Assembly (NCBI GenBank): GCA_948567375.1
Contig: OX419760.1
Span: forward strand, 13,268,001 to 13,332,000
Source of the DNA: Lunularia cruciata
Lineage: Eukaryota; Streptophyta; Marchantiopsida; Lunulariales; Lunulariaceae
Length of the DNA: 64,000 nt
Direction of reading: 5' to 3'
Part shown: in pieces, positions 1 through 64,000 of the stretch
How positions within the stretch are numbered: the stretch's first letter is position 1
Layout of the letters: every line of letters begins with the position of its first letter
Made by a program: the position numbers and the translations under genes
The notes under the pieces: model-generated
Told to the model about the DNA's origin: nothing
What the model saw: the letters and a program-made list of their open reading frames with translations, nothing else
The model's database searches: none

Positions 1-2560
1 ACCACCTTCAATAAGAAACATGATGTTCATACTAGAGAAAATGAGGAAGATCTCCAAGGTTATCCTTTATGCACTAGCCCTTAACAAGTGGATGGTGTAT
101 TGCAGAAGCAAGTTGATCTAGAGCAAGCACCTTGCTTTCTTGCTTTGGAATTGGGATCTAAGCAATAACTTTGCTATCCAAGAGGTGTGACTTTGGGTGG
201 AGAAGGAGACAAGAGACCTCCAAGGAGAACCTACTTGCATGGATAGAGGAGAATTAGAGGAATGTTCTTGGACTAAATCAATACTCAATACACCAGAACA
301 AACACTACATTGGAGAAGATCCTCACCACCTCCTTCAAACATTCATGAACTAACAACGAGTGGAGAGTGTGGAGTTACAAAGACCCAGCCCAAAGGGCCA
401 TTGTGGAGGTAGTTATAAAGTTGTTGAAGCCAAAGAGAACCACTTGTTTAAACAACATCAAGCCATATTCTTTAGGTGTCTTTTTCAAGGAGAACCCAAT
501 GAATTTTGCACATGTGTTCTATGTATAGACAAGGAGTTTTCTTTGGAAGTTGGAAGAAGATGGCCAAGATGGCCAAGAAGAAGAAGAAGTCCACACCTAC
601 AAGATTGCAAGAAAAAGCCAAGAGACCCAGGAGAAACCCACAGATGATTCATGTGTCTTTTGAAGAGGAAGCTAAAGACATAGAAGGAGAAGGAGAAGAA
701 GGAAAAGACTCATTCATATTTCAGGGATAGGCATTGGGTTTGAAAGAGAGAGAGTACTACAAAGATGCCCAATCTGCTCCAAATCCATAGCAGGATGAAG
801 TATAGGAAAACCGGGCCAAAGACCAAGGAGAGACCTTGCATTGATCCTTAGACCCTCCTAGTCCCAATCAAGAAGTGGACGGCCCTATAGGAGAGCAGTG
901 GAGATGGCAAGATAAGACCTTTGGAGTGAAGGACATCACAAAGCCAAAGGGCTCACTCAAGAAGCATCAGAACAAGTGGTAGTGGAGGAAGATTTCAAAG
1001 ACCACCCTTTATGTTCAATGCAAGTTGAAGAAGGAGGAGAAGCAACCCAAGAAACCAAAGCATTGGTCACCAAAGGACAAAATTGTGTGATCCACTTGAT
1101 GTAATCCGCCCTACAATTGATGGAACTTCTCTTACTAAAGTCCCAAGAAGTCTACTTTGTTATGATAGATTATACTATTTTAATTAAAGGCTTTACAAGG
1201 TAATTTACACCCAAAAGATGAAGGAAGATAGATCAAAAGAAGAGTTAGGCAATATGAGGAACTTGTATAAGGAGGAGGCAAAGAAGGTAAATACTCTAAT
1301 GTAGAGAAAATTATAAAATCATGTTCTAAAATACCTCCTTGCAATTGATGGCAGTCAATACAAAGAAGATATTGGAAGCTGCAAGGCAAATTGAGAGGCC
1401 TTTGGCTCAAGGACATTGGTAAGCATAGGGGATACAAAGGACAACAAAAGGCTAGAGATGAGAAGTTGATGAGCATTTGAGGGGAATTGGAGAAGGCAAA
1501 GGTTTTATTGGTAATCCTTGATGTGAGTTCACCACATATAGGAGCAAAGTGGCTATCCAACCTAAAGGAATGGCTACCAAGCCCAAGAAGGAGAAGGAAG
1601 AGAGTGCAACGCATAGATCCAAATTGATGGAAGAAATTCTTGTAGACATCCAAGCCATTTGGAGGACGAGAATGAAAAGACCTTGATGTAGGTAGAGGAG
1701 GCAAAAAAAGAGTTTGTGGCCATGCCAGAGGAAGACACACAAGGCAGAATAATGAAGACAAAGCTACACAAATAGAAGATGTAGCCTCAAGAGTTAGAAG
1801 GGAAGAAGTACAAAGAAGATAAGATGGACCAGCTTGAAGTTAAACTTAGATAGCATACAAACATGAAGTTCATTGAGACAAATGATAGTTACCTATTAGA
1901 GATAGAAAGGTAGAAGGAGAGGGTCAATGTACTCATAAGGAATTTCAAATGCAAAAGTAGTTCTTTGTAGTAATGCTTTAGGCCAAAGATACTTCACTAA
2001 AAGAAGTTTTTTGTAGTTGTTGGACTTTTCATGGAAGTAGTCCAGAGGTCTTTGTAATTATACATCTTTGTAGCTGAAGTGCCTTCATATATATAACCTT
2101 TAGAAAATTGAGTAGAATTTCAAATTGTCTTTGGGGAATACTTTGTACCTTGCCTAACACATTTGAGGTGCCTAATTAACCTAGATGTAATTAGAATAAG
2201 ATAGGATTAGAATTATAATGTACAATGTAGATGTATGCAAGGGATCTTTGGAGTAATCCCATTGTTAAATCTCTTTGGAGTTGAGTAGGAGCAAGTATTT
2301 GAGGCTTAAGCCAATGTAAATTGAGTTCATTGATTTCTACTCAAAGTTTAGCAAAAGAGATTGCCGTTCTACTTTGTTGTTTGCTTGCATCATGAGCATT
2401 GATGAATGTCTTAGTTGAGTAGTGGTGTAGAACTTCATAGTAGGAACACAAGTGTTGAAATGTAGGTAGAGACATTCATACTTGATCAAAATGTATGATT
2501 TCTTAGGGTTTGGAATGAGAAAAGGAATAACTTGATGCATCAAGACTAAGTTATAATTTT
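1..2560. repeat. Degenerate purine-rich repeat DNA, possibly old gag remnant
   Basis: The plus strand is rich in GAA, AAG and GGA codon-like runs and would encode Lys/Glu-rich peptides broken by many stops. The style resembles 60,700-62,890 near the other end of the window, but I could not align the two convincingly. No zinc knuckle, protease, RT or other recognisable domain is visible. The minus-strand ORF at 1,180-1,761 is Leu/Ser/Phe-rich, as expected for the antisense of purine-rich DNA, and is not a credible gene. An origin from a retroelement gag region is a guess. Confidence 0.3.
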
Positions 2561-2689
2561 AAAATTACCATGCAAATAAAAGCAAAGACATTTGGCCAAT
2601 GCAAAGATGCCTTTGGAGTTGTGTCTTTTGGGTAGGGGTAGCACATAACCTTCCAAGTCAAAATCTTTGGAGTAAAGTGGCCTTTGGGG

Positions 2690-2870
2690 TTGAGTGAACC
2701 ATCATCTTTAGGAATTAGTGGACTTAATTTCTATTGAAAGTGATCTTTTAGTTTTCCATTTACCGTAGTCACCACAAGGGGTGACTACAATACACTCTTC
2801 CAAGATTAGTTCATGCTCAAAGTTATGAGTAGAATGTAAATATTCATTCTTTACTTTAATACTCTATAAA
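2690..2870 (+). repeat. Partial diverged copy of the repeat at 3,565-4,050
   Basis: The order of short matching words (gaaccatcatc, then a gaaagtgatct-like word, then caccacaaggggtgac and acactctt) is the same as in 3,800-3,920. This suggests a short, strongly diverged third member of that repeat family in the same orientation. Confidence 0.35.
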
Positions 2871-3564
2871 CATGAGAAGTATGATTTTGTTTTGTAGGCA
2901 TAATACCAACTAAAGACCACATTTTTACATAAAAGAATATACAAATAGTCCAATTTATTAGCGCACAAATAATAATTTTTTGTTCATTGGTACAAACAAA
3001 GTAAGAAAAATCTTGTGCATATGGTTGGTCAAAAGTAAGTGGTATCAAGTTATATGTAGGCTCCTAGTACCTTTTATATTACATTTCAAACATACTACAT
3101 TTCAAAAATAGATATAAGTAAAAAATTATTTCTATTTTACATTTCTTCTACATTTTATTTTGAAGGATTCCTTATCTCTCTATATTAATGTTTTATAATA
3201 CAAGATTGAAGATATTAGGACTAAGAAAAATGAATAAGTGTTTATGTGATTAGTGCTAATAAGATTATTTGGATTTAATCCATGGGTTACTCTAATATGA
3301 TCTTATCTACAATCACTTAGATTCTGCATGATGGATTATTCGCTTAGTTGGCTAGTGGTAAGGAATCTTGAAGTAGTAACACAAATGCTTGAGTGACAAG
3401 AATCATCCACATGTTTGTAGAGTGTTAGAGCTCCAAGGTTTTGAATAATCAAGGCAATGTAGTGAGTAGCTAACAAAAAGCAAGAGCATCATGAAGTACC
3501 GCAGTAAAAAAAAGCTAGGCAATTTGATCAATCCAAAAATACATTTTGGGAAGGGTAGTATGCA

Positions 3565-4050
3565 TTCTCTAGGGTTTTAGTCATTAGAGTGATAGGACCT
3601 TTGTGAGGATACTACCTACAAAGTGGGAACTAACTTTGGCATGCACATAGTGATTGTGATGCTAACCACATTTGGAGCATATAGTCATAATGCTAATGAA
3701 ATTAAAGGCATCAATGATGATTGAGCAATAGTTACCATTGGCCAAATTGCACCTTCAGCAAGGAGTGATCTAAAAAGAAAATTTACCTTTATGACAAATG
3801 AACCATCACCTTTTGGATTAGATTAGAAAGGTTCCATAGTGAAAGTAATTTCCATTTTCTCTTTTCTTAATGCACCACAAGAAGTGACACTACACTCTTA
3901 TGGACATAATTCCATCCAAGAGGTTAAATAGGAAAAAATTGAGAATTGACTATTATGGCACTTTATTTCATCTTTTAGTCACTCTATGGGAATGGCTGAT
4001 TCTTACCATTTAACCATATTTTGGTTGACATTGAATCTTTATATTTTGGC
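3565..4050 (+). repeat. Dispersed repeat, related to 62,985-63,470
   Basis: Starting at gtcattagagtgat, this stretch can be followed word by word into 62,985-63,470: a ggacctttgtg block, a block on gtgatgctaac, gaaccatcac, a block ending in a taatttcc-like word, gtgacactac, gagattaaatagg-like and gaattgac. The copies differ by small indels and many substitutions. No coding frame is open. It is probably the 3' part or LTR of an old retroelement, but no TG...CA boundaries or target duplications could be set. Confidence 0.6.
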
Positions 4051-4230
4051 ACTACTGCCAAGGATACACTCCTTGGAGTAGATAGAGGTGAAGATAAACA
4101 AGGTGATGAATGTCATCAAGAAATTTAAACCAGAAGACATTCATTCAGACATCACCAAAGCGCATTCAAGAGAAATAAAAAAAATGCAAAGTTGGATGGC
4201 ATGTACTCGTAATATGTAATACCAAGAGCT

Positions 4231-4520
4231 AGCCATATGATCTAGATATGAAATTTGGTTTGGTAACATCTAGAATGATGTTATATATGATGGTCCAAAT
4301 AGATCAGATAGAAGAATCACCAAAAGAGTACTTCTATTAATAGAGCAAAAACCAAAATAGACTTGAGAACCTTAGAACCAATAACTAGACATATGATTTA
4401 AAGGTGAAAATTGGTTTGGTAACATCTGGAAGGATGTTACACATGATGGACTGAACAGGTCAAAAAGATGTATCACCAAAAGGGGACTTCTACTAATAGA
4501 GTAGGAACCAAAATATGCTA
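4231..4520 (+). repeat. Imperfect tandem duplication, period about 156 bp
   Basis: Unit one (4,231-4,386) and unit two (from 4,387) share a catatgat start, ttggtttggtaacatct, a gatgttaYaYatgatgg block, an atcaccaaaag block and acttctaYtaatagag. The copies differ by scattered substitutions. No coding function is seen. Confidence 0.7.
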
Positions 4521-4539
4521 GAAATCTTTGAAGGCAATT

Positions 4540-4951
4540 TTGGAGGCCTAAATGGATGAATTAGGCCTCAAAAATGTGCAGAATCTTGCCCCATGGAAAG
4601 AAATGTTAGACTTCCCTCCCCCCTAGTTTGTCTCATCAAGAGCTTTCCAATGGTACCTTACTCACATGATTTTGAGACTCCTACATGAAGATTCCCCAAA
4701 AGATTCCCTCTGATTAAAGCTTGTTTGACCAGTCAGATAGGACCTAGACCAACATGTCACCCATCCAAGTAAGTAATCCAAGGGTGGAGCTTGCTGACAT
4801 GTCAACTATCTGTGTGCCTAATCCTATGGTGGAGCTTCCTTGGAGGAGATCCTCTTTGTCTATATAATAAAGAGAAGGTGCTCCTTTGGGGCACCGAATG
4901 TTGAGTGTGTAATCTGTGTTTTCTCTCTTCTCTTGTCCTCGTATTATTACA
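4540..4951 (+). mobile_element. Probable 5' LTR of the truncated Gypsy element (left edge unknown)
   Basis: The right edge is set by a CA at 4,950-4,951, one base before a tRNA-Met primer site. A TATA-like tatataataa lies at 4,861-4,870, about 80 bp upstream, as expected for an LTR promoter. The partner 3' LTR is not in the window, so the left edge cannot be fixed; 4,540 is only an outer estimate. Confidence 0.5.
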
Positions 4952-4952
4952 A

Positions 4953-4964
4953 TGGTATCAAAGC
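4953..4964 (+). other. Primer binding site, initiator-Met tRNA type
   Basis: The sequence tggtatcaaagc matches the common plant retroelement primer site complementary to the 3' end of initiator tRNA-Met (consensus tggtatcagagc) with one mismatch. It starts one base after the putative LTR end. Confidence 0.7.
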
Positions 4965-5096
4965 AAGGTTCTTAGTCCAAGAGAGTGGATCACCCTTCTT
5001 GGAAGAGCACAAACTACTAAAATTGAGTAATTTGAAGTGGGGAACATAAAGTAATTGCTAGACTTAGGAAGGACTTTAGAGAGCGGACGGAATGGA

Positions 5097-6640
5097 TGCA
5101 CCGCGAGGACAATTTCCCGCACCTAGCTTTCTATTCCCAAATCCATTCCACATCAAGGTTATGTTCATCTAGCGTGAGCAAATGAGGGTATTGCTAGTTT
5201 ATCACTTTGGCAAAGAATTCATGGATAGGGTGATGAACTCACCAAACTCGATGATTCTACCTGTGTTGATATATGAATTAGAGTGAGATTTAACAATCTA
5301 CATTCTCTTATGATAATATAGATGTGAATGTCCCAAATCCTCTATTTTTCAACACTCAAGTAGAAATCCGTTATGTAGTGAGACCAAAAGTGATGTTTAG
5401 AGATTTTGTGGTTAGGAATTTGGCGAGGAGTATTATCAACAAGTGATAGCTTTTGAGGTCCCAATGGTAGTTCCAATAGTTCATGCGCCTTCTAGAGTGA
5501 TCATATTGACTCTGTATTGAAGTAGACATTAGCAATTGAGTGTTGCAAGAACCATGGATCCGCAATCACAAGAGCTGGTGCAAGGAATGCAAGGGATTGA
5601 ATGAATTTTGAGAAATTAAGATGACCATGGAGACATTACAAAGTCAAGTGCAAATCCTCAAGAACAATCAACCCATGCAAGAAGAAGAGCCATCTCAAAA
5701 CCCAATACATGCAACTGAAGTACTTCGAGAGGCAACTATGCCTATGAACCCTATCAACGATGAAGCCTCATTGCTACTCCGGATGAAGAAGACCTGCAAC
5801 ATTGAGCCTTACAAGGGGTAGTGTATGATGGGAGTAGTGGAAAATTGGATCTCAAGAATGAATCGATATTTTTGATTGTTCTCAACAAAGATCATGGAGC
5901 ATGTTGTAGGCATGTTTGCATGTGGGTACTTGATTGATAAAGCCCTCACATGGTATGATGCTTGGGAACAACTCATGTTGGCAGAGAGAAGGGAGGTCAC
6001 GTGGACATCAATGCAAGAAGGATTGCTGAAGAATTTCCAATCGGTGGATTTTGTGCAGATGGCTTGAACCCGAATATGGAGATTGAGACAGAAGAATAGC
6101 ATATAAGAGTATGTGGAGGCATTTTTGGATCTACAAGTTGCAATAACCAACATGAGTCCAACAAAGGCTCTCAACAATTTCAAACAAGGGTTAAAGGAGC
6201 GGATTTGCTAAGAAGTCATGGTGCAAAATCCTCGCATGGTATTTGAAGCCATTGTTTGTGCATAGAGAATAGCAAGAGCATTGGGTGGAGGTGAAGGAGT
6301 AGTTCCACCTCAACATTATTGGGCAGAAATGACACACATGGGTGGACCAGTGCCAATGGAATTGGGCAACCTTTGATTTTGAGATCAAGGAGCATGACCG
6401 CTTCAAGGGGAGTGTGGACGGGTAGAAGAAAGAAGAGATGGAGTCCCACGGGGAGAAGGAACTCAAGAAGAACAATGCCATTGTTACAATTGTGGCCGTA
6501 TTGGGCACATATCTACCAATTGTTGCACTTGTTTCCCTAGAGGCCCTTGGCCGTCGTACATGCGATCTTTGAACAACATGGAGAGGCGCATTGAAGAGGA
6601 GGAGGTGGAAATCACTTTGGAAAACAAAGATCACTAGTAA
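5097..6640 (+). pseudogene. gag, broken
   Basis: A start codon at 5,095-5,097 opens the gag-like region, which has many stops. The capsid-type signature is visible at 5,930-6,050 (ALTWYDAWE, then TWTSMQEGLLKNF), typical of the retrotransposon gag family. A zinc knuckle follows at 6,482-6,523, reading CYNCGRIGHISTNC, a perfect CX2CX4HX4C that would bind the element's RNA. The region between is full of stops, so no polyprotein can be made. Confidence 0.75.
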
Positions 6641-6719
6641 ATGTACCTTGCGGCCTTATTGGCTCAATAAGGAAGAAGAGAAGTGAGGGAAGGAAGAAGA
6701 CTAATGCACAAAGATCCCA

Positions 6720-7000
6720 AAAGGCAACCTCACAATTGATTGTTGTGAATGGAGTCCTAGAAGGCAATCAAGTGAGAGTATTAATCAATCCGGGAGCAAT
6801 AGAGAATTTCTTATCTCGTTCTGTTGCAATAAGATTGGGAATGGATCTGAGAGAGATAGGAGTGAAGAAGTAGAGTTTCCTAACAGGCAAATAGAGAGGA
6901 TTGAATCATTACCTAGACGTGTAACACTCTATGTAGGAGAATATTAGGAAGCAATTGAGTGGCAAGTGATATAATTAGTTCATTATGATGTAATCTTAGG
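6720..7000 (+). pseudogene. Retropepsin-type aspartic protease, broken
   Basis: After the zinc knuckle the frame reads QLIVVNGVLEG, then VLINPGAIENFLS. This is the usual plant Gypsy protease start, but the catalytic D-T/S-G-A has become NPGA. The catalytic aspartate is therefore lost, and stop codons follow. Confidence 0.7.
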
Positions 7001-7149
7001 CATGCCATGGATAGAGCATTACAACCTATGGTAGATTGGAGGAAGAAAGTAGTGAGAACCCACCAATGGTCAATCATTGGAGTTAAAGAAAAATCACCCA
7101 GGCAGGATCTGCCTCTATATGTCATAGGGACGGCAACAGTCTATAAGAC

Positions 7150-8011
7150 CGATAGATGTTTCATGGGTCTAATAAGAGAAGTCCAGAGGGCACAACTTGA
7201 TGGACAAGTTCCTAAGAAATTGAAAGCTATGGTGGATGAATTTCAAGATGTCTTTCTTGATGATCTACCCTCAGGATTACCACCAAAAAGGAGAGTAGAT
7301 CATAAAATTGAGACACTCCCGGGGAAGACACCTCCTTGTAAGGCCCCATATCGCCTATCACCTCATGAGTTGGAGGAGTGTAAGACTCAAATTGAGGAGA
7401 TGTTGTAGAAGGGGTTCATCCAACCTAGCATATCACAATATGGGGCTCTTGTCTTGTTTGTGAAGAAGAAGGATGGTACAATGCGCATGTGCATTGACTA
7501 TTGAGGTCTTAATCAGCAAACAGTGAAGAACAAATACTCCTTACCTTGCATGGATGACCTATTTGATCAACTCCATGGAGCAAGATACTTCACCAAACTG
7601 GACTTGCGGAGCAGTTACAATCAAATCCAAATTGCAAAAGAGGATGTGTACAAAACTGCCTTTTGATCCATGTATGGCCACTTTGAGTATCTTCTGATGC
7701 CTTTGGCCTCACCAATGCACCTACCACTTTCATGAGTCTAATGAATGATATATTTTGTCCATACTTGGATAATTTTGTTATCGTCTTCTTGGACAATATC
7801 TTAGAATACAGTAGCACAATGACGGGACACAAACAACAGCTACTAGAGGTCCTCCAGATTCTAAGATAGAATCGATTGTATGCCAAAATCTCAAAGTGCA
7901 AGTTTGGCAAGTCTGAAGTAGACTACTTGGGGCATAGAGTAAGTGCAGAGGGCATTCAAGTATTGATAGATAAAATAGAGTTCATTCAAAAATGGCATGC
8001 CCCAAAAGATC
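7150..8011 (+). pseudogene. Reverse transcriptase N-terminal half, interrupted
   Basis: A fairly open stretch at 7,007-7,408 encodes the connector before RT (VDEFQDVFLDDLPSG, then APYRLSPHELEE). RT palm and finger motifs continue through stops to about 7,990 (FIQKWHAPKD, the start of the RT-RNase H connection). Downstream sequence is replaced by the LTR at 8,012. Confidence 0.85.
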
Positions 8012-8703
8012 TGTAACACCCATTTGTGCATGTGTGTGGTATTGTGATATTTAGCTTGGTATTACAAGTACTTAAGAGATATTATTTATATAGAGATAAA
8101 GGATGGTTCTATATTAGTCATGGTTAGCTAAAGTTAGTCATAGCTAAGATAGAGGGGACCTTACTCTAGAGGAAGTAGAAAAGATGAGCACCACTATTTT
8201 GGATTTTAGTGTGTTGACTTGGTATTATTCCTAGATGTTTGGCTTTGAGGAAAGAGTTGAGAACTCTTGGGCCCGCAAGCCTTTTTGTTTTGGATTCTTC
8301 TTTAGTCCAAGGATAGCCCATGTGAAGGAATCCTTGACTTAGTGGTTGGGTCAAGATAAGACCACATGCTTAGGGGAATATGCCCATGTGAATGGATATT
8401 CCTTTCTACTTTTTGACTTTATTTGACTTTTAGTCTAGTAACTTGAGTTACTACGATAATTAGTAACTTTGGTACGTAACTATTTCACAAGTATATAAAC
8501 AAGGGGTGAGGAGGTACTCATCATCCTTTCATTTGCAACTATCTCTCTCTCATTGAGTTCTCTAGTGAGCAATGTCTTGAGTCTTGGAGTGTTAGCCTTG
8601 GAGGAGTATGATGGAGTTGGGATTCCTTGCCTTCTTAGTCCATGGTGCGCTACCATAATAGCCATCAGAGGTTCATCCTGAGTGAGAGACAGGCCAGCTC
8701 ACA
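8012..8703 (+). mobile_element. 5' LTR (LTR1)
   Basis: Begins TGTAACACCC and ends about CTCACA, just before the primer site. A TATA-like tatataaac lies at 8,492-8,500. The sequence is shared almost base for base with 15,108-15,773 and more loosely with 17,123-17,810. Confidence 0.92.
8491..8500 (+). promoter_or_regulatory. TATA box of the LTR promoter
   Basis: The word gtatataaac sits about 200 bp before the LTR end. It is kept in LTR3. In LTR2 a deletion of about 30 bp begins right at this box, at about 15,590-15,600. Confidence 0.5.
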
Positions 8704-8706
8704 TTT

Positions 8707-8725
8707 TTGGTTCCGTTGCCGGGAC
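8707..8725 (+). other. Primer binding site, Asp-tRNA-like
   Basis: The sequence tggttccgttgccggga resembles the plant Athila-type site complementary to tRNA-Asp (tggcgccgttgccgggga), with two changes near the start and one base missing near the end. It lies three bases after the LTR end. Confidence 0.65.
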
Positions 8726-8744
8726 CTCTCTAGAAGGCAAGATA

Positions 8745-8915
8745 ATGTTCCGTATTCAATTCTACATTAGGCAGAAGGAGGCTATGAGAGCTCACTTGGA
8801 GAGAACCTTAGGAGAGGAGAGGGCTGAACTTATGTTAGAGAACCAAGATCCATTTGTTTACCCTATAGTTCATTATGACGTCTTTGAGGTGATTTTGTAC
8901 ATTTTGTATACATGA
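8745..8915 (+). CDS. Short ORF upstream of gag, unknown, with a motif repeated at 10,050-10,172
   Basis: An open frame of 56 codons follows the primer site. It is charged in the first half and ends with a Pro-Phe-Val...Tyr-Ile-Leu-Tyr motif (residues about 33-56). The same pattern reappears at 10,050-10,172, so this ORF and that segment are probably diverged duplicates. OTA elements of the Ogre/Tat kind often carry an extra ORF before gag, and this may be its remnant. No enzymatic motif is seen. Confidence 0.45.
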   Translation: MFRIQFYIRQKEAMRAHLERTLGEERAELMLENQDPFVYPIVHYDVFEVILYILYT

Positions 8916-9591
8916 GAGGAATTGGAGAGATTGTGAGAGGTGGAGTGCAGATTTTGGGGATTAAGGTGATTTTGGGCAAAATCTCAAGTTTGAGATCTGG
9001 ACTTGAGATTTCTACACATGATAGCTTGGGTTATCTTTCAGTTAGCACAATTGAAATTATTGTGAGAGCTTTTATTCGCAATGGGCTAGAATTTTTGAAA
9101 GTTGATAGGGTAAAGTGCTCCTACAACTGCATGCTCTCTGGAAAATTGTACAGAGTATGCCATTTCTTCAATTTTTAGTGAATTGTCCTGAAAATTTCCA
9201 AGAAAATTCAGTGCATTGTATCCTACCTGCTGTCACAAAAATTAGAGAGAGATCGTTCTTGCACATGGAGTAATGAGTTTTTGAAGGGGTGGGCTTTCAG
9301 ACCAAATCTGAAATATGGGTGCTGAAGAGAAAGGTGTCTAGACCAAATGGCTCGATGAAAAGATCTGAAATTTTGCAAGGAGGGACGCCCTAGAGTTGTG
9401 ATCAAGTGTAAAAAATTTCAGAGGACTGTGACATAGTGGTTGGGAGATTTGAATGACATTGTGAGGAAAGGTCAATTCTGCAGAGTGGAGATCTCATGCA
9501 TGAGGAGTTTGAGATCAACAAAAGGCAGTTTGAGTGTTTAGATTCATCTTGGGAACATGGAGGGTGATGCAAGGTTCCCCAAGGGTTTGAG

Positions 9592-10008
9592 GTGATTGTA
9601 GGGGTGGATTTGAGAAAAAGAGAGTTTACAATAGAATTTGAAGAAAGTGTTGAGAGGATTCAAAAACCTACACCACTTGGAGAAAAGAGTGAGTCTAAGT
9701 GCTTTCTATGTGGAGAGAAGGGACATAAGGCAAGTTTATGTCCATTGATCTTTGAGAGAAAGAGATTGAGAGAAAGGAGAGGCTTACTTGACTTGGGTTT
9801 GCATGTTGGACCTTCTTCACCAAGATTAGGAGGGAGAAGATCTAAGACCAAGGAGTTATGTGAGGTTTGTGGAGTGGAAGGACTTCCAAAAGGACATGAG
9901 TGTAGTGGAGTAAAAGCACTTTTGGAGACTTTGGTGAAGGATCTTGGAGAGAGCCTTAGTACAGCTACAGAAATACTACCACCTTCATCAGCTAGTTCTC
10001 AAGATTAG
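9592..10008 (+). CDS. Extra ORF with CCHC zinc knuckle and a second Cys/His cluster
   Basis: The frame is open for 138 codons from 9,592, the first codon being a non-ATG start, so the true protein may begin upstream. Residues 37-50 read CFLCGEKGHKASLC, a perfect CX2CX4HX4C knuckle (9,700-9,741). Around residues 89-103 is a second cluster, CEVCGVEGLPKGHEC, with wider spacing. The rest is basic and then Ser-rich. A nucleic-acid-binding role is likely from the knuckle. It precedes the real gag, which has its own knuckle, so the element carries zinc-binding proteins in two separate ORFs. Confidence 0.6.
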   Translation: MIVGVDLRKREFTIEFEESVERIQKPTPLGEKSESKCFLCGEKGHKASLCPLIFERKRLRERRGLLDLGLHVGPSSPRLGGRRSKTKELCEVCGVEGLPKGHECSGVKALLETLVKDLGESLSTATEILPPSSASSQD

Positions 10009-10049
10009 TGATGGAGATAATCTTTCAACTTATAGATAAACTATCCATG

Positions 10050-10172
10050 AGAGAGAGATTAATATGCACTCTAGGATTTGATGTTGCTATAGAAATCTTG
10101 GAGCAACCTGAACCTTTTGTGTTCCCTAGAGTGGATTATTCTCAGATGGTGTTAGTCATGTATATACTTTAT
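10050..10172 (+). pseudogene. Second copy of the pre-gag peptide motif
   Basis: The frame ending at the TAG at 10,170-10,172 encodes EPFVFPRVDY and then MYILY. This parallels DPFVYPIVHY and LYILY encoded at 8,835-8,912, and both copies end in a stop at the same point. It probably reflects duplication of an ORF segment flanking the zinc-knuckle ORF. Confidence 0.45.
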
Positions 10173-10240
10173 TAGTAATAGAGTGAGAGAAAAAAAAAGA
10201 GAAAAAAAATTGAGAGAAAGAAAGATAGTGAGAGGTTAAG

Positions 10241-11317
10241 ATGGGGAAACTTCCGGTTTTCTTTGGCAAGGATGGAGAAAATGTGGAGGCCTTTGTGAGA
10301 GACTTCAAGAGAGCTTGCATAGGAAACAATGAGAGGAAGAAGAATGAGTGGGCCTCATTATTACCAGATTTCTTTGAGGATGCAGCACTTACATGGTATG
10401 AGTCAGAATACCAAAAGAGAGAGAGGAGAGATGGGGAAGAGGAGTCTTGGGAGACTCTGACTTCAGCACTCATTGAGAACTTTCTTCCTGATGAGAGTTA
10501 TGAGAGATTGATGAGTGAGGTCACATTTCTCAAGCAAGGAGAAGGAGAGAAAGTGAGAGTCTATGTGGAAAGAGTGGAAAAGTTAGAGTCCAGATTTCGC
10601 ATAGTGTTGAGGAAGGGTGGGGATGATGTGGAGACTACAATGATTGGCATAGGGGCCATGCTCACCAAGAATTTTGTGGGAGGGTTGAGACCACAAATTA
10701 GAAGCAAGGTGAGATATGAGAAACCTTCTTCCAAGGTTGAAGCTATCAAGATCGCAATTTGTATGGAGGAGAATTTGGAAGGGGATGAGAGTGATTTGGT
10801 GGTGAAGGAGGTTGTGCATCCTCCTCAAGGCTACAAGTGTGGTGGAACTTCTGATACTTTGGTGGCAAGGGTTGCACCACAAGTAGTGGTTGCTCCAGTT
10901 CTTGCACCTCCACCAAAAGATCCACTTCAAACCATCACAGAACAACTTGCAGATCTCAAGATCAATGTGGTGTAACTATGGGAGAAGAGAGAGGTGGATC
11001 AGAATTTAGGGAGAGGGCCTAGGAGTTATGGAAACTATCCATATAGAGGAGGCCAGCCAGCCAACAATTTCAATGATAGAAATTGTTTTGGTTGTGGAGG
11101 AAGAGGCCATATCCAAAGGAATTGCCCAAATTCCACTTACCATGGAGGAAGGAGCTATGAGGAAGCCAATAGAGGGAAAGAGGGAGGTAGTGAAACCCAA
11201 GTGGCTCCTAATCCCAACAAAGGTAAGGAGATAGCATCCATAGATGTGGTTGAGAGCAAGTATGAGAAGGGAGAGTGCTCAAACTCCAAGAGTCTTAATT
11301 TGGAGCTTTTGGCATAA
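10241..11317 (+). CDS. gag polyprotein (capsid and nucleocapsid), one stop/frameshift
   Basis: ATG at 10,241 follows a purine-rich leader. The first 244 codons hold a typical retrotransposon gag domain: GKDGENVEAFVRDF near the start, ALTWYESEYQ and SALIENFLPD in the middle, and KQGEGEKVRVYVERV after it. A stop at about 10,973 separates this from the second part (10,994-11,317), which has the nucleocapsid knuckle CFGCGGRGHIQRNC at 11,084-11,125. The product would form the virus-like particle and bind RNA. The interruption makes this copy defective or dependent on other copies. Confidence 0.85.
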
Positions 11318-11399
11318 GAGAAGAAGAGAGCTCGTTTTGCAGAGGATGCTCACTCTTCTCAAGGATTTACTTCAAGCAAGGATACTCCTTTGTCTACTA

Positions 11400-11875
11400 G
11401 GAGCACTCGCACCTCAACACCATCAACAACAAAGACTCCAAGGAAGCAGTTGGGGATGGAGGACTTCTTGATCTCAAAGCAACAATGGAACTACAATGTG
11501 TTGGAGGATGTTGGTAGTCATAAGGCTAACATCACAGTGGGCCAATTAATTGCTTTGAACCCTACCTTGAGAAAGGAGCTTAGAGGTGGTTTGAGTTCTA
11601 CAAGGAGAAAGAGGAAGAAGTAGGAAAAAGTTCTAGCATCAATGGGGGTGGTGGATGCCAAGCCAACACCATGGGAGGCTTGTGAATATGCCTCCAAGAT
11701 TGATGTGAGAGTGAATGGTCACAACATCAAGGATGCATTGGTTGATGGAGGATCAACAGTAAATGCCATGTCAGAAAGGTTGATGACAAAGTTGGGTGAT
11801 ACCCTCAAGACCTTCAACATTTGTGGTGAGCATGGCAAACAAGCAACAAGTTCGACCAGTAGGAGTGATGGATAA
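11400..11875 (+). CDS. Aspartic protease, D-G-G-S type
   Basis: The frame starting at 11,642 reads KIDVRVNGHNIKDALVDGGS, then TVNAMS. This is a retropepsin active site in which the usual D-T/S-G is DGG, a form common in some plant Gypsy lineages. A frameshift at about 11,835-11,900 breaks the C-terminal half; the following ILG-like segment (YDLLLG) is at about 11,940. Its role is to cut the Gag-Pol polyprotein. Confidence 0.7.
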
Positions 11876-11965
11876 GGTGGTAGTTTTAGTTATGGGAGTT
11901 CAAAATCTCATGACTTTCCAAGTCTTGAAGGATTCAAGCTATGACTTACTTCTTGGGAGGCCTAG

Positions 11966-13237
11966 TTGAGAGCAGCACGCACAACTGATCGATGGTACAA
12001 AGGGTACTTGAGGATTGGGCCATCAAACCATAGAGTCACAGTTCCTATGACTAACACCACCAACACTTCACATTCAGATACACCATCTTCTGATTATTGG
12101 GAATCAGATTCTGAAGAAGGAGCTTCAAGTGTGGACACAAGCATGGAAGAGGAGACTTCCATGGAGGAGGATGAATTTAAATCTGATTCAGATGTGTATG
12201 CTTTGTGTGGTATGGATTTTGCACCTAAGCAAGAGGTTTTGAAGGACCCAGACAAATCACCATTGACACTTGAGGAGGTAGAGAGAAGGTTAGCTACCCT
12301 CAAGTATGGTCCAAATGTTACCAAGGAAGAGAAGGTGAGATTTGAGGAGATTTTCCGCAAGTTCATCCATGTGTTTGCTTTCAGTTACAAGGATTTGAAG
12401 GAAGTCACCTTGGAGGAGCACAAGATAGAGGTGGAGTCACATGCAAGACCAATCTGCCAAAAGCAATGTCGCATTAGCCCACCAATATCTTTGGTTGTGA
12501 AGGAGGAGATTGATAAGCTCAAGGAGGCTGGATTTATCTTTGAGGTAGAGAATTCAAAATGGGTGTCTCTAATTGTCATTGTGAAGAAAAAGAATGGCAA
12601 GCTTCGGGTATGTGTGGATTACAAGAAGCTCAATGCTGTTACCAAGAAGGACTACTACCCATTGCCATTCATTGATGAGATCTTGGAGGAGGTTGCAGGT
12701 CATGAGAGGTATAGTTTTGGAGATGGTTATAGTGGATATAACCAAATCAAGATTGCACCAGAGCATCAACAACTCACCACATTCACCACACCTTGGGGAA
12801 CTTACGCTTTCAAGGTCATGCCTTTTGGGCTTTGCAATGCTCTAGCCACATTCCAACGGTTCATGAACAAGGTATTTGAACCTTTCATTGGGAAATTTTT
12901 GAGAGACTTCATTGATGACTTTTGTGTCTATGGAAGCAAGGAAGAGCACTTTGAGCACCTAATCAAAGTCTTGCAACGCTTGGATGAGGCAAATGCATCA
13001 CTCAACCCAGAGAAGTGCATTTTTGGATATGAAGAAGGTCTACTTTTGGGGCACATCATCTCCAAGGATGGAATAGCAGTTGATCCTGAGAAGGTGAGGA
13101 AAATCTCAGACCTTCCATTCCCTTCAAGCTTGACAAAGTTACGCCAATTCTTGGGGATGGTTGGATACTATAGGAGGTTCATCTTCTCATTTTCCAACAA
13201 GGCTTATGCATTGACCATCTACATGAAGAAGATGTAG
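11966..13237 (+). CDS. Reverse transcriptase
   Basis: A 423-codon frame. An acidic linker (residues about 20-80) is followed by the RT: KEEIDKLKEAGFI, then KKKNGKLRVCVDYKKLN, GDGYSGYNQIKIAP, VMPFGLCNA, and the catalytic FIDD at 12,908-12,919. The usual Y-x-D-D is F-I-D-D, which keeps both aspartates. The end reads LRQFLGMVGYYRRFI. A stop at 13,235-13,237 separates it from RNase H. Within RT the frame is intact. Confidence 0.93.
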   Translation: MRAARTTDRWYKGYLRIGPSNHRVTVPMTNTTNTSHSDTPSSDYWESDSEEGASSVDTSMEEETSMEEDEFKSDSDVYALCGMDFAPKQEVLKDPDKSPLTLEEVERRLATLKYGPNVTKEEKVRFEEIFRKFIHVFAFSYKDLKEVTLEEHKIEVESHARPICQKQCRISPPISLVVKEEIDKLKEAGFIFEVENSKWVSLIVIVKKKNGKLRVCVDYKKLNAVTKKDYYPLPFIDEILEEVAGHERYSFGDGYSGYNQIKIAPEHQQLTTFTTPWGTYAFKVMPFGLCNALATFQRFMNKVFEPFIGKFLRDFIDDFCVYGSKEEHFEHLIKVLQRLDEANASLNPEKCIFGYEEGLLLGHIISKDGIAVDPEKVRKISDLPFPSSLTKLRQFLGMVGYYRRFIFSFSNKAYALTIYMKKM

Positions 13238-13242
13238 ATTAC

Positions 13243-13730
13243 ATGGTGATTTTGGAGGACAAGGAGGTTCTCAAAGCTTTTGAGAAGCTCAAGCAATCCC
13301 TTGTTGTAGCTCCAATTCTTGCTAAACCTGATTGGAGTAAGCCTTTCATCCTCTACACTGATGCTTCTAATGTAGCTATAGGATGCACTCTTAGTCAATT
13401 AGACCAAGATGGGCATGATCATCCAATAGCTTATGCTAGTAGGCAGATGGTTTCAGCAGAGAAGAACTACTCTGTCACGGAGAGAAGGGTTGGCAGTGAT
13501 CTTTGGTCTCAAGAAGTTTAGACACTATTTGATTGGAGGGAAAGCCACCATTGTCACGGATCACAAGGCTTTGAAGTACATCTTCAACAAGCCTAATGTT
13601 GAAGGGAGACTAGCAAGATGGATGATACTCTTGTCTGAGTATGACTACACCATTGAGGATAGGCCAGGAAAGAAACATGCAAATGCTAATTTGTTATCTA
13701 GAGCCTATGATCATGATGGAGATGAGCCAG
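13243..13730 (+). pseudogene. RNase H domain with a frameshift
   Basis: The first part (13,243-13,521) has the catalytic TDAS (LYTDASNVAIGCTL) and the IAYASRQM segment. After a shift near 13,475-13,495 the frame opening at 13,433 continues with a VTDHKALKYIF motif and the RWMILLSEYDY tail. It would remove the RNA template during reverse transcription. Only this frameshift seems to disable it. Confidence 0.85.
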
Positions 13731-13779
13731 TGGATGATTCCTTCCCGGATGAGGAGCTCATGACAATCTCAGTCACTCA

Positions 13780-15060
13780 AGAGGTTCCAATGGAGTACAA
13801 GGAGATTGTGGACTCTGTGACAAGAGGTAACTATCCAAAAGGGATGCATGCTAGGGAGAGGAAGGCCCTTGCAGCAAGATCTAGACCTTACACAATGGTG
13901 GAGGATATTCTTTTTCACCAAGGAGCAGATGGTCTACTTCGAAGAGCAGTGGATAAGGAAGAGTCTATCCTACTCATAAAGGAGTTTCATGAAGGTTTAG
14001 TATGTGGAGGACACTTTGCAGGAAAGGTGACTGCTTTCAAGATTCTAGATGCAGGTTATCATTGGAGAGGGATTTTCAAGGATTGTCTTGATTATTGCAA
14101 AACTTTTCATGTTTGTCAAGCTTTTGCTAGAAAGTCTACATCCACTCCACCACTTAGATCAATTCCATTGCTAGGACCTTTTGAGAAGTGGGGAATTGAT
14201 TTTTGTAGGTCCTCTCAATAGAACCCCAAGGAACAATCGGTACATTGTGGTAGTTATTGTTACCTTACCAAGTGGGTTGAGGCTAGACCATTGAGGGACA
14301 AGAATGAAGATGAAGTGGGTAGATTTCTTTATGAACGCATTATCACTAGGTTTGGATGCCCTTTGGAGTTAGTTTCTGATAGAGGAGGAGAGTTTACAGG
14401 AAGCATTACTACAGCCATGCTACGACATTTCTCTATCAAACATAGAGTAACTACATCCTATAAGCCAAATTCCAATGGCTTGGCAGAGAGAACCAATCAG
14501 ACCTTGTGCATGATGTTGGCCAAAGATGCAGAAATGGAGGGGGCTAAACATCATTGGGACAAGAGGATTCATGCAGTTTTGTGGGAGTATAGGACAACCA
14601 TGAAGACTTCCACCGGATTTTCTCCATTTCAATTGGTGTATGGTATTGAGTCTACCTTACCTATTCACTTTGATCTTCTTACCTTCCAAAGCATGCATCG
14701 GAGATTGAAGAAAGCACAAGGAGGTGATGAGAAGTCAAGGAAGGATCAACTCATGGAGTTGGAAGAAGCAAGAGCAATTGCTATGGTTCGAGTGGAGCAA
14801 GCCCAAAGGAAACAAAAGGAGAGCTATCACAAGAGGCAAGGCAAGAAGAAGGTGGAGCCTTTTAAAGAAGGTGATTGGGTAATGTTGTTTGATTCCATTC
14901 GATTCAAGAGAGTGCAAAAAGAAGTTTTTGCCTAAGTACTTTGGACCTTTCATAGTAGAGAAGGTGTGGGGCAATTACACCTATGATCTCAAGGAGTTAG
15001 GAGGAAGACACTTTGATAGGATTAACCATGATAAGTTGAAGATGTACCATAGAAGGTAGA
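13780..15060 (+). pseudogene. Integrase with two small frameshifts
   Basis: The N-terminal zinc-binding H-H-C-C region is at about 13,985-14,125 (HEGLVCGGHF, then CLDYCKTFHVCQ). The catalytic core begins with GIDF, where the frame is shifted: an extra T at about 14,204 is evident because the second copy at 16,198 lacks it. The second core Asp is in SDRGGEF and the Glu in NGLAERTNQ. The C-terminal part has KEGDWVML and, after another shift near 14,925, a GPF-type module (YFGPFIVEKV). No chromodomain or PHD finger follows. Confidence 0.88.
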
Positions 15061-15085
15061 GAGGCCTTCACTTTGAGGACAAAGT

Positions 15086-15107
15086 GAAAACTTAGTCCGG
15101 GGGTAAA
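15086..15107 (+). other. Region of the polypurine tract before LTR2
   Basis: The bases gaaaacttagtccgggggtaaa directly precede the LTR2 start. The short ggggg run is the likely plus-strand primer. The same sequence, with one change, precedes LTR3 at 17,101-17,122. Confidence 0.6.
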
Positions 15108-15773
15108 TGTAACACCCATTTGTGCATGTGTGTGGTATTGTGATATTTAGCTTGGTATTACAAGTACTTAAGAGATATTATTTATATAGAGATAAAGGAT
15201 GGTTCTATATTAGTCATGGTTAGCTAAATTTAGTCATAGCTAAGATAGAGGGGACCTTACTCTAGAGGAAGTAGAAAAGATGAGCACCACTATTTTGGAT
15301 TTTAGTGTGTTGACTTGGTATTATTCCTAGGTGTTTGGCTTTTGAGGAAAGAGTTGAGAACTCTTGGGCCCGCAAGCCTTTTTGTTTTGGATTCTTCTTT
15401 AGTCCAAGGATAGCCCATGTGAAGGAATCCTTGAGTTAGTGGTTGGGTCAAGATAAGACCACATGCTTAGGGGAATATGCTCATGTGAATGGATATTCCT
15501 TTCTACTTTTTGACTTTACTTGACTTTTAGTCTAGTAACTTGAGTTACTACAATAATTAGTAACTTTGGTACGTAACTATTTCACAAGTATATAACTATT
15601 TCATTTGCAACTATCTCTCTCTCATTGAGTTCTCTAGTGAGCAATGTCTTGAGTCTTGGAGTGTTAGCCTTGGAGGAGTATGATGGAGTTCGGGTTCCTT
15701 GCCTTCTTAGTCCATGGTGCGCTACCATAATAGCCATCAGAGGTTCATCCTTAGTGAGAGACAGGCCGGGTCA
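15108..15773 (+). mobile_element. 3' LTR of the OTA element (LTR2), with a promoter-side deletion
   Basis: Same start as LTR1 and nearly identical to it. It lacks about 30 bp between the TATA box and the tcatttgcaac word (junction near 15,598), which probably removes the transcription start region. It ends about at GGTCA. Confidence 0.9.
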
Positions 15774-16089
15774 TAGACCACGCTAGGATCTCACCAGTAT
15801 CACCAATAGGCCATGTTGCCACGAGAGGGATTGCTGTTGGAGCATGTTGGAGGAGTCTTCAATCAAACAAGCGAGGTCACTTGCTGATGTGATTTCTCCA
15901 AAAGTCAAGGCGTTTTGGAAAATCAAGGGTGAGGTCTTCATCTATCACTACGATCTGGTTGAGTGCGATGCACCTCTCCCCAGGTCTTCACACTACGCGC
16001 CTCCTTTTGTTAAGGAGTGTGCAGAAATCATTAAGCCATTTCCAGGCGAAGGCCAAAAATGGCTTGACAATTTTCCTTATTTGGCTTTA
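15774..16089 (+). other. Foreign CpG-rich insert, possible captured gene fragment
   Basis: This stretch lies between LTR2 and a second integrase fragment and has no match in the internal region of the complete element. It contains many CpG pairs (acgcta, gcgagg, aaggcg, actacgcgcc), unlike the surrounding transposon. From 15,844 one frame stays open for about 80 codons up to the integrase junction and encodes an aromatic-rich peptide (KAFWKIKGEVFIYHYDL, then PPFVKECAEIIKPF). I do not recognise the family. A captured host exon, or part of an unrelated element, are both possible. Confidence 0.5.
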
Positions 16090-17122
16090 GGAAATTGTCT
16101 TGATTATTGCAAAACTTGTCATGTTGTCAAGCTTTTGCTAGAAAGTCTATGTTCATTCCACCACTTAGATCAATTCCATTGCTAGGATTGAGAAGTGGGG
16201 AATTGATTTTGTAGGTCCTCTCAATAAAACCCCAAGGAACAATCAGTACATTATGGTAGTTATGGATTACTTTACCAAGTGGGTTGGGTGAGGCTAGACC
16301 ATTGAGAGATAAGAATGAAGATGAAGTGGGTAGATTTATTTATGAATGCATTATCACTAGGTTTGGATGCCCTTTGCAGTTGGTTTCTGATTGATGAGGA
16401 GAGTTTACATGAAGCATAACTAACCCTCATGCTACAACATTTCTCTATCACACATAGAGTAACTGCATTCTATAAGCCAAATTCCAATGGCTTGGTAGAG
16501 AGAACCAAACAGACCTTGTGCATGATGTTGGCCAAAGATGCAAAAATGGAGGGAGCTAAACATCATTAAGACAAGAGGATTCATGCAATTTTGGGGTAGT
16601 ATAGGACAACTATGAAGACTTCCACCGGATATTCTCCATTTCAATTGGTATATGGTATTGAGTCTACCTTACCTATTTTTCTTTTATCTTCCTACCTTCT
16701 AAAGCATTCATAGGAGATTGAAGAAAGCACAAGGAGGTGATGCTGAGAAGTCAAGGAAGGGTCAACTCATGGAGTTGGAAGAGGCAAGAGCAGTTGCTAC
16801 GGTTTGAGTAGAGCAAGCCCAAAGGAAACAAAAGGAGAGCTATGACAATAGGCAAGGCAAGAAGAAGGAGGAGCCTTTCAAAGAAGGTGATTGGGTAATG
16901 TTGTTTGATTCCATTCAATTCAAGAGAGTACAAAAGAAGTTTTTGCCTAAGTACTTTGGACCTTTCATAGTGGAGAAGGTGTAGTGCAATTACACTTGTG
17001 ATATCAAGGAGTTGGGAGGAAGACACTTTGATAGGATTAACCATGATAAGTTGAAGATGTATCATAGAAGGTAGAGAGATATTCACTTTGAGGACAAAGT
17101 GAAAACTTAGTCTGGGGGTAAA
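16090..17122 (+). pseudogene. Second integrase 3' fragment of the OTA family
   Basis: Colinear with 14,081-15,107, from the CLDYCKTCHV zinc-binding segment through the core and C-terminal module to the tract before LTR3. It has more changes than the full copy: the second core Asp region is disrupted (a gattgatgagg stretch replaces gatagaggagg) and several stops occur. It also lacks the extra T that shifts the first copy near 14,204. Confidence 0.88.
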
Positions 17123-17810
17123 TGTAACACCCATTTGTGCATGTGTGTGGTATTGTGATATTTAGCTTGGTATTGCAAATACTTAAGAGATATTATTTAT
17201 ATAGAGATAAAGGATGGTTCTACATTAGTCATGATTAGCTAAAGCTAGTCATAGCTAAGATAATGGAGACCTTACTTTTAGAGGATGTAGAAAAGATGAG
17301 CATCATTATTTTGGATTCTAGTGTATTGACTTGGTATTATTCCTAGGTGTTTGGCTTTGGGGAAAGAGTTGAGAACTCTTGGGCCCGCAAACCTTTTTGT
17401 TTTGGATTCTTTTATAGTCCAAGGATAGCCCATGTGAAGGAATCCTTGACTTAGTGGTTGGGTCAAGATAAGATCACATGCTTAGTGGAACATACCCATG
17501 TGGATGGATATTTGTTTATACTTTTTGACTTTACTTGACTTTTATCCTAGTCACTTGAGTTACTATGGTAAATAATAACTTTAGTGCATAATTATTTCAT
17601 AAGTATATAAACAAGGGGTGAGGAGGTATCATCATCCTTTCATTTGCAACTATCTCTCTCTCATTGAGTTCTCTAATGAGCAATGTCTTGAGTCTTGGAG
17701 TGTTAGCCTTGGAGGAGTATGATGGAGTTGGAGTTCCTTGCCTTCTTAGTCCATGGTGTGCTACCATAACATGCATCAGAGGTTCATCTTGAGTGAGAGA
17801 AAGGCCGGCA
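17123..17810 (+). mobile_element. Third LTR of the OTA family (LTR3)
   Basis: Starts TGTAACACCC and ends about GCCGGCA. It is visibly more diverged from LTR1 and LTR2 than these are from each other, so it belongs to an older copy. It keeps the TATA-region sequence deleted in LTR2. Its flank (aaaaa) does not match the flank of LTR1. Confidence 0.9.
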
Positions 17811-19833
17811 AAAAATTCAAAAGTGGCATCTTATACCAATTTCCTTGTACGTATAGTCCAATACAAACATGGTTGAGAATCATTGAGCTAGCTCAATTGA
17901 TTGATGGTGGCTCAAGAACAAGCAAGTTACATGGCCATTTTCATCAAATTTAGAGTTGAAATGAAATGGTCTAGAATGACATATCTCTAGTGGGGCTTGT
18001 ACTGGAATGGGCACGGCTAGAGGGATTTGATTGTCTACATCTCTTTGTGCAGTAAGTTGGTTTCTTGAGTCCTTCTTGATGGTTGAGATAATTGATGAAG
18101 CTTTGATGCTTACAAATGCCATATTGTTCACCTTCTACTTCTCATTGTCATCCACTTGGTAGGTAAATAGATGTCTAGATATGCTATTTGCAAGATGATG
18201 GTTGAGTTGGTCAATATGTTTACAATGGATTCCTTGCACATAACCCTGAATGTGCAGTCTATCTTGCAAGAGCTTGTCTTTCTCCAATGAGTCTTGTCTA
18301 CAAGGTCAAAAAATTTGCAATATTTACTACTCATGTCATAAACAATGATTATCTTGCACCATTTTTTGTTAGAGCGGAGGATGCTTGCAACAGATCCCTT
18401 CATAGGATGCAATTAGTTTTATTGCTTGCACAAGCAATTCTTGGAGTAAAATGTTGCATCAATAGGTGTATTGTCAACAATAAATGGTGCATTGTATTTT
18501 ATTTACAAGATGCATTGAGTTGAATCAAGTTGAGATCTAGACAAGGGGATGCAAATATCCAAAAAGGAGAGGTGCAAATATAATTTTCTTATATATATTT
18601 AGAATTTAAGTGACCAATATTGAAATACAAACATTCAATATGAGAAATCAATTATCCAATATTAAACATTAAAAAGGATGCTCATATAACTCTAATATAA
18701 CGAAGTCAAAATTTAAAGTGTCCAACTTTGAGTACCTAAATGTCCTTTGAGTACCTAAATTTATTGGGAAAGTTTCAATTTAATAGTAAATAAGTTGATT
18801 AAAGTTGAACTTAAAGCTTTCTAAGAATAAATTTAAGATTCTAAGAATCTTTCATGCTTTTAACACTATTTTATTAGAATTGAGGTCCAATTTTTTTTAA
18901 TTGGTGAGGCTCAACCAAGGCTTCACAAATTTAAAATTCTTCTTTATTGATATATTTTCCAAGCATGTTTATGTACACAGACATGCTATAGTGTGTCAAG
19001 TCAATTACATTTAAATCCAATGTTGCATGCTATTACCAGAGAAAAGAAAGCACCTAAAGTTAAAGATGCTTTTTGTATAGATTTGCACATGATGTTCCTC
19101 TTATACATGATTGAACATTTTGAAGAAAAGAATAAGGGTGAAGATGTTAAACTACTTTGTTGCATATTGATTCCAAGTATATATAACTGTCATTTTCAAG
19201 TATGAAAATACCAATTACTTACATTCAGTCAATAAGATGATTTGGAAAAAATAGCTTCTTATTATTAGATAATTTGTAGAAGATATCTTCTCACTACTAT
19301 TAGTTTGCGATCTCCCTCATGGATTTTAATGGTAAATGAATATCCTTTGCAACTTGTAAGTACTTCTACATGACTTGTACATATAGTATAATCCTTGCTG
19401 ATCATAGCTAATAAATATCTATCAAAGGCCTTAGAAGTATATATTACTCTTCTTTAAGGCACTCTTGTACTTCTCTAAGCATACTAACTAGGTGATAAAT
19501 CTTTGCTCTAGATAGGAAATAACACTTATGTGTACACTTAAAGGTAAGTTGGCATTGTGTTGCAGAGGAGAAAGATCTCTACCCATTCATGTGTCTTGCA
19601 TTGCAAGTTAACTTATTAAAGAACAAGTTTTGTCTTTGTAGTAAGGACCAACCAAAGGAGGTCCTTACTACAAGGATGTTTAAGATGCTAACTAATAGGA
19701 TGCAGATGCTCCAAAGATGATGTCTCTTTCTCTTGTAAAAGCAAGAAAGATAACATCATTATCTTTGGATATGGAAGAGAAAGTTTGGTGTTCTTGATAT
19801 GGAAATAAAATACCCATCGGATGCCATAATAGA
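17811..19833. other. Unassigned AT-rich spacer
   Basis: No recognisable gene or domain. A minus-strand stretch of about 94 codons at 18,128-18,412 is open, but its peptide resembles no family I know and it is surrounded by stops. From 18,540 the DNA becomes strongly AT-rich. Confidence 0.5.
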
Positions 19834-20190
19834 TATCACAACATTTACAATAACTAAGCTAGTTTCCTAGGATGTTAGAATGAGTTTCTTGGTTACAACA
19901 AGTTTTTCAATAGGTATGCATGGGTTACATGGTGGCGGTAGTCTATTAGCTTAGGGTTGTTGATTGCACTGTTAAAGTCAGATGTATGATTGGGTATGCT
20001 GGACTCCTTTGCTTCCCAAGGAGTGGCATACCTTGAAGTGGAGCTCCAAAGAGCTCACTCCTTATCTGTTGAGTTTTATAAGTCTTGGTTATGGTGGACG
20101 AAGCTAGAAAGTATAGACTTAAATTCTCTATGTTAGAATGGGTGTGGTTTAACAAGTGTAATTGGTGCCTATTGGCAAAGTGTATACAAT
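19834..20190 (+). mobile_element. Solo LTR remnant of the methyltransferase/PHD Gypsy family
   Basis: It follows the LTR of copy B (46,764-47,115) closely. Shared words include ctagtttcctagga, gggttacatggtgg, ttgattgcactg, ggactcctttgcttcccaag, accttgaagtggagctcc, aaagagctcac and gggtgtggtt. No internal sequence adjoins it on either side, so it is a solo LTR or an LTR fragment. Its edges are approximate. Confidence 0.75.
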
Positions 20191-20330
20191 ATGAGTTATG
20201 ATTTCTAATTCTTGATTACATAGAAGAAGTAAGAGGAGAAATCAAGTAGAGAACATGTGTATAACATGAGTTATGATTTCTGATTCCTAATTACACAAAA
20301 GAAGTGAGAGTGGAAATTAGTGCAAGAATT
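20191..20330 (+). repeat. Tandem duplication, period about 75 bp
   Basis: Two units starting atgagttatgatttct (20,191 and 20,266) share the sequence through a gaagaagt word and aagaggagaaat-like bases, with a few substitutions. Confidence 0.6.
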
Positions 20331-20830
20331 TGGTGGGTATTGGTGTTAACTCCAATCCTGGTGGATTAATGGTACCTTTGATGATGTTGCTTGATTTTGT
20401 TGATGATTGGATAGTTGAGTGATAGTCTATAAAAGCATTTTTTAGTTTGCTAGAGATTTGATTGTCAATTTGATTGTTAAGTGGATTTAGTGCAAAAGCT
20501 AGACCTGGGCATGGCTCAACTAATGGCTAGTTGGCCCACTAAACATTGTAGCGGGCTAGCTGTGGTTTGAGCCAACTAATCTAGGTTATATTTTAAAGGT
20601 TAATTTAGGTCATATTATTAAGCAAATAGATAGATTGAAATGGGTTGCAATATGGAGAAATAGTTCTCAAGCAATGAGTTTTGAATACAAGGTCTTGATG
20701 GTAGCAAGAAAATAAGCAAAGAGACCATTCTTAGATGATAAGCTAACATACACATGAATTGCTTAATTTTATTTTACCTTCATGGTGCTATAATTATCTA
20801 ACCCTAAGCTATCTCATGTTATAAGCTTGT

Positions 20831-21098
20831 TGTTAAGAAACTCCAAACTCACACAAGAGAGAGAGGGTGTGGATGAACAAAGAGAATAAAATAGGTAGGC
20901 ATTGCCACTTAGTATATATAAAAATCTGAGAACAATGAGCTACTCACCAAGGAGGCTAGGTCAAGAACCTAGTGTGCCATGTAGGCATTGGCTTCCCACT
21001 AACTCTATAACAAGTGTACTAAGTGGGGACACAATGTTATACACATTTAGTCTAACCTTGAACTAGTTCACACTTAAAGAGAGCTTGGAGTCTCAACA
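20831..21098 (-). mobile_element. Copia 3' LTR
   Basis: Bounded by tgttaag... and ...ctcaaca on the plus strand, which is TG...CA in element orientation. It is similar along its whole length to 26,089-26,350. Confidence 0.9.
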
Positions 21099-21116
21099 TT
21101 CCTCCTCAAGCTCCTA
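21099..21116 (-). other. Copia polypurine tract
   Basis: The plus strand reads ttcctcctcaagctcc, which is ggagcttgaggaggaa in element orientation, directly before the 3' LTR. It is the expected plus-strand primer. Confidence 0.8.
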
Positions 21117-21239
21117 TCAATGCATTGTACATCTAACTGATCTCAGAACACATCAAATGTGTCTCTAGGCAAAGCCTTTGTAAAGATGTAAGCTACCTAC
21201 TCATCTATACCTAGAAATACAAGATTTATATCACTTGTT

Positions 21240-22580
21240 AGTACCTTCTCTATAATGAAGTAATGTTGTTCCTAAATGTGTTTCTTCCTAACATGAAACA
21301 CAAGATTACTAGCAAGTCTAATACTACTCCTGTTATTTACATAGATAAATATCACAATGGAGACAAATATACCAATGTCAACAAGTAATTTTTGAAGCGA
21401 AACTGCCTCACATGCAATGTTGGTCGCTCCTTTGTACTTTGCCTTGCAAGAAGACAAGGATAATGTAGCTTGCTTCTTCAAGGATCAATTAATAGCTACA
21501 TTTTCCAATTGAAAGCATAGCCAGACATGGACCACATGTCCAAAGTACTCCCTATCCAATATACATCTATAAACCCACACAATTGCACATGCTATGTGGC
21601 TACGTATGTAATGTTCCAAACTATATAATGAACTTCACCTATAGCATAACCTTCAAAATTGCATCAAGATGTGGCTTTTGAGGAGTCTGCATGAATTAAC
21701 TCACAAGTCCCACAATGTAGCTCAACTATGGCCTTGTGATAGTGAGGTAGATCAAACTTCCCACCATCCATCTATACACAACAAGATCTTCAAGTAGCTC
21801 TTCCTCAATAAGACTCAACTTCAAATTCTATTCTAAGGGGTGTAGAGATTGGCTTGTAAGCCATCATACCATAATAGGAAGCATATCAATAACATATTGT
21901 TGTTGTAATATCCACATATCTTTACCATTCTTGATGAACTTGATTGCAAGGAAATATCTTAACTCCTCCAAGTCCTTGATCTTGAACTCAACTTACAACC
22001 TACACTTAATTTATTTAATTTGCTTCTCAAAACTCCCACTTAGTATCAAAGCAATGATTGAGTTTTGAGATCAGAATATTGGAGTATCAAAACACTAGTG
22101 ATCTACCATTCCAAGCTTTAGGAGCTTGCTTGAGTCAATATAAGGCCTTTTGCAACCTACATATTGGAAAACTTGAAAGACGGAAAACCTAGGTCTTCAT
22201 ACCTAAGTGGCTGCACCATATGCATCTCTTCTTGAAGAACTCCATTCAAGAAGGCATTCTCCATATTCATTCGATCCAACTTCTAGTGCTTATTAGTTGC
22301 TAATGCTACTATTGTTCAAATAGTAGCCATCTTAGCAACATGACTAAACGTCTCAAAATAATCAATTCAAAGCTTTTGTGCATAACCCTTGACTACCAAC
22401 TTGGATTTGTACTTATTCATAGAACTATCTTGGTTCCACTTGATCTTGTATCTACAACCAATTACCTTCTTACTTGGTGGAACATCCACTAACTCCCATG
22501 TCTGTTGCTGGCTTAGGGCAACAATCTCCTCATCCATAGTTGCTACTCATTGCTTGTTCACAACACTTTTTGAATAATAT
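21240..22580 (-). pseudogene. Copia reverse transcriptase and RNase H, broken
   Basis: On the minus strand, RT motifs are visible through stops, for example FLNGVLQEEMHMVQP at about 22,205-22,265. RNase H lies at 21,272-21,481 with KKQATLSLSSCKAKY, then ACEAVSLQKLL and FHVRKKHI, the typical Copia end. In copies of this family the segment corresponding to SSCKAKY is normally S-S-T-E-A-E-Y, so catalytic acidic positions are changed here. Confidence 0.88.
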
Positions 22581-22899
22581 TTGGCTCCTATTCTTGGAGT
22601 GAATTCAATATTTATGCATGATGAGAGGTAAGGAAACCCTCATCCATGAAACTTTGAATTGGATGTCTAACTTTGCTTGAATGTTGAGGCAATTGGTCCA
22701 CTATAGAACCATCAATATTACCTCCTACATTTGCCACTACACTTGTGGCATCCCTAAGGCAATCTAAAGTGTGAGCATCAAAACCTGCACTACTACTAGG
22801 TTTTGGGTCAGACTATGGTTTATAGCATAGTCTATCAGACTAGGAACATTGTACATTTGAAGCTTCTATCACTCCATTATCATCAATAGTGTGGTCTAT

Positions 22900-24180
22900 C
22901 TACTAGTCAAAATGATCCTCCTCAGTGGGCAATCAAGGAGTAGGAATAGGCTATGGTGGTGCATACCAAGCCTTTTGCTCATATAACACAACATCCCTAG
23001 ACACATAACGCTTCTTTGTGGAAGGATCATAACATTTTTATCCCTTTGCTTGGAGAGCATAGCCTACAAATACACAATGCATAACCTTGAATTAAGCTTT
23101 CAATGCTTCTCATCTAGAATGCACAAAACACACACAACCAAGGACTTTCAAATGTGAAAGATAAGGCTTATTGCTTATAAATATTCCATTGGCTCGAGTC
23201 AACTGGGCCCTTGGGAAAAAAGTCACTCCCAAGCTATGGTCCAAATACTTTAATTTTGGAGTGTACAAAGGAATTGCTATTGATAAACATTTGTTCATCA
23301 AGTAAACTACACATGCAATGGCTTTTTTCTCAGTATATTTTAGGCTTATGAGTCTTTTTTAGCATAGCTCACATGGTCTCTAGTTACAATCCATAATAAA
23401 ATGGATTTGTAGAATGCAAGAATTGATTATGATGATTCTTGCATTTTGGAACCCTACTTTGCTATAGATTGTAACTACATCTCTGTTAGCATTGGATGCC
23501 ATGATGTTGCAAAAACACTGTGAAATCCATTGGTAGGTATTCACCTCCTCCATTTGAATTTAAATAAAGGATATGGTGCCTGATTGATTCTCTGCAAGCT
23601 TCTTGAAGGTTTGGAGAATAGAAAACACCTTGGGTTTTTACTTCAAGAAATACATCCAAGAGAATCTAGAGAAATCATCAATGAATGATACATAATATTG
23701 AGAATTGTTCAAGCTGGATTTCAAAACTGTCCATACATCATTGTGCACCAACTCAAGTAGTTTGGTTGCATCTTTTTCTTGGTGGCTGAATGGCTACTTA
23801 GCCTATTTTCCAAATTGATAAGCGGGCAAATCTTTGCACTATTACTACATTTAAACTATGAAATACTAGTAACTACAATAGTGCTTGGTAGATTCTTTAG
23901 CTTCTAGAAATTCATGTGGCCAAGGTGCTTATGCTAAATTTTCATATCAGTCACTTGTGATCCAATCTGTCCATACATTGCTGCTTGAATCTGAGACAAT
24001 GTGATATCTAGTTTGAACAACCTACCACATCTAGTCCTTGTAGCTATCACTATCTACATAGCTTTACTATGTATCACACAACCATCTTGACTAATTAGAA
24101 CCTTATACACTGACTCTACCATCTGACCTACTAAGACAAGATTTTGAGTGATGGTTGATACAAATAGAACATCTCTTAAT
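22900..24180 (-). pseudogene. Copia integrase, broken
   Basis: The pre-integrase zinc region (HKHLGHMNF-like) is at about 23,905-23,950. The integrase C-terminal region at 23,110-23,301 has SHLKVLGCVCFVH, matching the usual Copia segment L-x-V-F-G-C. Many stops and shifts lie between. Confidence 0.8.
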
Positions 24181-24289
24181 GTCTAGTTTTTGGACTTCAA
24201 GGCAACAACAAGCACTTTACCCTTATGAGTGATTTGATGTTGGGTATCATCACTTGTAACAAAAACATTGGATGCTCAATTGGTTCTAG

Positions 24290-24350
24290 ATGAATGAACC
24301 AATCTTGATGTGCTATCATGTGGTTGTTGGATCGTAAATCAATGTACCAC
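24290..24350 (-). pseudogene. Copia protease active-site region, mutated
   Basis: The minus frame reads EEWYIDLRSNNHM, which corresponds to the Copia W-x-x-D-S-G-x-S-x-H-M site. The catalytic D-S-G has become D-L-R. Confidence 0.7.
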
Positions 24351-24469
24351 TCCTCAATGTGTTGCACCATAGTCCCCATGACATAGGTCATTGTCAGTAG
24401 ACTCTCTTCTTCAAGATCATCACAACCTTCAAAGTCATAAGTTGCAATTTTTTTTGAGCAATCTAGCCT

Positions 24470-25363
24470 TGACCAACATTATGTTGTTGCTATTGCCTCT
24501 TATGACTTAGCAGAGTGACCTCTTGCAGCACAATGGTTACTTTGCATAAAAGAAATGTAGCCTCTACTCTTGTTTGAATCTTGACTTTGTTGTGGTTGGG
24601 CTAGTCCTTGGTTTTGGTAATAATTTGGTTGTTGATGCTGATGTCCACAATTATGTGCACTACTTACATTACCACTATGTTGGTACCGCGTCCAAAACAC
24701 ATCTATGGCTCCTACCTTTGCTTTGAATTAAATATAGAGCCTGATCTTGTTATTGAAAATTTAAGGAAGACCGTTTGTTTCCTATCAATTGCATCTCTTC
24801 CTATCATTTACAGACAAGGAAGTCAAATTTTGAATTGAAAGAAAAGTCTCATATATAGCAATCATTGTCTAAAAAGATTGGTACTCAAGACCCAATCCTT
24901 GTAAGGTGATCATGCTTAAATCATCATCATCTACTATGAATCCAATGCTATCAAGTTGGTCAACAATACCACTTATGGACAAAATGTATTTGTTCATATA
25001 TTGTGATTCCTTCTTGATAATATTAAGCTTTTGTTTCAACTACAACTTGTGCATCTTGGTAGCTGTCTCAAACACCTTTCCAATCACCTTCCATGCAAGT
25101 TGTGGTGTCTTTGCATCTTGAACTTAGCCACACATAGAGGTAGAAATGGAAATTGTAAGGTAATTCAAGACTTGATTGGCTTGTTTCTTCCATTTTCTCA
25201 CCTCTAGGTTCTTATCATCCCTTTTGGTTTCATCTCCTTCCATGTGACAATCTCTCATAGTTCTTGTCTCAAAAAGAAATACTTCATGCATAATTTCCAT
25301 ATAGCACAATTTGCCTTGTCAAGCTTCTTGCCTATGATAAAACTTGCATTAAATTTAGCCATG
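24470..25363 (-). pseudogene. Copia gag, broken
   Basis: The minus-strand start codon at about 25,361-25,363 (plus-strand cat in agccatgg) opens a peptide with KLDKANCAIWKLCMKYF, the Copia gag beginning. It continues through stops to a Gln-rich region (24,500-24,700) and a degraded zinc knuckle (AARGHSAKS). The leader from 25,364 to 26,076 is non-coding. Confidence 0.75.
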
Positions 25364-26076
25364 GTTGATCTTTAGTCATAATTAACAACCCAATTGTTTG
25401 CTCCAATTGAGCATAACCTCATGTACATTGTCAATTCTTCTCTTGATTCTGCACCTTGCTAAATGTGCATATCTATTGATCATGAAAGAAGACAAGAAAG
25501 TCGAGAAACTTTATGAAACACAAGAAAAAATATCCATTCAAAGTACAACTAAAAAAAAAAGTACATCCTTGATGATGGTCAAAGGAAAAAAATGCCAAGA
25601 AAATGCCAATTTCAGATTTGGAAGGCAAAACCAAAGTGATCTCTTAAGAATCACACAAAAATCACACAAGTTGGTGCCCAAGTTGGTGCTTCCATCCTAA
25701 TCACTAGTTGAATTTCCTACACATGGTTTTTGGGAAGGTTTTTTTTGGATGATATCAACCTCCAAAGGATTTGTCATCAAAATCTTTGATTGTGTTGAAA
25801 CTTGATAGATAACTAAATCTTTTGAACAAGCATCTGGAAAGGAGCTTTGAGATGTCATTTTGGCCTGAAAATTTTGTCTCAGCCCTTAAAAAATGCAATC
25901 AAAGTTTTGTCAATGTGTACTTTTTGCACCTCTCTTCATCATATTTTGGTCGATGGAACTTTGGGGTAAGTAGCACAACCTACTACTACACCACAACAAA
26001 CATTTCTTTCTCCAATCTGCAATTCTCTCACTCACCTTGCACAAACATACATCCAAGGCTCTCCATACTCTTGATC

Positions 26077-26088
26077 GCTTTGATACCA
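26077..26088 (-). other. Copia primer binding site, initiator-Met tRNA type
   Basis: The plus strand reads gctttgatacca, which is tggtatcaaagc in element orientation, directly adjoining the 5' LTR. It is the same variant as at 4,953-4,964. Confidence 0.85.
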
Positions 26089-26350
26089 TGTGAAGAAACT
26101 TTGAACTCATACAAGAGAGCGAGAGTGGGGTTGAACCAAGAGAGTGAATTAAGTAGGCAACCTAGTATATATAAAAATATAAGAACAAGTGCTACCCAGA
26201 AAGAAGGGTAGGCCAAGAACCTAGTGTGCCATGTAGCCAATAGCTTCAAACTAACTCTATAACAAGTTTACTGATTGGGAACACAATGTTAGACAAGTTC
26301 AATCTAACACTAAACTAATTCACACTTATATAGAGCTTGGAGTCTTAAAT
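26089..26350 (-). mobile_element. Copia 5' LTR
   Basis: Matches 20,831-21,098 along its length, with substitutions and small indels. The outer end has decayed from a ctcaaca-like to a cttaaat end. A tatatataaaa word near 26,168 may be the TATA region (complementary strand). Confidence 0.88.
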
Positions 26351-26888
26351 CTTGCAATACAAAATTAGTGTCAATAAACATACACATAAATTGATAATTT
26401 TTATGTTATTTTTAGTATGCAATATGTGGAAAAAATTGTCAAGCAAAGAATTCTAAACACTAAGTTTTGATAGTAGTAAGAACAAAGGCAAACATCATAA
26501 GAAAATGTAACATTGTAAAAATTTGTAACACTTAATTCACAATTGCTAGAAGAGTACAAATGAAGCAAGGTGGACTCATAGCACATTTTCTGCTTGTGTG
26601 TAGTTCCTCTTGCCTTGACATATCAAAAGAGAAACAAGAACCATAGAACTTTAGTGATGTCATGGTTTGGCTCATTTCAATCCTAGTTTCATTGTAATAA
26701 AGAGGATTAATTGCAAAAAGCACTTAACACTAACAAGACTCGAGCACCTAATAATTGCAAGCACTCTCTCTTGTGTATATCTCATATGTGTAAAAAAATC
26801 CTTAGTGCTCAAAGAGGGTCCATTTGCAAGCTCATGTATGTAACATTAAACTCTAACACCCACATCCATATTAATCTAAGAGCAAGGT
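26351..26888. other. Unassigned spacer
   Basis: AT-rich DNA with short minus-strand ORFs and no recognisable domain or repeat edge. Confidence 0.4.
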
Positions 26889-26994
26889 GTCATGCGTATG
26901 TACATCGCTACACAACATACATCATTGTCAACATCATACACTATAGAAGCAAAACTCACACATAAGTCATACATAGACTCTAAAGTGCCACAAT
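26889..26994 (-). repeat. Extra copy of the first 105 bp of the copy-A LTR
   Basis: Nearly the same as 27,444-27,552 (for example catcgctacacaacatac, catcattgtcaacatca, cacataagtcatacatag, actctaaagtgccacaat). In element orientation it follows the end of the 3' LTR, so the LTR start sequence appears again beyond the element. Confidence 0.75.
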
Positions 26995-27550
26995 AATCAG
27001 ATTGTTTACCACTCTCAACTCAACTCAACTCAGATCAGTACTTGATCTGTCACTCTATAAACTGCCAACAACTAGGCACTAATTACAGTCAAGCCACACC
27101 CACTCCAGCATAAAGAATCCAGGTGACTCTCGACGGCCTATGTCCACCATAGCCAAGAACTCAAAGGCTCAACATCAGAGAAGTGAGCTCTCTGAAGCTA
27201 CACTTTGAAAATATACCCCTTGGACTTGAGCTAGGTCTGAACCCTAACGGTCCTGCTGATAGCACACTCGATGGTGCAAACGGTGCAAAGTGATGGTGGG
27301 CCCCACCATGAAGTTAGTACCCCAAACACAAAATCTGACCATCGGAAAGTAGTCTATGAGTAATTGCCAAAATACCTCTAACTACTATCATTGGAACTCC
27401 AATGTCCGAGCATCTAGATGCGACACTACAAATGACGTTGACAGTTGTCGTGCATATATACATCGCTACACAACATACATCATTGTCAACATCAAACACT
27501 ATAGAAGCACAATTCACACATAAGTCATACATAGACTCTAAAGTGCCACA
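26993..27550 (-). mobile_element. Copy A 3' LTR
   Basis: In element orientation it begins TGTGGCAC just after a purine stretch and includes a first 105-bp block (27,444-27,550) plus a 450-bp block (26,993-27,443). The 450-bp block matches 36,287-36,736 nearly base for base. The 105-bp block has a counterpart before the copy-B LTR at 46,657-46,763. Confidence 0.82.
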
Positions 27551-27572
27551 ATTGCCCCTTAGCTGGCGGTTA
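27551..27572 (-). other. Copy A polypurine region
   Basis: In element orientation, ccagctaaggggcaat precedes TGTGGCAC. The corresponding site in copy B (46,639-46,652) is a clearer purine run, gggaggggagtgg. Confidence 0.5.
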
Positions 27573-27721
27573 GGTCCCTCTAACTCCAGATAGCCATCTA
27601 CTCTAAGTACATGGTATACCTATAATGGGCAAAGATCAAGAGGCCGGGTGGTATGGAGCCTCATTGTTAGTTGTCTGGTTGCAATCTATACCATATAAAG
27701 AATGAACTAGCTATAGGTCAA

Positions 27722-28060
27722 GTATATCTAGGACATAACCACTATCCTTGAGGAACCACTATGAGAGGAAGATTCATACATGCCATATGCCATTCTCTCA
27801 AACAACTATCACACACTAACATAGTAGCAACTCCACCAAAAGAGCCACATAGCGTACACCTCAAGCCTGCACGTACAAGTGCCAAGCTTGGGTCCATAGT
27901 ACCATTAATGTATGGGAGGTGGCATGGTGCACAATTAGGCACATGATCCTTCCAAACAACACCATCACATCCTTCTAACACAAGGACTCCAGATGGCAAA
28001 ACCTCATGCACTCTCAAGATAGTGCGGCCTGTCAAACATCAAGTGTCATTGGTGTTGTCT
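27722..28060 (-). pseudogene. PHD-type zinc finger downstream of integrase, one stop inside
   Basis: The minus frame 28,035-27,742 encodes 97 residues. A short beta-rich region (ILRVHEVLPSGVLVLEG, then VWKDHV), like the end of an integrase, is followed by a zinc finger. Its spacing is C60-X2-C63-X11-C75-X2-C78-X4-H83-X2-C86. After a stop at position 98 the same frame gives W-L-C-P-x-Y, that is Cys101 and a position 104 changed from Cys to Tyr. C-X2-C, C-X2-C, H-X2-C, W, C-X2-C matches the PHD finger pattern, including L-V-C-D-S-C and the W-H-x-x-C core. PHD fingers usually read histone H3 tails, so a targeting role like that of chromodomains in chromoviruses is inferred. Confidence 0.82.
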
Positions 28061-29260
28061 GCTATAGATATACATAGTCTCTTGGATGAAATCAACGGAT
28101 CAAGAGTCTATAACCTCCTCCTCAAATGGTAGCATAGTGTAAAGTATCTATATGCTGAGCAATTGCCAAGTTCTCAAAAGCCATCGCAATCACTCTCTAA
28201 AAGATCTCTGCCTATTGAGAACATGCGCTTATCCATACATCAAGGTCATCTAAGTTCAAAACTACAATAGCATCTCAACAAATGGCTATAGGTAAATCTA
28301 GATCTCATCCATAGAGTAGAAAGTACGGAGAGAAGGATGCTAAGGAGGCTTGCCGGTTGAACCAATAGCCCATGGCCAACCAAGGTAATTGGAGATCCCA
28401 ATCTCCCAAGTGGCCTCTCTGCAAACCATACTTTTGCAATCCTCTCTTCACCGTCTGAACCACTCTCTCTGCTAAGCCATCTGCCTTAGGGTGATCTCAA
28501 GAGGTAGTACAATGATCAATCAAAGCCTTGTCACACAAGACCTGAAACTCCTCCAAGAACTTTGTACCCTGATCAGTCAAAACCTCAGTTGGTGCACCAA
28601 AATGACTAAGAACTCGATCCAAGAACGAGTAAGCTGTCCTTTCACTAGACTTGTCAAGAAGTGCCACCAACTCAATCCACTTGGAGAAGTGCTCCACCAT
28701 CACCAAAACAGATCGATGATGTCACAGTCAGCGATAAAGGTCCAACAAAGTCTAAACTCCAACGGTAACCCAACCCCATGATCGGTAATGGGTGTAATTG
28801 TGGCGTAGGAGCATTGAATGATGCTCTAACTCGATCACAAACCACACATCTGACAACAAACTACTATACCTCGGTCTGCATACCGCGCCACCAATTATGA
28901 GTCTAGAGTAAGCTATATGTACGCTTGACTCCAAAATGTCTTAGCTCCTCATGAGCATGACAGACCAACTGTTGTCTCTGAGATGGAAGTGGTACTACTC
29001 ACACTCTACCATCCTCCCATACACGCAAAAGGTGTCTGCCCTCCAATCTGAACCATCGGGCTTGCTGAAGAACACGATCTCTCTCCTTGGCCCCAACTAT
29101 GCCACCCACAACACCAGTGTGAAGATAGTCCATCACTAAGACATCATCATGAATGTCTTGCTGAATTGTACCAACATCTTCACTCTTTGGATTTGTGACC
29201 TCAATAACTCTTCATGTATGTGTTGAGAGAGATACCACCAAAGCCTCAGAAAATATACAT
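28061..29260 (-). pseudogene. Copy A integrase, broken
   Basis: The zinc-binding H-H-C-C region is at about 28,830-28,965 (HAHEELRHFG, then CVVCDRV). The catalytic core has Asp in SLDFVGPL (about 28,740-28,765), Asp45 of the 28,706-28,497 frame in LTDQGTKF, and Glu in ADGLAERVVQ (about 28,460-28,487). All three catalytic residues survive, but stops separate the pieces. A C-terminal stretch links to the PHD region. Confidence 0.85.
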
Positions 29261-29421
29261 AGAAAGGCAGATGCATGCTAACCTGGCACCATCTCCTCAT
29301 CTGTCTCACCATGCCAACATGCTCCGGTCTGATCCTTTTGGCTGGGACATGGGTTTCTACTCAATCCATCTACATCATGGTTCACCACTCTAGGTCAGTG
29401 AACAACCGTAAAATCATACTC

Positions 29422-29760
29422 CTATAAAATCAGAGCCCATTGTGCAAGCTTCCTTGAAAGCTTGTCTGACTCCATCAACCACTTCAATGGCGAATGATCA
29501 ATGATGAGAATGAAAGGGTTACCAAATAGGTAACATCGGAAATGTGCCACTACCCAAACTGCTACCAAGCACTCTCCCTCATATGAACTATACTTTGCCT
29601 CCGCTGAATTATTGGAGCAACTAGCATTGGCCACCACAAACTCCTTCCCCTCATCATGCTGGGTGAGCACCGCTCCAAGCCCCAACATACTCCAATCAGT
29701 ATGAACCTAAAATGGTCACCCTCTGATCAATCTCCTCAAAATAGGAGCAGATGTCAACCT
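29422..29760 (-). pseudogene. Copy A RNase H, mostly open
   Basis: An 88-codon open frame shows GLGAVLTQHDEGKEF, an EGECLVAVW segment with the catalytic Glu, and DHSPLKWL with the later Asp. The first catalytic Asp lies in the HTDWS sequence just upstream. It is the best-preserved pol piece of this copy. Confidence 0.85.
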
Positions 29761-29879
29761 CTCCTTGAGCTCCACAAAAGCTCTCTCTGCTCATCTCCCC
29801 AACACCACTCTTGTGTAAGCTTGGTCAGCTTTGTCAAGGCCTTGGCAATGGCACTAAATCCTCTAACATAGCGGCAATA

Positions 29880-30640
29880 AAAGTTTGCCAACCCAAGGAA
29901 TGCTCACACTCTGCTCACATCCGTAGGCCGAGGAATATGTGCAATAGCCTCCACCTTGGTCTGCTAAACACCAAGTCCTCCAGGGTAGATAGTGTGACCT
30001 AAATACTCAACCTGATCGTGGAAGAACCTACACTTCCCAAGATGTAATTTGAGTCCATGAGATCTCAACCTCTCAAACACCCCCAACAACTATCTCTCAT
30101 GCTCCTCCACAAAGTGCTATAGACCAAAATGTCATTAATATAGCACCGAGCAAAATCCAATCCAGCTGGGATCTTATCTATGACCCTCTAGAACTCAGCA
30201 AGAGCGTTCTTTAACCCAAACGGTAAGAACTTCCATTGATATAACACATCTTTGTCGTGAGGATCAATAGCCCAAAATGTTGTCTTGGACTTATCCTCCT
30301 CTCTGATTGGCAATTGATGATATCCTACTCAAAGATCCAAAGTACTGAAGATCTTTGCATGCCTAATTGCATCAAAAATCTCCTCCGGTGTAGGCATGGC
30401 ATACCGATCAGCCATGGTCTATTGGTTGATAGGACGGTTATCTCCACACATCCGTCTATCTGTGTAGTTTCCATGCATATCCTTCTTGGTTGGCATCACT
30501 ATTGCTGATGCATTCTCTCCATGTGAAATCTCCACCAAACCAGCCTCAAAAAGATCACTACTCCGGCTCTGAATCAATGTTCTCTCCATCTCACTATATC
30601 AATAAGGACGTTGATAAATTAGTGTATCGCTAGTCAGCTC
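29880..30640 (-). pseudogene. Copy A reverse transcriptase, broken and with a mutated active site
   Basis: Minus-strand motifs: a segment like VEISHGENASAIVMPTKKD at about 30,480-30,540, then YAMPTPEEIFDAI, FWAIDPHDKDVLYQWKFLPF and the catalytic box, which reads YIND (30,131-30,142) instead of YIDD. Copy B has the intact YIDD at the same place. Several stops are present. Confidence 0.85.
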
Positions 30641-31189
30641 AATCCGTATACCAAGGCCCTTTAGAGCACCCAAATCTTTCATCCTGAAGGCAAAACAACT
30701 TGTGTGGCTCCTCAAGAACCTCCAAACCCTCCGTCTTTCCTCTCAATAAGCTTGGGTCCAAGATCTGGCTCCCAAGTATCCTTTGTAGCTATAGTAGGAG
30801 TGGAAGACGTACTGACTGGCTACTACACTAGGCCCTTGGGAGCAATAGTGTCATGCCCCCGACCACTAGAGGTCCCAACCTCTGTGTGAAAAACTCCTTC
30901 CACTCTCATTGCAAGCTCCACACGTCTTCTAGCTTCATCCCAAGTGGACCAAGAGTGTAATCCAAGTAGCCCACGCTCACCTGGATGGACTCCAAGTAGA
31001 CTAGTCTCCCTAGTAGCTATTGGTTGTGTCCCAAGAATACCATGTCCACTTGGTCCATCGCCCCCAACATGTGCTTGAATCGTCTCGATCGGCACATAGC
31101 TCACAAGTGTTTGAGTGGTGATACCTATCAAGCGCATCCTACACTACTCTGCCAAGCCAAGGCTCATAATCCAGGTCAAACAGTTTAGG

Positions 31190-32225
31190 CCTAACCTAAC
31201 ACTTGACGCCTGTATGCCTTTGACATTGCTAGAATAGTGGTGATACCGATGTGAAAACCCATCACCCGCTCTCTCTCATCAACGTTGGGCTCCACCAATT
31301 GCTGTAACTGTGAGTCCCAAACAAGTCCAAGTCCTCCCTCTTGAAAAGCATGAGAGCCTAGGAAACTCATGAGTGTGGGAAATACAACTCTAGACCGTCC
31401 AACTAGGTTCACCACTACCATAGGTGACCTATCAGCCACTACCACTATCTGAGACTTACGCCCAACATCCAAGATATCATCAACAAGGATATGGTCAAGT
31501 CGCTGAATCCCATCATAAGCACACTATAGAACCTCTCTGGGTAAGAGGTTTGTCCACCAAAGACAAAGATGATGAGCCCGTGATCCCACTCGGGCTTCAT
31601 CTAATACTTTAGGTCCCATCCAAGAATAGACATGATGTGTACTCACCACCACTCTAGTGCAAGAATCACCCATCAAAGGCATGTTCTCCACAAGGTAAGC
31701 TGGAGAAACGGACTGATGAACCTAAAGATGTCGTAGTATCTATAACATCTCCCAAAACACACCAAAACAAGGATCCTAAAGACCCAAACCTCTACCAGCA
31801 TGTGTATGACCCTGACATGGCCATCCAGAAATCACCAAGTGAATAGGCCCATGTTTCTCCAGATCATGCGCCCCCAGTAAGGAAATGTCTGCTAGTAGGA
31901 CCTTCTGGTAACCTTTGACTGTTGACATTGATAATAACTTCGGATACCAATAGGCCAAGTGTGCCACATGATGTAGAGAGACTCGCTTGGCAGTCTCATC
32001 TCTCTCTACATACAAGTGCCTTTGTACTTATATACCCGTCTGTAATACCATAGCTAGTCCGGTGCTAATCCCACCAAACAACTCTAATAGACATATCCCC
32101 TCTACTGGATATTGCCAAGCAATGAGTGTGGTATCCAAAGGTGTCAAAGCAATCAACTTTAGAGGCTCATCCTCACACTCATCTCCTGATGGTATGAAGG
32201 CTCCACTCCAAGCCTGCTGCACCAA
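31190..32225 (-). pseudogene. C5-cytosine DNA methyltransferase domain in copy A
   Basis: In one minus-strand frame, crossed by a few stops, the ordered motifs of cytosine-5 methyltransferases appear. Motif I, the SAM-binding LLELFGGISTGLA, is at 32,050-32,090. Motif II-like YVERD follows at about 32,000-32,012. Motif IV, VISGWPCQGHTHAGRG, is at 31,790-31,835, with the catalytic Cys at 31,815-31,817. Motif VI, YLVENMPL, has ENM at 31,680-31,688. A motif VIII-like segment, GSRAHHLCLWWTN, is near 31,550-31,590. A motif IX/X end, DERERVMGFH then RRQVLG, is at 31,190-31,290. Family knowledge: these enzymes transfer a methyl group from SAM to cytosine C5 through the Pro-Cys thiolate. The domain sits between protease and RT, so it would be made as part of Pol. 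This copy is inactive because of the stops. Confidence 0.87.
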
Positions 32226-32528
32226 CTGATCTGCATGCTACTGTAATGCCTCCTTTGAACTCTACAATGGAACATCCAAGGTGGATGGAACAATCCCACT
32301 TGTACTCCAAATCCAAGTGATCTCCTTTGGTACTGGAGTATCCTCTGCATGGGCATTCCCCTCCAACAAGTCACCAGGCCAAGTAACTACACCACTAAAA
32401 GCTAAAACTGATGTTGCCATGGTCCTTGACTATATTGAGCCAAGATTGCCACTATTGAAGCGTATTGGTAGGCGACATACCCGTCCCTCACCAGATTGCC
32501 AACTTGGTCTATAGGAGGCTGTCTCTTC

Positions 32529-32840
32529 CTAATAGTCAATGCTGAAATCCATGGGGTATAACATTGCTCTCCCAACTAGCACATCATATGACTCAGCTAT
32601 TGTCGCAATAGCCTGAGCTCTCACCACCAAGCTATCAGTGGGATGACCAGGCTGAACCTCGACAACAAGCTCCCCACGTGTGATGTATTGTGTCAAACTA
32701 CCACCTAGAGATGTTTGGATCTGAAATGGACACCTCTCCACATTGGTCTTCCGTAACTCCAGACCGACAAATGTAGCCTTCCCCAACATAAGAGGCTACG
32801 CACCAGAGTCTAACAAGACTCTTTGTGGTGTATAGACCTT
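32529..32840 (-). pseudogene. Copy A aspartic protease
   Basis: The minus strand reads RVLLDSGA at about 32,798-32,822, an intact catalytic D-S-G-A. After a stop, an 86-codon open frame (32,789-32,529) ends with SYDVLVGRAML, the usual second half of a retropepsin. The stop sits just after the active site. Confidence 0.78.
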
Positions 32841-33299
32841 CCCTAAAGGTCCTACCAAACAGAAAATCCCCCTCTAGTTATCCAATAGGACAACACGCGG
32901 TGTGAATTGTGCTCTCTCAAAGGCCGGTCTAGCTAGCAACTCCTCTAGTCTAGTAGCTACTACATGCCATAAACCACTGGTTGCTGAATGGATCCCATGC
33001 TCCTCAACCAAGTCAGCTCCACTACCAACCACCTCTGCTCTAGTAGTAGGAACCACATCATCCCTACTCTCACACATTGTGGCATCTAACCGGAACAATG
33101 AGGCTGGGTCAACTCCCAATGTAAACATGTCATTGGCCAAAAACAAAGGATGCCACATAATCAGCTGAACCGCCCCCAACATCATGCTAGACTCAATTTG
33201 TGTAGTAGCAGGTGGTTGACTAGCAAGTAGTCCATCATGCCCTCCATCACCACTTACCACACCTGCATTGGGATGTCTAGGAACCATGGATGTCATCTA

Positions 33300-34740
33300 T
33301 AATGCCTCAGATAGTATGAAAGACTGGGGAAGTCTGACCTGTCTCCTAACCTCTCCTCTTTGTAGATCCCACTCCACTGATGCTCCTCTAGGCTCTGGAG
33401 CACGTACTGCACTCCTAGTCACTACTGCAGATGCATCCACCTGTGCTGCTCCGCACATGAAGTCCAAAGCATCTCTATCACCAGCATATAAGGTGGAAGC
33501 CTCAACACCCAAATTTGATCTCCTCTAAGCAATGGCCATACAAGCCAATCTCTGCTCCAACACTCAATCCGAGTAGCCATAGTTGTATCAAAAGTAAGGG
33601 CAGGTACTACACTCCTACTAGGTGTAGATCCTCTACCACCACCTCTACCACCTCGTCCTCTATGAACTGGAGCTCCTCTACTACCTGCCATAGCAGCCCT
33701 ACCACTCCGTAACTCCAAGTGTAGGTCAAAACAGCGGTCACTAGTGTGACCAAATCTGTGGCAATGCTCACACTGCCTCTGTGCTGGCTATGATGCACCC
33801 GAGGTATCTGGTACACTACCATGAGTACATTCTCCCCAATGGTGAGGTCCACCACAAGTCCAACAAGCAACACCACTACTCACTGACTGTTGCTTACCCA
33901 AAAATGAAGGTAAGGGTCTAACTCCACTAGGCCCTTCACTCGCTCCATAGGATTTGGGCTATCCACTCTGTCCTCAAAAATCAACTGGGTGTGGTGCACT
34001 CTATTGCACTTTAGAAGAAGTCACAGCTGTGGATGAGGTCTCCCTACCAAATCCAAATGTCACCACCCTCTCCTCTACCATGTTGAGCTCAATACGCTCA
34101 GCCAAACCAAAGATTACTGCCAAAGTGGGCAAAGTAGCATGCAACAATGTACCATCACAAACTCTACATTGTAACTCCTTGTCCAATATCCTATAACAAA
34201 ACTGGACTGCCTGGGCCTCAGTAACTCTCTGAGTGAAACTGATCAGCCAACTCATGCAAGTGTATGCCTCACGTAGGCTCTCTCTAGCCTTCCGCTAGAA
34301 CTCTTGCAAGCTCCTCAGCTTGTCAATCCGCACTCCCTGGTAGTTCTGCCTCAAACATTGGAAGAACTCCACCATGGGGTTAAACCCCGGTACCACACCA
34401 CCTCCTATAGTGGTACCTCCACTTGTAGTAACACTATCTCCAGCTAGTGCACCTCCACTAGCTCCACCAACACTACTCGAGCTAGAACTCAAAGGTACAA
34501 CCAATCTACTCCTGGCCACCAAACTTGAAGTGATAGAGACATAGTTTGGAGACCAATACTGTCTCTATAACTTGATCTTCTCCAAATGAGCTCTCCTAAA
34601 CTCATGGTAGTCATCCATCGGCAGACCCTCCAGATGTTGAAACAACCCCTTCCATGCCATGAAGGGTGTAAACAAAGTTGGGTTCCGCATCTACTGCAGA
34701 TCATACCAATTATCGACTCCTAGATGAAGTCATCCAACTC
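33300..34740 (-). pseudogene. Copy A gag with two zinc knuckles, broken
   Basis: Capsid-like text in several frames: LFTPFMAWKGLFQHLEGLP near 34,620-34,680, FNPMVEFFQCLRQNYQG near 34,330-34,390, and RESLREAYTCMSW near 34,250-34,290. Two Cys/His clusters follow: CWTCGGPHHWGEC near 33,830-33,875 and CEHCHRFGHTSDRC, a perfect CX2CX4HX4C, near 33,735-33,780. A Gly/Arg-rich stretch (GGRGGGRG) follows. It would form particles and bind RNA. Confidence 0.78.
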
Positions 34741-36286
34741 AATGGTAACCATTGTACCTGAGTAACGCCTAGGGCATTTGGAGGCCCCATTAATCTTGTC
34801 CAAGTCCCACAACAATGGTGCGGATACACCAAGTGTCCTCTCAACCGAATCAGCTCCTATATCAAACTCCAACTCAAAGTCAATCTCCTCTCTCATTGGG
34901 ACCTAAGATACAAGCTGATACCAAGTGCCACTCCAAGTAAACCCACTGGGTACTGCAAGGCTATCTCTTCTGAATCGCCAAAGAATTCCATTGTGACAAA
35001 GTAACCACAACAACAAACCAGAACCACCAACTACAACCGCAAGTCGCAACCACAAGTACCCCACCAAGTGCCAACACCACCAAGTGCCAATACCAACTAA
35101 GCACTACCCACTAATGTAACTCTAACTGAGATAACTACACTAGGAGAAAGTGCAACCTATAACCTGCCATCATAACATGCACTCTCATGGTCTATAGATC
35201 ATCACTTCTTGCCTCACCGGAGAGAAACAAAGGTAGTCTGATTGGTCATCACTCCAGCCTCACTACCGAGAGCACACCAGAGCACCAACGCTCAAAAGTC
35301 AAGGCACCTCACACAAACATGGTGCACAAATAGGAAATAGAGAATGGAGGGGGTCCAATCACAAGAAATCTAAAAAAAACCCTCCATCTCATAAAACAAT
35401 ACGGGATTGACTCTGCCACCATTTGGCATTTGATATAAGAGAAGTTCGTATCTAAGTCCTAAGCTACTAGGATCACCAAGAATGGAATCAAACTGCCTCT
35501 CCTAGGCAAAGCTACATGTGTATAGATAACAGTGGCACAGTCACTAGGACAACAAGTGAGGGTGGACAAGTTAGCTAGGGCACTAGTCTAGGAACAGGAG
35601 ATCTAAGGGTCAAACCCTGTTGTGTCCAATCTAGCAAGAAAGGCAGATTTTGTCAATGACCAAGATCTACTCTAAACTAGCAAGCCTCACGCTAGTAAGC
35701 TAGCCTGGGCCTTCGTAGCCTCTCATAGCCCAAAGCCTCGAAATACCAAAATTTAGCCAAATGAGGCCTTTCTTCTTGCTTCTTTGAACCTCCTCCAAAA
35801 TTTGGCAAAACTCCTCCAAACTTGCAAAACTCCTCCAAATCTGGCCAAACAATGAAACTCCTCCAAATCTGGCCAAAATTTGATGTAAACCCTAAGTTAA
35901 CTGACTACCAAATCCCCCGCTAACTCTTCACTCAAGCTAAATTGAAAACATAGGTTTCTCCAAATCACAAATTCACTAGAATAGCTTCACAACTCCACAT
36001 TCAATTTTACTTTCTGAGCCCAACTCGCAACAAATTGGTCCTGCCTTCACCTCTTGAGCTCAAAATCATAACCACCACTCAAAATTTGCTCCCTCTTTGC
36101 TCAAAAATTGGCCAGTGCTTTTGCACACCGTCTGCCTTATTGCCAAATCTACCTCAATTGAATGAGCTTCTGCACACTAGGGAAGAACTGAACTTGAATC
36201 GAGCTACCAACAATCCACCAAGCTTGGAGATACCTCCAACACTCAAAGTTCTTGCACCCAATTTCCCCCTAACCTCACTTCTTTGA
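34741..36286 (-). other. Copy A leader region with a short tandem repeat
   Basis: This 1.5 kb between 5' LTR and gag is non-coding. On the plus strand, 35,785-35,880 contains three to four imperfect units of aactcctccaaatctggcc. The same leader is recognisable in the fragment at 37,560-38,949. No clear tRNA primer site was found next to the LTR. Confidence 0.6.
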
Positions 36287-36736
36287 TGTAATTAGATTGT
36301 TTACCACTCTCAACTCAACTCAACTCAGATCAGTACTTGATCTGTCACTCTATAAATTGCCAACAACTAAGCATTGATTACAATCAAGCCATACCCACTC
36401 CAACATAGAGAATCCAGGTGATGCTCGTTGGCCTCTGCCCACCATAGCCAAGAACTCGAAGGCTCAACATCAAAGAAGTGAACTCTTTGGAGCTGCACTT
36501 CAAAAGTATACCCCCTGGACTTGAGCTAGGTCTGAACCCTAACAGTCCCGTTGATGGCACACTCGATGTTGCAAACGGTGCAAAAAGATGGTGGGCCCCA
36601 CCATGAAATCAGTACCCCAAACACAAATCTGACCATCGAAAAGTAGTCTATAAGTAACTGCCAAAATACCTCTAACTACTATCACTGGAACTCCAATGTC
36701 CGAGCATCTAGATGTGACACTACAAATGGCGTGACA
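36287..36736 (-). mobile_element. Copy A 5' LTR (450-bp block only)
   Basis: Matches 26,993-27,443 closely, bounded by tgtaattag and gcgtgaca on the plus strand. The 105-bp block that precedes this part in the 3' LTR is missing here, so this LTR is probably truncated at its promoter-distal end. Confidence 0.85.
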
Positions 36737-37559
36737 AAGGACAAGAGATAGTCTACTAAAAATTTTTCAGCCAATGACCTTGAAATAGAATTGATTGTTG
36801 AAATGCAAAGCTCTCAAAAGTCATGCTCAATAAGTAGTATTGAGAGAGATAGCTCACAATTTCTACTATGGAAGAAATATTGGACACAAGATAGGGAGAA
36901 TGGTATGTATTGGTACCAACTATACAAAGAACAATCACACAATCAACAAGAATAGAAGAACAAAGGAGTAAAATAGCTTTATTGAAATAGTAAGTAATCC
37001 ATATAAGTGCATGTCACCCATATTAAATTTTGAGTAGTATGAAGGTGTTACAAGTAAAATGTAAGGTAACATTAGCGAGTAGATCAAACTATAGTTCAAT
37101 GTCCACATCTTGCCTTATCCTAAACCTTAAGCTCAACACTAAATTATACTCTTATTGTGATTTCTACAAAAGGTGACATCCGAGGGTAATGATCTGCAAA
37201 ATGAAGTCAAATAGAGGACTCAATTTTACAAATAGATAAGCTCAATATGATGGAAACATTAAATTGAACGAGTGACTAAGGATTGTAATCAAGACATAAA
37301 AGTAGAACATATTGCAAGTGAAAAAAAAGGAAAACCTAAAATAGAAACTTGCAACCCTACAAAGAAATTTCTCAAGTGAGCTTAGATCCTGGAGAATGCA
37401 TGTCCAAGGAGAACATTGCATAAGATAGATAATAATAGAATCTTGTGATCCTTACAAAGAAATTTCTCAAGTGAGCTTAAACCCTTGGAGATTGCACATC
37501 CAAGGAAAAAATTGCAAATGAAAGCATGAAATATTACAAAAAGAAATTCTCAAATAATA
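36737..37559. other. Unassigned spacer with a local duplication
   Basis: AT-rich and non-coding. The words caaagaaatttctcaagtga and gcttaRaYcctYggag followed by catccaagga-like bases occur at about 37,357-37,415 and 37,446-37,505, an imperfect duplication of about 89-bp period. Confidence 0.5.
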
Positions 37560-39410
37560 ATTTAATCAACTTCCATGTCAAACTCTAAATTGGAATCAAT
37601 CTCCTCTTGCACTAGGACTTGAGATATGCACCACTCCGTTTAAACCCATTGCATACTACATCATGATACCCAAACCACAACTATAACCACTAAGTGCCAC
37701 CACCAAGAACCACCTACTAATGTAACTCTAACTATGATAATTACACTAAGAGGAAATGCAACCTATAAAGTGTGATCATAACACGCACTCTCATGGTCTA
37801 TAGGTCATCACTTCCTATGTCATTAGAGAGAAACATAGGTTATCTAACTGGTCATCTCTCCAACCTCACCACCTAGAGCACCAATGTTCTAAATATCAAG
37901 GCACCTCATGCAAACATGGTGCACAAGAAGTAGAGAATGAAAGAGGTCCCAATCACAAGAAATTGAAATGATAACCCTCCATCTCACTAATCAAAACTGG
38001 ATTGACTCTACAACCATTTTGCATTTAACATAATAAGAGTGCTTATCTACTCCTACATTACAAGGATCACCAAGGATAGGATCAAACTACCTCTCTTAGC
38101 CCAAGCTACATGAGTATATGTATCAATCTATCAGTCATTATGACAACAAGTGAGGGTGGACCAATTGGCCAAGGCACCAATCTAGGAACCAAATATTTGA
38201 GGTTCAAACCTTGTTGTGTCCAATTTTGAAGGTGGGTAGATTTTGGCACACAACTACCAAAACTTGACTAAATTGGCTAGCTATACACCAACAAGCTAGC
38301 TTGTTAGCTTGTTTAGGCCTTCATAGCCTCTGTAGCACACAACCTTATGCCTCATAGTCTCTAAAGGTCTTTTTTAAAGCCTTTTTCCTTGCCAATTTGA
38401 ACTTTCTCCAAATATGGCTAACCTTCACCAACTTGAGCACTAGCAAGGGCAATTTAGGAAAACTAGAGAAACCTCCAACTCTTGAAAACTTCTATCAATT
38501 TGACCTCTAAATCTAGACAACCTTTGCCAATTTGACAAACCTTCATTATAGTTGGATGACTACCAAATCCTTTGCCAAATGTCAAATCTGGCCAAATTGA
38601 GAGGATGAGACCTCCAAATCTCAAATTTGAAGGGATGGGTTCTCAAATCCAACTCAAATTTTGCACTTTGGGTTCAAGTTGTACCAAATTGAACTTTATT
38701 TCACCTCCTTGGGCTCAAATCAAACACCCTTTGTCTTAAGTTTACTCAATTTAGAGAAATTTGGGTAGCACTTCCACACACAATCTGTACCACTATCAAA
38801 TCTATAGCAAATCAATGCACTCAATCCACATAATTGGATGAAAACTTGAGTAACAACAATCATAGATACTAGTAATCACATCAGGTTAGAGATACCACCA
38901 ATACACTTAGTTTTGGTACTCTATTTCCTCTTCATTCTCACTTCTCTAATATAATCAATTCAATCTTAACTCAAATTTCACTTATTCAAATCACACTCAA
39001 CTCAGATAAAAAATCAATCCACAATTCAATGATCTATCAACAACATGCATTAATTATAATCAAGCCATACTAACTCTAGCTAAGAGACTCCATATGATGC
39101 TTGCCAGCCTTTGTCCCCCATAGCCAAGGATTCAAAGGCTCAACATTAGAGAAGTGAGCTCTTTAGAGCTGTACTTTGTAAGTACACTCCTTTGCTCAAC
39201 TTGGATCTCAAATCCTAATGATGTTATTGATAGTGCAATGCAAGTGAAGGTAGGTTCTATGGTATGATTATTAGCCCTTACAAAAAATCTGGCGACCCTT
39301 AAGTAGTCTCTAAGCAACTACAAATATAATTTTATTGCCAAGATTATCACTCCAACTTAAGCAAACTAACTTTGGGACTTCAAATGTTATGAAAATGACT
39401 ACTATTAAAA
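37560..39410 (-). mobile_element. Inverted leader and 5' LTR fragment of the methyltransferase Gypsy family
   Basis: From 37,575 the sequence follows the leader of copy A (counterpart from about 34,870) and then the LTR at about 38,950-39,410 (counterpart 36,287-36,736), in the same minus orientation. Shared words include agtcaatctcctct-like, atagccaaggattcaaaggc and gctcaacattagagaagtga. It contains no pol. It directly adjoins the 5'-truncated copy B in the opposite orientation, which suggests the two are one rearranged element. Confidence 0.78.
38950..39410 (-). mobile_element. LTR of the inverted fragment
   Basis: Diverged but alignable with the LTRs of copies A and B through ctcaactcag, the atagccaaggat region and gagaagtgagctcttt. 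Confidence 0.75.
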
Positions 39411-39429
39411 ATTTGGTTATACTAGTGAC

Positions 39430-39950
39430 CAATGCTTGACTTACACCTATAGTTATGGAAGCAAGAAGTAAAGAAACCATGTGTCATGGAGGATGAGTTG
39501 GTGGTAGAGGAGCCACACTTATTAGGGATACAATAATTACCCTTGCTTTTGATATAGCCATGGCTACTTGGATTAAGTAATTGAAGCAAAGATTGGCTAG
39601 CATAGCTATAGCTTAAAGAAAATCAAATTTAGGTGTTGAAGCTTCCACCTCTCATGTTGGTGATAGAGATATCCTTGACTTCATGCATGGATCAGTAGTG
39701 GTAGATGCATTTGCCATTGTGACTAAGAATGAAATGCTTGCTTTTGAGCCTAGAGGAGCATTAGTGAAATTGGACCTATAGAGAGGGGAGGGTGGTAGAC
39801 AAGTCAGACTTCCTAAATCCTTCATATTTAAGGTACTATAAACTTCATCCATAGCTCTTAAATGCCTTAGTGCATATGTGCCACATGGATATAGAAGATA
39901 GGATGGACCAAATATAGGTTAACCACCTACTTCTACCAAGGCCTTGTCCA
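39430..39950 (+). pseudogene. Copy B gag 3' part, broken
   Basis: The plus strand corresponds to copy A 33,650-33,300: a Gly-rich gag end (GGRGA-like), then ATWIK, GVEASTSHVG and DFMHGSVVVDA. Stops are frequent. Confidence 0.6.
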
Positions 39951-40299
39951 GCATGATGTTGGGAGTGGTCCAAATCAATTATGTTCTCTCCTTTTGTTCT
40001 CAACTAGTGATTTGTTTACATAAGGAGTTGATCTAACTCTAGTGTTTTCATTAGCTGTCATACTTTGTGTGAGTAGGGATGGTGTGGTTTCTACTTTTGG
40101 TGCAAAGGTGGTTGATGGTAGAGCCAACTTAGCTAAGGAGCATGGGATGTATTCTAGTACAAGTAGCTTGTAGTAAGCAACAACAACTAGATTGAAGGAA
40201 TTACTTAATAGACTTGCATTTGAGCAAGCTAAGTTCACAATTGTCTTATTGGACAAATAGAGGTAGGATTCTTTTAATTTGGTTGGACCTTCAAGGAAT

Positions 40300-40420
40300 C
40301 CCATGGAGTGTCTTATTATACTTTGGTGCTCAGCCCCTTATGTTTGCAAAGGCTGCAGTTCATGGTCTTGGGCTATAGAGACCAATGATGATAGGTGACT
40401 ATTTTAGATCCATATATTTT
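40300..40420 (+). pseudogene. Copy B protease, active site lost
   Basis: Near 40,313-40,345 the frame reads VLLYFGAQPLM, where copy A has LLDSGA. The catalytic Asp is now Tyr and the Ser is Phe. Confidence 0.65.
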
Positions 40421-40979
40421 TACGAGGTTGTTCTACACAATACAACACATGTAAGGAGTTATTGTTTAGTTTTAACCCAATCATCCAACTAATAGTTTTG
40501 TGATGAAAACCAATGCCATTGCAACAATAGCAGAGTTATATGACTTGTTAGTTGGTGGAGCAATATTATACTCTAAGGGTTTAAATATTGATCATTCAGC
40601 AAAGACAATTTACTACAGGCCAAGTTTGCAATCGGGTGATGGATGAATATTATGTTGCATACTTGTATGCTTCAATAATGGTAGTCTTGACTCACTATAG
40701 TCAAGTACCATGGCATCAATATCAACATTTATTGGTTCCATTACTTGGCCTTGTGAGTTACTTGAGAGGAATAATTATACAAAAGATACTCCAATACTAG
40801 AGGAGATCACTTGGATTTGGATTATGAGTGGAGTGGTTCTATCCACCTTGGATGTTTCATTGTAGATTTTTGACAAAGAGTTGTAGCATCATGCATATAG
40901 GTTGGTACACCAAGTTTGGAGTGGAGCCTTTGTACCACAAGTAGACCATTTGATGATCCTCTAGAGCCTATTACCTTAT

Positions 40980-43040
40980 CCTCTTTGTATACCATACCTA
41001 TTTCTTGGTAGTATATAGTGGGGGAAGTATTCCTACTAGATTTGTTTGGTGGGATCAACATTAGACTAGTTGCAGTATTGTAGGCAAGAATATGTATTCA
41101 AAGGTACTTGTATATGGAGAGGGACAAGAATGCTAGAAAAGTCTATCTATATCATGTGGTATAATTGAAATTATGTTATCTTGGTGTTGATATATCACGG
41201 CATATTGATGTTAGCAATTAGGGTTACTAAAAGATCCTATGATCAAACATTTCCATGCTCAGGGTAAATGATCTAGAGAGACTTGGTACTTTTTATTTGG
41301 TGATTTCTAGATGGCCATGTTAATGACATACCCATGTGTAGGCAAGAAAGTTGTGTCTTGGAGTGGGGATACAAGATGTTATGAGAAAAGGGGAATTCAA
41401 TATAATAAGCAAGATAGAGTATATTCTTGCCTATAGTTCTTGCATGGTCTGCTATTTACTTGGCTCAGGGAGAAGATGTTGATGGGGTTCCCATAGCAGT
41501 TTGTAATTCCACTCAGATATGGGAACCTCTTGGAGATACTTACTCTTGGAGATAACTCTCAAGTTGGTCACCCTTGCAAGCTCTTCAGCCTTGTTGATAT
41601 GGTCTTTCATGCCTTTTTTGGGTAGAGTCTTATTTACTAGTTCTCTTATACACCATTCTACTTAGTTAGATAAGATGACAATTACATGAGTAATATTAAT
41701 ACATATACATGAGTAGTATCAATACACATACATGAGTAGTATCAATACATGACACAATAGGCAAGACTCAATAAAAATCACTCTTACATCTTATCATTCA
41801 AAAAATTTAGGTAGAGTAATGGCTTGTTTATTACCCTCAAATACTTAAATCTCTGGCCAACATCAATAATACATCCTTAATATATGCAAACTTGGTTCCT
41901 ATAGTCACAATGATACTCTCTTCTTGTAGGTAAATACAAGGTTATGAGAGATAAGTGAATCTACCATGAAAGAATCTCCTATGATAAATCCTTAGTTGGA
42001 AGATTACCCTCTAGTGGGAGAACATCCCACTTAAATAGCTACTCTAACCCTAAAAAGAATTTCTATCTTCCCTTAATTAGTTCTCTTCTTATAGCCACCA
42101 CCTCCTTGCACCTTGCACTATAAATGCCAAGGAGCTCTCCTCCCTTTGATATTCCTAGCCAAGATGCAACTACTATGAATATTGTTAGAGCACCGCTTAA
42201 GGCTTAATTACTGCCTACCTCTTTTTCTTTAATATAAGAACTTAATAAAAGAGCATCCATACTTCCTTAACTAGACAACCCATAGAGGAAGATCTCAAAA
42301 CACTTCTTCCTTTCTCTTGCAGCCTTGTGCATTGGATCCTACAATGCTTCACCATCTTGCACTACTATCTCATATATGGTTTCTTATCCTTAGCCTAGGT
42401 ACCTTTGCCCAGTCAACATTGTGTTGGCCAAGGATGGGGTTCATAAGATCCCAATTTTGGTATTTTTTGGGAGATGCTATGTATACTAAAACATCTTCAA
42501 GTTCATCAAGTCATTTCTCTAGCATACATTTTGGAAAACATCCCTTTGATGGATGACTCTTGCACACAAGTGATGGCAAGTACGTATCAAGTTTGGTCTT
42601 GGATTGCCTCTACCATGTTGTTGGATGGCACTAGAGTTGGATCTTGAGCACTATTATCTATTATTTGTCTTTGGTGGACAACCTTTTTTCCTAGAGAAGT
42701 TTTATAGCAGACCTATGATGGGATTTAACAATCAACTCATCTCATTATTGATGATATTCTAGATATTGAGTGCTAGGCTCAGAAGGTGGGAGTGGCTTGT
42801 AACATTGCCCAAAGCCACTTAATCTACACTCATGAGCTTCTCAGCTTCCCATGCTTATTAAGAGGAGGTCATGGACTTGTTTGGGACTCACAATTATAAT
42901 AATTGGTGGAATTCAACATAGATGAGAGAGAGCGGATGATGTGTTTTCATGCCAATATCACCGCCACTTTAGTAGTATCATGGGCATCTAAGCATCAAGT
43001 GTCAAGTCAAGCTATGGACTTTAATTTTTTGACCTCAATT
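40980..43040 (+). pseudogene. C5-cytosine DNA methyltransferase domain in copy B, interrupted
   Basis: Colinear with the copy-A domain. Motif I (LLDLFGGI) is at 41,033-41,056. A motif II-like YLYMERDKNA follows at about 41,108-41,137. Motif IV (LVISRWPC) has its Pro-Cys at 41,315-41,320; the Gly of copy A's SGWPC is Arg here. After an insertion, a segment FGIFWEML leads to motif VI LENIPL, with ENI at 42,534-42,542. Motif X-like DERERMMCFH is near 42,920-42,950 and a QAMDF end near 43,010. Having the motifs in order in two independently decaying copies shows that the domain belongs to the family rather than to one chimeric copy. Confidence 0.82.
41347..42426. mobile_element. Insertion inside the copy-B methyltransferase, possibly a solo LTR
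   Basis: Copy B matches copy A up to about 41,346 and again from about 42,427, and the 1.08 kb between has no counterpart. The flanks carry ggcaag (41,341-41,346) and gccaag (42,427-42,432), a possible target duplication with one change. Inside are a TATA-like cactataaatg (about 42,116-42,126), a short repeat of acatgagtagtatcaatac near 41,690-41,750, and no coding domain. A solo LTR of another element would explain these features. Confidence 0.5.
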
Positions 43041-43599
43041 GTGAGCCTTGGATTGGTTGAGCATTGTAGGATATGCTTGACAAGCATCACCACTTGAACA
43101 CTTGTGAACTCTATGACTATCAAGACTATTCAAGCACATGCTAGGGGTGACAAGTTGAGTAGAAATATATTCTTGCTACACAACTAGTGGCTGATACTAA
43201 GAATGGTATACTTAGGTTATATATATACTTGGATTTCACTTGGGATATACCCTTGGTCTACTTGGGACCCGACTAGAAGACATGTGGAATTTGTAGCCAA
43301 AGTAGAGATAGTTTTGCACTTTGGGGTTGTGGATTCTAGCAATTGAGAGCATGAAAAAATTGCTCCCAAAATCCTGGTGTGGAAAATAGTCGATGCATCT
43401 TACAACTCTATAGTGATTATGGAGGATATTTGGGAGCCAAACATTGGACCCAAGCTTACTAGAGGAGAAAGATGGAAAGTTTGTATATTCTTGAGAAGCT
43501 ACACAAGTTATTTTGCTATCAAATTCAATATGAAGGATTTGGATGCTCTAAAAGGACATGGAATTTGATTGATTTGACTAGTGATACACCAATATTTTA

Positions 43600-44380
43600 C
43601 ATCCTTATAAATTGAAATACATGGAGAGAGCCTTGGTTAGGAGTCGAGACCTTTTTGAGGATGGTTTGGTGGATATCTCATATTAGACAGCATGCTTCAA
43701 CCATAGTGATCCCAACCAAGAAGTACATGCAACTACATGGATAAGAAGATGTATGGAGATTATTGCCATATCAACCAATAGACTATGGCTTATTGGTATA
43801 TATGCCTACACCAAAGGATATCTTTGATGAAATTGGGCATACAAAGGTCCTAGTACTTTGGATATTTGAGTAAGATACCATCAAGTGCCAATTAGAGAGG
43901 AAGATAAAGCCAAGATTAATTTTTGGGCTATTGATCCTCATGATAAGGATGTATTGTATCAATGGTGATTCTTACCATTTGGACTAAAGAACACTTTTGC
44001 TAGAGTTCTAGAGAGTCATGGACACTATTCTAGCAAGATTGGGTTTTACTTGGTGCTATATTGATGATATTATGGTATATGGATTTAATGCGGAGGAGCA
44101 TGAGTGATATTTGTTGGAGATGTTTGAGAGATTGAGATCTCATGGACTAAAATTACATCTTGGGAAGTGTAGATTCTTTGAAGAGCTTGTTGAGTATTTG
44201 GGTCACACTATCTATCCTTATAGATTTGGTGTTTAACAAACCAAGGTGGAGGTTATTGCATATATTTCTTGGCCTACAAATGTGAGTAGGGTGCAAGCAT
44301 TCCTTGGATTTGAAATTTTTTATTGCCAATATGTTAGAGGATTTAGTGCAATTGCCAAGGCCTTGAAAAAGCTCACAAAG
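43600..44380 (+). pseudogene. Copy B reverse transcriptase, broken but with intact YIDD
   Basis: The frame shows FWAIDPHDKDVLYQW near 43,920-43,966, then FLPFGLKN-like text, and the catalytic YIDD at 44,057-44,068, followed by the FLGFEIFYCQYVRGF connection segment near 44,300. Stops occur throughout. Confidence 0.82.
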
Positions 44381-44439
44381 TTAAAAAAGCTTACCCATGA
44401 GTAGTTTTGAGGAGATGAGTAAGAGAGAGCTTTTGTAGA

Positions 44440-44880
44440 GCTCAAAGAGAAGCTTTCATCCTCCTTTATTCTCAAGTGAGTGATCAAAGGATACCCATTC
44501 CAAGTTCATACTAATTGGCATTTATTAGGGCTTGGAGTAGTGCTCATCCAACCAAGTGATGAGAGGAAGGAGTGTGGTGACCTATGCTAGTTGCTCCAAC
44601 AATTTGATGGAAGGCAATATAATTCATATGAGGAAGAGTGTTTAGTAGTAGTGTGGGCGGTAATACAATTTTTATATTACTTGTTTGGGAAACTCTTCAC
44701 TCTAGTCACTAATAATAAACCATTGAAGTGGTTGAGGGAGTTGGACAAGCTTTAAGGAAGCTTGTATAATGGGCTCTTATCTTATATGAGTACGATTTCA
44801 TGGTTGGTCACAAACTTGGAATGGTGAATTGTGATACATATGAGTTGAGTAAAAACCCATGTACCAACCAACATGATAAG
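44440..44880 (+). pseudogene. Copy B RNase H, broken
   Basis: Corresponds to copy A 29,760-29,400: HTNWHLLGLGVVL-like start, EECLVVVWAV-like middle, and a TNNKPLKWL-like segment, each in broken frames. Confidence 0.75.
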
Positions 44881-45039
44881 ACAATAACATGTTTGAATGG
44901 TGAGATAGATGAAGAGATGGTATTAGGTTGGCATGCATACACAAAATATGTTTGTTGACTAGGGCTCTAATGGTATACTTATTATTATAGATAGGATTTG
45001 TTGAGATTATTGATCCAAAGTGTGGAGATATTAGTATAT

Positions 45040-46120
45040 GTCAGCAAATATTCATTATGACATCTTGGTGATGGACTATCTTTGCATTGGTATTGTAGGT
45101 GGCATAGTTAGTGTCAAAGAGAGAGACCATATAGCTTCAACAAGCTAGATAGTTTAGATAGGAGGAAAAACATCTTCTTTGGATATGAGAAGATGGTAGG
45201 GTGCAAGTAGTACACCTTCTATCTTATAGGCCACAATTAGTATGTTATGCTGATGAGGAGCTAGGAAATTTTGGAGTGAAGCATACATATAGCTTACTCA
45301 ATAGTTATTATTGGTGGTAAAGAGTGCAAACTAATGTGCAACAACTTGTTGCCAAATATATGGTTTGTAAGCAAGTTAGAGCACATCATTCAATGCTCCT
45401 ATGTTATAGTTACACCTACTACCTATCATGAGGTTGGATTACTACTAGAGTTTGGACTTTGTTGGACGTTTACTATTGACTATGAGACGTCATTAGTATG
45501 TTTTGGTTATGGTAGAGAACTTCTATAAGTGGATTGAGTTGGTGATACTTCCCGAGAAGTCTAATGAAAGGACAACTTATTTGTTCTTGGATTGGGTTCT
45601 TAGTTGTTTTTGTTCTCTAGCCAAGGTCTTCACTAATCAAGGTACAAAGTTCTTGGGAGAGGTTTAGGTCTTGTGTGACACGACCTTGATTGATCATTGT
45701 ACTACATTTCAAGATTACTTTGAGGCAAATGGTTTGGCAGAGAGAGTTGTCTAGATTGTGAAGAGAAGATTGCATAAGTATGGTTTAGAGAGAGGCCACT
45801 AGGGAGATTGGCATCTCCAGTTACCTTGGTTTTCTATAGACTATTGGTTCAACTAGCAAGTCTCTTTAACATTCTTATCTTCCTATATCTTATTCTATGG
45901 ACAAGATGCAAATTTACATACAACCATTTGTGATGGTGCTATTGTAGTTTTGGACTTAGATGATCCAAAGCCATGGGTGTACACATGTTCTCAACTAGCA
46001 AAGATCTTTCAAAGAGTGATATTGATGGCCTTTAAGAACTTGGAGATTGCTCAACATTAAGTTACTTTACGTTATGCCATTATTCAAGGAGGAGGTTGTA
46101 GATCTTTGATCTATCAACTT
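45040..46120 (+). pseudogene. Copy B integrase, broken
   Basis: The zinc-binding region is near 45,250-45,380. The core D-D-E region lies at about 45,455-45,760, with DYETSLVCFG in place of the first Asp segment, TNQGTKFLGEV near 45,633-45,665, and NGLAERVV near 45,730. Several catalytic positions are changed. Confidence 0.75.
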
Positions 46121-46139
46121 GGGTGATTATGTATATCTA

Positions 46140-46500
46140 TAATAGATTTCACCAATGACTTTTGATGTGACTTTAGTTTGCACTATCTTGAGAGTGCATG
46201 ATATTTTTCCTTCTAGAGTCCCCATGTGGAAAGACATGATGTTGATGTTTGGAAGGATCATATGCTCAATTGTGTACCATTGATGGCATGATGGACCCAA
46301 GCTTGGCAATTGTAGAGGTAGGCTTGCAGTGTATGTTATATGGCTCTAATTGTGGGGTTGCTACTATGTTGGTGTGTGATAATTTTTCTATAGGATGGCA
46401 TATGACATGTTTTATTCCTTCTCTCATGTGGTTCCTCGAGGGTAATGGCTATATCCTTGATGTTCTTGACATCTTAGTTTATTTGCTCCTTAGGTGTTAT
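46140..46500 (+). pseudogene. Copy B PHD finger, degraded
   Basis: The frame at 46,249-46,521 encodes a region colinear with the copy-A finger: LQCMLYGSNCGVATMLVCDN, then GWHMTC. The first Cys, third Cys, His and the Cys after it are kept, while the second has become Tyr and the fourth Phe. In another frame the end reads V-V-P-R-G-stop-W-L-Y-P-stop-C, with the stop at the same position as in copy A. The finger is therefore a shared family feature. Confidence 0.72.
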
Positions 46501-46638
46501 AGATTGCAGATAGGCAATTAACAATGGTGCATGATAGCACCTGGCCTCTTGATAGCCCCCGGGCCTACCATACGCCATACTATATGCTTAGTCTAGATAA
46601 CTATTTGGAGTTAGAGAGGAACCTAATTGCTACTATAT

Positions 46639-46652
46639 GGGAGGGGAGTGGT
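46639..46652 (+). other. Copy B polypurine tract
   Basis: gggaggggagtgg lies a few bases before TGTGGC. It marks the 3' LTR start at 46,657 and supports placing the 105-bp block inside the LTR. Confidence 0.65.
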
Positions 46653-46656
46653 TGAT

Positions 46657-47115
46657 TGTGGCATTTTACAATTTGTGTGTGACTTCTTATATGAGTTGTG
46701 TTTCTATGATGTGTGATGTTGATAGCGAGTATGTTATGTAATAAAGTATATATGCACAATAGTTGTCACAAAATTTATAGCACCTAAGTTAGTTTGCTAG
46801 GACATTGTACTAAGTATCTTGGCAGCCTCAATTTTATCACTAACTACTCATGGGTTACTTGGTGGTGGTTGTCTACTACATAAGGGTTTTTGATTGTACT
46901 GCTAGAGTCACCCTTTGCACCATTCATAACATCAGATGTGTCACTAGGGTTGGACTCCTTGGCTTCCCAAGGAGGAGTATACCTTGAAGTGGAGCTCCAA
47001 AGAGCTGACCTCCTATGTGTTCATTATTCTAGCTCTTGGCTATGGTTGATAGAGTTAACAAGTGCATACTTGGATTCTCTTTGCTAGAGTGGGTGTAGCT
47101 TGACGAGTGTAAGAG
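46657..47115 (+). mobile_element. Copy B 3' LTR
   Basis: Begins TGTGGC with the 105-bp block, then tgtcacaaaat (46,764) and the main block, alignable with 36,736-36,287 in reverse complement. The far end fades at about 47,110, so the terminal CA is not certain. Confidence 0.8.
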
Positions 47116-47430
47116 GTACTTGTCTGAAGAATGGAAGAATGCCTTGACATCAGCAATTTTTTATTTTATATTACTGATTTTCAAATCTATTACAAAACCC
47201 ATATTATATAAATTATTATCATTTAGTGTTAGTTATATTTTTTTTTAAATCAACAAATATTTTAAAAATTGAGAATTTTTAATAAAATTTTTAACAGTCA
47301 ATCATAAAACATCAGTAGGATAACCAGGAATAATGATTTACGTATATTTATTATATCAAATCAAGAAAAAATGATTTAATTAGTGGTTGTTGTCAGAGGA
47401 TGTTATCATTGGAGTTTGCTCTGTCTGTAA
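47116..47430. other. AT-rich boundary
   Basis: A short A/T-rich stretch (long T and A runs) between the copy-B LTR and the CpG-rich island. Nothing else seen. Confidence 0.5.
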
Positions 47431-48459
47431 AAAAATACTAAACCGATCCGTTCCTTGGAGTAAACCTCCCGTCACTATCCATCAGTAACGCCATCCCGTC
47501 ATCTTACGTAGTCCTTTTCTTGCCTACCGCTCAGCTTGGGATGAATTAGCGGCTCCGCTCAATTCGTTGCACCCGAGTTGTAAATCCTGACCAAAATTAG
47601 CAATCGGTATCGAGGTATATATTTTCGCGGTCATCAACTTTAACTTCAAGCCTTTTCATGAAAATACGACCTTGATGAAGAAGTAGAGGGAGGTGGTGAA
47701 CTTTATGTCACATCCTTTGTATGCAGTATACGCACATGGATCACAGACAGGTGATATCCAGTCGAATCAGATTTGTCTTTCCACATAATGCGAAACGGTA
47801 AATCGTCACTGCACATTTACTGATAAAGATTCTTATAAGCTTCTCGTCTCATATCCACCTCGTATGTTCACTAAGAAATTATCACTAGATCAGCTGTTCA
47901 CGCCTTGGCTACCGGCTTGTAACAACTGTATTCTACTGTGTGCTTATGGGATTTCCAACGTACTTACATCACCCAAATGCCGGGCTAGAAAGACCTTGAT
48001 GTTCCCTCTTAAGTCTGCTGTACTTGAATCGTTATCACTGAGACTGGCATGGTTAGCACTAGCTAACGTGAAGAGCCAATACTTGTGACGCTAGCTGTCT
48101 TTGCATGACTGACTTGTTCCTACTGTTAATGCGCACTACAAGACGCACACATATCTGACTGTAAATATATAAACTGTAGAGAACAAAATATTGCCCATCG
48201 GATCATGTCTACAGAGTTATGTTTTTCACTGTTATAGATCTTTTCGACACGGAGCATCATGATCCGTTTGTATCATATCCATGTCAATTGAGCCTGATTT
48301 CTCCTAGCAGTAAGTTTCTGTTATAGAAGTGTTTTGTTAACGTACTTTGCGCAATAGTTCAAGCATCTAACGGTAAGCCGGATCATCAATCAGAACAGAC
48401 CAAATTATATCTCAAGTTCATTCGCTTTTTCATCGATCACGACTCCACTTCATTGCCAA

Positions 48460-48639
48460 TCACACGTTATCGAAGGCATCCACTTCATCATCGCTGTCTA
48501 CTCTCTCAGAACGAGCATGACCCAGGTCGTGATGTTCAGTTCTAGAGTATACGTTCCGTAGAAAGGAGACTTCTCCGATGCAAAGGCCAGAGAACGTCTC
48601 CGGGACTTCGGTATGCACGGTCGTTTCAAATTGTAGTAA
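48460..48639 (-). CDS. Probable terminal exon of an unknown gene
   Basis: A minus-strand frame of 59 codons plus TGA starts right after an AG that follows a pyrimidine-containing stretch and ends at 48,460-48,462. The peptide is hydrophobic-acidic mixed, with ETFSGLCIGEVSFLRN at residues 14-29 and an acidic tail (SDDEVDAFDNV). Upstream, at about 49,030-49,062, a short candidate exon (WQLELQFPVRQ) is followed by a CAG/GTATGG donor-like site, so the gene probably extends to the right. The family is not recognised. Without transcript evidence the exon edges are inferred. Confidence 0.4.
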   Translation of the reverse strand, partial: LLQFETTVHTEVPETFSGLCIGEVSFLRNVYSRTEHHDLGHARSERVDSDDEVDAFDNV

Positions 48640-49177
48640 CTACCAACCGATCACCACAATCTGACAGAAAAATCAAGGGGCTACCGGTGAGAACGAGATC
48701 ATTCTGGATAGCATCCGAATAACGAATATCATCAGGGGATAGGAAAATCTCCAGGAAGCCAGAATCCTAGACTTAGGGAAGATCAGTGGGACTTAAAGGT
48801 AGAATGTAAACTGAATGGCCAGAACCCTCCACTGAGCTACTTAATACAAGTTCCCTGACTCGATCACTTACTTTCAAATCTAAATTTGAAACAAAATACC
48901 GTCACATCAAGTGAGCTTCGGAATATCCGGATGTCAGGAGAAGGTATCACGATTGAGTTTTAAAGCCCACGAACTTACGCCAGACAAGGAATCGGCGGTC
49001 TAAATGGCCCAAACGGCCATACCTGTCGTACCGGAAACTGCAATTCGAGCTGCCACTGCAAGGAGAATAGTTAGTTGTAGAACTCAAGCAAGGAGTAAGC
49101 ATACATCCCGTTTGGCTGCTCACCTACAGCACTACATAAACCAAACCGACTAACAACCGGGGTGAACAACTTTGGAT

Positions 49178-49221
49178 GCATTTTGACGAGTAGGTTGAGT
49201 AATTAGGACTCGTCAAAATGC
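49178..49221. repeat. Perfect 13-bp inverted repeat (hairpin) with a loop motif repeated nearby
   Basis: gcattttgacgag (49,178-49,190) and ctcgtcaaaatgc (49,209-49,221) are exact complements around an 18-base loop. The loop with its edges (gagtaggttgagtaattagg) recurs with one change at about 49,257-49,278. Confidence 0.75.
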
Positions 49222-49540
49222 TTATAGGAACTATGCATCATCTGTCTTGGACTACGAGTAGGTTAAGTAATTAGGACTTCATGCCCCCTTGAAGAGTGAG
49301 GACCCATCCGAGGATGTTAAGGCAATTCTTGTCATGGGACTGCGCTATCGAGAGGAGACGTGACACATGAAGTTCATTTACAAATATTATTACTAGCAGC
49401 AGTATACTCATCGGATTCTCAACTTTCCTGCCAAAAGCACAGTGCATGTTCCCTGTTATCCGCAAGATGCATTGATAATATTCTCAATTGTCCATGATTG
49501 AAGCTACGTAGCAAGTGTGGATACCGGTACTTCTCCACTC

Positions 49541-49618
49541 CATATGACACTAGAAACAGGAATCAACGTAGGTTAGTATGTGTAGCTCCCTACCGTTGAT
49601 CCTGTGTCTAGTATCATG
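49541..49618. ncRNA. Candidate microRNA-type hairpin
   Basis: Arms at 49,541-49,572 and 49,588-49,618 pair over about 30 positions with two mismatches and three small bulges. The core is ctagaaacaggaatcaacg against its near-complement cgttgatcctgtgtctag, with a loop of about 15 bases. Size and pairing resemble a plant MIRNA stem, but similar palindromes also arise from inverted-repeat transposon scraps. I know no conserved microRNA with this sequence. Confidence 0.35.
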
Positions 49619-51669
49619 ATCATGAAGGTACAGTTCGGTGACAAATTCTGCTCATACCAGCCACTTATGGGTAGAAGCTCCCTAAAACCTCAAGTTCAAC
49701 TTGGCATCAATGCACTTATAATTGACACCAGATATGTACAGAAATTCACAATTACTTTGAATATATGAGTACGTTCTTATATAGTTTATATAGTTTAGTT
49801 TCTGCAGTTTATTTAGCTTATATATCCTAAACTATATTCATTATTAGTTTGAATATATTTTGCTATAGAAAACAATGAATATAATTCGCTATAGAATTGG
49901 AACTCTGCATTTCAGTTGCCTTATATACCTGCTGCACGGTAGGTTATTAGTCGGGTCTAAAACACCATTCTTCACCAGAGGACATGTGGAAGGAAACTAA
50001 ATCCCACTGATACTTTTTAAATTCACCGACAGGGAATCTGTAGTTTCTACGAGCACGCGAACTTCTGCTTAAGCGCCCGTTAGTTTATTGAGTGGTTTCC
50101 CTGTGCTCGCAAATCATCTGAGAGTCTAGCAACTTCAAAACGGATGCGAGCTAGTCTAGGTACAGCTCCGCATCTACGAACATGTAACAGAACAGAACGT
50201 CTCCTTTCCAACTGAGTGAACTGTAAATCTGGCGGTTTGCAGAACAAAGCATGGTCAACAAACTCTGGTATTGAGAGTACTGCTAGATAAGCAGACTTTA
50301 TGATTTATTGTATATGTATTATAGGTAGTGGACTGTGACATTGAAATCTAAGCTTTGCAGCCGGACACTAGCAATCTCCTCACACGATCCACTTTCATGT
50401 GAAGGAGACGACTCGTACATCAGTGACAAGCTGTAGCGAGTGTACGCTATTGTAGGGGTTGTTTCACCCGAGCAAATTCTGCCTATTTACATCATTTGGT
50501 ATATACATGTAATTATTTATATATCATCCGGTCTAGGATATCTCATCGTATATATTGCTCAATCCAAGTAAGTTGGGCTCTTGCGGTTTTCATCTTCAGA
50601 CTAGCAATTCACCTAGCCTACCACTAGTACTCCCTTCCTATCCTAGTGCTCAACAAGTATCAAGAAACTGCTGGGCTTGAGATATCTCTGAGTATACTAG
50701 AAGTGGAAGCAAGTCAGGAGCTCGAGCCTAAAGCTTGAACGACTTGCCTTCTGTAACAACTTCGATGTAGCAGACACCTTTCCTCCTTTATGAGTAAGAC
50801 GATCTCGGGTGCTAAGACTTGTGGTAGATCCACGTATTGAAGTTTCCAAAATACAAGCAGTTTTCGATGCATGATCGCGCCGGATCATGGAACCAGCTTG
50901 AAGAATGTAGGTGATACGACCATGTGGTATTTTGACTAATTCTGAAGAAACAACTCGCATGAACCTGCCCTTCCGACAATGCTAAGTTGACCTAGACTGG
51001 AACCTTAGTTTCTGCAGTAACTATTATCTTTCTTTTCTAAATATGTGTGGATTCAATCTTGAAAGGGAGACGTAGTCACCGCGGTTGTAATGTATATACA
51101 CCAAGCCTCCACGAGAATCATATATATTATCTACATATACACACAAGTTCAAAGCAATACATAGCCCCATCTCACATTTCGGGAGTGTCAGTCGCGAGAA
51201 CCGCTTGAATTCTCATTTCAGAAGATGGCTAAGCTGCTCCTGGTGTGGTGCAGACTCGCCTTAGCGGGAGAATCCATTGCTGTAACTCTAGCTCTCACGT
51301 CAATATCATACTGAGCAGTGTAGCTGTTATGCTTTTCCTCGTGCGAGGGCGGCTCGTTCAGGAACGCAAAGTTGCTCCTTCTCCACCTGACAAGTTTCAG
51401 ATGTACAACACGGATTCAGTCTCAGTTTTGCATTCTAGAGAGTAGCACTCCACTGAAGCTGTAAGGTGAAGCTAGCGTCATAAAGAGAAAGCAACCGCGT
51501 AGAAAAAACGAAGGATGGGAAGACCCCATCATATAAATGTGTCTCTTACAATTGAAGATTCACAAGAAAGCTGGAGGGTGTTATGAGCTTAGCAGTGTTC
51601 CAATGGACTATGGAATTCAATATAGTGATATTATGAAGAGAGCAATTTAATTGCCAATTATTACATAAC

Positions 51670-52893
51670 CTACCAGCATGATTTGGTGCTTCCATCTCCT
51701 CGCTCATTTGCCGTTGGTGACGTTGGCTGACTCCCACCCTCTGAGCTCATGTCAAGGTTAAACTCGTCTGCACCTTCTTCTGCGATTTCCTGTTCAGTTC
51801 CACCAGTGCAATCTCTGTTATCTATGCGTATACGTTAGATATAATCAGTTGTTGGAGTCTATCACTGACATTTAAAGGTAAGTAAACGTCCGGCACAAAT
51901 TTTCGTTGCCGCTTGTACAAATAATTCAAAGTTTGTACGCATAGTCAAAATGCAAGATCATAGAGATTTGCTTACAGGACTAAAAGATCTTGCAAGCTCA
52001 GCGGCCCTGTGAGCCTCTTCCAGATGCTCCCTGCTCTGGGTCGTCTTTGCTCGCCAGTATCGTTTCACCTCATCCCTTGTCAAGGATGACGTTGTGCGCT
52101 TGAGTACTGCCCATAGAGTACGATGGTGGACAAAGTCATGCCAGTGAGCGACAGTTGATGTCAAACCTAACATAACTACCAACGCTGTGACTAGCTATAA
52201 GTAGATAAGTAGGTTAACGATGAAAGAGATCAGCACTATACCGTTACTCTGAAGTTTTGCTATGTCCACTGACACCAATATTATATTATTTATCCCGTTC
52301 GTGAAGCCTATTGCAAAGCCCATGAATGGACAGGCTAAACCTATAGTTTCAGGGAAAAGGCGGACGAATAACTGTGAAATGCAAAGGTGAGAAGGATTTC
52401 AGGTTTTCAATGAAGACAATGACGACTCTTCTTTCTCATTAGCTCATTTTAATAGCGCGGAGAGTTGAGATATGAGACATCGTATTAAAGTACTGCTACA
52501 ACTCTGGAAAGCAAATTTCACATGACGATCTTGGTGTTTGAGATGAGGTCGTCATTAATGTCTACTGCATGTTCATGGAATCTGACCACATATGTGCACC
52601 ACGAGACGCGAAGAAAGGATCATAACTCTTGACAGAAACTCGAGCGTACTAACCCTTCTTTGAGCATGGAGGGGTTGTCGACCATCCAGCCATCAAGGAA
52701 CCCATTGTTGGTACAGGTCGTCGTCGACGTAGCTGACAGACGAAGTTCTTGAAGTATCTTCAGGTTCGCCACTGACTGCTTCAGAAGTTGTGGATTTTGG
52801 ACTTCTGAGCAAAATCTGTTCGCGGAGCGCAGATGCCTGCTAATTCTCAGACCATAAGCTTCCAAATTGCAGCTGTCTGTGTCACAATTTTGA
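51670..52893 (-). CDS. Probable spliced gene of unknown function, four exons visible
   Basis: Minus-strand exons proposed at 52,650-52,893, 52,248-52,371, 51,976-52,175 and 51,670-51,789, joined in a consistent frame and ending in TAG. Introns are 278, 72 and 186 bases, start GT and end AG (for example tttcacag before exon 2 and gtaagc after exon 3). The 228 residues have a basic/Leu-rich helix region (NLKILQELRLSATSTT in exon 1), a hydrophobic stretch with PETIGLACPFMGFAIGF in exon 2, a charged helix with LTRDEVKRYWRAKTTQ in exon 3 and an acidic Ser-rich tail. The combination suggests a small membrane-associated plant protein. I do not recognise the family. The first exon and start codon are not located and may lie right of 52,900. 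Splice sites are my reading, without expression data. Confidence 0.5.
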
Positions 52894-53829
52894 CTGATTA
52901 AAAAAATTCCCTGGTAACGTGCTACCAATAACAAAAGTCTTCCAGATCACTCCGGATTTTTTCCTTTGGAACTCAAACAATCCAACGGACCAGTGCACTC
53001 AAAGAGCTAAATCCTTTCGACAAATTATGCGTTGAGCAAAGACAATACTTAGAAACTTTCTCACTCGATCCTGTTTCCCCAAGTGCTTCAGCTCTCTCTT
53101 ACAGTTTTTGATCTAGTTGAGTTGAATTGGGTCTAGAATCTAGTGATCTTATAGAACCACACAACTCCATACAGTCTGGAAAGAACAAACAGTGAAACAT
53201 GCATCGTCAGCATAATCAAGGGCTAGTCCGGCCACAATAAGATCTGCACACTACAGTGCAGACAGAACCTCTCTTACGAAACAACTGTCCAGGACTATCC
53301 AAACACTTATGTCTGGAGTCCCACACTTCAAATCTGTGTTCCTCTCTTAATTTAGAGAGGAACGGAATAACCGGCCTTGAGAACCGGCCACTCGCTTGGC
53401 ATATGACATGGGCAGGTGCAGCTGCTCTCCATATCGATGGTAGTGACCTGAATGACGTTTGTTCAGATCTTTGGCATGCGCGTGCTTGCTTTCATGTTGT
53501 GGGTTCACCAGTACATGTTGGTATCACACGGCGGGCACGAACATGTGAAGCTGTAGAGCACTCTACTGTATCAGACCATAAAGCCAGATTCTCATGCTGT
53601 GCAATCTTGCTTAACAGATGGACATTCCTACTTGTGGGTGTGAGAATATATCAAGAAATCGAATGGCTACGTCGGATAATCTGCAGTTTCACACAGTAAA
53701 CTCGTCTTTATTTAGGAATTTTGTCCTCTTATCTTTTCTCTGTTTTATCCTAGGAGACTATGACTTTCGCCGGACGAATTTTGCAGGATCGTCCCAAGCG
53801 TTGATAACTTGCTAATAGCTGCGTTGATG

Positions 53830-56200
53830 ATTCGCTCTGATCAGGAGTAATTGGTTATTACGTCTCCTAATTACTTTAGTGTTACCAAATTAAAGGAAGC
53901 GGGGAGAACTAGATGAATCATGCTATTGCCATATGTAAACAGGGAAATAAAGAACTTTCTAAACAGAAAAGAACTACTTCGAGATGTAGTTCCATCTTAC
54001 AAATAAAACAGTGTAAATATTTTTCTCAACTTTACTCAACTAGTTTACTCAATTAGTTCTGAGTAGAATCTATGCTTTTAAGGAGTGTATTCATAATTTA
54101 CAATAGCTTGTCACCCTACTTTAAAGGACTGACAATATTCTCTAATTAATTCGTATAAAGGCTATCACCGAAGTGGCAGTTTAAAGTGAAATGATTCAGA
54201 CTACGCTTTTAGCTTTGCGCTGAAACAAGGTTACTCAAAACAGTCATACGCTTTGTAGTCATAGAAATCTAAATTTTTTTGAAACTGAAGAATATCCACT
54301 ATTTATGCACAAAGATAAAGCTAATTCCAATGCCAATTAAGGGTCCAGCGAGAGAGAAAAGAAATGCAGATTTTGCATACTTGATTACATGCACACTTCT
54401 CACATTTTGAATTCAGTTTGTATTTGACATATATGTATTTAATGGATAACTAGTTTATGTATAGATAACATAATTAGTTAAACAAAGCTAATGGGTGTTA
54501 ATTTATATGGAACTAATCCAATATTTTGAAAATAATCCAGGGTTCCTGTTGAAGCATAAGGATGAATTCACTTACACTTTAATATATTGTCTCATAAAGA
54601 AACAATTTTTGAATTCAACTTATTATAAATACACTACCTTGTGACTCGGATGGTAGCTTAGTTGATCTAATGGTTCATTTTGCTCAAGAATCGATGAATG
54701 TTTTAAATGTTACTTTAAAGAAGTCATTGTTCTACTCCGGTTTTAGTCGACTCTTGGAGTAGAGGTGGTTCCATGTTGCAGACTTTGCTTTTACAAGTTA
54801 CAAAAGTTTGGATTTATATATCATTGTCAATTTCTTGTTCAAGTATTCATGTGCATATATTTTCGAAAATAAAAGTCTGAAGCTTTTTGCATGTTAATCA
54901 ATATAAGAACTATAAAAGGTTATAACTTCAAATAAAGGACTCATAGAGGTGATTATTATAGTTTATTAGTCTTATCGAAATAAGATTGGGGATCTTTATA
55001 AACTTTGCACATTGGTCAATCAAAGAACTTGCAAGGCAATAGGTTCAAAGGAGTGCTCATAGAGATAATTATGATAGTTCATTTATACTATAAATATAAT
55101 CATAAGATCCTTAATCTTATTATTTTTTTACATGGAATTATAAGAAGAGTTTGATATACTGAATATGAAGCACATAAATTTCTAGTAGGAATAATTATAT
55201 ACATCTTTATCTCTGTTTATTTTATAGTAGATATGACTTTAATCAAGTAGAAGATATATACTTAAATGACGATAAGGATATATTTCTATTTCATCATTGT
55301 AGAATATTACAGTCATCGAATTACTGTAAGCTGCAAATTCCAACAATTTATAATTCAAATGGTATGCATATTTTCTATACAACGAAGTGCATAAATCTTT
55401 CAAATGTATAACTTACGGGATAGTTCAAAGTCAGATGGTGATCATAGTGCGCTCAATCATGCGACTTATCCATTCAAGAATTGCTTGAAATGGCAAAGTA
55501 TTTCCTCTTTCATGTTTTTCCGCTTTCATGTTTTCTATATACAATCGACATAAATATGATACTCGAATCAAATGGTTACTCAATCGTAAATCACCAAGTA
55601 AGTTCTTTTTTATCACTTTGCATCACATGTTGAGTGCTTCTTATGTGAGATGATATGAATATGATAGTGTCATACTTATTGTGAAACTGCCTTTCGGATG
55701 AGAGTATGGTGAACATGAGTTAAATGTGTCGTTTTCTGATACTATTGTCTAGTCCAGATTTGAAGTTATTATGACCTGGCGATCTTATCTCCATTTGTAA
55801 TTTAAATTATTTCATATTTAAAATAAATTTCAGACTATGCTTGGAAGTTTTTGAAGTTCAAAACCGGGTAGTTGGATGTTGCCTTAAAGTTTCAATGTGC
55901 ATCGGGGAATGAAAGCCAATTGCAAATCATTCATTGCTTCTTCTTTCTATGGAACTTTGAAGGTTATCTTCTTTCCTTGTAAGAATATAAACATTTTGAA
56001 TTGATAATAGCAATTTTCAATTTAATCAGTAGTGATCATCATTTTCATTAGTACATTTTTCATTCTAGATGTCCAGTCTGCTGTATGGAACTTCATCAAA
56101 TTATTGGATATGTGACTTGAATGACACTCCTACAACATTTTGATGTATGTATAAATTTCTTCGAGAGAGTTGGCTAATTTCATTTAAAGATGCCCATTAG
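53830..56200. other. AT-rich non-coding DNA
   Basis: Mostly A/T, with no open frame of note and no domain. It may be intergenic DNA flanking the gene island. No repeat match to the transposons was found. Confidence 0.5.
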
Positions 56201-56225
56201 GATTAGGAATGCGGTACATACCACA

Positions 56226-56365
56226 CGGGGTAGCGACGGTTTATTAAAAACAGGACTCTGCTAAGTAACCCAAAGTAAATACGATGCTAAGTAATACGAT
56301 GTATAGAGCTGGAAGGTGAAAAGGAGAAGTCTTTTAAGCTTCGAATGAAAGCCGCGATACACGGT
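56226..56365 (+). pseudogene. Fragment resembling organellar (probably mitochondrial) large-subunit rRNA
   Basis: The stretch reads ggggtagcgacggtttatta, then aaaacaggactctgctaagt, later aatacgatgtatagagctgg, aaggtgaaaaggagaagtc and aagcttcgaatgaaagcc. This order corresponds to the peptidyl-transferase-side region of bacterial-type 23S rRNA (gcgactgtttattaaaaaca, ggactctgctaagt, acgatgtataga, gctggaaggt, gaatggaagcc) as in plant mitochondrial LSU rRNA, with a deletion and rearranged repeats. It is too short and altered to be functional. The following CpG-rich 250 bp may be part of the same organellar transfer. Confidence 0.7.
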
Positions 56366-57521
56366 TCGAATCCATCCGGATGCCGGATGCTGGGATACTC
56401 CCTCCCTTATAAAATGACACGTTGCACTGTAGGCTTCGAAAACGGGATAAGGGAAGCGTGTTTGCTTCGTCGCGATGGGAAGGATGTTCTTGAGGAGCGT
56501 CGACTGTGGACCGTCTTTACGCCACGTTCAAGCGCTCCCGTGCACTGCGGTTTTCTTTCAAACTTACCTCACATTTTGCAAGAATCTAATAAGATGCACT
56601 TTCTTGACGAGAACTGATCTATGACAGGATGCGCTTCAACCCATATAAATGCTAATGCAACTTGATGTGTGTTATACTAGCATCAGCTTGTTTGCGTGGA
56701 TAATTGGGTCAGAAGGATAAGCAAGCGGCTATAAAAGAGCACGAGATAAGTAAGGAACATGAACCAAATATAAGAAATAATTAAGATGATAATGAAGGAG
56801 ATCAAGAGAAGCTCCACCTCAAGAAAGAGAACTTGATGGAAATCCGGAGGAAATGAGGGCTCCTTTAAAGAGGCTAATCTTTGATTAGAGGCTTAAGAGG
56901 AGTCATGCAACCGGTTTGGAGAAAATTGCCATGAAATCTCGGTCTTTGCAACGATGGAGCGCACATTTGGAGTAAAATATAATCTTTTAAAGGATATAGT
57001 CAACTGGTTCGCTTTTATTTCCTCATGGATAACAAACCTTTTTTCCTTGCAAGGAACAATCTCCACTTCAAAAGCCCATAGGGAAGGAACTAGGTGATAT
57101 TATATCCTCGAGGTTTTGGTAACCAGATAAGAAATCAAGCAACATTTGTGAACTTATATGCCCTTAATGAACTTGTTCCATGTAAAGGCAAGAAATTGTA
57201 TCTTCTTAATGAGCGTATTCAAGGAAAGGTACTTCAAGTTGTCTTCAAGATCTACTTTGTGTTAGTAGACCATCCGTAATAAGAGAATTAGCACCTTTTG
57301 TGGCTATGTTTTAACCTCCACATGTAATACATCTGACATTTTTTGCAAATGATGATGCAAGCATCAAACTTACGATTGAGGAATCTAGAGTAGGTTATTC
57401 ATTTGTTGTTAAATGTGGACTAGTTGACTTTCTTTCGTAAGATCAAGAGGTATAACCACTAAACTATTGATCTTTAGAAGGACGAGATCAAGTAAGGGTA
57501 AGTACTCTTTGATTTGAGATA
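56366..57521. other. Unassigned, CpG-rich then AT-rich
   Basis: 56,366-56,640 is CpG-rich with a 90-codon frame (56,345-56,617) that matches no family I know and may be non-coding organellar DNA. 56,640-57,521 is AT-rich without recognisable content. Confidence 0.4.
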
Positions 57522-57680
57522 GAAAAATAACGAAAATTTCAGAAATATCCCTATAATTTTCAAATTTGCAAAAATATCCCTTATAGGAGTTCCACAATGT
57601 CATTGTTGAGCGTAAGCATCATGAAGAATAAGACACCATTTCTAAGAGAAAAAGAGCCATGCCAAAAACCTTCAACTTGT
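57522..57680 (+). repeat. Left terminal inverted repeat of the MULE
   Basis: Pairs with 59,567-59,721, with moderate divergence. The outer end reads gaaaaataac against ggaaaataac. Confidence 0.8.
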
Positions 57681-57689
57681 CAAACGATT

Positions 57690-59335
57690 CACATTTGCTT
57701 GCTGCCAAGCAGGTTGTACCTGGCACTTACATACATATGTCTTTAAAAAATGATGGGCTAAACTGTGTGGTCAAGACATTGGAAGAACAACATTCTTGTA
57801 ATGGAGTTGAACATTTAGACTACTAGTGGGCTTCTTCTACATTGATACCAAGAATCATTAGCAACAAGCTTGGAGGTACTCCTAGTTATACACAACATGA
57901 AATAGTGCACAATTTTTAACATGAACATGATATCACAATAACATATAGCCAAGTGTGGCATGCAAAGAAGGAAGCACTTGCAAATGCTTCTGGTTCTCAC
58001 AAGGCAGCATATGAGAAAGTTGAGAATTACTACAAAACTTTAAAGAACAACATTCTTTGGACATATGCTATTTTGAAAAGAGATGGTGAAAGTTTTCTAC
58101 AACTTTTCCTTGCCTTTGGACAGTCATTACATGGATTCAAACCTTGCATACCTTTGATTGGTATTGATGGAACCCATTTGAAGGGAAAATACCTAGATAT
58201 TCTTCTTTTTGCAACTACAATTGCCAGAGGGTACCTTATTTCCTACCAGCTTTGCAATTGTGAATGCTTAAAATGATGAAGGGAAAATACCTAGATATTC
58301 TTCTTTGTGCAACTACAATTGCCAAAGTGTGCCTTATTTTCTATCAGCTTTGCAATTGTGAATGCTTAAAATGATGCTGGCTGGATGTGATTCTTGACCC
58401 ATTTACATAGCGCAATTACCTTGTACTTAGAGCTTCCATGTTTAACCTTTTTCTTAGATAGAAAAAAAGGATTGATTAAAATTGTTGCCAATGTATTTCC
58501 TAGATGCAACCATGCTTTCTATGTGCTACACTTGGGTAAAAATCTATAATGTGCTTTCATAAACTTATAACTTGTTGAATGTTTGTGGAAAGTAGCTTAT
58601 GAAAAGATTACTATTGAATTTATGGAATTGATGAACAAGATCATTAACATGAATTCATATACACAATGTTGGTTAGAGGAACGTGTGCCACAACAATTTT
58701 GGGCTATTGCATACTTTACTTTGGCCATCTAACCTCTAATATTGCAGACTTTTTAAACTCTTTGTTGTCGCAAGCTTGTGATTAGAACATCCTTCTTTTG
58801 CTCAACATTATCTATCAGCAATTGATGTGTTGGTTTGAAACTCAATGTCAAAGTGAAATGTTACTACCATCAAAGAATCTTGATCAATCTACAAATTTTT
58901 ATCATTAACTTGATCCCAACGATGCTCAATGGTTCCAAGTCTTTTGGAGTGATTCAAATACCTATGAAATCATCTTTCTGCCAAACAACTTTGTCGTTAA
59001 CCTTGAGGAGAAAATTTTCAATTCCCACAATTGGCAAGAAGATGGTCTACCTTAGGGTCATGCTATTGCTACCATTCTCCATAGTTGCAACTATATTCAA
59101 TTTTATATTGCATCCTTCTTCACTGTTGCAAGTTTATAGTTATATATATACCATGGAACCTATTTTGCTACAAGAATTGGATGTTGGAGAATCCAGACCT
59201 CTACAAACAAGACATCCAACAAACAAAAAGAGTGTAGATAGAAGACATTGGCCATGAAAAACATGCCTCCAATTGTAGCCAATGTGGTCAAGGAGGTCTT
59301 TTATGGCAGACTTGTTTTTCTCTAATCTAAAATTT
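57690..59335 (+). pseudogene. MuDR-type transposase, broken
   Basis: Domains in order through stops and shifts: an N-terminal MuDR zinc region (CCQAGCTWHLHTY, then VVKTLEEQHSCNGVEHL); an open stretch at 57,953-58,276 with VWHAKKEAL, LQLFLAFGQSLHGFKPCIPL and the DDE start IGIDGTHLKGKYLDILL; core-end text with WLEERVPQQFWAIAYF near 58,670-58,720; a SWIM-like region (NSHNWQEDGLP, then GHAIATILH) near 59,020-59,080; and a degraded final CCHC knuckle (CSQCGQGG, later TC) near 59,273-59,315. It would have catalysed cut-and-paste transposition. The tandem duplication within it removes any function. Confidence 0.85.
58181..58376 (+). repeat. 98-bp tandem duplication inside the transposase
   Basis: 58,181-58,278 and 58,279-58,376 both start aagggaaaatacctagatat and end gcttaaaatgatg, with a few substitutions. 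It interrupts the core domain just after the first catalytic Asp segment. Confidence 0.9.
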
Positions 59336-59566
59336 ATTGTTTTTTATGACATACATACTTATAATGCAATACATAACTAGTTTTTCCTCGAAGAATAAAT
59401 GGTCAATAAGCACTAGGTGCAAATTGTTGGTGGCAAGCAAATGTGTATCATCTTGAATCAATAGCAATTGTTTGAGTTTCAAAACTCAAAGAGATAGCCA
59501 CTTCCTTCATGTGTTTATAAAGTTTTTCCATTGATGCAAAGGTCATTTTAATGCATAATTCCATAT

Positions 59567-59721
59567 GTTGAGAAGTTGAAGACTTTTGGTGTGGCTCTTT
59601 TTCTCTTAGAAGTGGTGTCTTATTACTCATAATGCTTGTGCTTGACACTTACATTGTGGAATCCCTATTAGAGATATTTTTGTGATTTTGAAAAATTATA
59701 GGGGCATTGTTGTTATTTTCC
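59567..59721 (-). repeat. Right terminal inverted repeat of the MULE
   Basis: Reverse complement of 57,522-57,680 with moderate divergence. Confidence 0.8.
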
Positions 59722-60700
59722 CTAGAAAATACAATTAATATAGTAGAAAATCATATAGGATAATAGCCATTTAACACTAAATAAATATGGTTCAAAACAT
59801 GTGGATTTTAAGTCAAATATAAGAAAGATTAAGAGATAATTATTAAGAGAGCTCAAGAGATAATAAGAAAATTAGATGCTTTAGAGCATCATTTTCTTAA
59901 ATAGAATCTTACACATACATAGATCTATTTACAAGGTCTATGTCTCCAGCTTAATCATTTTGGTATACATCTTATAATTTTTTGGTCTTGTAATGACACA
60001 CCATTGCACTATTAGTATATTTTATTTTCATATTTGTAGATTAGTTGAAGGTTAGGAAAGCTATTAAGACTAGAACACAAGATTGCACTAGTTATCATTG
60101 GCCTAGAAGATGACATAGAGAAAACAGCATGGCTCTTTTTTGTTGAAGGATCACAAGGACAAAGACCCTTGTGATCATGATCTTTGTGATTGTGTATCCT
60201 CAATGCTAATGACCTTTAGGTCAAAGTTTGTAACAAAAGAATTCCATCTCAGATGACATTGACCTAGAGTGTCATTGGCCTGATAGTAAGTAAATCTTGG
60301 GGAATTCAAATGACTTGAATACACAACCATCTAGACAAAGAATAGAAATCAATGACCATTCAAATTGGCCAAAATGCTTGCATGTACAAAAAATGATGGT
60401 TCACCTAGGACACACCCACCAAATAGCAAGATGGTTCACTCAAAGCTTGTGGATTGAATTCTTTTGAATCAAAAAATTTGAAAATTTGAGCACAAAGTGT
60501 CTAGCTATTTTGTTGAGGAGAAACAAGTATTAAGAGCTTGAAAGATTGGATGAGTGGGTGTTTGTGTAGACATTGTCTTTTAACAAAGAGATTGTGAGTG
60601 AGCACAATGACTCTCTAGCCATGAAGATGTATAGTGCTTCCAAACGTGATTTTCATATCACTAGGACTAAGTAAGTCAGCACTCCACTGTAAGGAAGATA
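59722..60700. other. Unassigned spacer
   Basis: AT-rich, no open frame of interest and no repeat edge recognised. A gatcatgatctttgtgatc word near 60,172-60,190 is a minor local inverted repeat. Confidence 0.4.
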
Positions 60701-62890
60701 TCATTTGCAAAAAAACCTCAATTTCTTGTCGTGGAATTGGAATTTGAGTGACTTAGCAATGATTCTAGAAATTCAAGATAATTGGGACCTTGGGTTATAC
60801 TCATTAAGGAGGAATGTGTTTGCATGGACTAAATCACATTTGAAAAGGTAATCAAGCCTATAACTAAATGTTCCTTCAATGGTATGACTATAGATACCTT
60901 GTGGACTCAACCTAAGATACAACTTGATAATGACATCAAGGCATCAATCAAGGAGAAGGAGTTGAGTAATCAATAAAGAATTGGGTACAAGAATCCCATA
61001 TGTAGATCAATTGCAGAAGGAATCATGAAGTTGTTCAAGAGTAAGTGCACCATATATGCCAACACAAGCCAAGAAATCTTCTTCAAATACCTTCATGAGG
61101 GGCTACCAATAAATTGGGCAAATGTGTTTTGTCAATAGGTTCAGAACATGTATGGAGACATGAACATGGAGGGCCAAGTCATGCTCATCTTGCCTTTCTA
61201 AGATACACTTTTACATTGGGATGCTACTCATGAAAGAAGAAAAGAAGAAGGTCCCATCTCACTTTTGTTATCAAGTGTATTTTTAACTCACATTGACATG
61301 ACCATGGAGTGCAAGAAATATAGAGTGGCCAATCAGGAGTATGCAAGTCAAAAAATTTTATGTGCATGTGGAGGAAGTATATAATTGTACCTTAAGATAC
61401 TTGCAGAAGAGGAAGTTGCAAGTGGTTGATGATTCCTTAAAAGAAGAATATGACCAAAAAAATCACCACACAATACACAAAGATGACATGATTGAGGAAG
61501 ATAATGAGGGCATAAATAAAGAAAAAGGTATCACTAAGACACAAAAGACATCATAGGAAGGAGATGTAAGCCAAGGAGGATACAATCACCCAAAAGAAGG
61601 AATGATGAATGAACAATCCTTCATTTGCATCAAACTTTCCTTGGACTTAGAAGCAAGAGCAAGTGCCTAATAAGATGGTGCATAATTGGTACCATCACAA
61701 AAGAAAGTGGCTAATAAGGAAGTAAGAAGATGAAGTTTTGGGCCATATAGAGAACACGGATGGCAAAGTATCTCCATAATCAAAATCCAAGAAGAACACA
61801 ACAGCAAGGATAGACCATTGGGAACAAAGAAAGGTGACAAGGTCTAGATAGAAGGAGGAGAGAATAAAGAAGAAGGAATACCACCAGCCAAAGAATTACC
61901 CATGTTTGACAAGATCTTGAAGGGGATGTTGAAGGCCAAGGAGGAAGAATCCTCACAAGCGCACATGCAACAAGGAAAGGGAGATGCACACTTGATTGAA
62001 CATGTAAATATTGCTCACAAAGAAGTATGAGAAGAGGTAAACATTCCGCTTCCCACCAAGGAGTGGATAGAGAAGGAGTGGGAGAAAAGCCAACCTCAAG
62101 AAGAAGAATATGTAAGCAAACTTGACTAAAAATGAAGACATCCTTCTTGTAGGAAGTGATCTATACAATAGGTCTAGCTCTTCAAGAGCTTAAAATGATT
62201 CTTCCCTACTACCAAAAATTGAACAAGACAATCACCAACCATGTGAAGTTGGTTGCTCATCTTAATTGGGTTACTCAAGCAGCTAATGCAAAGAAGGCAA
62301 GAGCTCATTAGGAGCTCAAGGAGATCAAGGAGCAGCTCCAAAACAAAGACAAAAGTTGTCATGAATAAGAGCAAACAATAGACAAGTAGAGGAAGTGGAG
62401 CAGTCAAGATTGAAGAAGAATGATGGAGATATAGAAAGAATATAGGTGATGGTATGGGTACTCAATCTTGGAATCACATAGCAAAGAGTAGAACATGACA
62501 AACAACTTCTTGTTGAGATGAGGAAGTGATCGCATTGAAGATTGAGTTGGAGCGTGCATGAATCAAGATCATCATTGATGAGATCATGTATGGTGATTAT
62601 AAGGAACTTGTAAAAATTCACATCAAGGTATTGACCAATCTACTTGATAAACAAGAGCAGCAAGAAGAATTAATCTGTGTTCAAGTATGGTTTGAGATAG
62701 AAGGAGAAATAAGGGCCATTTGTATGAACTTGGAGGAAGAGTATGCTCAAGTGTTCATAACAATGGAAGCTATGGTAAACCAGATGATCAAGCATGTAGA
62801 GAAACTAGCAAAGACCTTCCCTCATCAAGTTAGATTGCACAACCTAAAGACCAAAATTCACACATTGGGCAAAAAGGTCTACAACAACAA
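60700..62890 (+). repeat. Degenerate Lys/Glu-rich repeat region, possible old gag
   Basis: Like 1-2,560, the plus strand is purine-rich and encodes broken Lys/Glu-rich peptides. The best frames are 61,341-61,556 and 62,586-62,894, the latter with a helical, coiled-coil-like pattern (LTNLLDKQEQQEELI). No catalytic domain or zinc knuckle is visible. Retroelement gag is the most likely source but is not proven. Confidence 0.35.
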
Positions 62891-62910
62891 ATAACTTGTA
62901 CACTTGTTCA

Positions 62911-62948
62911 CTTGAAAGAGTCATGGATCAATCCATGACTCTTTCAAG
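62911..62948. repeat. Perfect 18-bp palindrome with a 2-base loop
   Basis: cttgaaagagtcatggat (62,911-62,928) and atccatgactctttcaag (62,931-62,948) are exact reverse complements separated by ca. It lies between the Lys/Glu-rich region and the dispersed repeat. Confidence 0.85.
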
Positions 62949-62984
62949 ATTGCATCTTCTAGAAAGTACACTTGTTTATGGTTG

Positions 62985-63470
62985 TAGTCATTAGAGTGAT
63001 TGGACCTTTGTGGTGAAACTATTAGAGAAGTAGGGACTGCCATTAGCATGTACATAGCAATTGTGGTGCTAATGCCATTCAACATGTTAATTACAATTGT
63101 GATGCTAACAAAGTTGGAAGCATTAGCAAAGATCAAATGCTTACAATCATGGCCAATTTCACCTTTAGTGAGAAGTGAAACAGAAAGTGAAGTGACTTTT
63201 GTGAGAAATGAACCATCACATTGAGGAATAATTTGGAAAAGATCTATAGTGTAAGTAATTTGTTTCTCCTTTTTTTAATGGATCATAGGGAATGACACTA
63301 CTACTATCTTCTAGGAATAACTCTACCCAAGAGATTAAATAGGAAACAATATAGAATTGACCATCGTGACACTTTTTTTAAACTTCTAGTCATTTCAAAC
63401 TTATATGTCGATGGGAACAACCAGTTCTTATATTTTTACTACATTGTGGTCAACATTGAGTCATTATAGG
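62985..63470 (+). repeat. Dispersed repeat, related to 3,565-4,050
   Basis: Same orientation and same order of words as 3,565-4,050 (gtcattagagtgattgg, gaaccatcac, gtgtaagtaatttg, gacactact, gagattaaatagg, gaattgacca). It follows a Lys/Glu-rich region in both places, so a larger shared unit is possible. Confidence 0.6.
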
Positions 63471-64000
63471 TCTTCAGCCAATGAGAAGTAACTATTATTC
63501 AAATGTTAGTTCTTTTTAATTATAGCTTTATATTTTTTTGTTTGTGGTCTATGGTTTTTCTTCAAGGTATGTTTTGCAAATAGATTATTATTGAAAAATT
63601 TATCATGAAAACAGTTTATTTCTTCTTTATTTCAAAGTATACCCATGCTAAAATTACCCATCCAAATTTTCATCCAAATTATGGAGAAAATTACATACTT
63701 CAATCTTTCTTAAATTTGCATACATCCAAGGACAAAAATGTAAGTATATGTATATACCATGGTGTATTGGTTACGGTTTCTATTATGCATTGATGTTATG
63801 GATGGTGCTAATCATATAGAACCTACAATGACAAGGAGTTAGATTATTCACAAGTCATTTTAGGCAACTCATAGGTTAATCATATTAGTCAATCACTAAA
63901 TAAAGTTTGAGGCATTCAAGTATAAGTTGGTTTATGTTGGTTGGTCTATCAATTTTTCCCAAAGGTTTTAAGAAGTGAAATGAAGTTTTAAGTGTTTGAA
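63471..64000. other. AT-rich DNA without recognisable content
   Basis: Only short chance frames are present. Confidence 0.4.

Follow-up and report, generated by a model that had tools for sequence, protein, structure and literature searches.

A decayed Ty3/gypsy-type element of Lunularia cruciata with a putative captured DNMT3-type cytosine-5 methyltransferase between protease and reverse transcriptase

The window, the whole stretch of 64,000 nucleotides analysed here, contains a dead Ty3/gypsy-type element, named copy A, and an older relative in the opposite orientation, copy B (Table 1). In copy A, reverse transcriptase (RT), RNase H and a DDE integrase follow one another in the order of Ty3/gypsy elements. 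An earlier sequence-only reading had set the limits of the element at 26,993..36,736, and its start is moved here to 26,888 because an extra repeat unit of ~107 bp lies at the 3' end, outside the repeat recognized by that reading. The termini are split direct repeats (A1...B1-A2-B2), with unit B missing from the 5' end, and not two full-length identical LTRs. Yet 4-bp target duplications, as made by a DDE integrase, are present in all nine readable family copies (11 tried). DIRS elements, which use a tyrosine recombinase and make no target duplication, have such split repeats in common with the window family but differ from it in its rve integrase and 4-bp duplications; Pfam matches in ORF2 include the rve integrase and no tyrosine recombinase. 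The textbook boundary between LTR and DIRS replication is blurred by this combination. Scans of the 64-kb window for Rfam families (gathering threshold) and tRNAs gave no matches.

Copy A diverges by ~9% from younger copies, its ORF1 is broken, and C-to-T changes have accumulated at CG and CHG. This decay is observed directly; which enzyme had methylated the copy is an inference. Its CHG share implicates host enzymes, and the decay is therefore no proof of the element's own enzyme acting.

Table 1. Features of copy A, listed from its 5' end, and of copy B (positions in the window)
Feature	Position	Strand	Basis or remark
Whole element, copy A	26888..36736	-	~9.85 kb; TGTCA at start, GACA at end; flanked by 4-bp target duplication CCTT
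A1, 5' terminal repeat unit	36289..36736	-	90.7% identity with A2 over 450 bp
ORF1 region, Gag-protease-methyltransferase	30826..34803	-	Place of first Met in L009 ORF1, which is open, down to UAG (excluded); mapped from L009 and L013
CCHC zinc knuckle of Gag, CEHCHRFGHTSDRC	33731..33772	-	Motif only
Protease active-site motif LLDSGA	32799..32816	-	Motif only
Predicted DNMT3-class cytosine-5 methyltransferase domain	31159..32225	-	Canonical motif order, stops inside; homology
Catalytic Cys codon TGT, motif IV GWPCQG	31815..31817	-	Motif
UAG 3' of methyltransferase, candidate readthrough stop	30823..30825	-	Same place in 23/23 distinct genome copies
Reverse transcriptase (RVT_1)	29988..30463	-	Mapped from L013
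RNase H	29416..29987	-	Pfam in L013, mapped
Integrase: H2C2 zinc-binding domain, then DDE core (rve)	28488..28983	-	Pfam in L013, mapped
PHD finger, C-terminus of Pol	27721..27858	-	E=9e-9 against Pfam PHD, copy A with X at stops
B1, inner copy of second terminal repeat unit	27443..27552	-	93.6% identity to B2
A2, 3' copy of terminal repeat unit A	26994..27443	-	Repeat comparison with A1
B2, outer copy of unit B, 3' end of element	26888..26994	-	Repeat comparison
Copy B, older relative	39495..47103	+	71-74% identity to copy A in long matches

The motifs of a cytosine-5 methyltransferase lie on the minus strand where the sequence-only reading had placed them: LLELFGGIST at 32,090-32,061, YVERD at 32,012-31,998, GWPCQG at 31,826-31,809, ENM at 31,688-31,680 and SRAHHLCLWWTN at 31,583-31,548. 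They follow the order I-IV-VI-VIII-X, with the catalytic Cys and the E-N of motif VI in place. The stretch 32,225-31,190 of this strand is interrupted by five stops and closes with a sixth. Once these are read as X, the domain of copy A matches PF00145 at E=0.012 and 15.5 bits, under the cut-off of 22, so that the expected Pfam match was borne out by relatives and not by copy A itself: seven of the eight scanned pass (E 3.8e-5 to 2.3e-14), as does ORF1 of two genome copies (L009 and L010), while the partial protein P0036 gave no PF00145 match. Since the broken domain is too weak in Pfam alone, homologs were used. Forty-one proteins match it at E<=0.01, the best at 7.4e-130 with 60% identity across the entire query, and this homology excludes a chance origin of the motif order. 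Motifs arisen by chance, or a piece of a host gene trapped between repeats without belonging to the element, would agree with a broken copy that stays under the Pfam cut-off; the domain, however, occupies the same place in more than 20 copies and in several species, which refutes such an origin and leaves it practically no probability. Pfam detected the protease at the LLDSGA place only in relatives (P0054, P0060 and P0081).

A family profile matched 54 PDB sequences. The top 29 are all DNMT3A, DNMT3B or DNMT3C (best 1.1e-17, DNMT3A), followed by two named DNA methyltransferase and four DRM2 (best 9.9e-10) and finally by DNMT2 and bacterial or unspecified enzymes; none of the 54 bears the name DNMT1 or CMT. 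By sequence, the enzyme is assigned to the DNMT3 class, with DRM, DNMT1/CMT, DNMT2 and bacterial enzymes all more distant, and copy A very probably belongs to a Ty3/gypsy-type family with a captured DNMT3-type de novo cytosine-5 methyltransferase. The plant host enzymes DNMT3 and DRM are of the same catalytic class, with DNMT3 the closest in PDB; compared with them, the element enzyme has a single open frame and unrearranged motifs, and Pfam found no accessory host domain in ORF1 of L009 and L010. A fragment of a host DRM was rejected, given the unpermuted motif order of the family against the permuted order of the host DRM-like gene L002 of the same genome. A bacterial restriction-modification gene was likewise discarded, as the named relatives are plant elements. 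Structure prediction yielded one model (mean pLDDT 61.4, pTM 0.68), which is given no weight in the conclusions.

The domain is not missing from other copies of the family. At least 123 PF00145 matches, including a few host genes, occur in the 566-Mb genome (123 of 2,161 candidates scored), and the enzyme is present in all 20 fetched 10-kb stretches. Copies with an intact enzyme were found as well, the domain being fully open in 11 of these 20; the stretches were picked mostly for long open frames, so this fraction overstates the share of intact copies. In the methyltransferase of copy B, extra sequence intervenes between 41,336 and 42,431. Across the 11 copies with a fully open domain, methyltransferase pN/pS is 0.40 (0.26-0.66), compared with 0.43 for the protease region and 0.35 for RT-RNase H (seven copies; 0.60 if an ORF of a different element with 36% identity is included). 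Values for the integrase and PHD finger are 0.46 (interval 0.23-0.97) and 0.27 (interval 0.03-1.60). These data bear on whether the element carries the domain as an inert passenger, or as a nucleic-acid binder or RNA methylator that does not methylate DNA. Such a role would suit the relatives with GWEC in place of GWPC before the catalytic Cys (Closterium P0081 and several others) and P0084, which has ASPC at the catalytic site. Nevertheless, it is improbable, as methyltransferase pN/pS lies well below 1 and the catalytic Cys, motif VI E-N and motif VIII R-x-x-W are each kept in at least 90% of 51 aligned rows.

The sequence-only reading was right to put a cytosine-5 methyltransferase between protease and RT in a green-plant Ty3/gypsy-type element, but the enzyme is not simply part of Pol: it lies in the Gag-side ORF, before a leaky-looking UAG. 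ORF1 (Gag-protease-methyltransferase) terminates at one UAG in 23 of 23 distinct copies (an earlier subset of 20 rows represented 19 loci), which are closely related and therefore not 23 independent events. The six bases that follow are CAGCCA in 19 loci, CAGCTA in two, and CAGTCA and CAGCTT in one each, so that the UAG-CAR-YYA motif is kept whole in 22 of 23. ORF2 (RT-RNase H-integrase) continues in the same frame, which puts the enzyme on the Gag side, and 931 codons (19 loci x 49) contain no stop before the first Met; pN/pS of these 49 codons is 1.00, with an interval (0.33-5.66) too wide to be informative. Copy B has TGG, not UAG, at the aligned place, where the alignment is uncertain. In several branches of the clade, proteins in the databases stop at matching places shortly past the methyltransferase, which at the protein level may also reflect contig ends. 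In plant viruses, UAG-CAR-YYA is known as the readthrough motif of type I (PMC3542737), and from the same-frame stop in this context readthrough of the UAG is considered probable.

Pol of the window family ends in a PHD finger, which Pfam also found in ORF2 of L013 and L014 (E 7.4e-10 and 2.2e-10) and which is present in 12 further relatives; no chromodomain was detected at E<=0.01 in these two ORFs. Chromoviruses are Ty3/gypsy elements with an integrase-linked chromodomain. Their Pol, like that of the window family, ends in a domain of the histone-reading type; in the window family this is a PHD finger instead of a chromodomain, and a methyltransferase is present in addition. Relatives occur in Marchantia polymorpha, Riccia, Calypogeia, Sphagnum and Closterium (database proteins among the matches listed; two of the protein searches scored 8,000 candidates each, and one represents the best 120 of 189 matches). 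A scan of viral contigs with the family alignment gave no relative. In some relatives (P0064, P0067, P0072, P0079 and P0080, from jgi, ena and lgn), a single long ORF encodes RT, integrase, a PHD finger at the C-terminus and a related methyltransferase; the enzyme there follows RNase H and precedes the integrase, and does not stand between protease and RT as in the window family. The PHD finger thus stands behind the integrase in both layouts, and in PDB it most resembles, by sequence, fingers from chromatin proteins, e.g., CHD4, KMT2D, PHF12 and KDM5. Both observations would fit an enzyme that acts on host DNA or chromatin and not on cDNA: excess ORF1 product would enter the nucleus and, with the PHD finger of the readthrough product, mark insertion sites or silence nearby genes or rival elements. 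This is rather unlikely, given that enzyme and PHD finger of the window family are in separate primary products unless readthrough occurs.

The algal precedent named by the sequence-only reading exists in print. The nearest described element is KnitGypsy-Dnmt3 of Klebsormidium nitens (de Mendoza et al., 2018; PMC5890265), which, by the text and legend of that paper, shares gypsy domains, an intronless non-rearranged Dnmt3 and DIRS-like terminal repeats with the window family. Its enzyme is described as lying in the Pol ORF of the alga's element, whereas that of the window family is in the Gag-protease ORF, before the UAG; bryophyte relatives, the PHD finger ending Pol and the 4-bp duplications further set the window family apart from that description. 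The terms PHD and readthrough are absent from the main text of the paper, and none of the protein matches listed, most of them without a name, names K. nitens. None of the titles and abstract openings listed in literature searches announces a land-plant family with such a layout, in agreement with the earlier claim, and the parts consulted of PMC9033089 and PMC10952607 show no such methyltransferase-carrying element. REM1, considered as a possible relative, was dismissed, its integrase being described as truncated and in reverse frame (PMC2774666), which is no match.

In dinoflagellates, SymbioDIRS-Dnmt3 and SymbioLINE-Dnmt are likewise retrotransposons with a captured DNMT, but they are DIRS and LINE elements of other hosts, and the charophyte case is treated as an acquisition independent of theirs (PMC5890265). 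In yeast, CG methylation was obtained with isolated SymbioDIRS-Dnmt3 domains (PMC5890265). The Klebsormidium enzyme showed none in this test, but as DNMT3B also failed, the authors draw no conclusion from that result (PMC5890265). Why a mobile element carries its own silencing mark was left open in 2018 for the algal and dinoflagellate elements (PMC5890265). The sequence-only reading had suggested that self-regulation or camouflage could be the purpose. One answer, put forward for the latter, is that methylation is armour and not silencing, with the enzyme shielding cDNA from host defence against unmethylated or deaminated extrachromosomal DNA. Purifying selection on the enzyme together with protease and RT would agree with this; DNMT-less elements nonetheless still transpose in those dinoflagellate genomes (PMC5890265), and such shielding is regarded as quite unlikely.

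The explanation favoured here, in which capture, UAG readthrough, particle carriage, cDNA marking and host upkeep are combined, is as a whole somewhat likely. Translation of ORF1 would give Gag-protease-methyltransferase, and a minor fraction would read through the UAG, adding RT-RNase H-integrase-PHD. As the enzyme lies in ORF1 before the UAG, this arrangement makes the sharp prediction that it is made at Gag dose, and the chances that it is so made and carried in the particle appear about even. Inside the particle, the most likely substrate of the enzyme would be the newly made double-stranded cDNA, methylated at CG before or at the time of integration. The copy would thereby reach the genome with its mark in place, and the PHD finger may steer or anchor the integrase on chosen chromatin; such self-methylation and PHD guidance are plausible, though slightly less likely than not. 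Maintenance of the mark and its spread to CHG would fall to host enzymes, followed by C-to-T decay of the methylated copy, as seen in copy A. A broader and only tentative proposal is a write-and-read lineage that arose by one capture before land plants, much older than the event described for the K. nitens lineage (PMC5890265), and was kept in streptophyte algae, liverworts and mosses. In this lineage, a leaky UAG would set the DNMT3 writer at Gag dose, the integrase side would bring a PHD reader, a DDE integrase would insert circle-like split repeats, and the element would arrive methylated; if true, DNA methylation would be part of its life cycle and more than a host defence. Younger copies with an intact enzyme exist in the same genome and relatives in liverworts and mosses; family members in Marchantia polymorpha, where genetics is routine, and in Sphagnum, Riccia and Calypogeia make the enzyme's role for the element testable.

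The RT tree comprised 19 rows, including an unrelated gypsy RT from the window that served as outgroup. The methyltransferase tree (96 of 173 matching rows) was midpoint-rooted and serves for grouping only, because the host loci yielded partial exons only and no DNMT3 root. P0092, whose database label names a bacterium, falls inside the family in this tree.

The sequence-only reading had described ordered cytosine-5 methyltransferase motifs on the minus strand of copy A, a broken Ty3/gypsy-type element, between protease and reverse transcriptase (RT). These motifs are found where that reading put them, the codon for the catalytic Cys lying at 31,815-31,817, in a stretch that carries five internal stops and one terminal stop. 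Assignment to PF00145 holds for 7 of 8 scanned relatives, which score above the cut-off (E 3.8e-5 to 2.3e-14), the exception being P0036, a partial protein with no PF00145 match; for the broken copy A itself the match is weak (E=0.012). A protein search with the copy A methyltransferase retrieved 41 relatives at E<=0.01 (top 7.4e-130). The named ones, organism names being present on a minority of the rows, include the liverworts Calypogeia fissa, Marchantia polymorpha, M. paleacea and Riccia sorocarpa, as well as Sphagnum mosses. When a family profile of 18 members was searched against PDB sequences, 54 matched: the top 29 are all DNMT3A, 3B or 3C (best 1.1e-17); two chains labelled DNA methyltransferase rank next, along with four DRM2 (best 9.9e-10), and below them DNMT2 together with bacterial or unspecified enzymes. 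Neither DNMT1 nor CMT appears by name among these 54. Because of this ranking, and because motif order is canonical in the window family whereas, with the same profile, it is permuted in L002, a host DRM-like gene of the same genome, the family enzyme is, on the METHYLTRANSFERASE question, classed by sequence as DNMT3-class and not DRM.

The presence of the methyltransferase in other genome copies was borne out, since all 20 stretches of ~10 kb that were fetched carry the domain. It is open across the whole model in 11 of the 20, a sample mostly picked for long frames and therefore biased to intact copies. The observation of a methyltransferase-bearing gypsy element is confirmed, and the earlier reading largely holds. 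A PF00145 search of the window's own 566-Mb assembly, in which 2,161 candidates gave the scored matches, returned 123 matches, mostly of 30-38 bits and many inside long open frames. At least four are host-type genes (L001, L002, L004 and L029), and L003 has no match to the family profile. Motif IV reads GFPCQDLS in L001 and L004, which could be host DNMT3, CMT or acquired enzymes. Among the 11 open copies the methyltransferase shows a pN/pS of 0.40 (bootstrap 0.26-0.66), compared with 0.43 for the protease region (19 copies) and 0.35 for RT-RNase H (7 copies). The enzyme appears to have been maintained by selection, as does the rest of the element. Near one methyltransferase-bearing copy, L017:7304-9901 is an ORF of 866 codons that belongs to another gypsy element (RT 36% identical). 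At G000:C8:50247675-50252522 and G000:C10:49243062-49247909, RT-like, distant integrase-like and nearer integrase-like matches stand in series, possibly as nested elements or as one element with two integrases.

With a longer query 43 proteins were matched, including many Marchantia polymorpha models, Sphagnum fallax, Closterium and unnamed ones; no returned row was named as Klebsormidium nitens, most rows being without organism name. The enzyme precedes RT in the window family, in P0081 of Closterium, and in P0084 and P0106. A second layout, with the enzyme between RNase H and integrase and a terminal PHD finger, is seen in P0064, P0067, P0072, P0079 and P0080. An RT tree of 19 rows unites the second layout in one group (support 0.94) and joins the window family with Marchantia and Closterium in another (support 0.65), leaving P0084, with its enzyme before RT, outside both. 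The methyltransferase tree disagrees in places, putting P0081 and P0106 weakly on the second-layout side. For the 17 elements present in both trees, the distances are correlated overall (r=0.81, permutation p=0.0001), as would be expected if enzyme and element had long travelled together, with the enzyme moved, or if related lineages had captured it more than once from similar sources. P0092, filed as bacterial (a Candidatus Obscuribacterales MAG), groups within this retrotransposon family; its bin probably holds eukaryotic DNA.

ORF1, which encodes Gag, protease and methyltransferase, reaches 1,428 codons stop to stop. A UAG occupies the aligned position at its end in 24 of 24 family loci (23 distinct places, as L006 and L028 coincide), these being closely related genome copies and not independent events. 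RT, RNase H, integrase and the PHD finger follow the UAG in frame with ORF1 wherever that frame is open. The six bases 3' of it are CAGCCA in 19 of the 23 places, CAGCTA in two, and CAGTCA and CAGCTT in one each, so that UAG-CAR-YYA is retained in 22. In plant viruses this sequence is the type I motif for readthrough (PMC3542737). The first Met of ORF2 stands 49 codons 3' of the UAG, and 931 codons from 19 loci contain no stop; the pN/pS of these 49 codons is 1.00, its wide interval (0.33-5.66) making it uninformative. Marchantia and Sphagnum gene models (P0045, P0047, P0050 and P0063) extend beyond the UAG point, with similar protein near the ORF2 Met, and gene predictors may have added introns to carry them across. 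Proteins of several branches, such as P0054, P0055, P0087, P0088 and P0095, terminate soon after the methyltransferase at matching places, as judged from protein rows. Speaking against a shared UAG, copy B, the older relative of copy A, has TGG at the corresponding position, where the alignment is uncertain. By its context and the shared frame, the UAG is a candidate readthrough stop. If readthrough is real, the enzyme would be made at Gag dose.

Gag and protease of the window family were identified by motif, from a single CCHC knuckle and the LLDSGA sequence; in ORF1 of L009 and L010 neither was confidently matched by Pfam, which did detect an aspartyl protease upstream of the enzyme in P0054, P0060 and P0081. 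The Pol of copy A ends in a PHD finger (E=9e-9, with X substituted at stops), which is also present at the Pol end of L013 and L014 and, by alignment, in 12 unnamed relatives. Its closest PDB sequences are the fingers of CHD4, KMT2D, PHF12 and KDM5. Among these, several recognise the histone H3 tail in its unmodified form; the likeness of the element's finger to them is at the level of sequence.

The element has split terminal repeats, with A1 (~450 bp) at the 5' end, the body, and then B1 (110 bp), A2 and B2; B1 and A2 are two bases apart in the copies shown. In all 9 copies with both ends readable, the 4 bases next to the A1 start recur next to the B2 end (CCTT in copy A); L016 and L027 were unreadable among the 11 tried. 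The layout is DIRS-like, yet these duplications are the signature of a DDE integrase. Likewise, a figure legend describes DIRS-like repeats with gypsy domains for KnitGypsy-Dnmt3 of K. nitens (PMC5890265). A1 and A2 could be compared in 17 of the 20 fetched copies, the other 3 having no readable pair. Over the available sequence their identity is >=97% in 14 of the 17 (over 77 bp only in L010) and lower in L015 (96.95%), L022 (95.5%) and L013 (87.2%). Copy A, with an A1-A2 distance of 0.097, is older than most of them because of this larger divergence. Measured against each of three younger copies, it has lost ~29-31% of CG, 23% of CHG and only 5-6% of CHH cytosines by C-to-T change, a scar of CG and CHG methylation. 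Since the CHG loss points to host enzymes, this decay is uninformative on the activity of the element's own enzyme. Together with the DRM-like gene and the closest relatives, found among liverworts and Sphagnum, the CHG decay suggests that the host is a bryophyte.

A 2018 paper described retrotransposons with a methyltransferase from an alga and from dinoflagellates (PMC5890265), and a 2025 survey restates such elements for streptophytes and dinoflagellates (PMC12344493). Literature titles and abstract openings, with subscription journals mostly outside the coverage, announced no land-plant family. Added here are hosts among the bryophytes, one of them a model plant; the position of the enzyme ahead of a shared UAG, on its Gag side; a PHD finger; 4-bp duplications flanking the split repeats; a second layout in unnamed relatives; and selection on the enzyme.

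Besides copies A and B, the window holds several further features. A stretch similar to copy A's 5' part may be a third copy, or else the end of copy B in inverted orientation.

Other features of the window
Feature	Position	Strand	Remark
Second, unrelated Ty3/gypsy element	8012-17809		Longer open frames
ORF with RT of second element (by eye)	11,966-13,237	plus	
Integrase-like parts of second element (by eye)	13,433-14,935		
Three related stretches in second element	8,012; 15,108; 17,123		Resemble terminal repeats with partial duplication
Fragment matching 5' part of copy A (68%)	37686-39190	as copy A	Directly before opposite-strand copy B
Extra ~1.1 kb inside copy B methyltransferase	41336-42431		Likely a nested insertion
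ORF	57953-58276		Presumably resembles part of a MULE-type transposase
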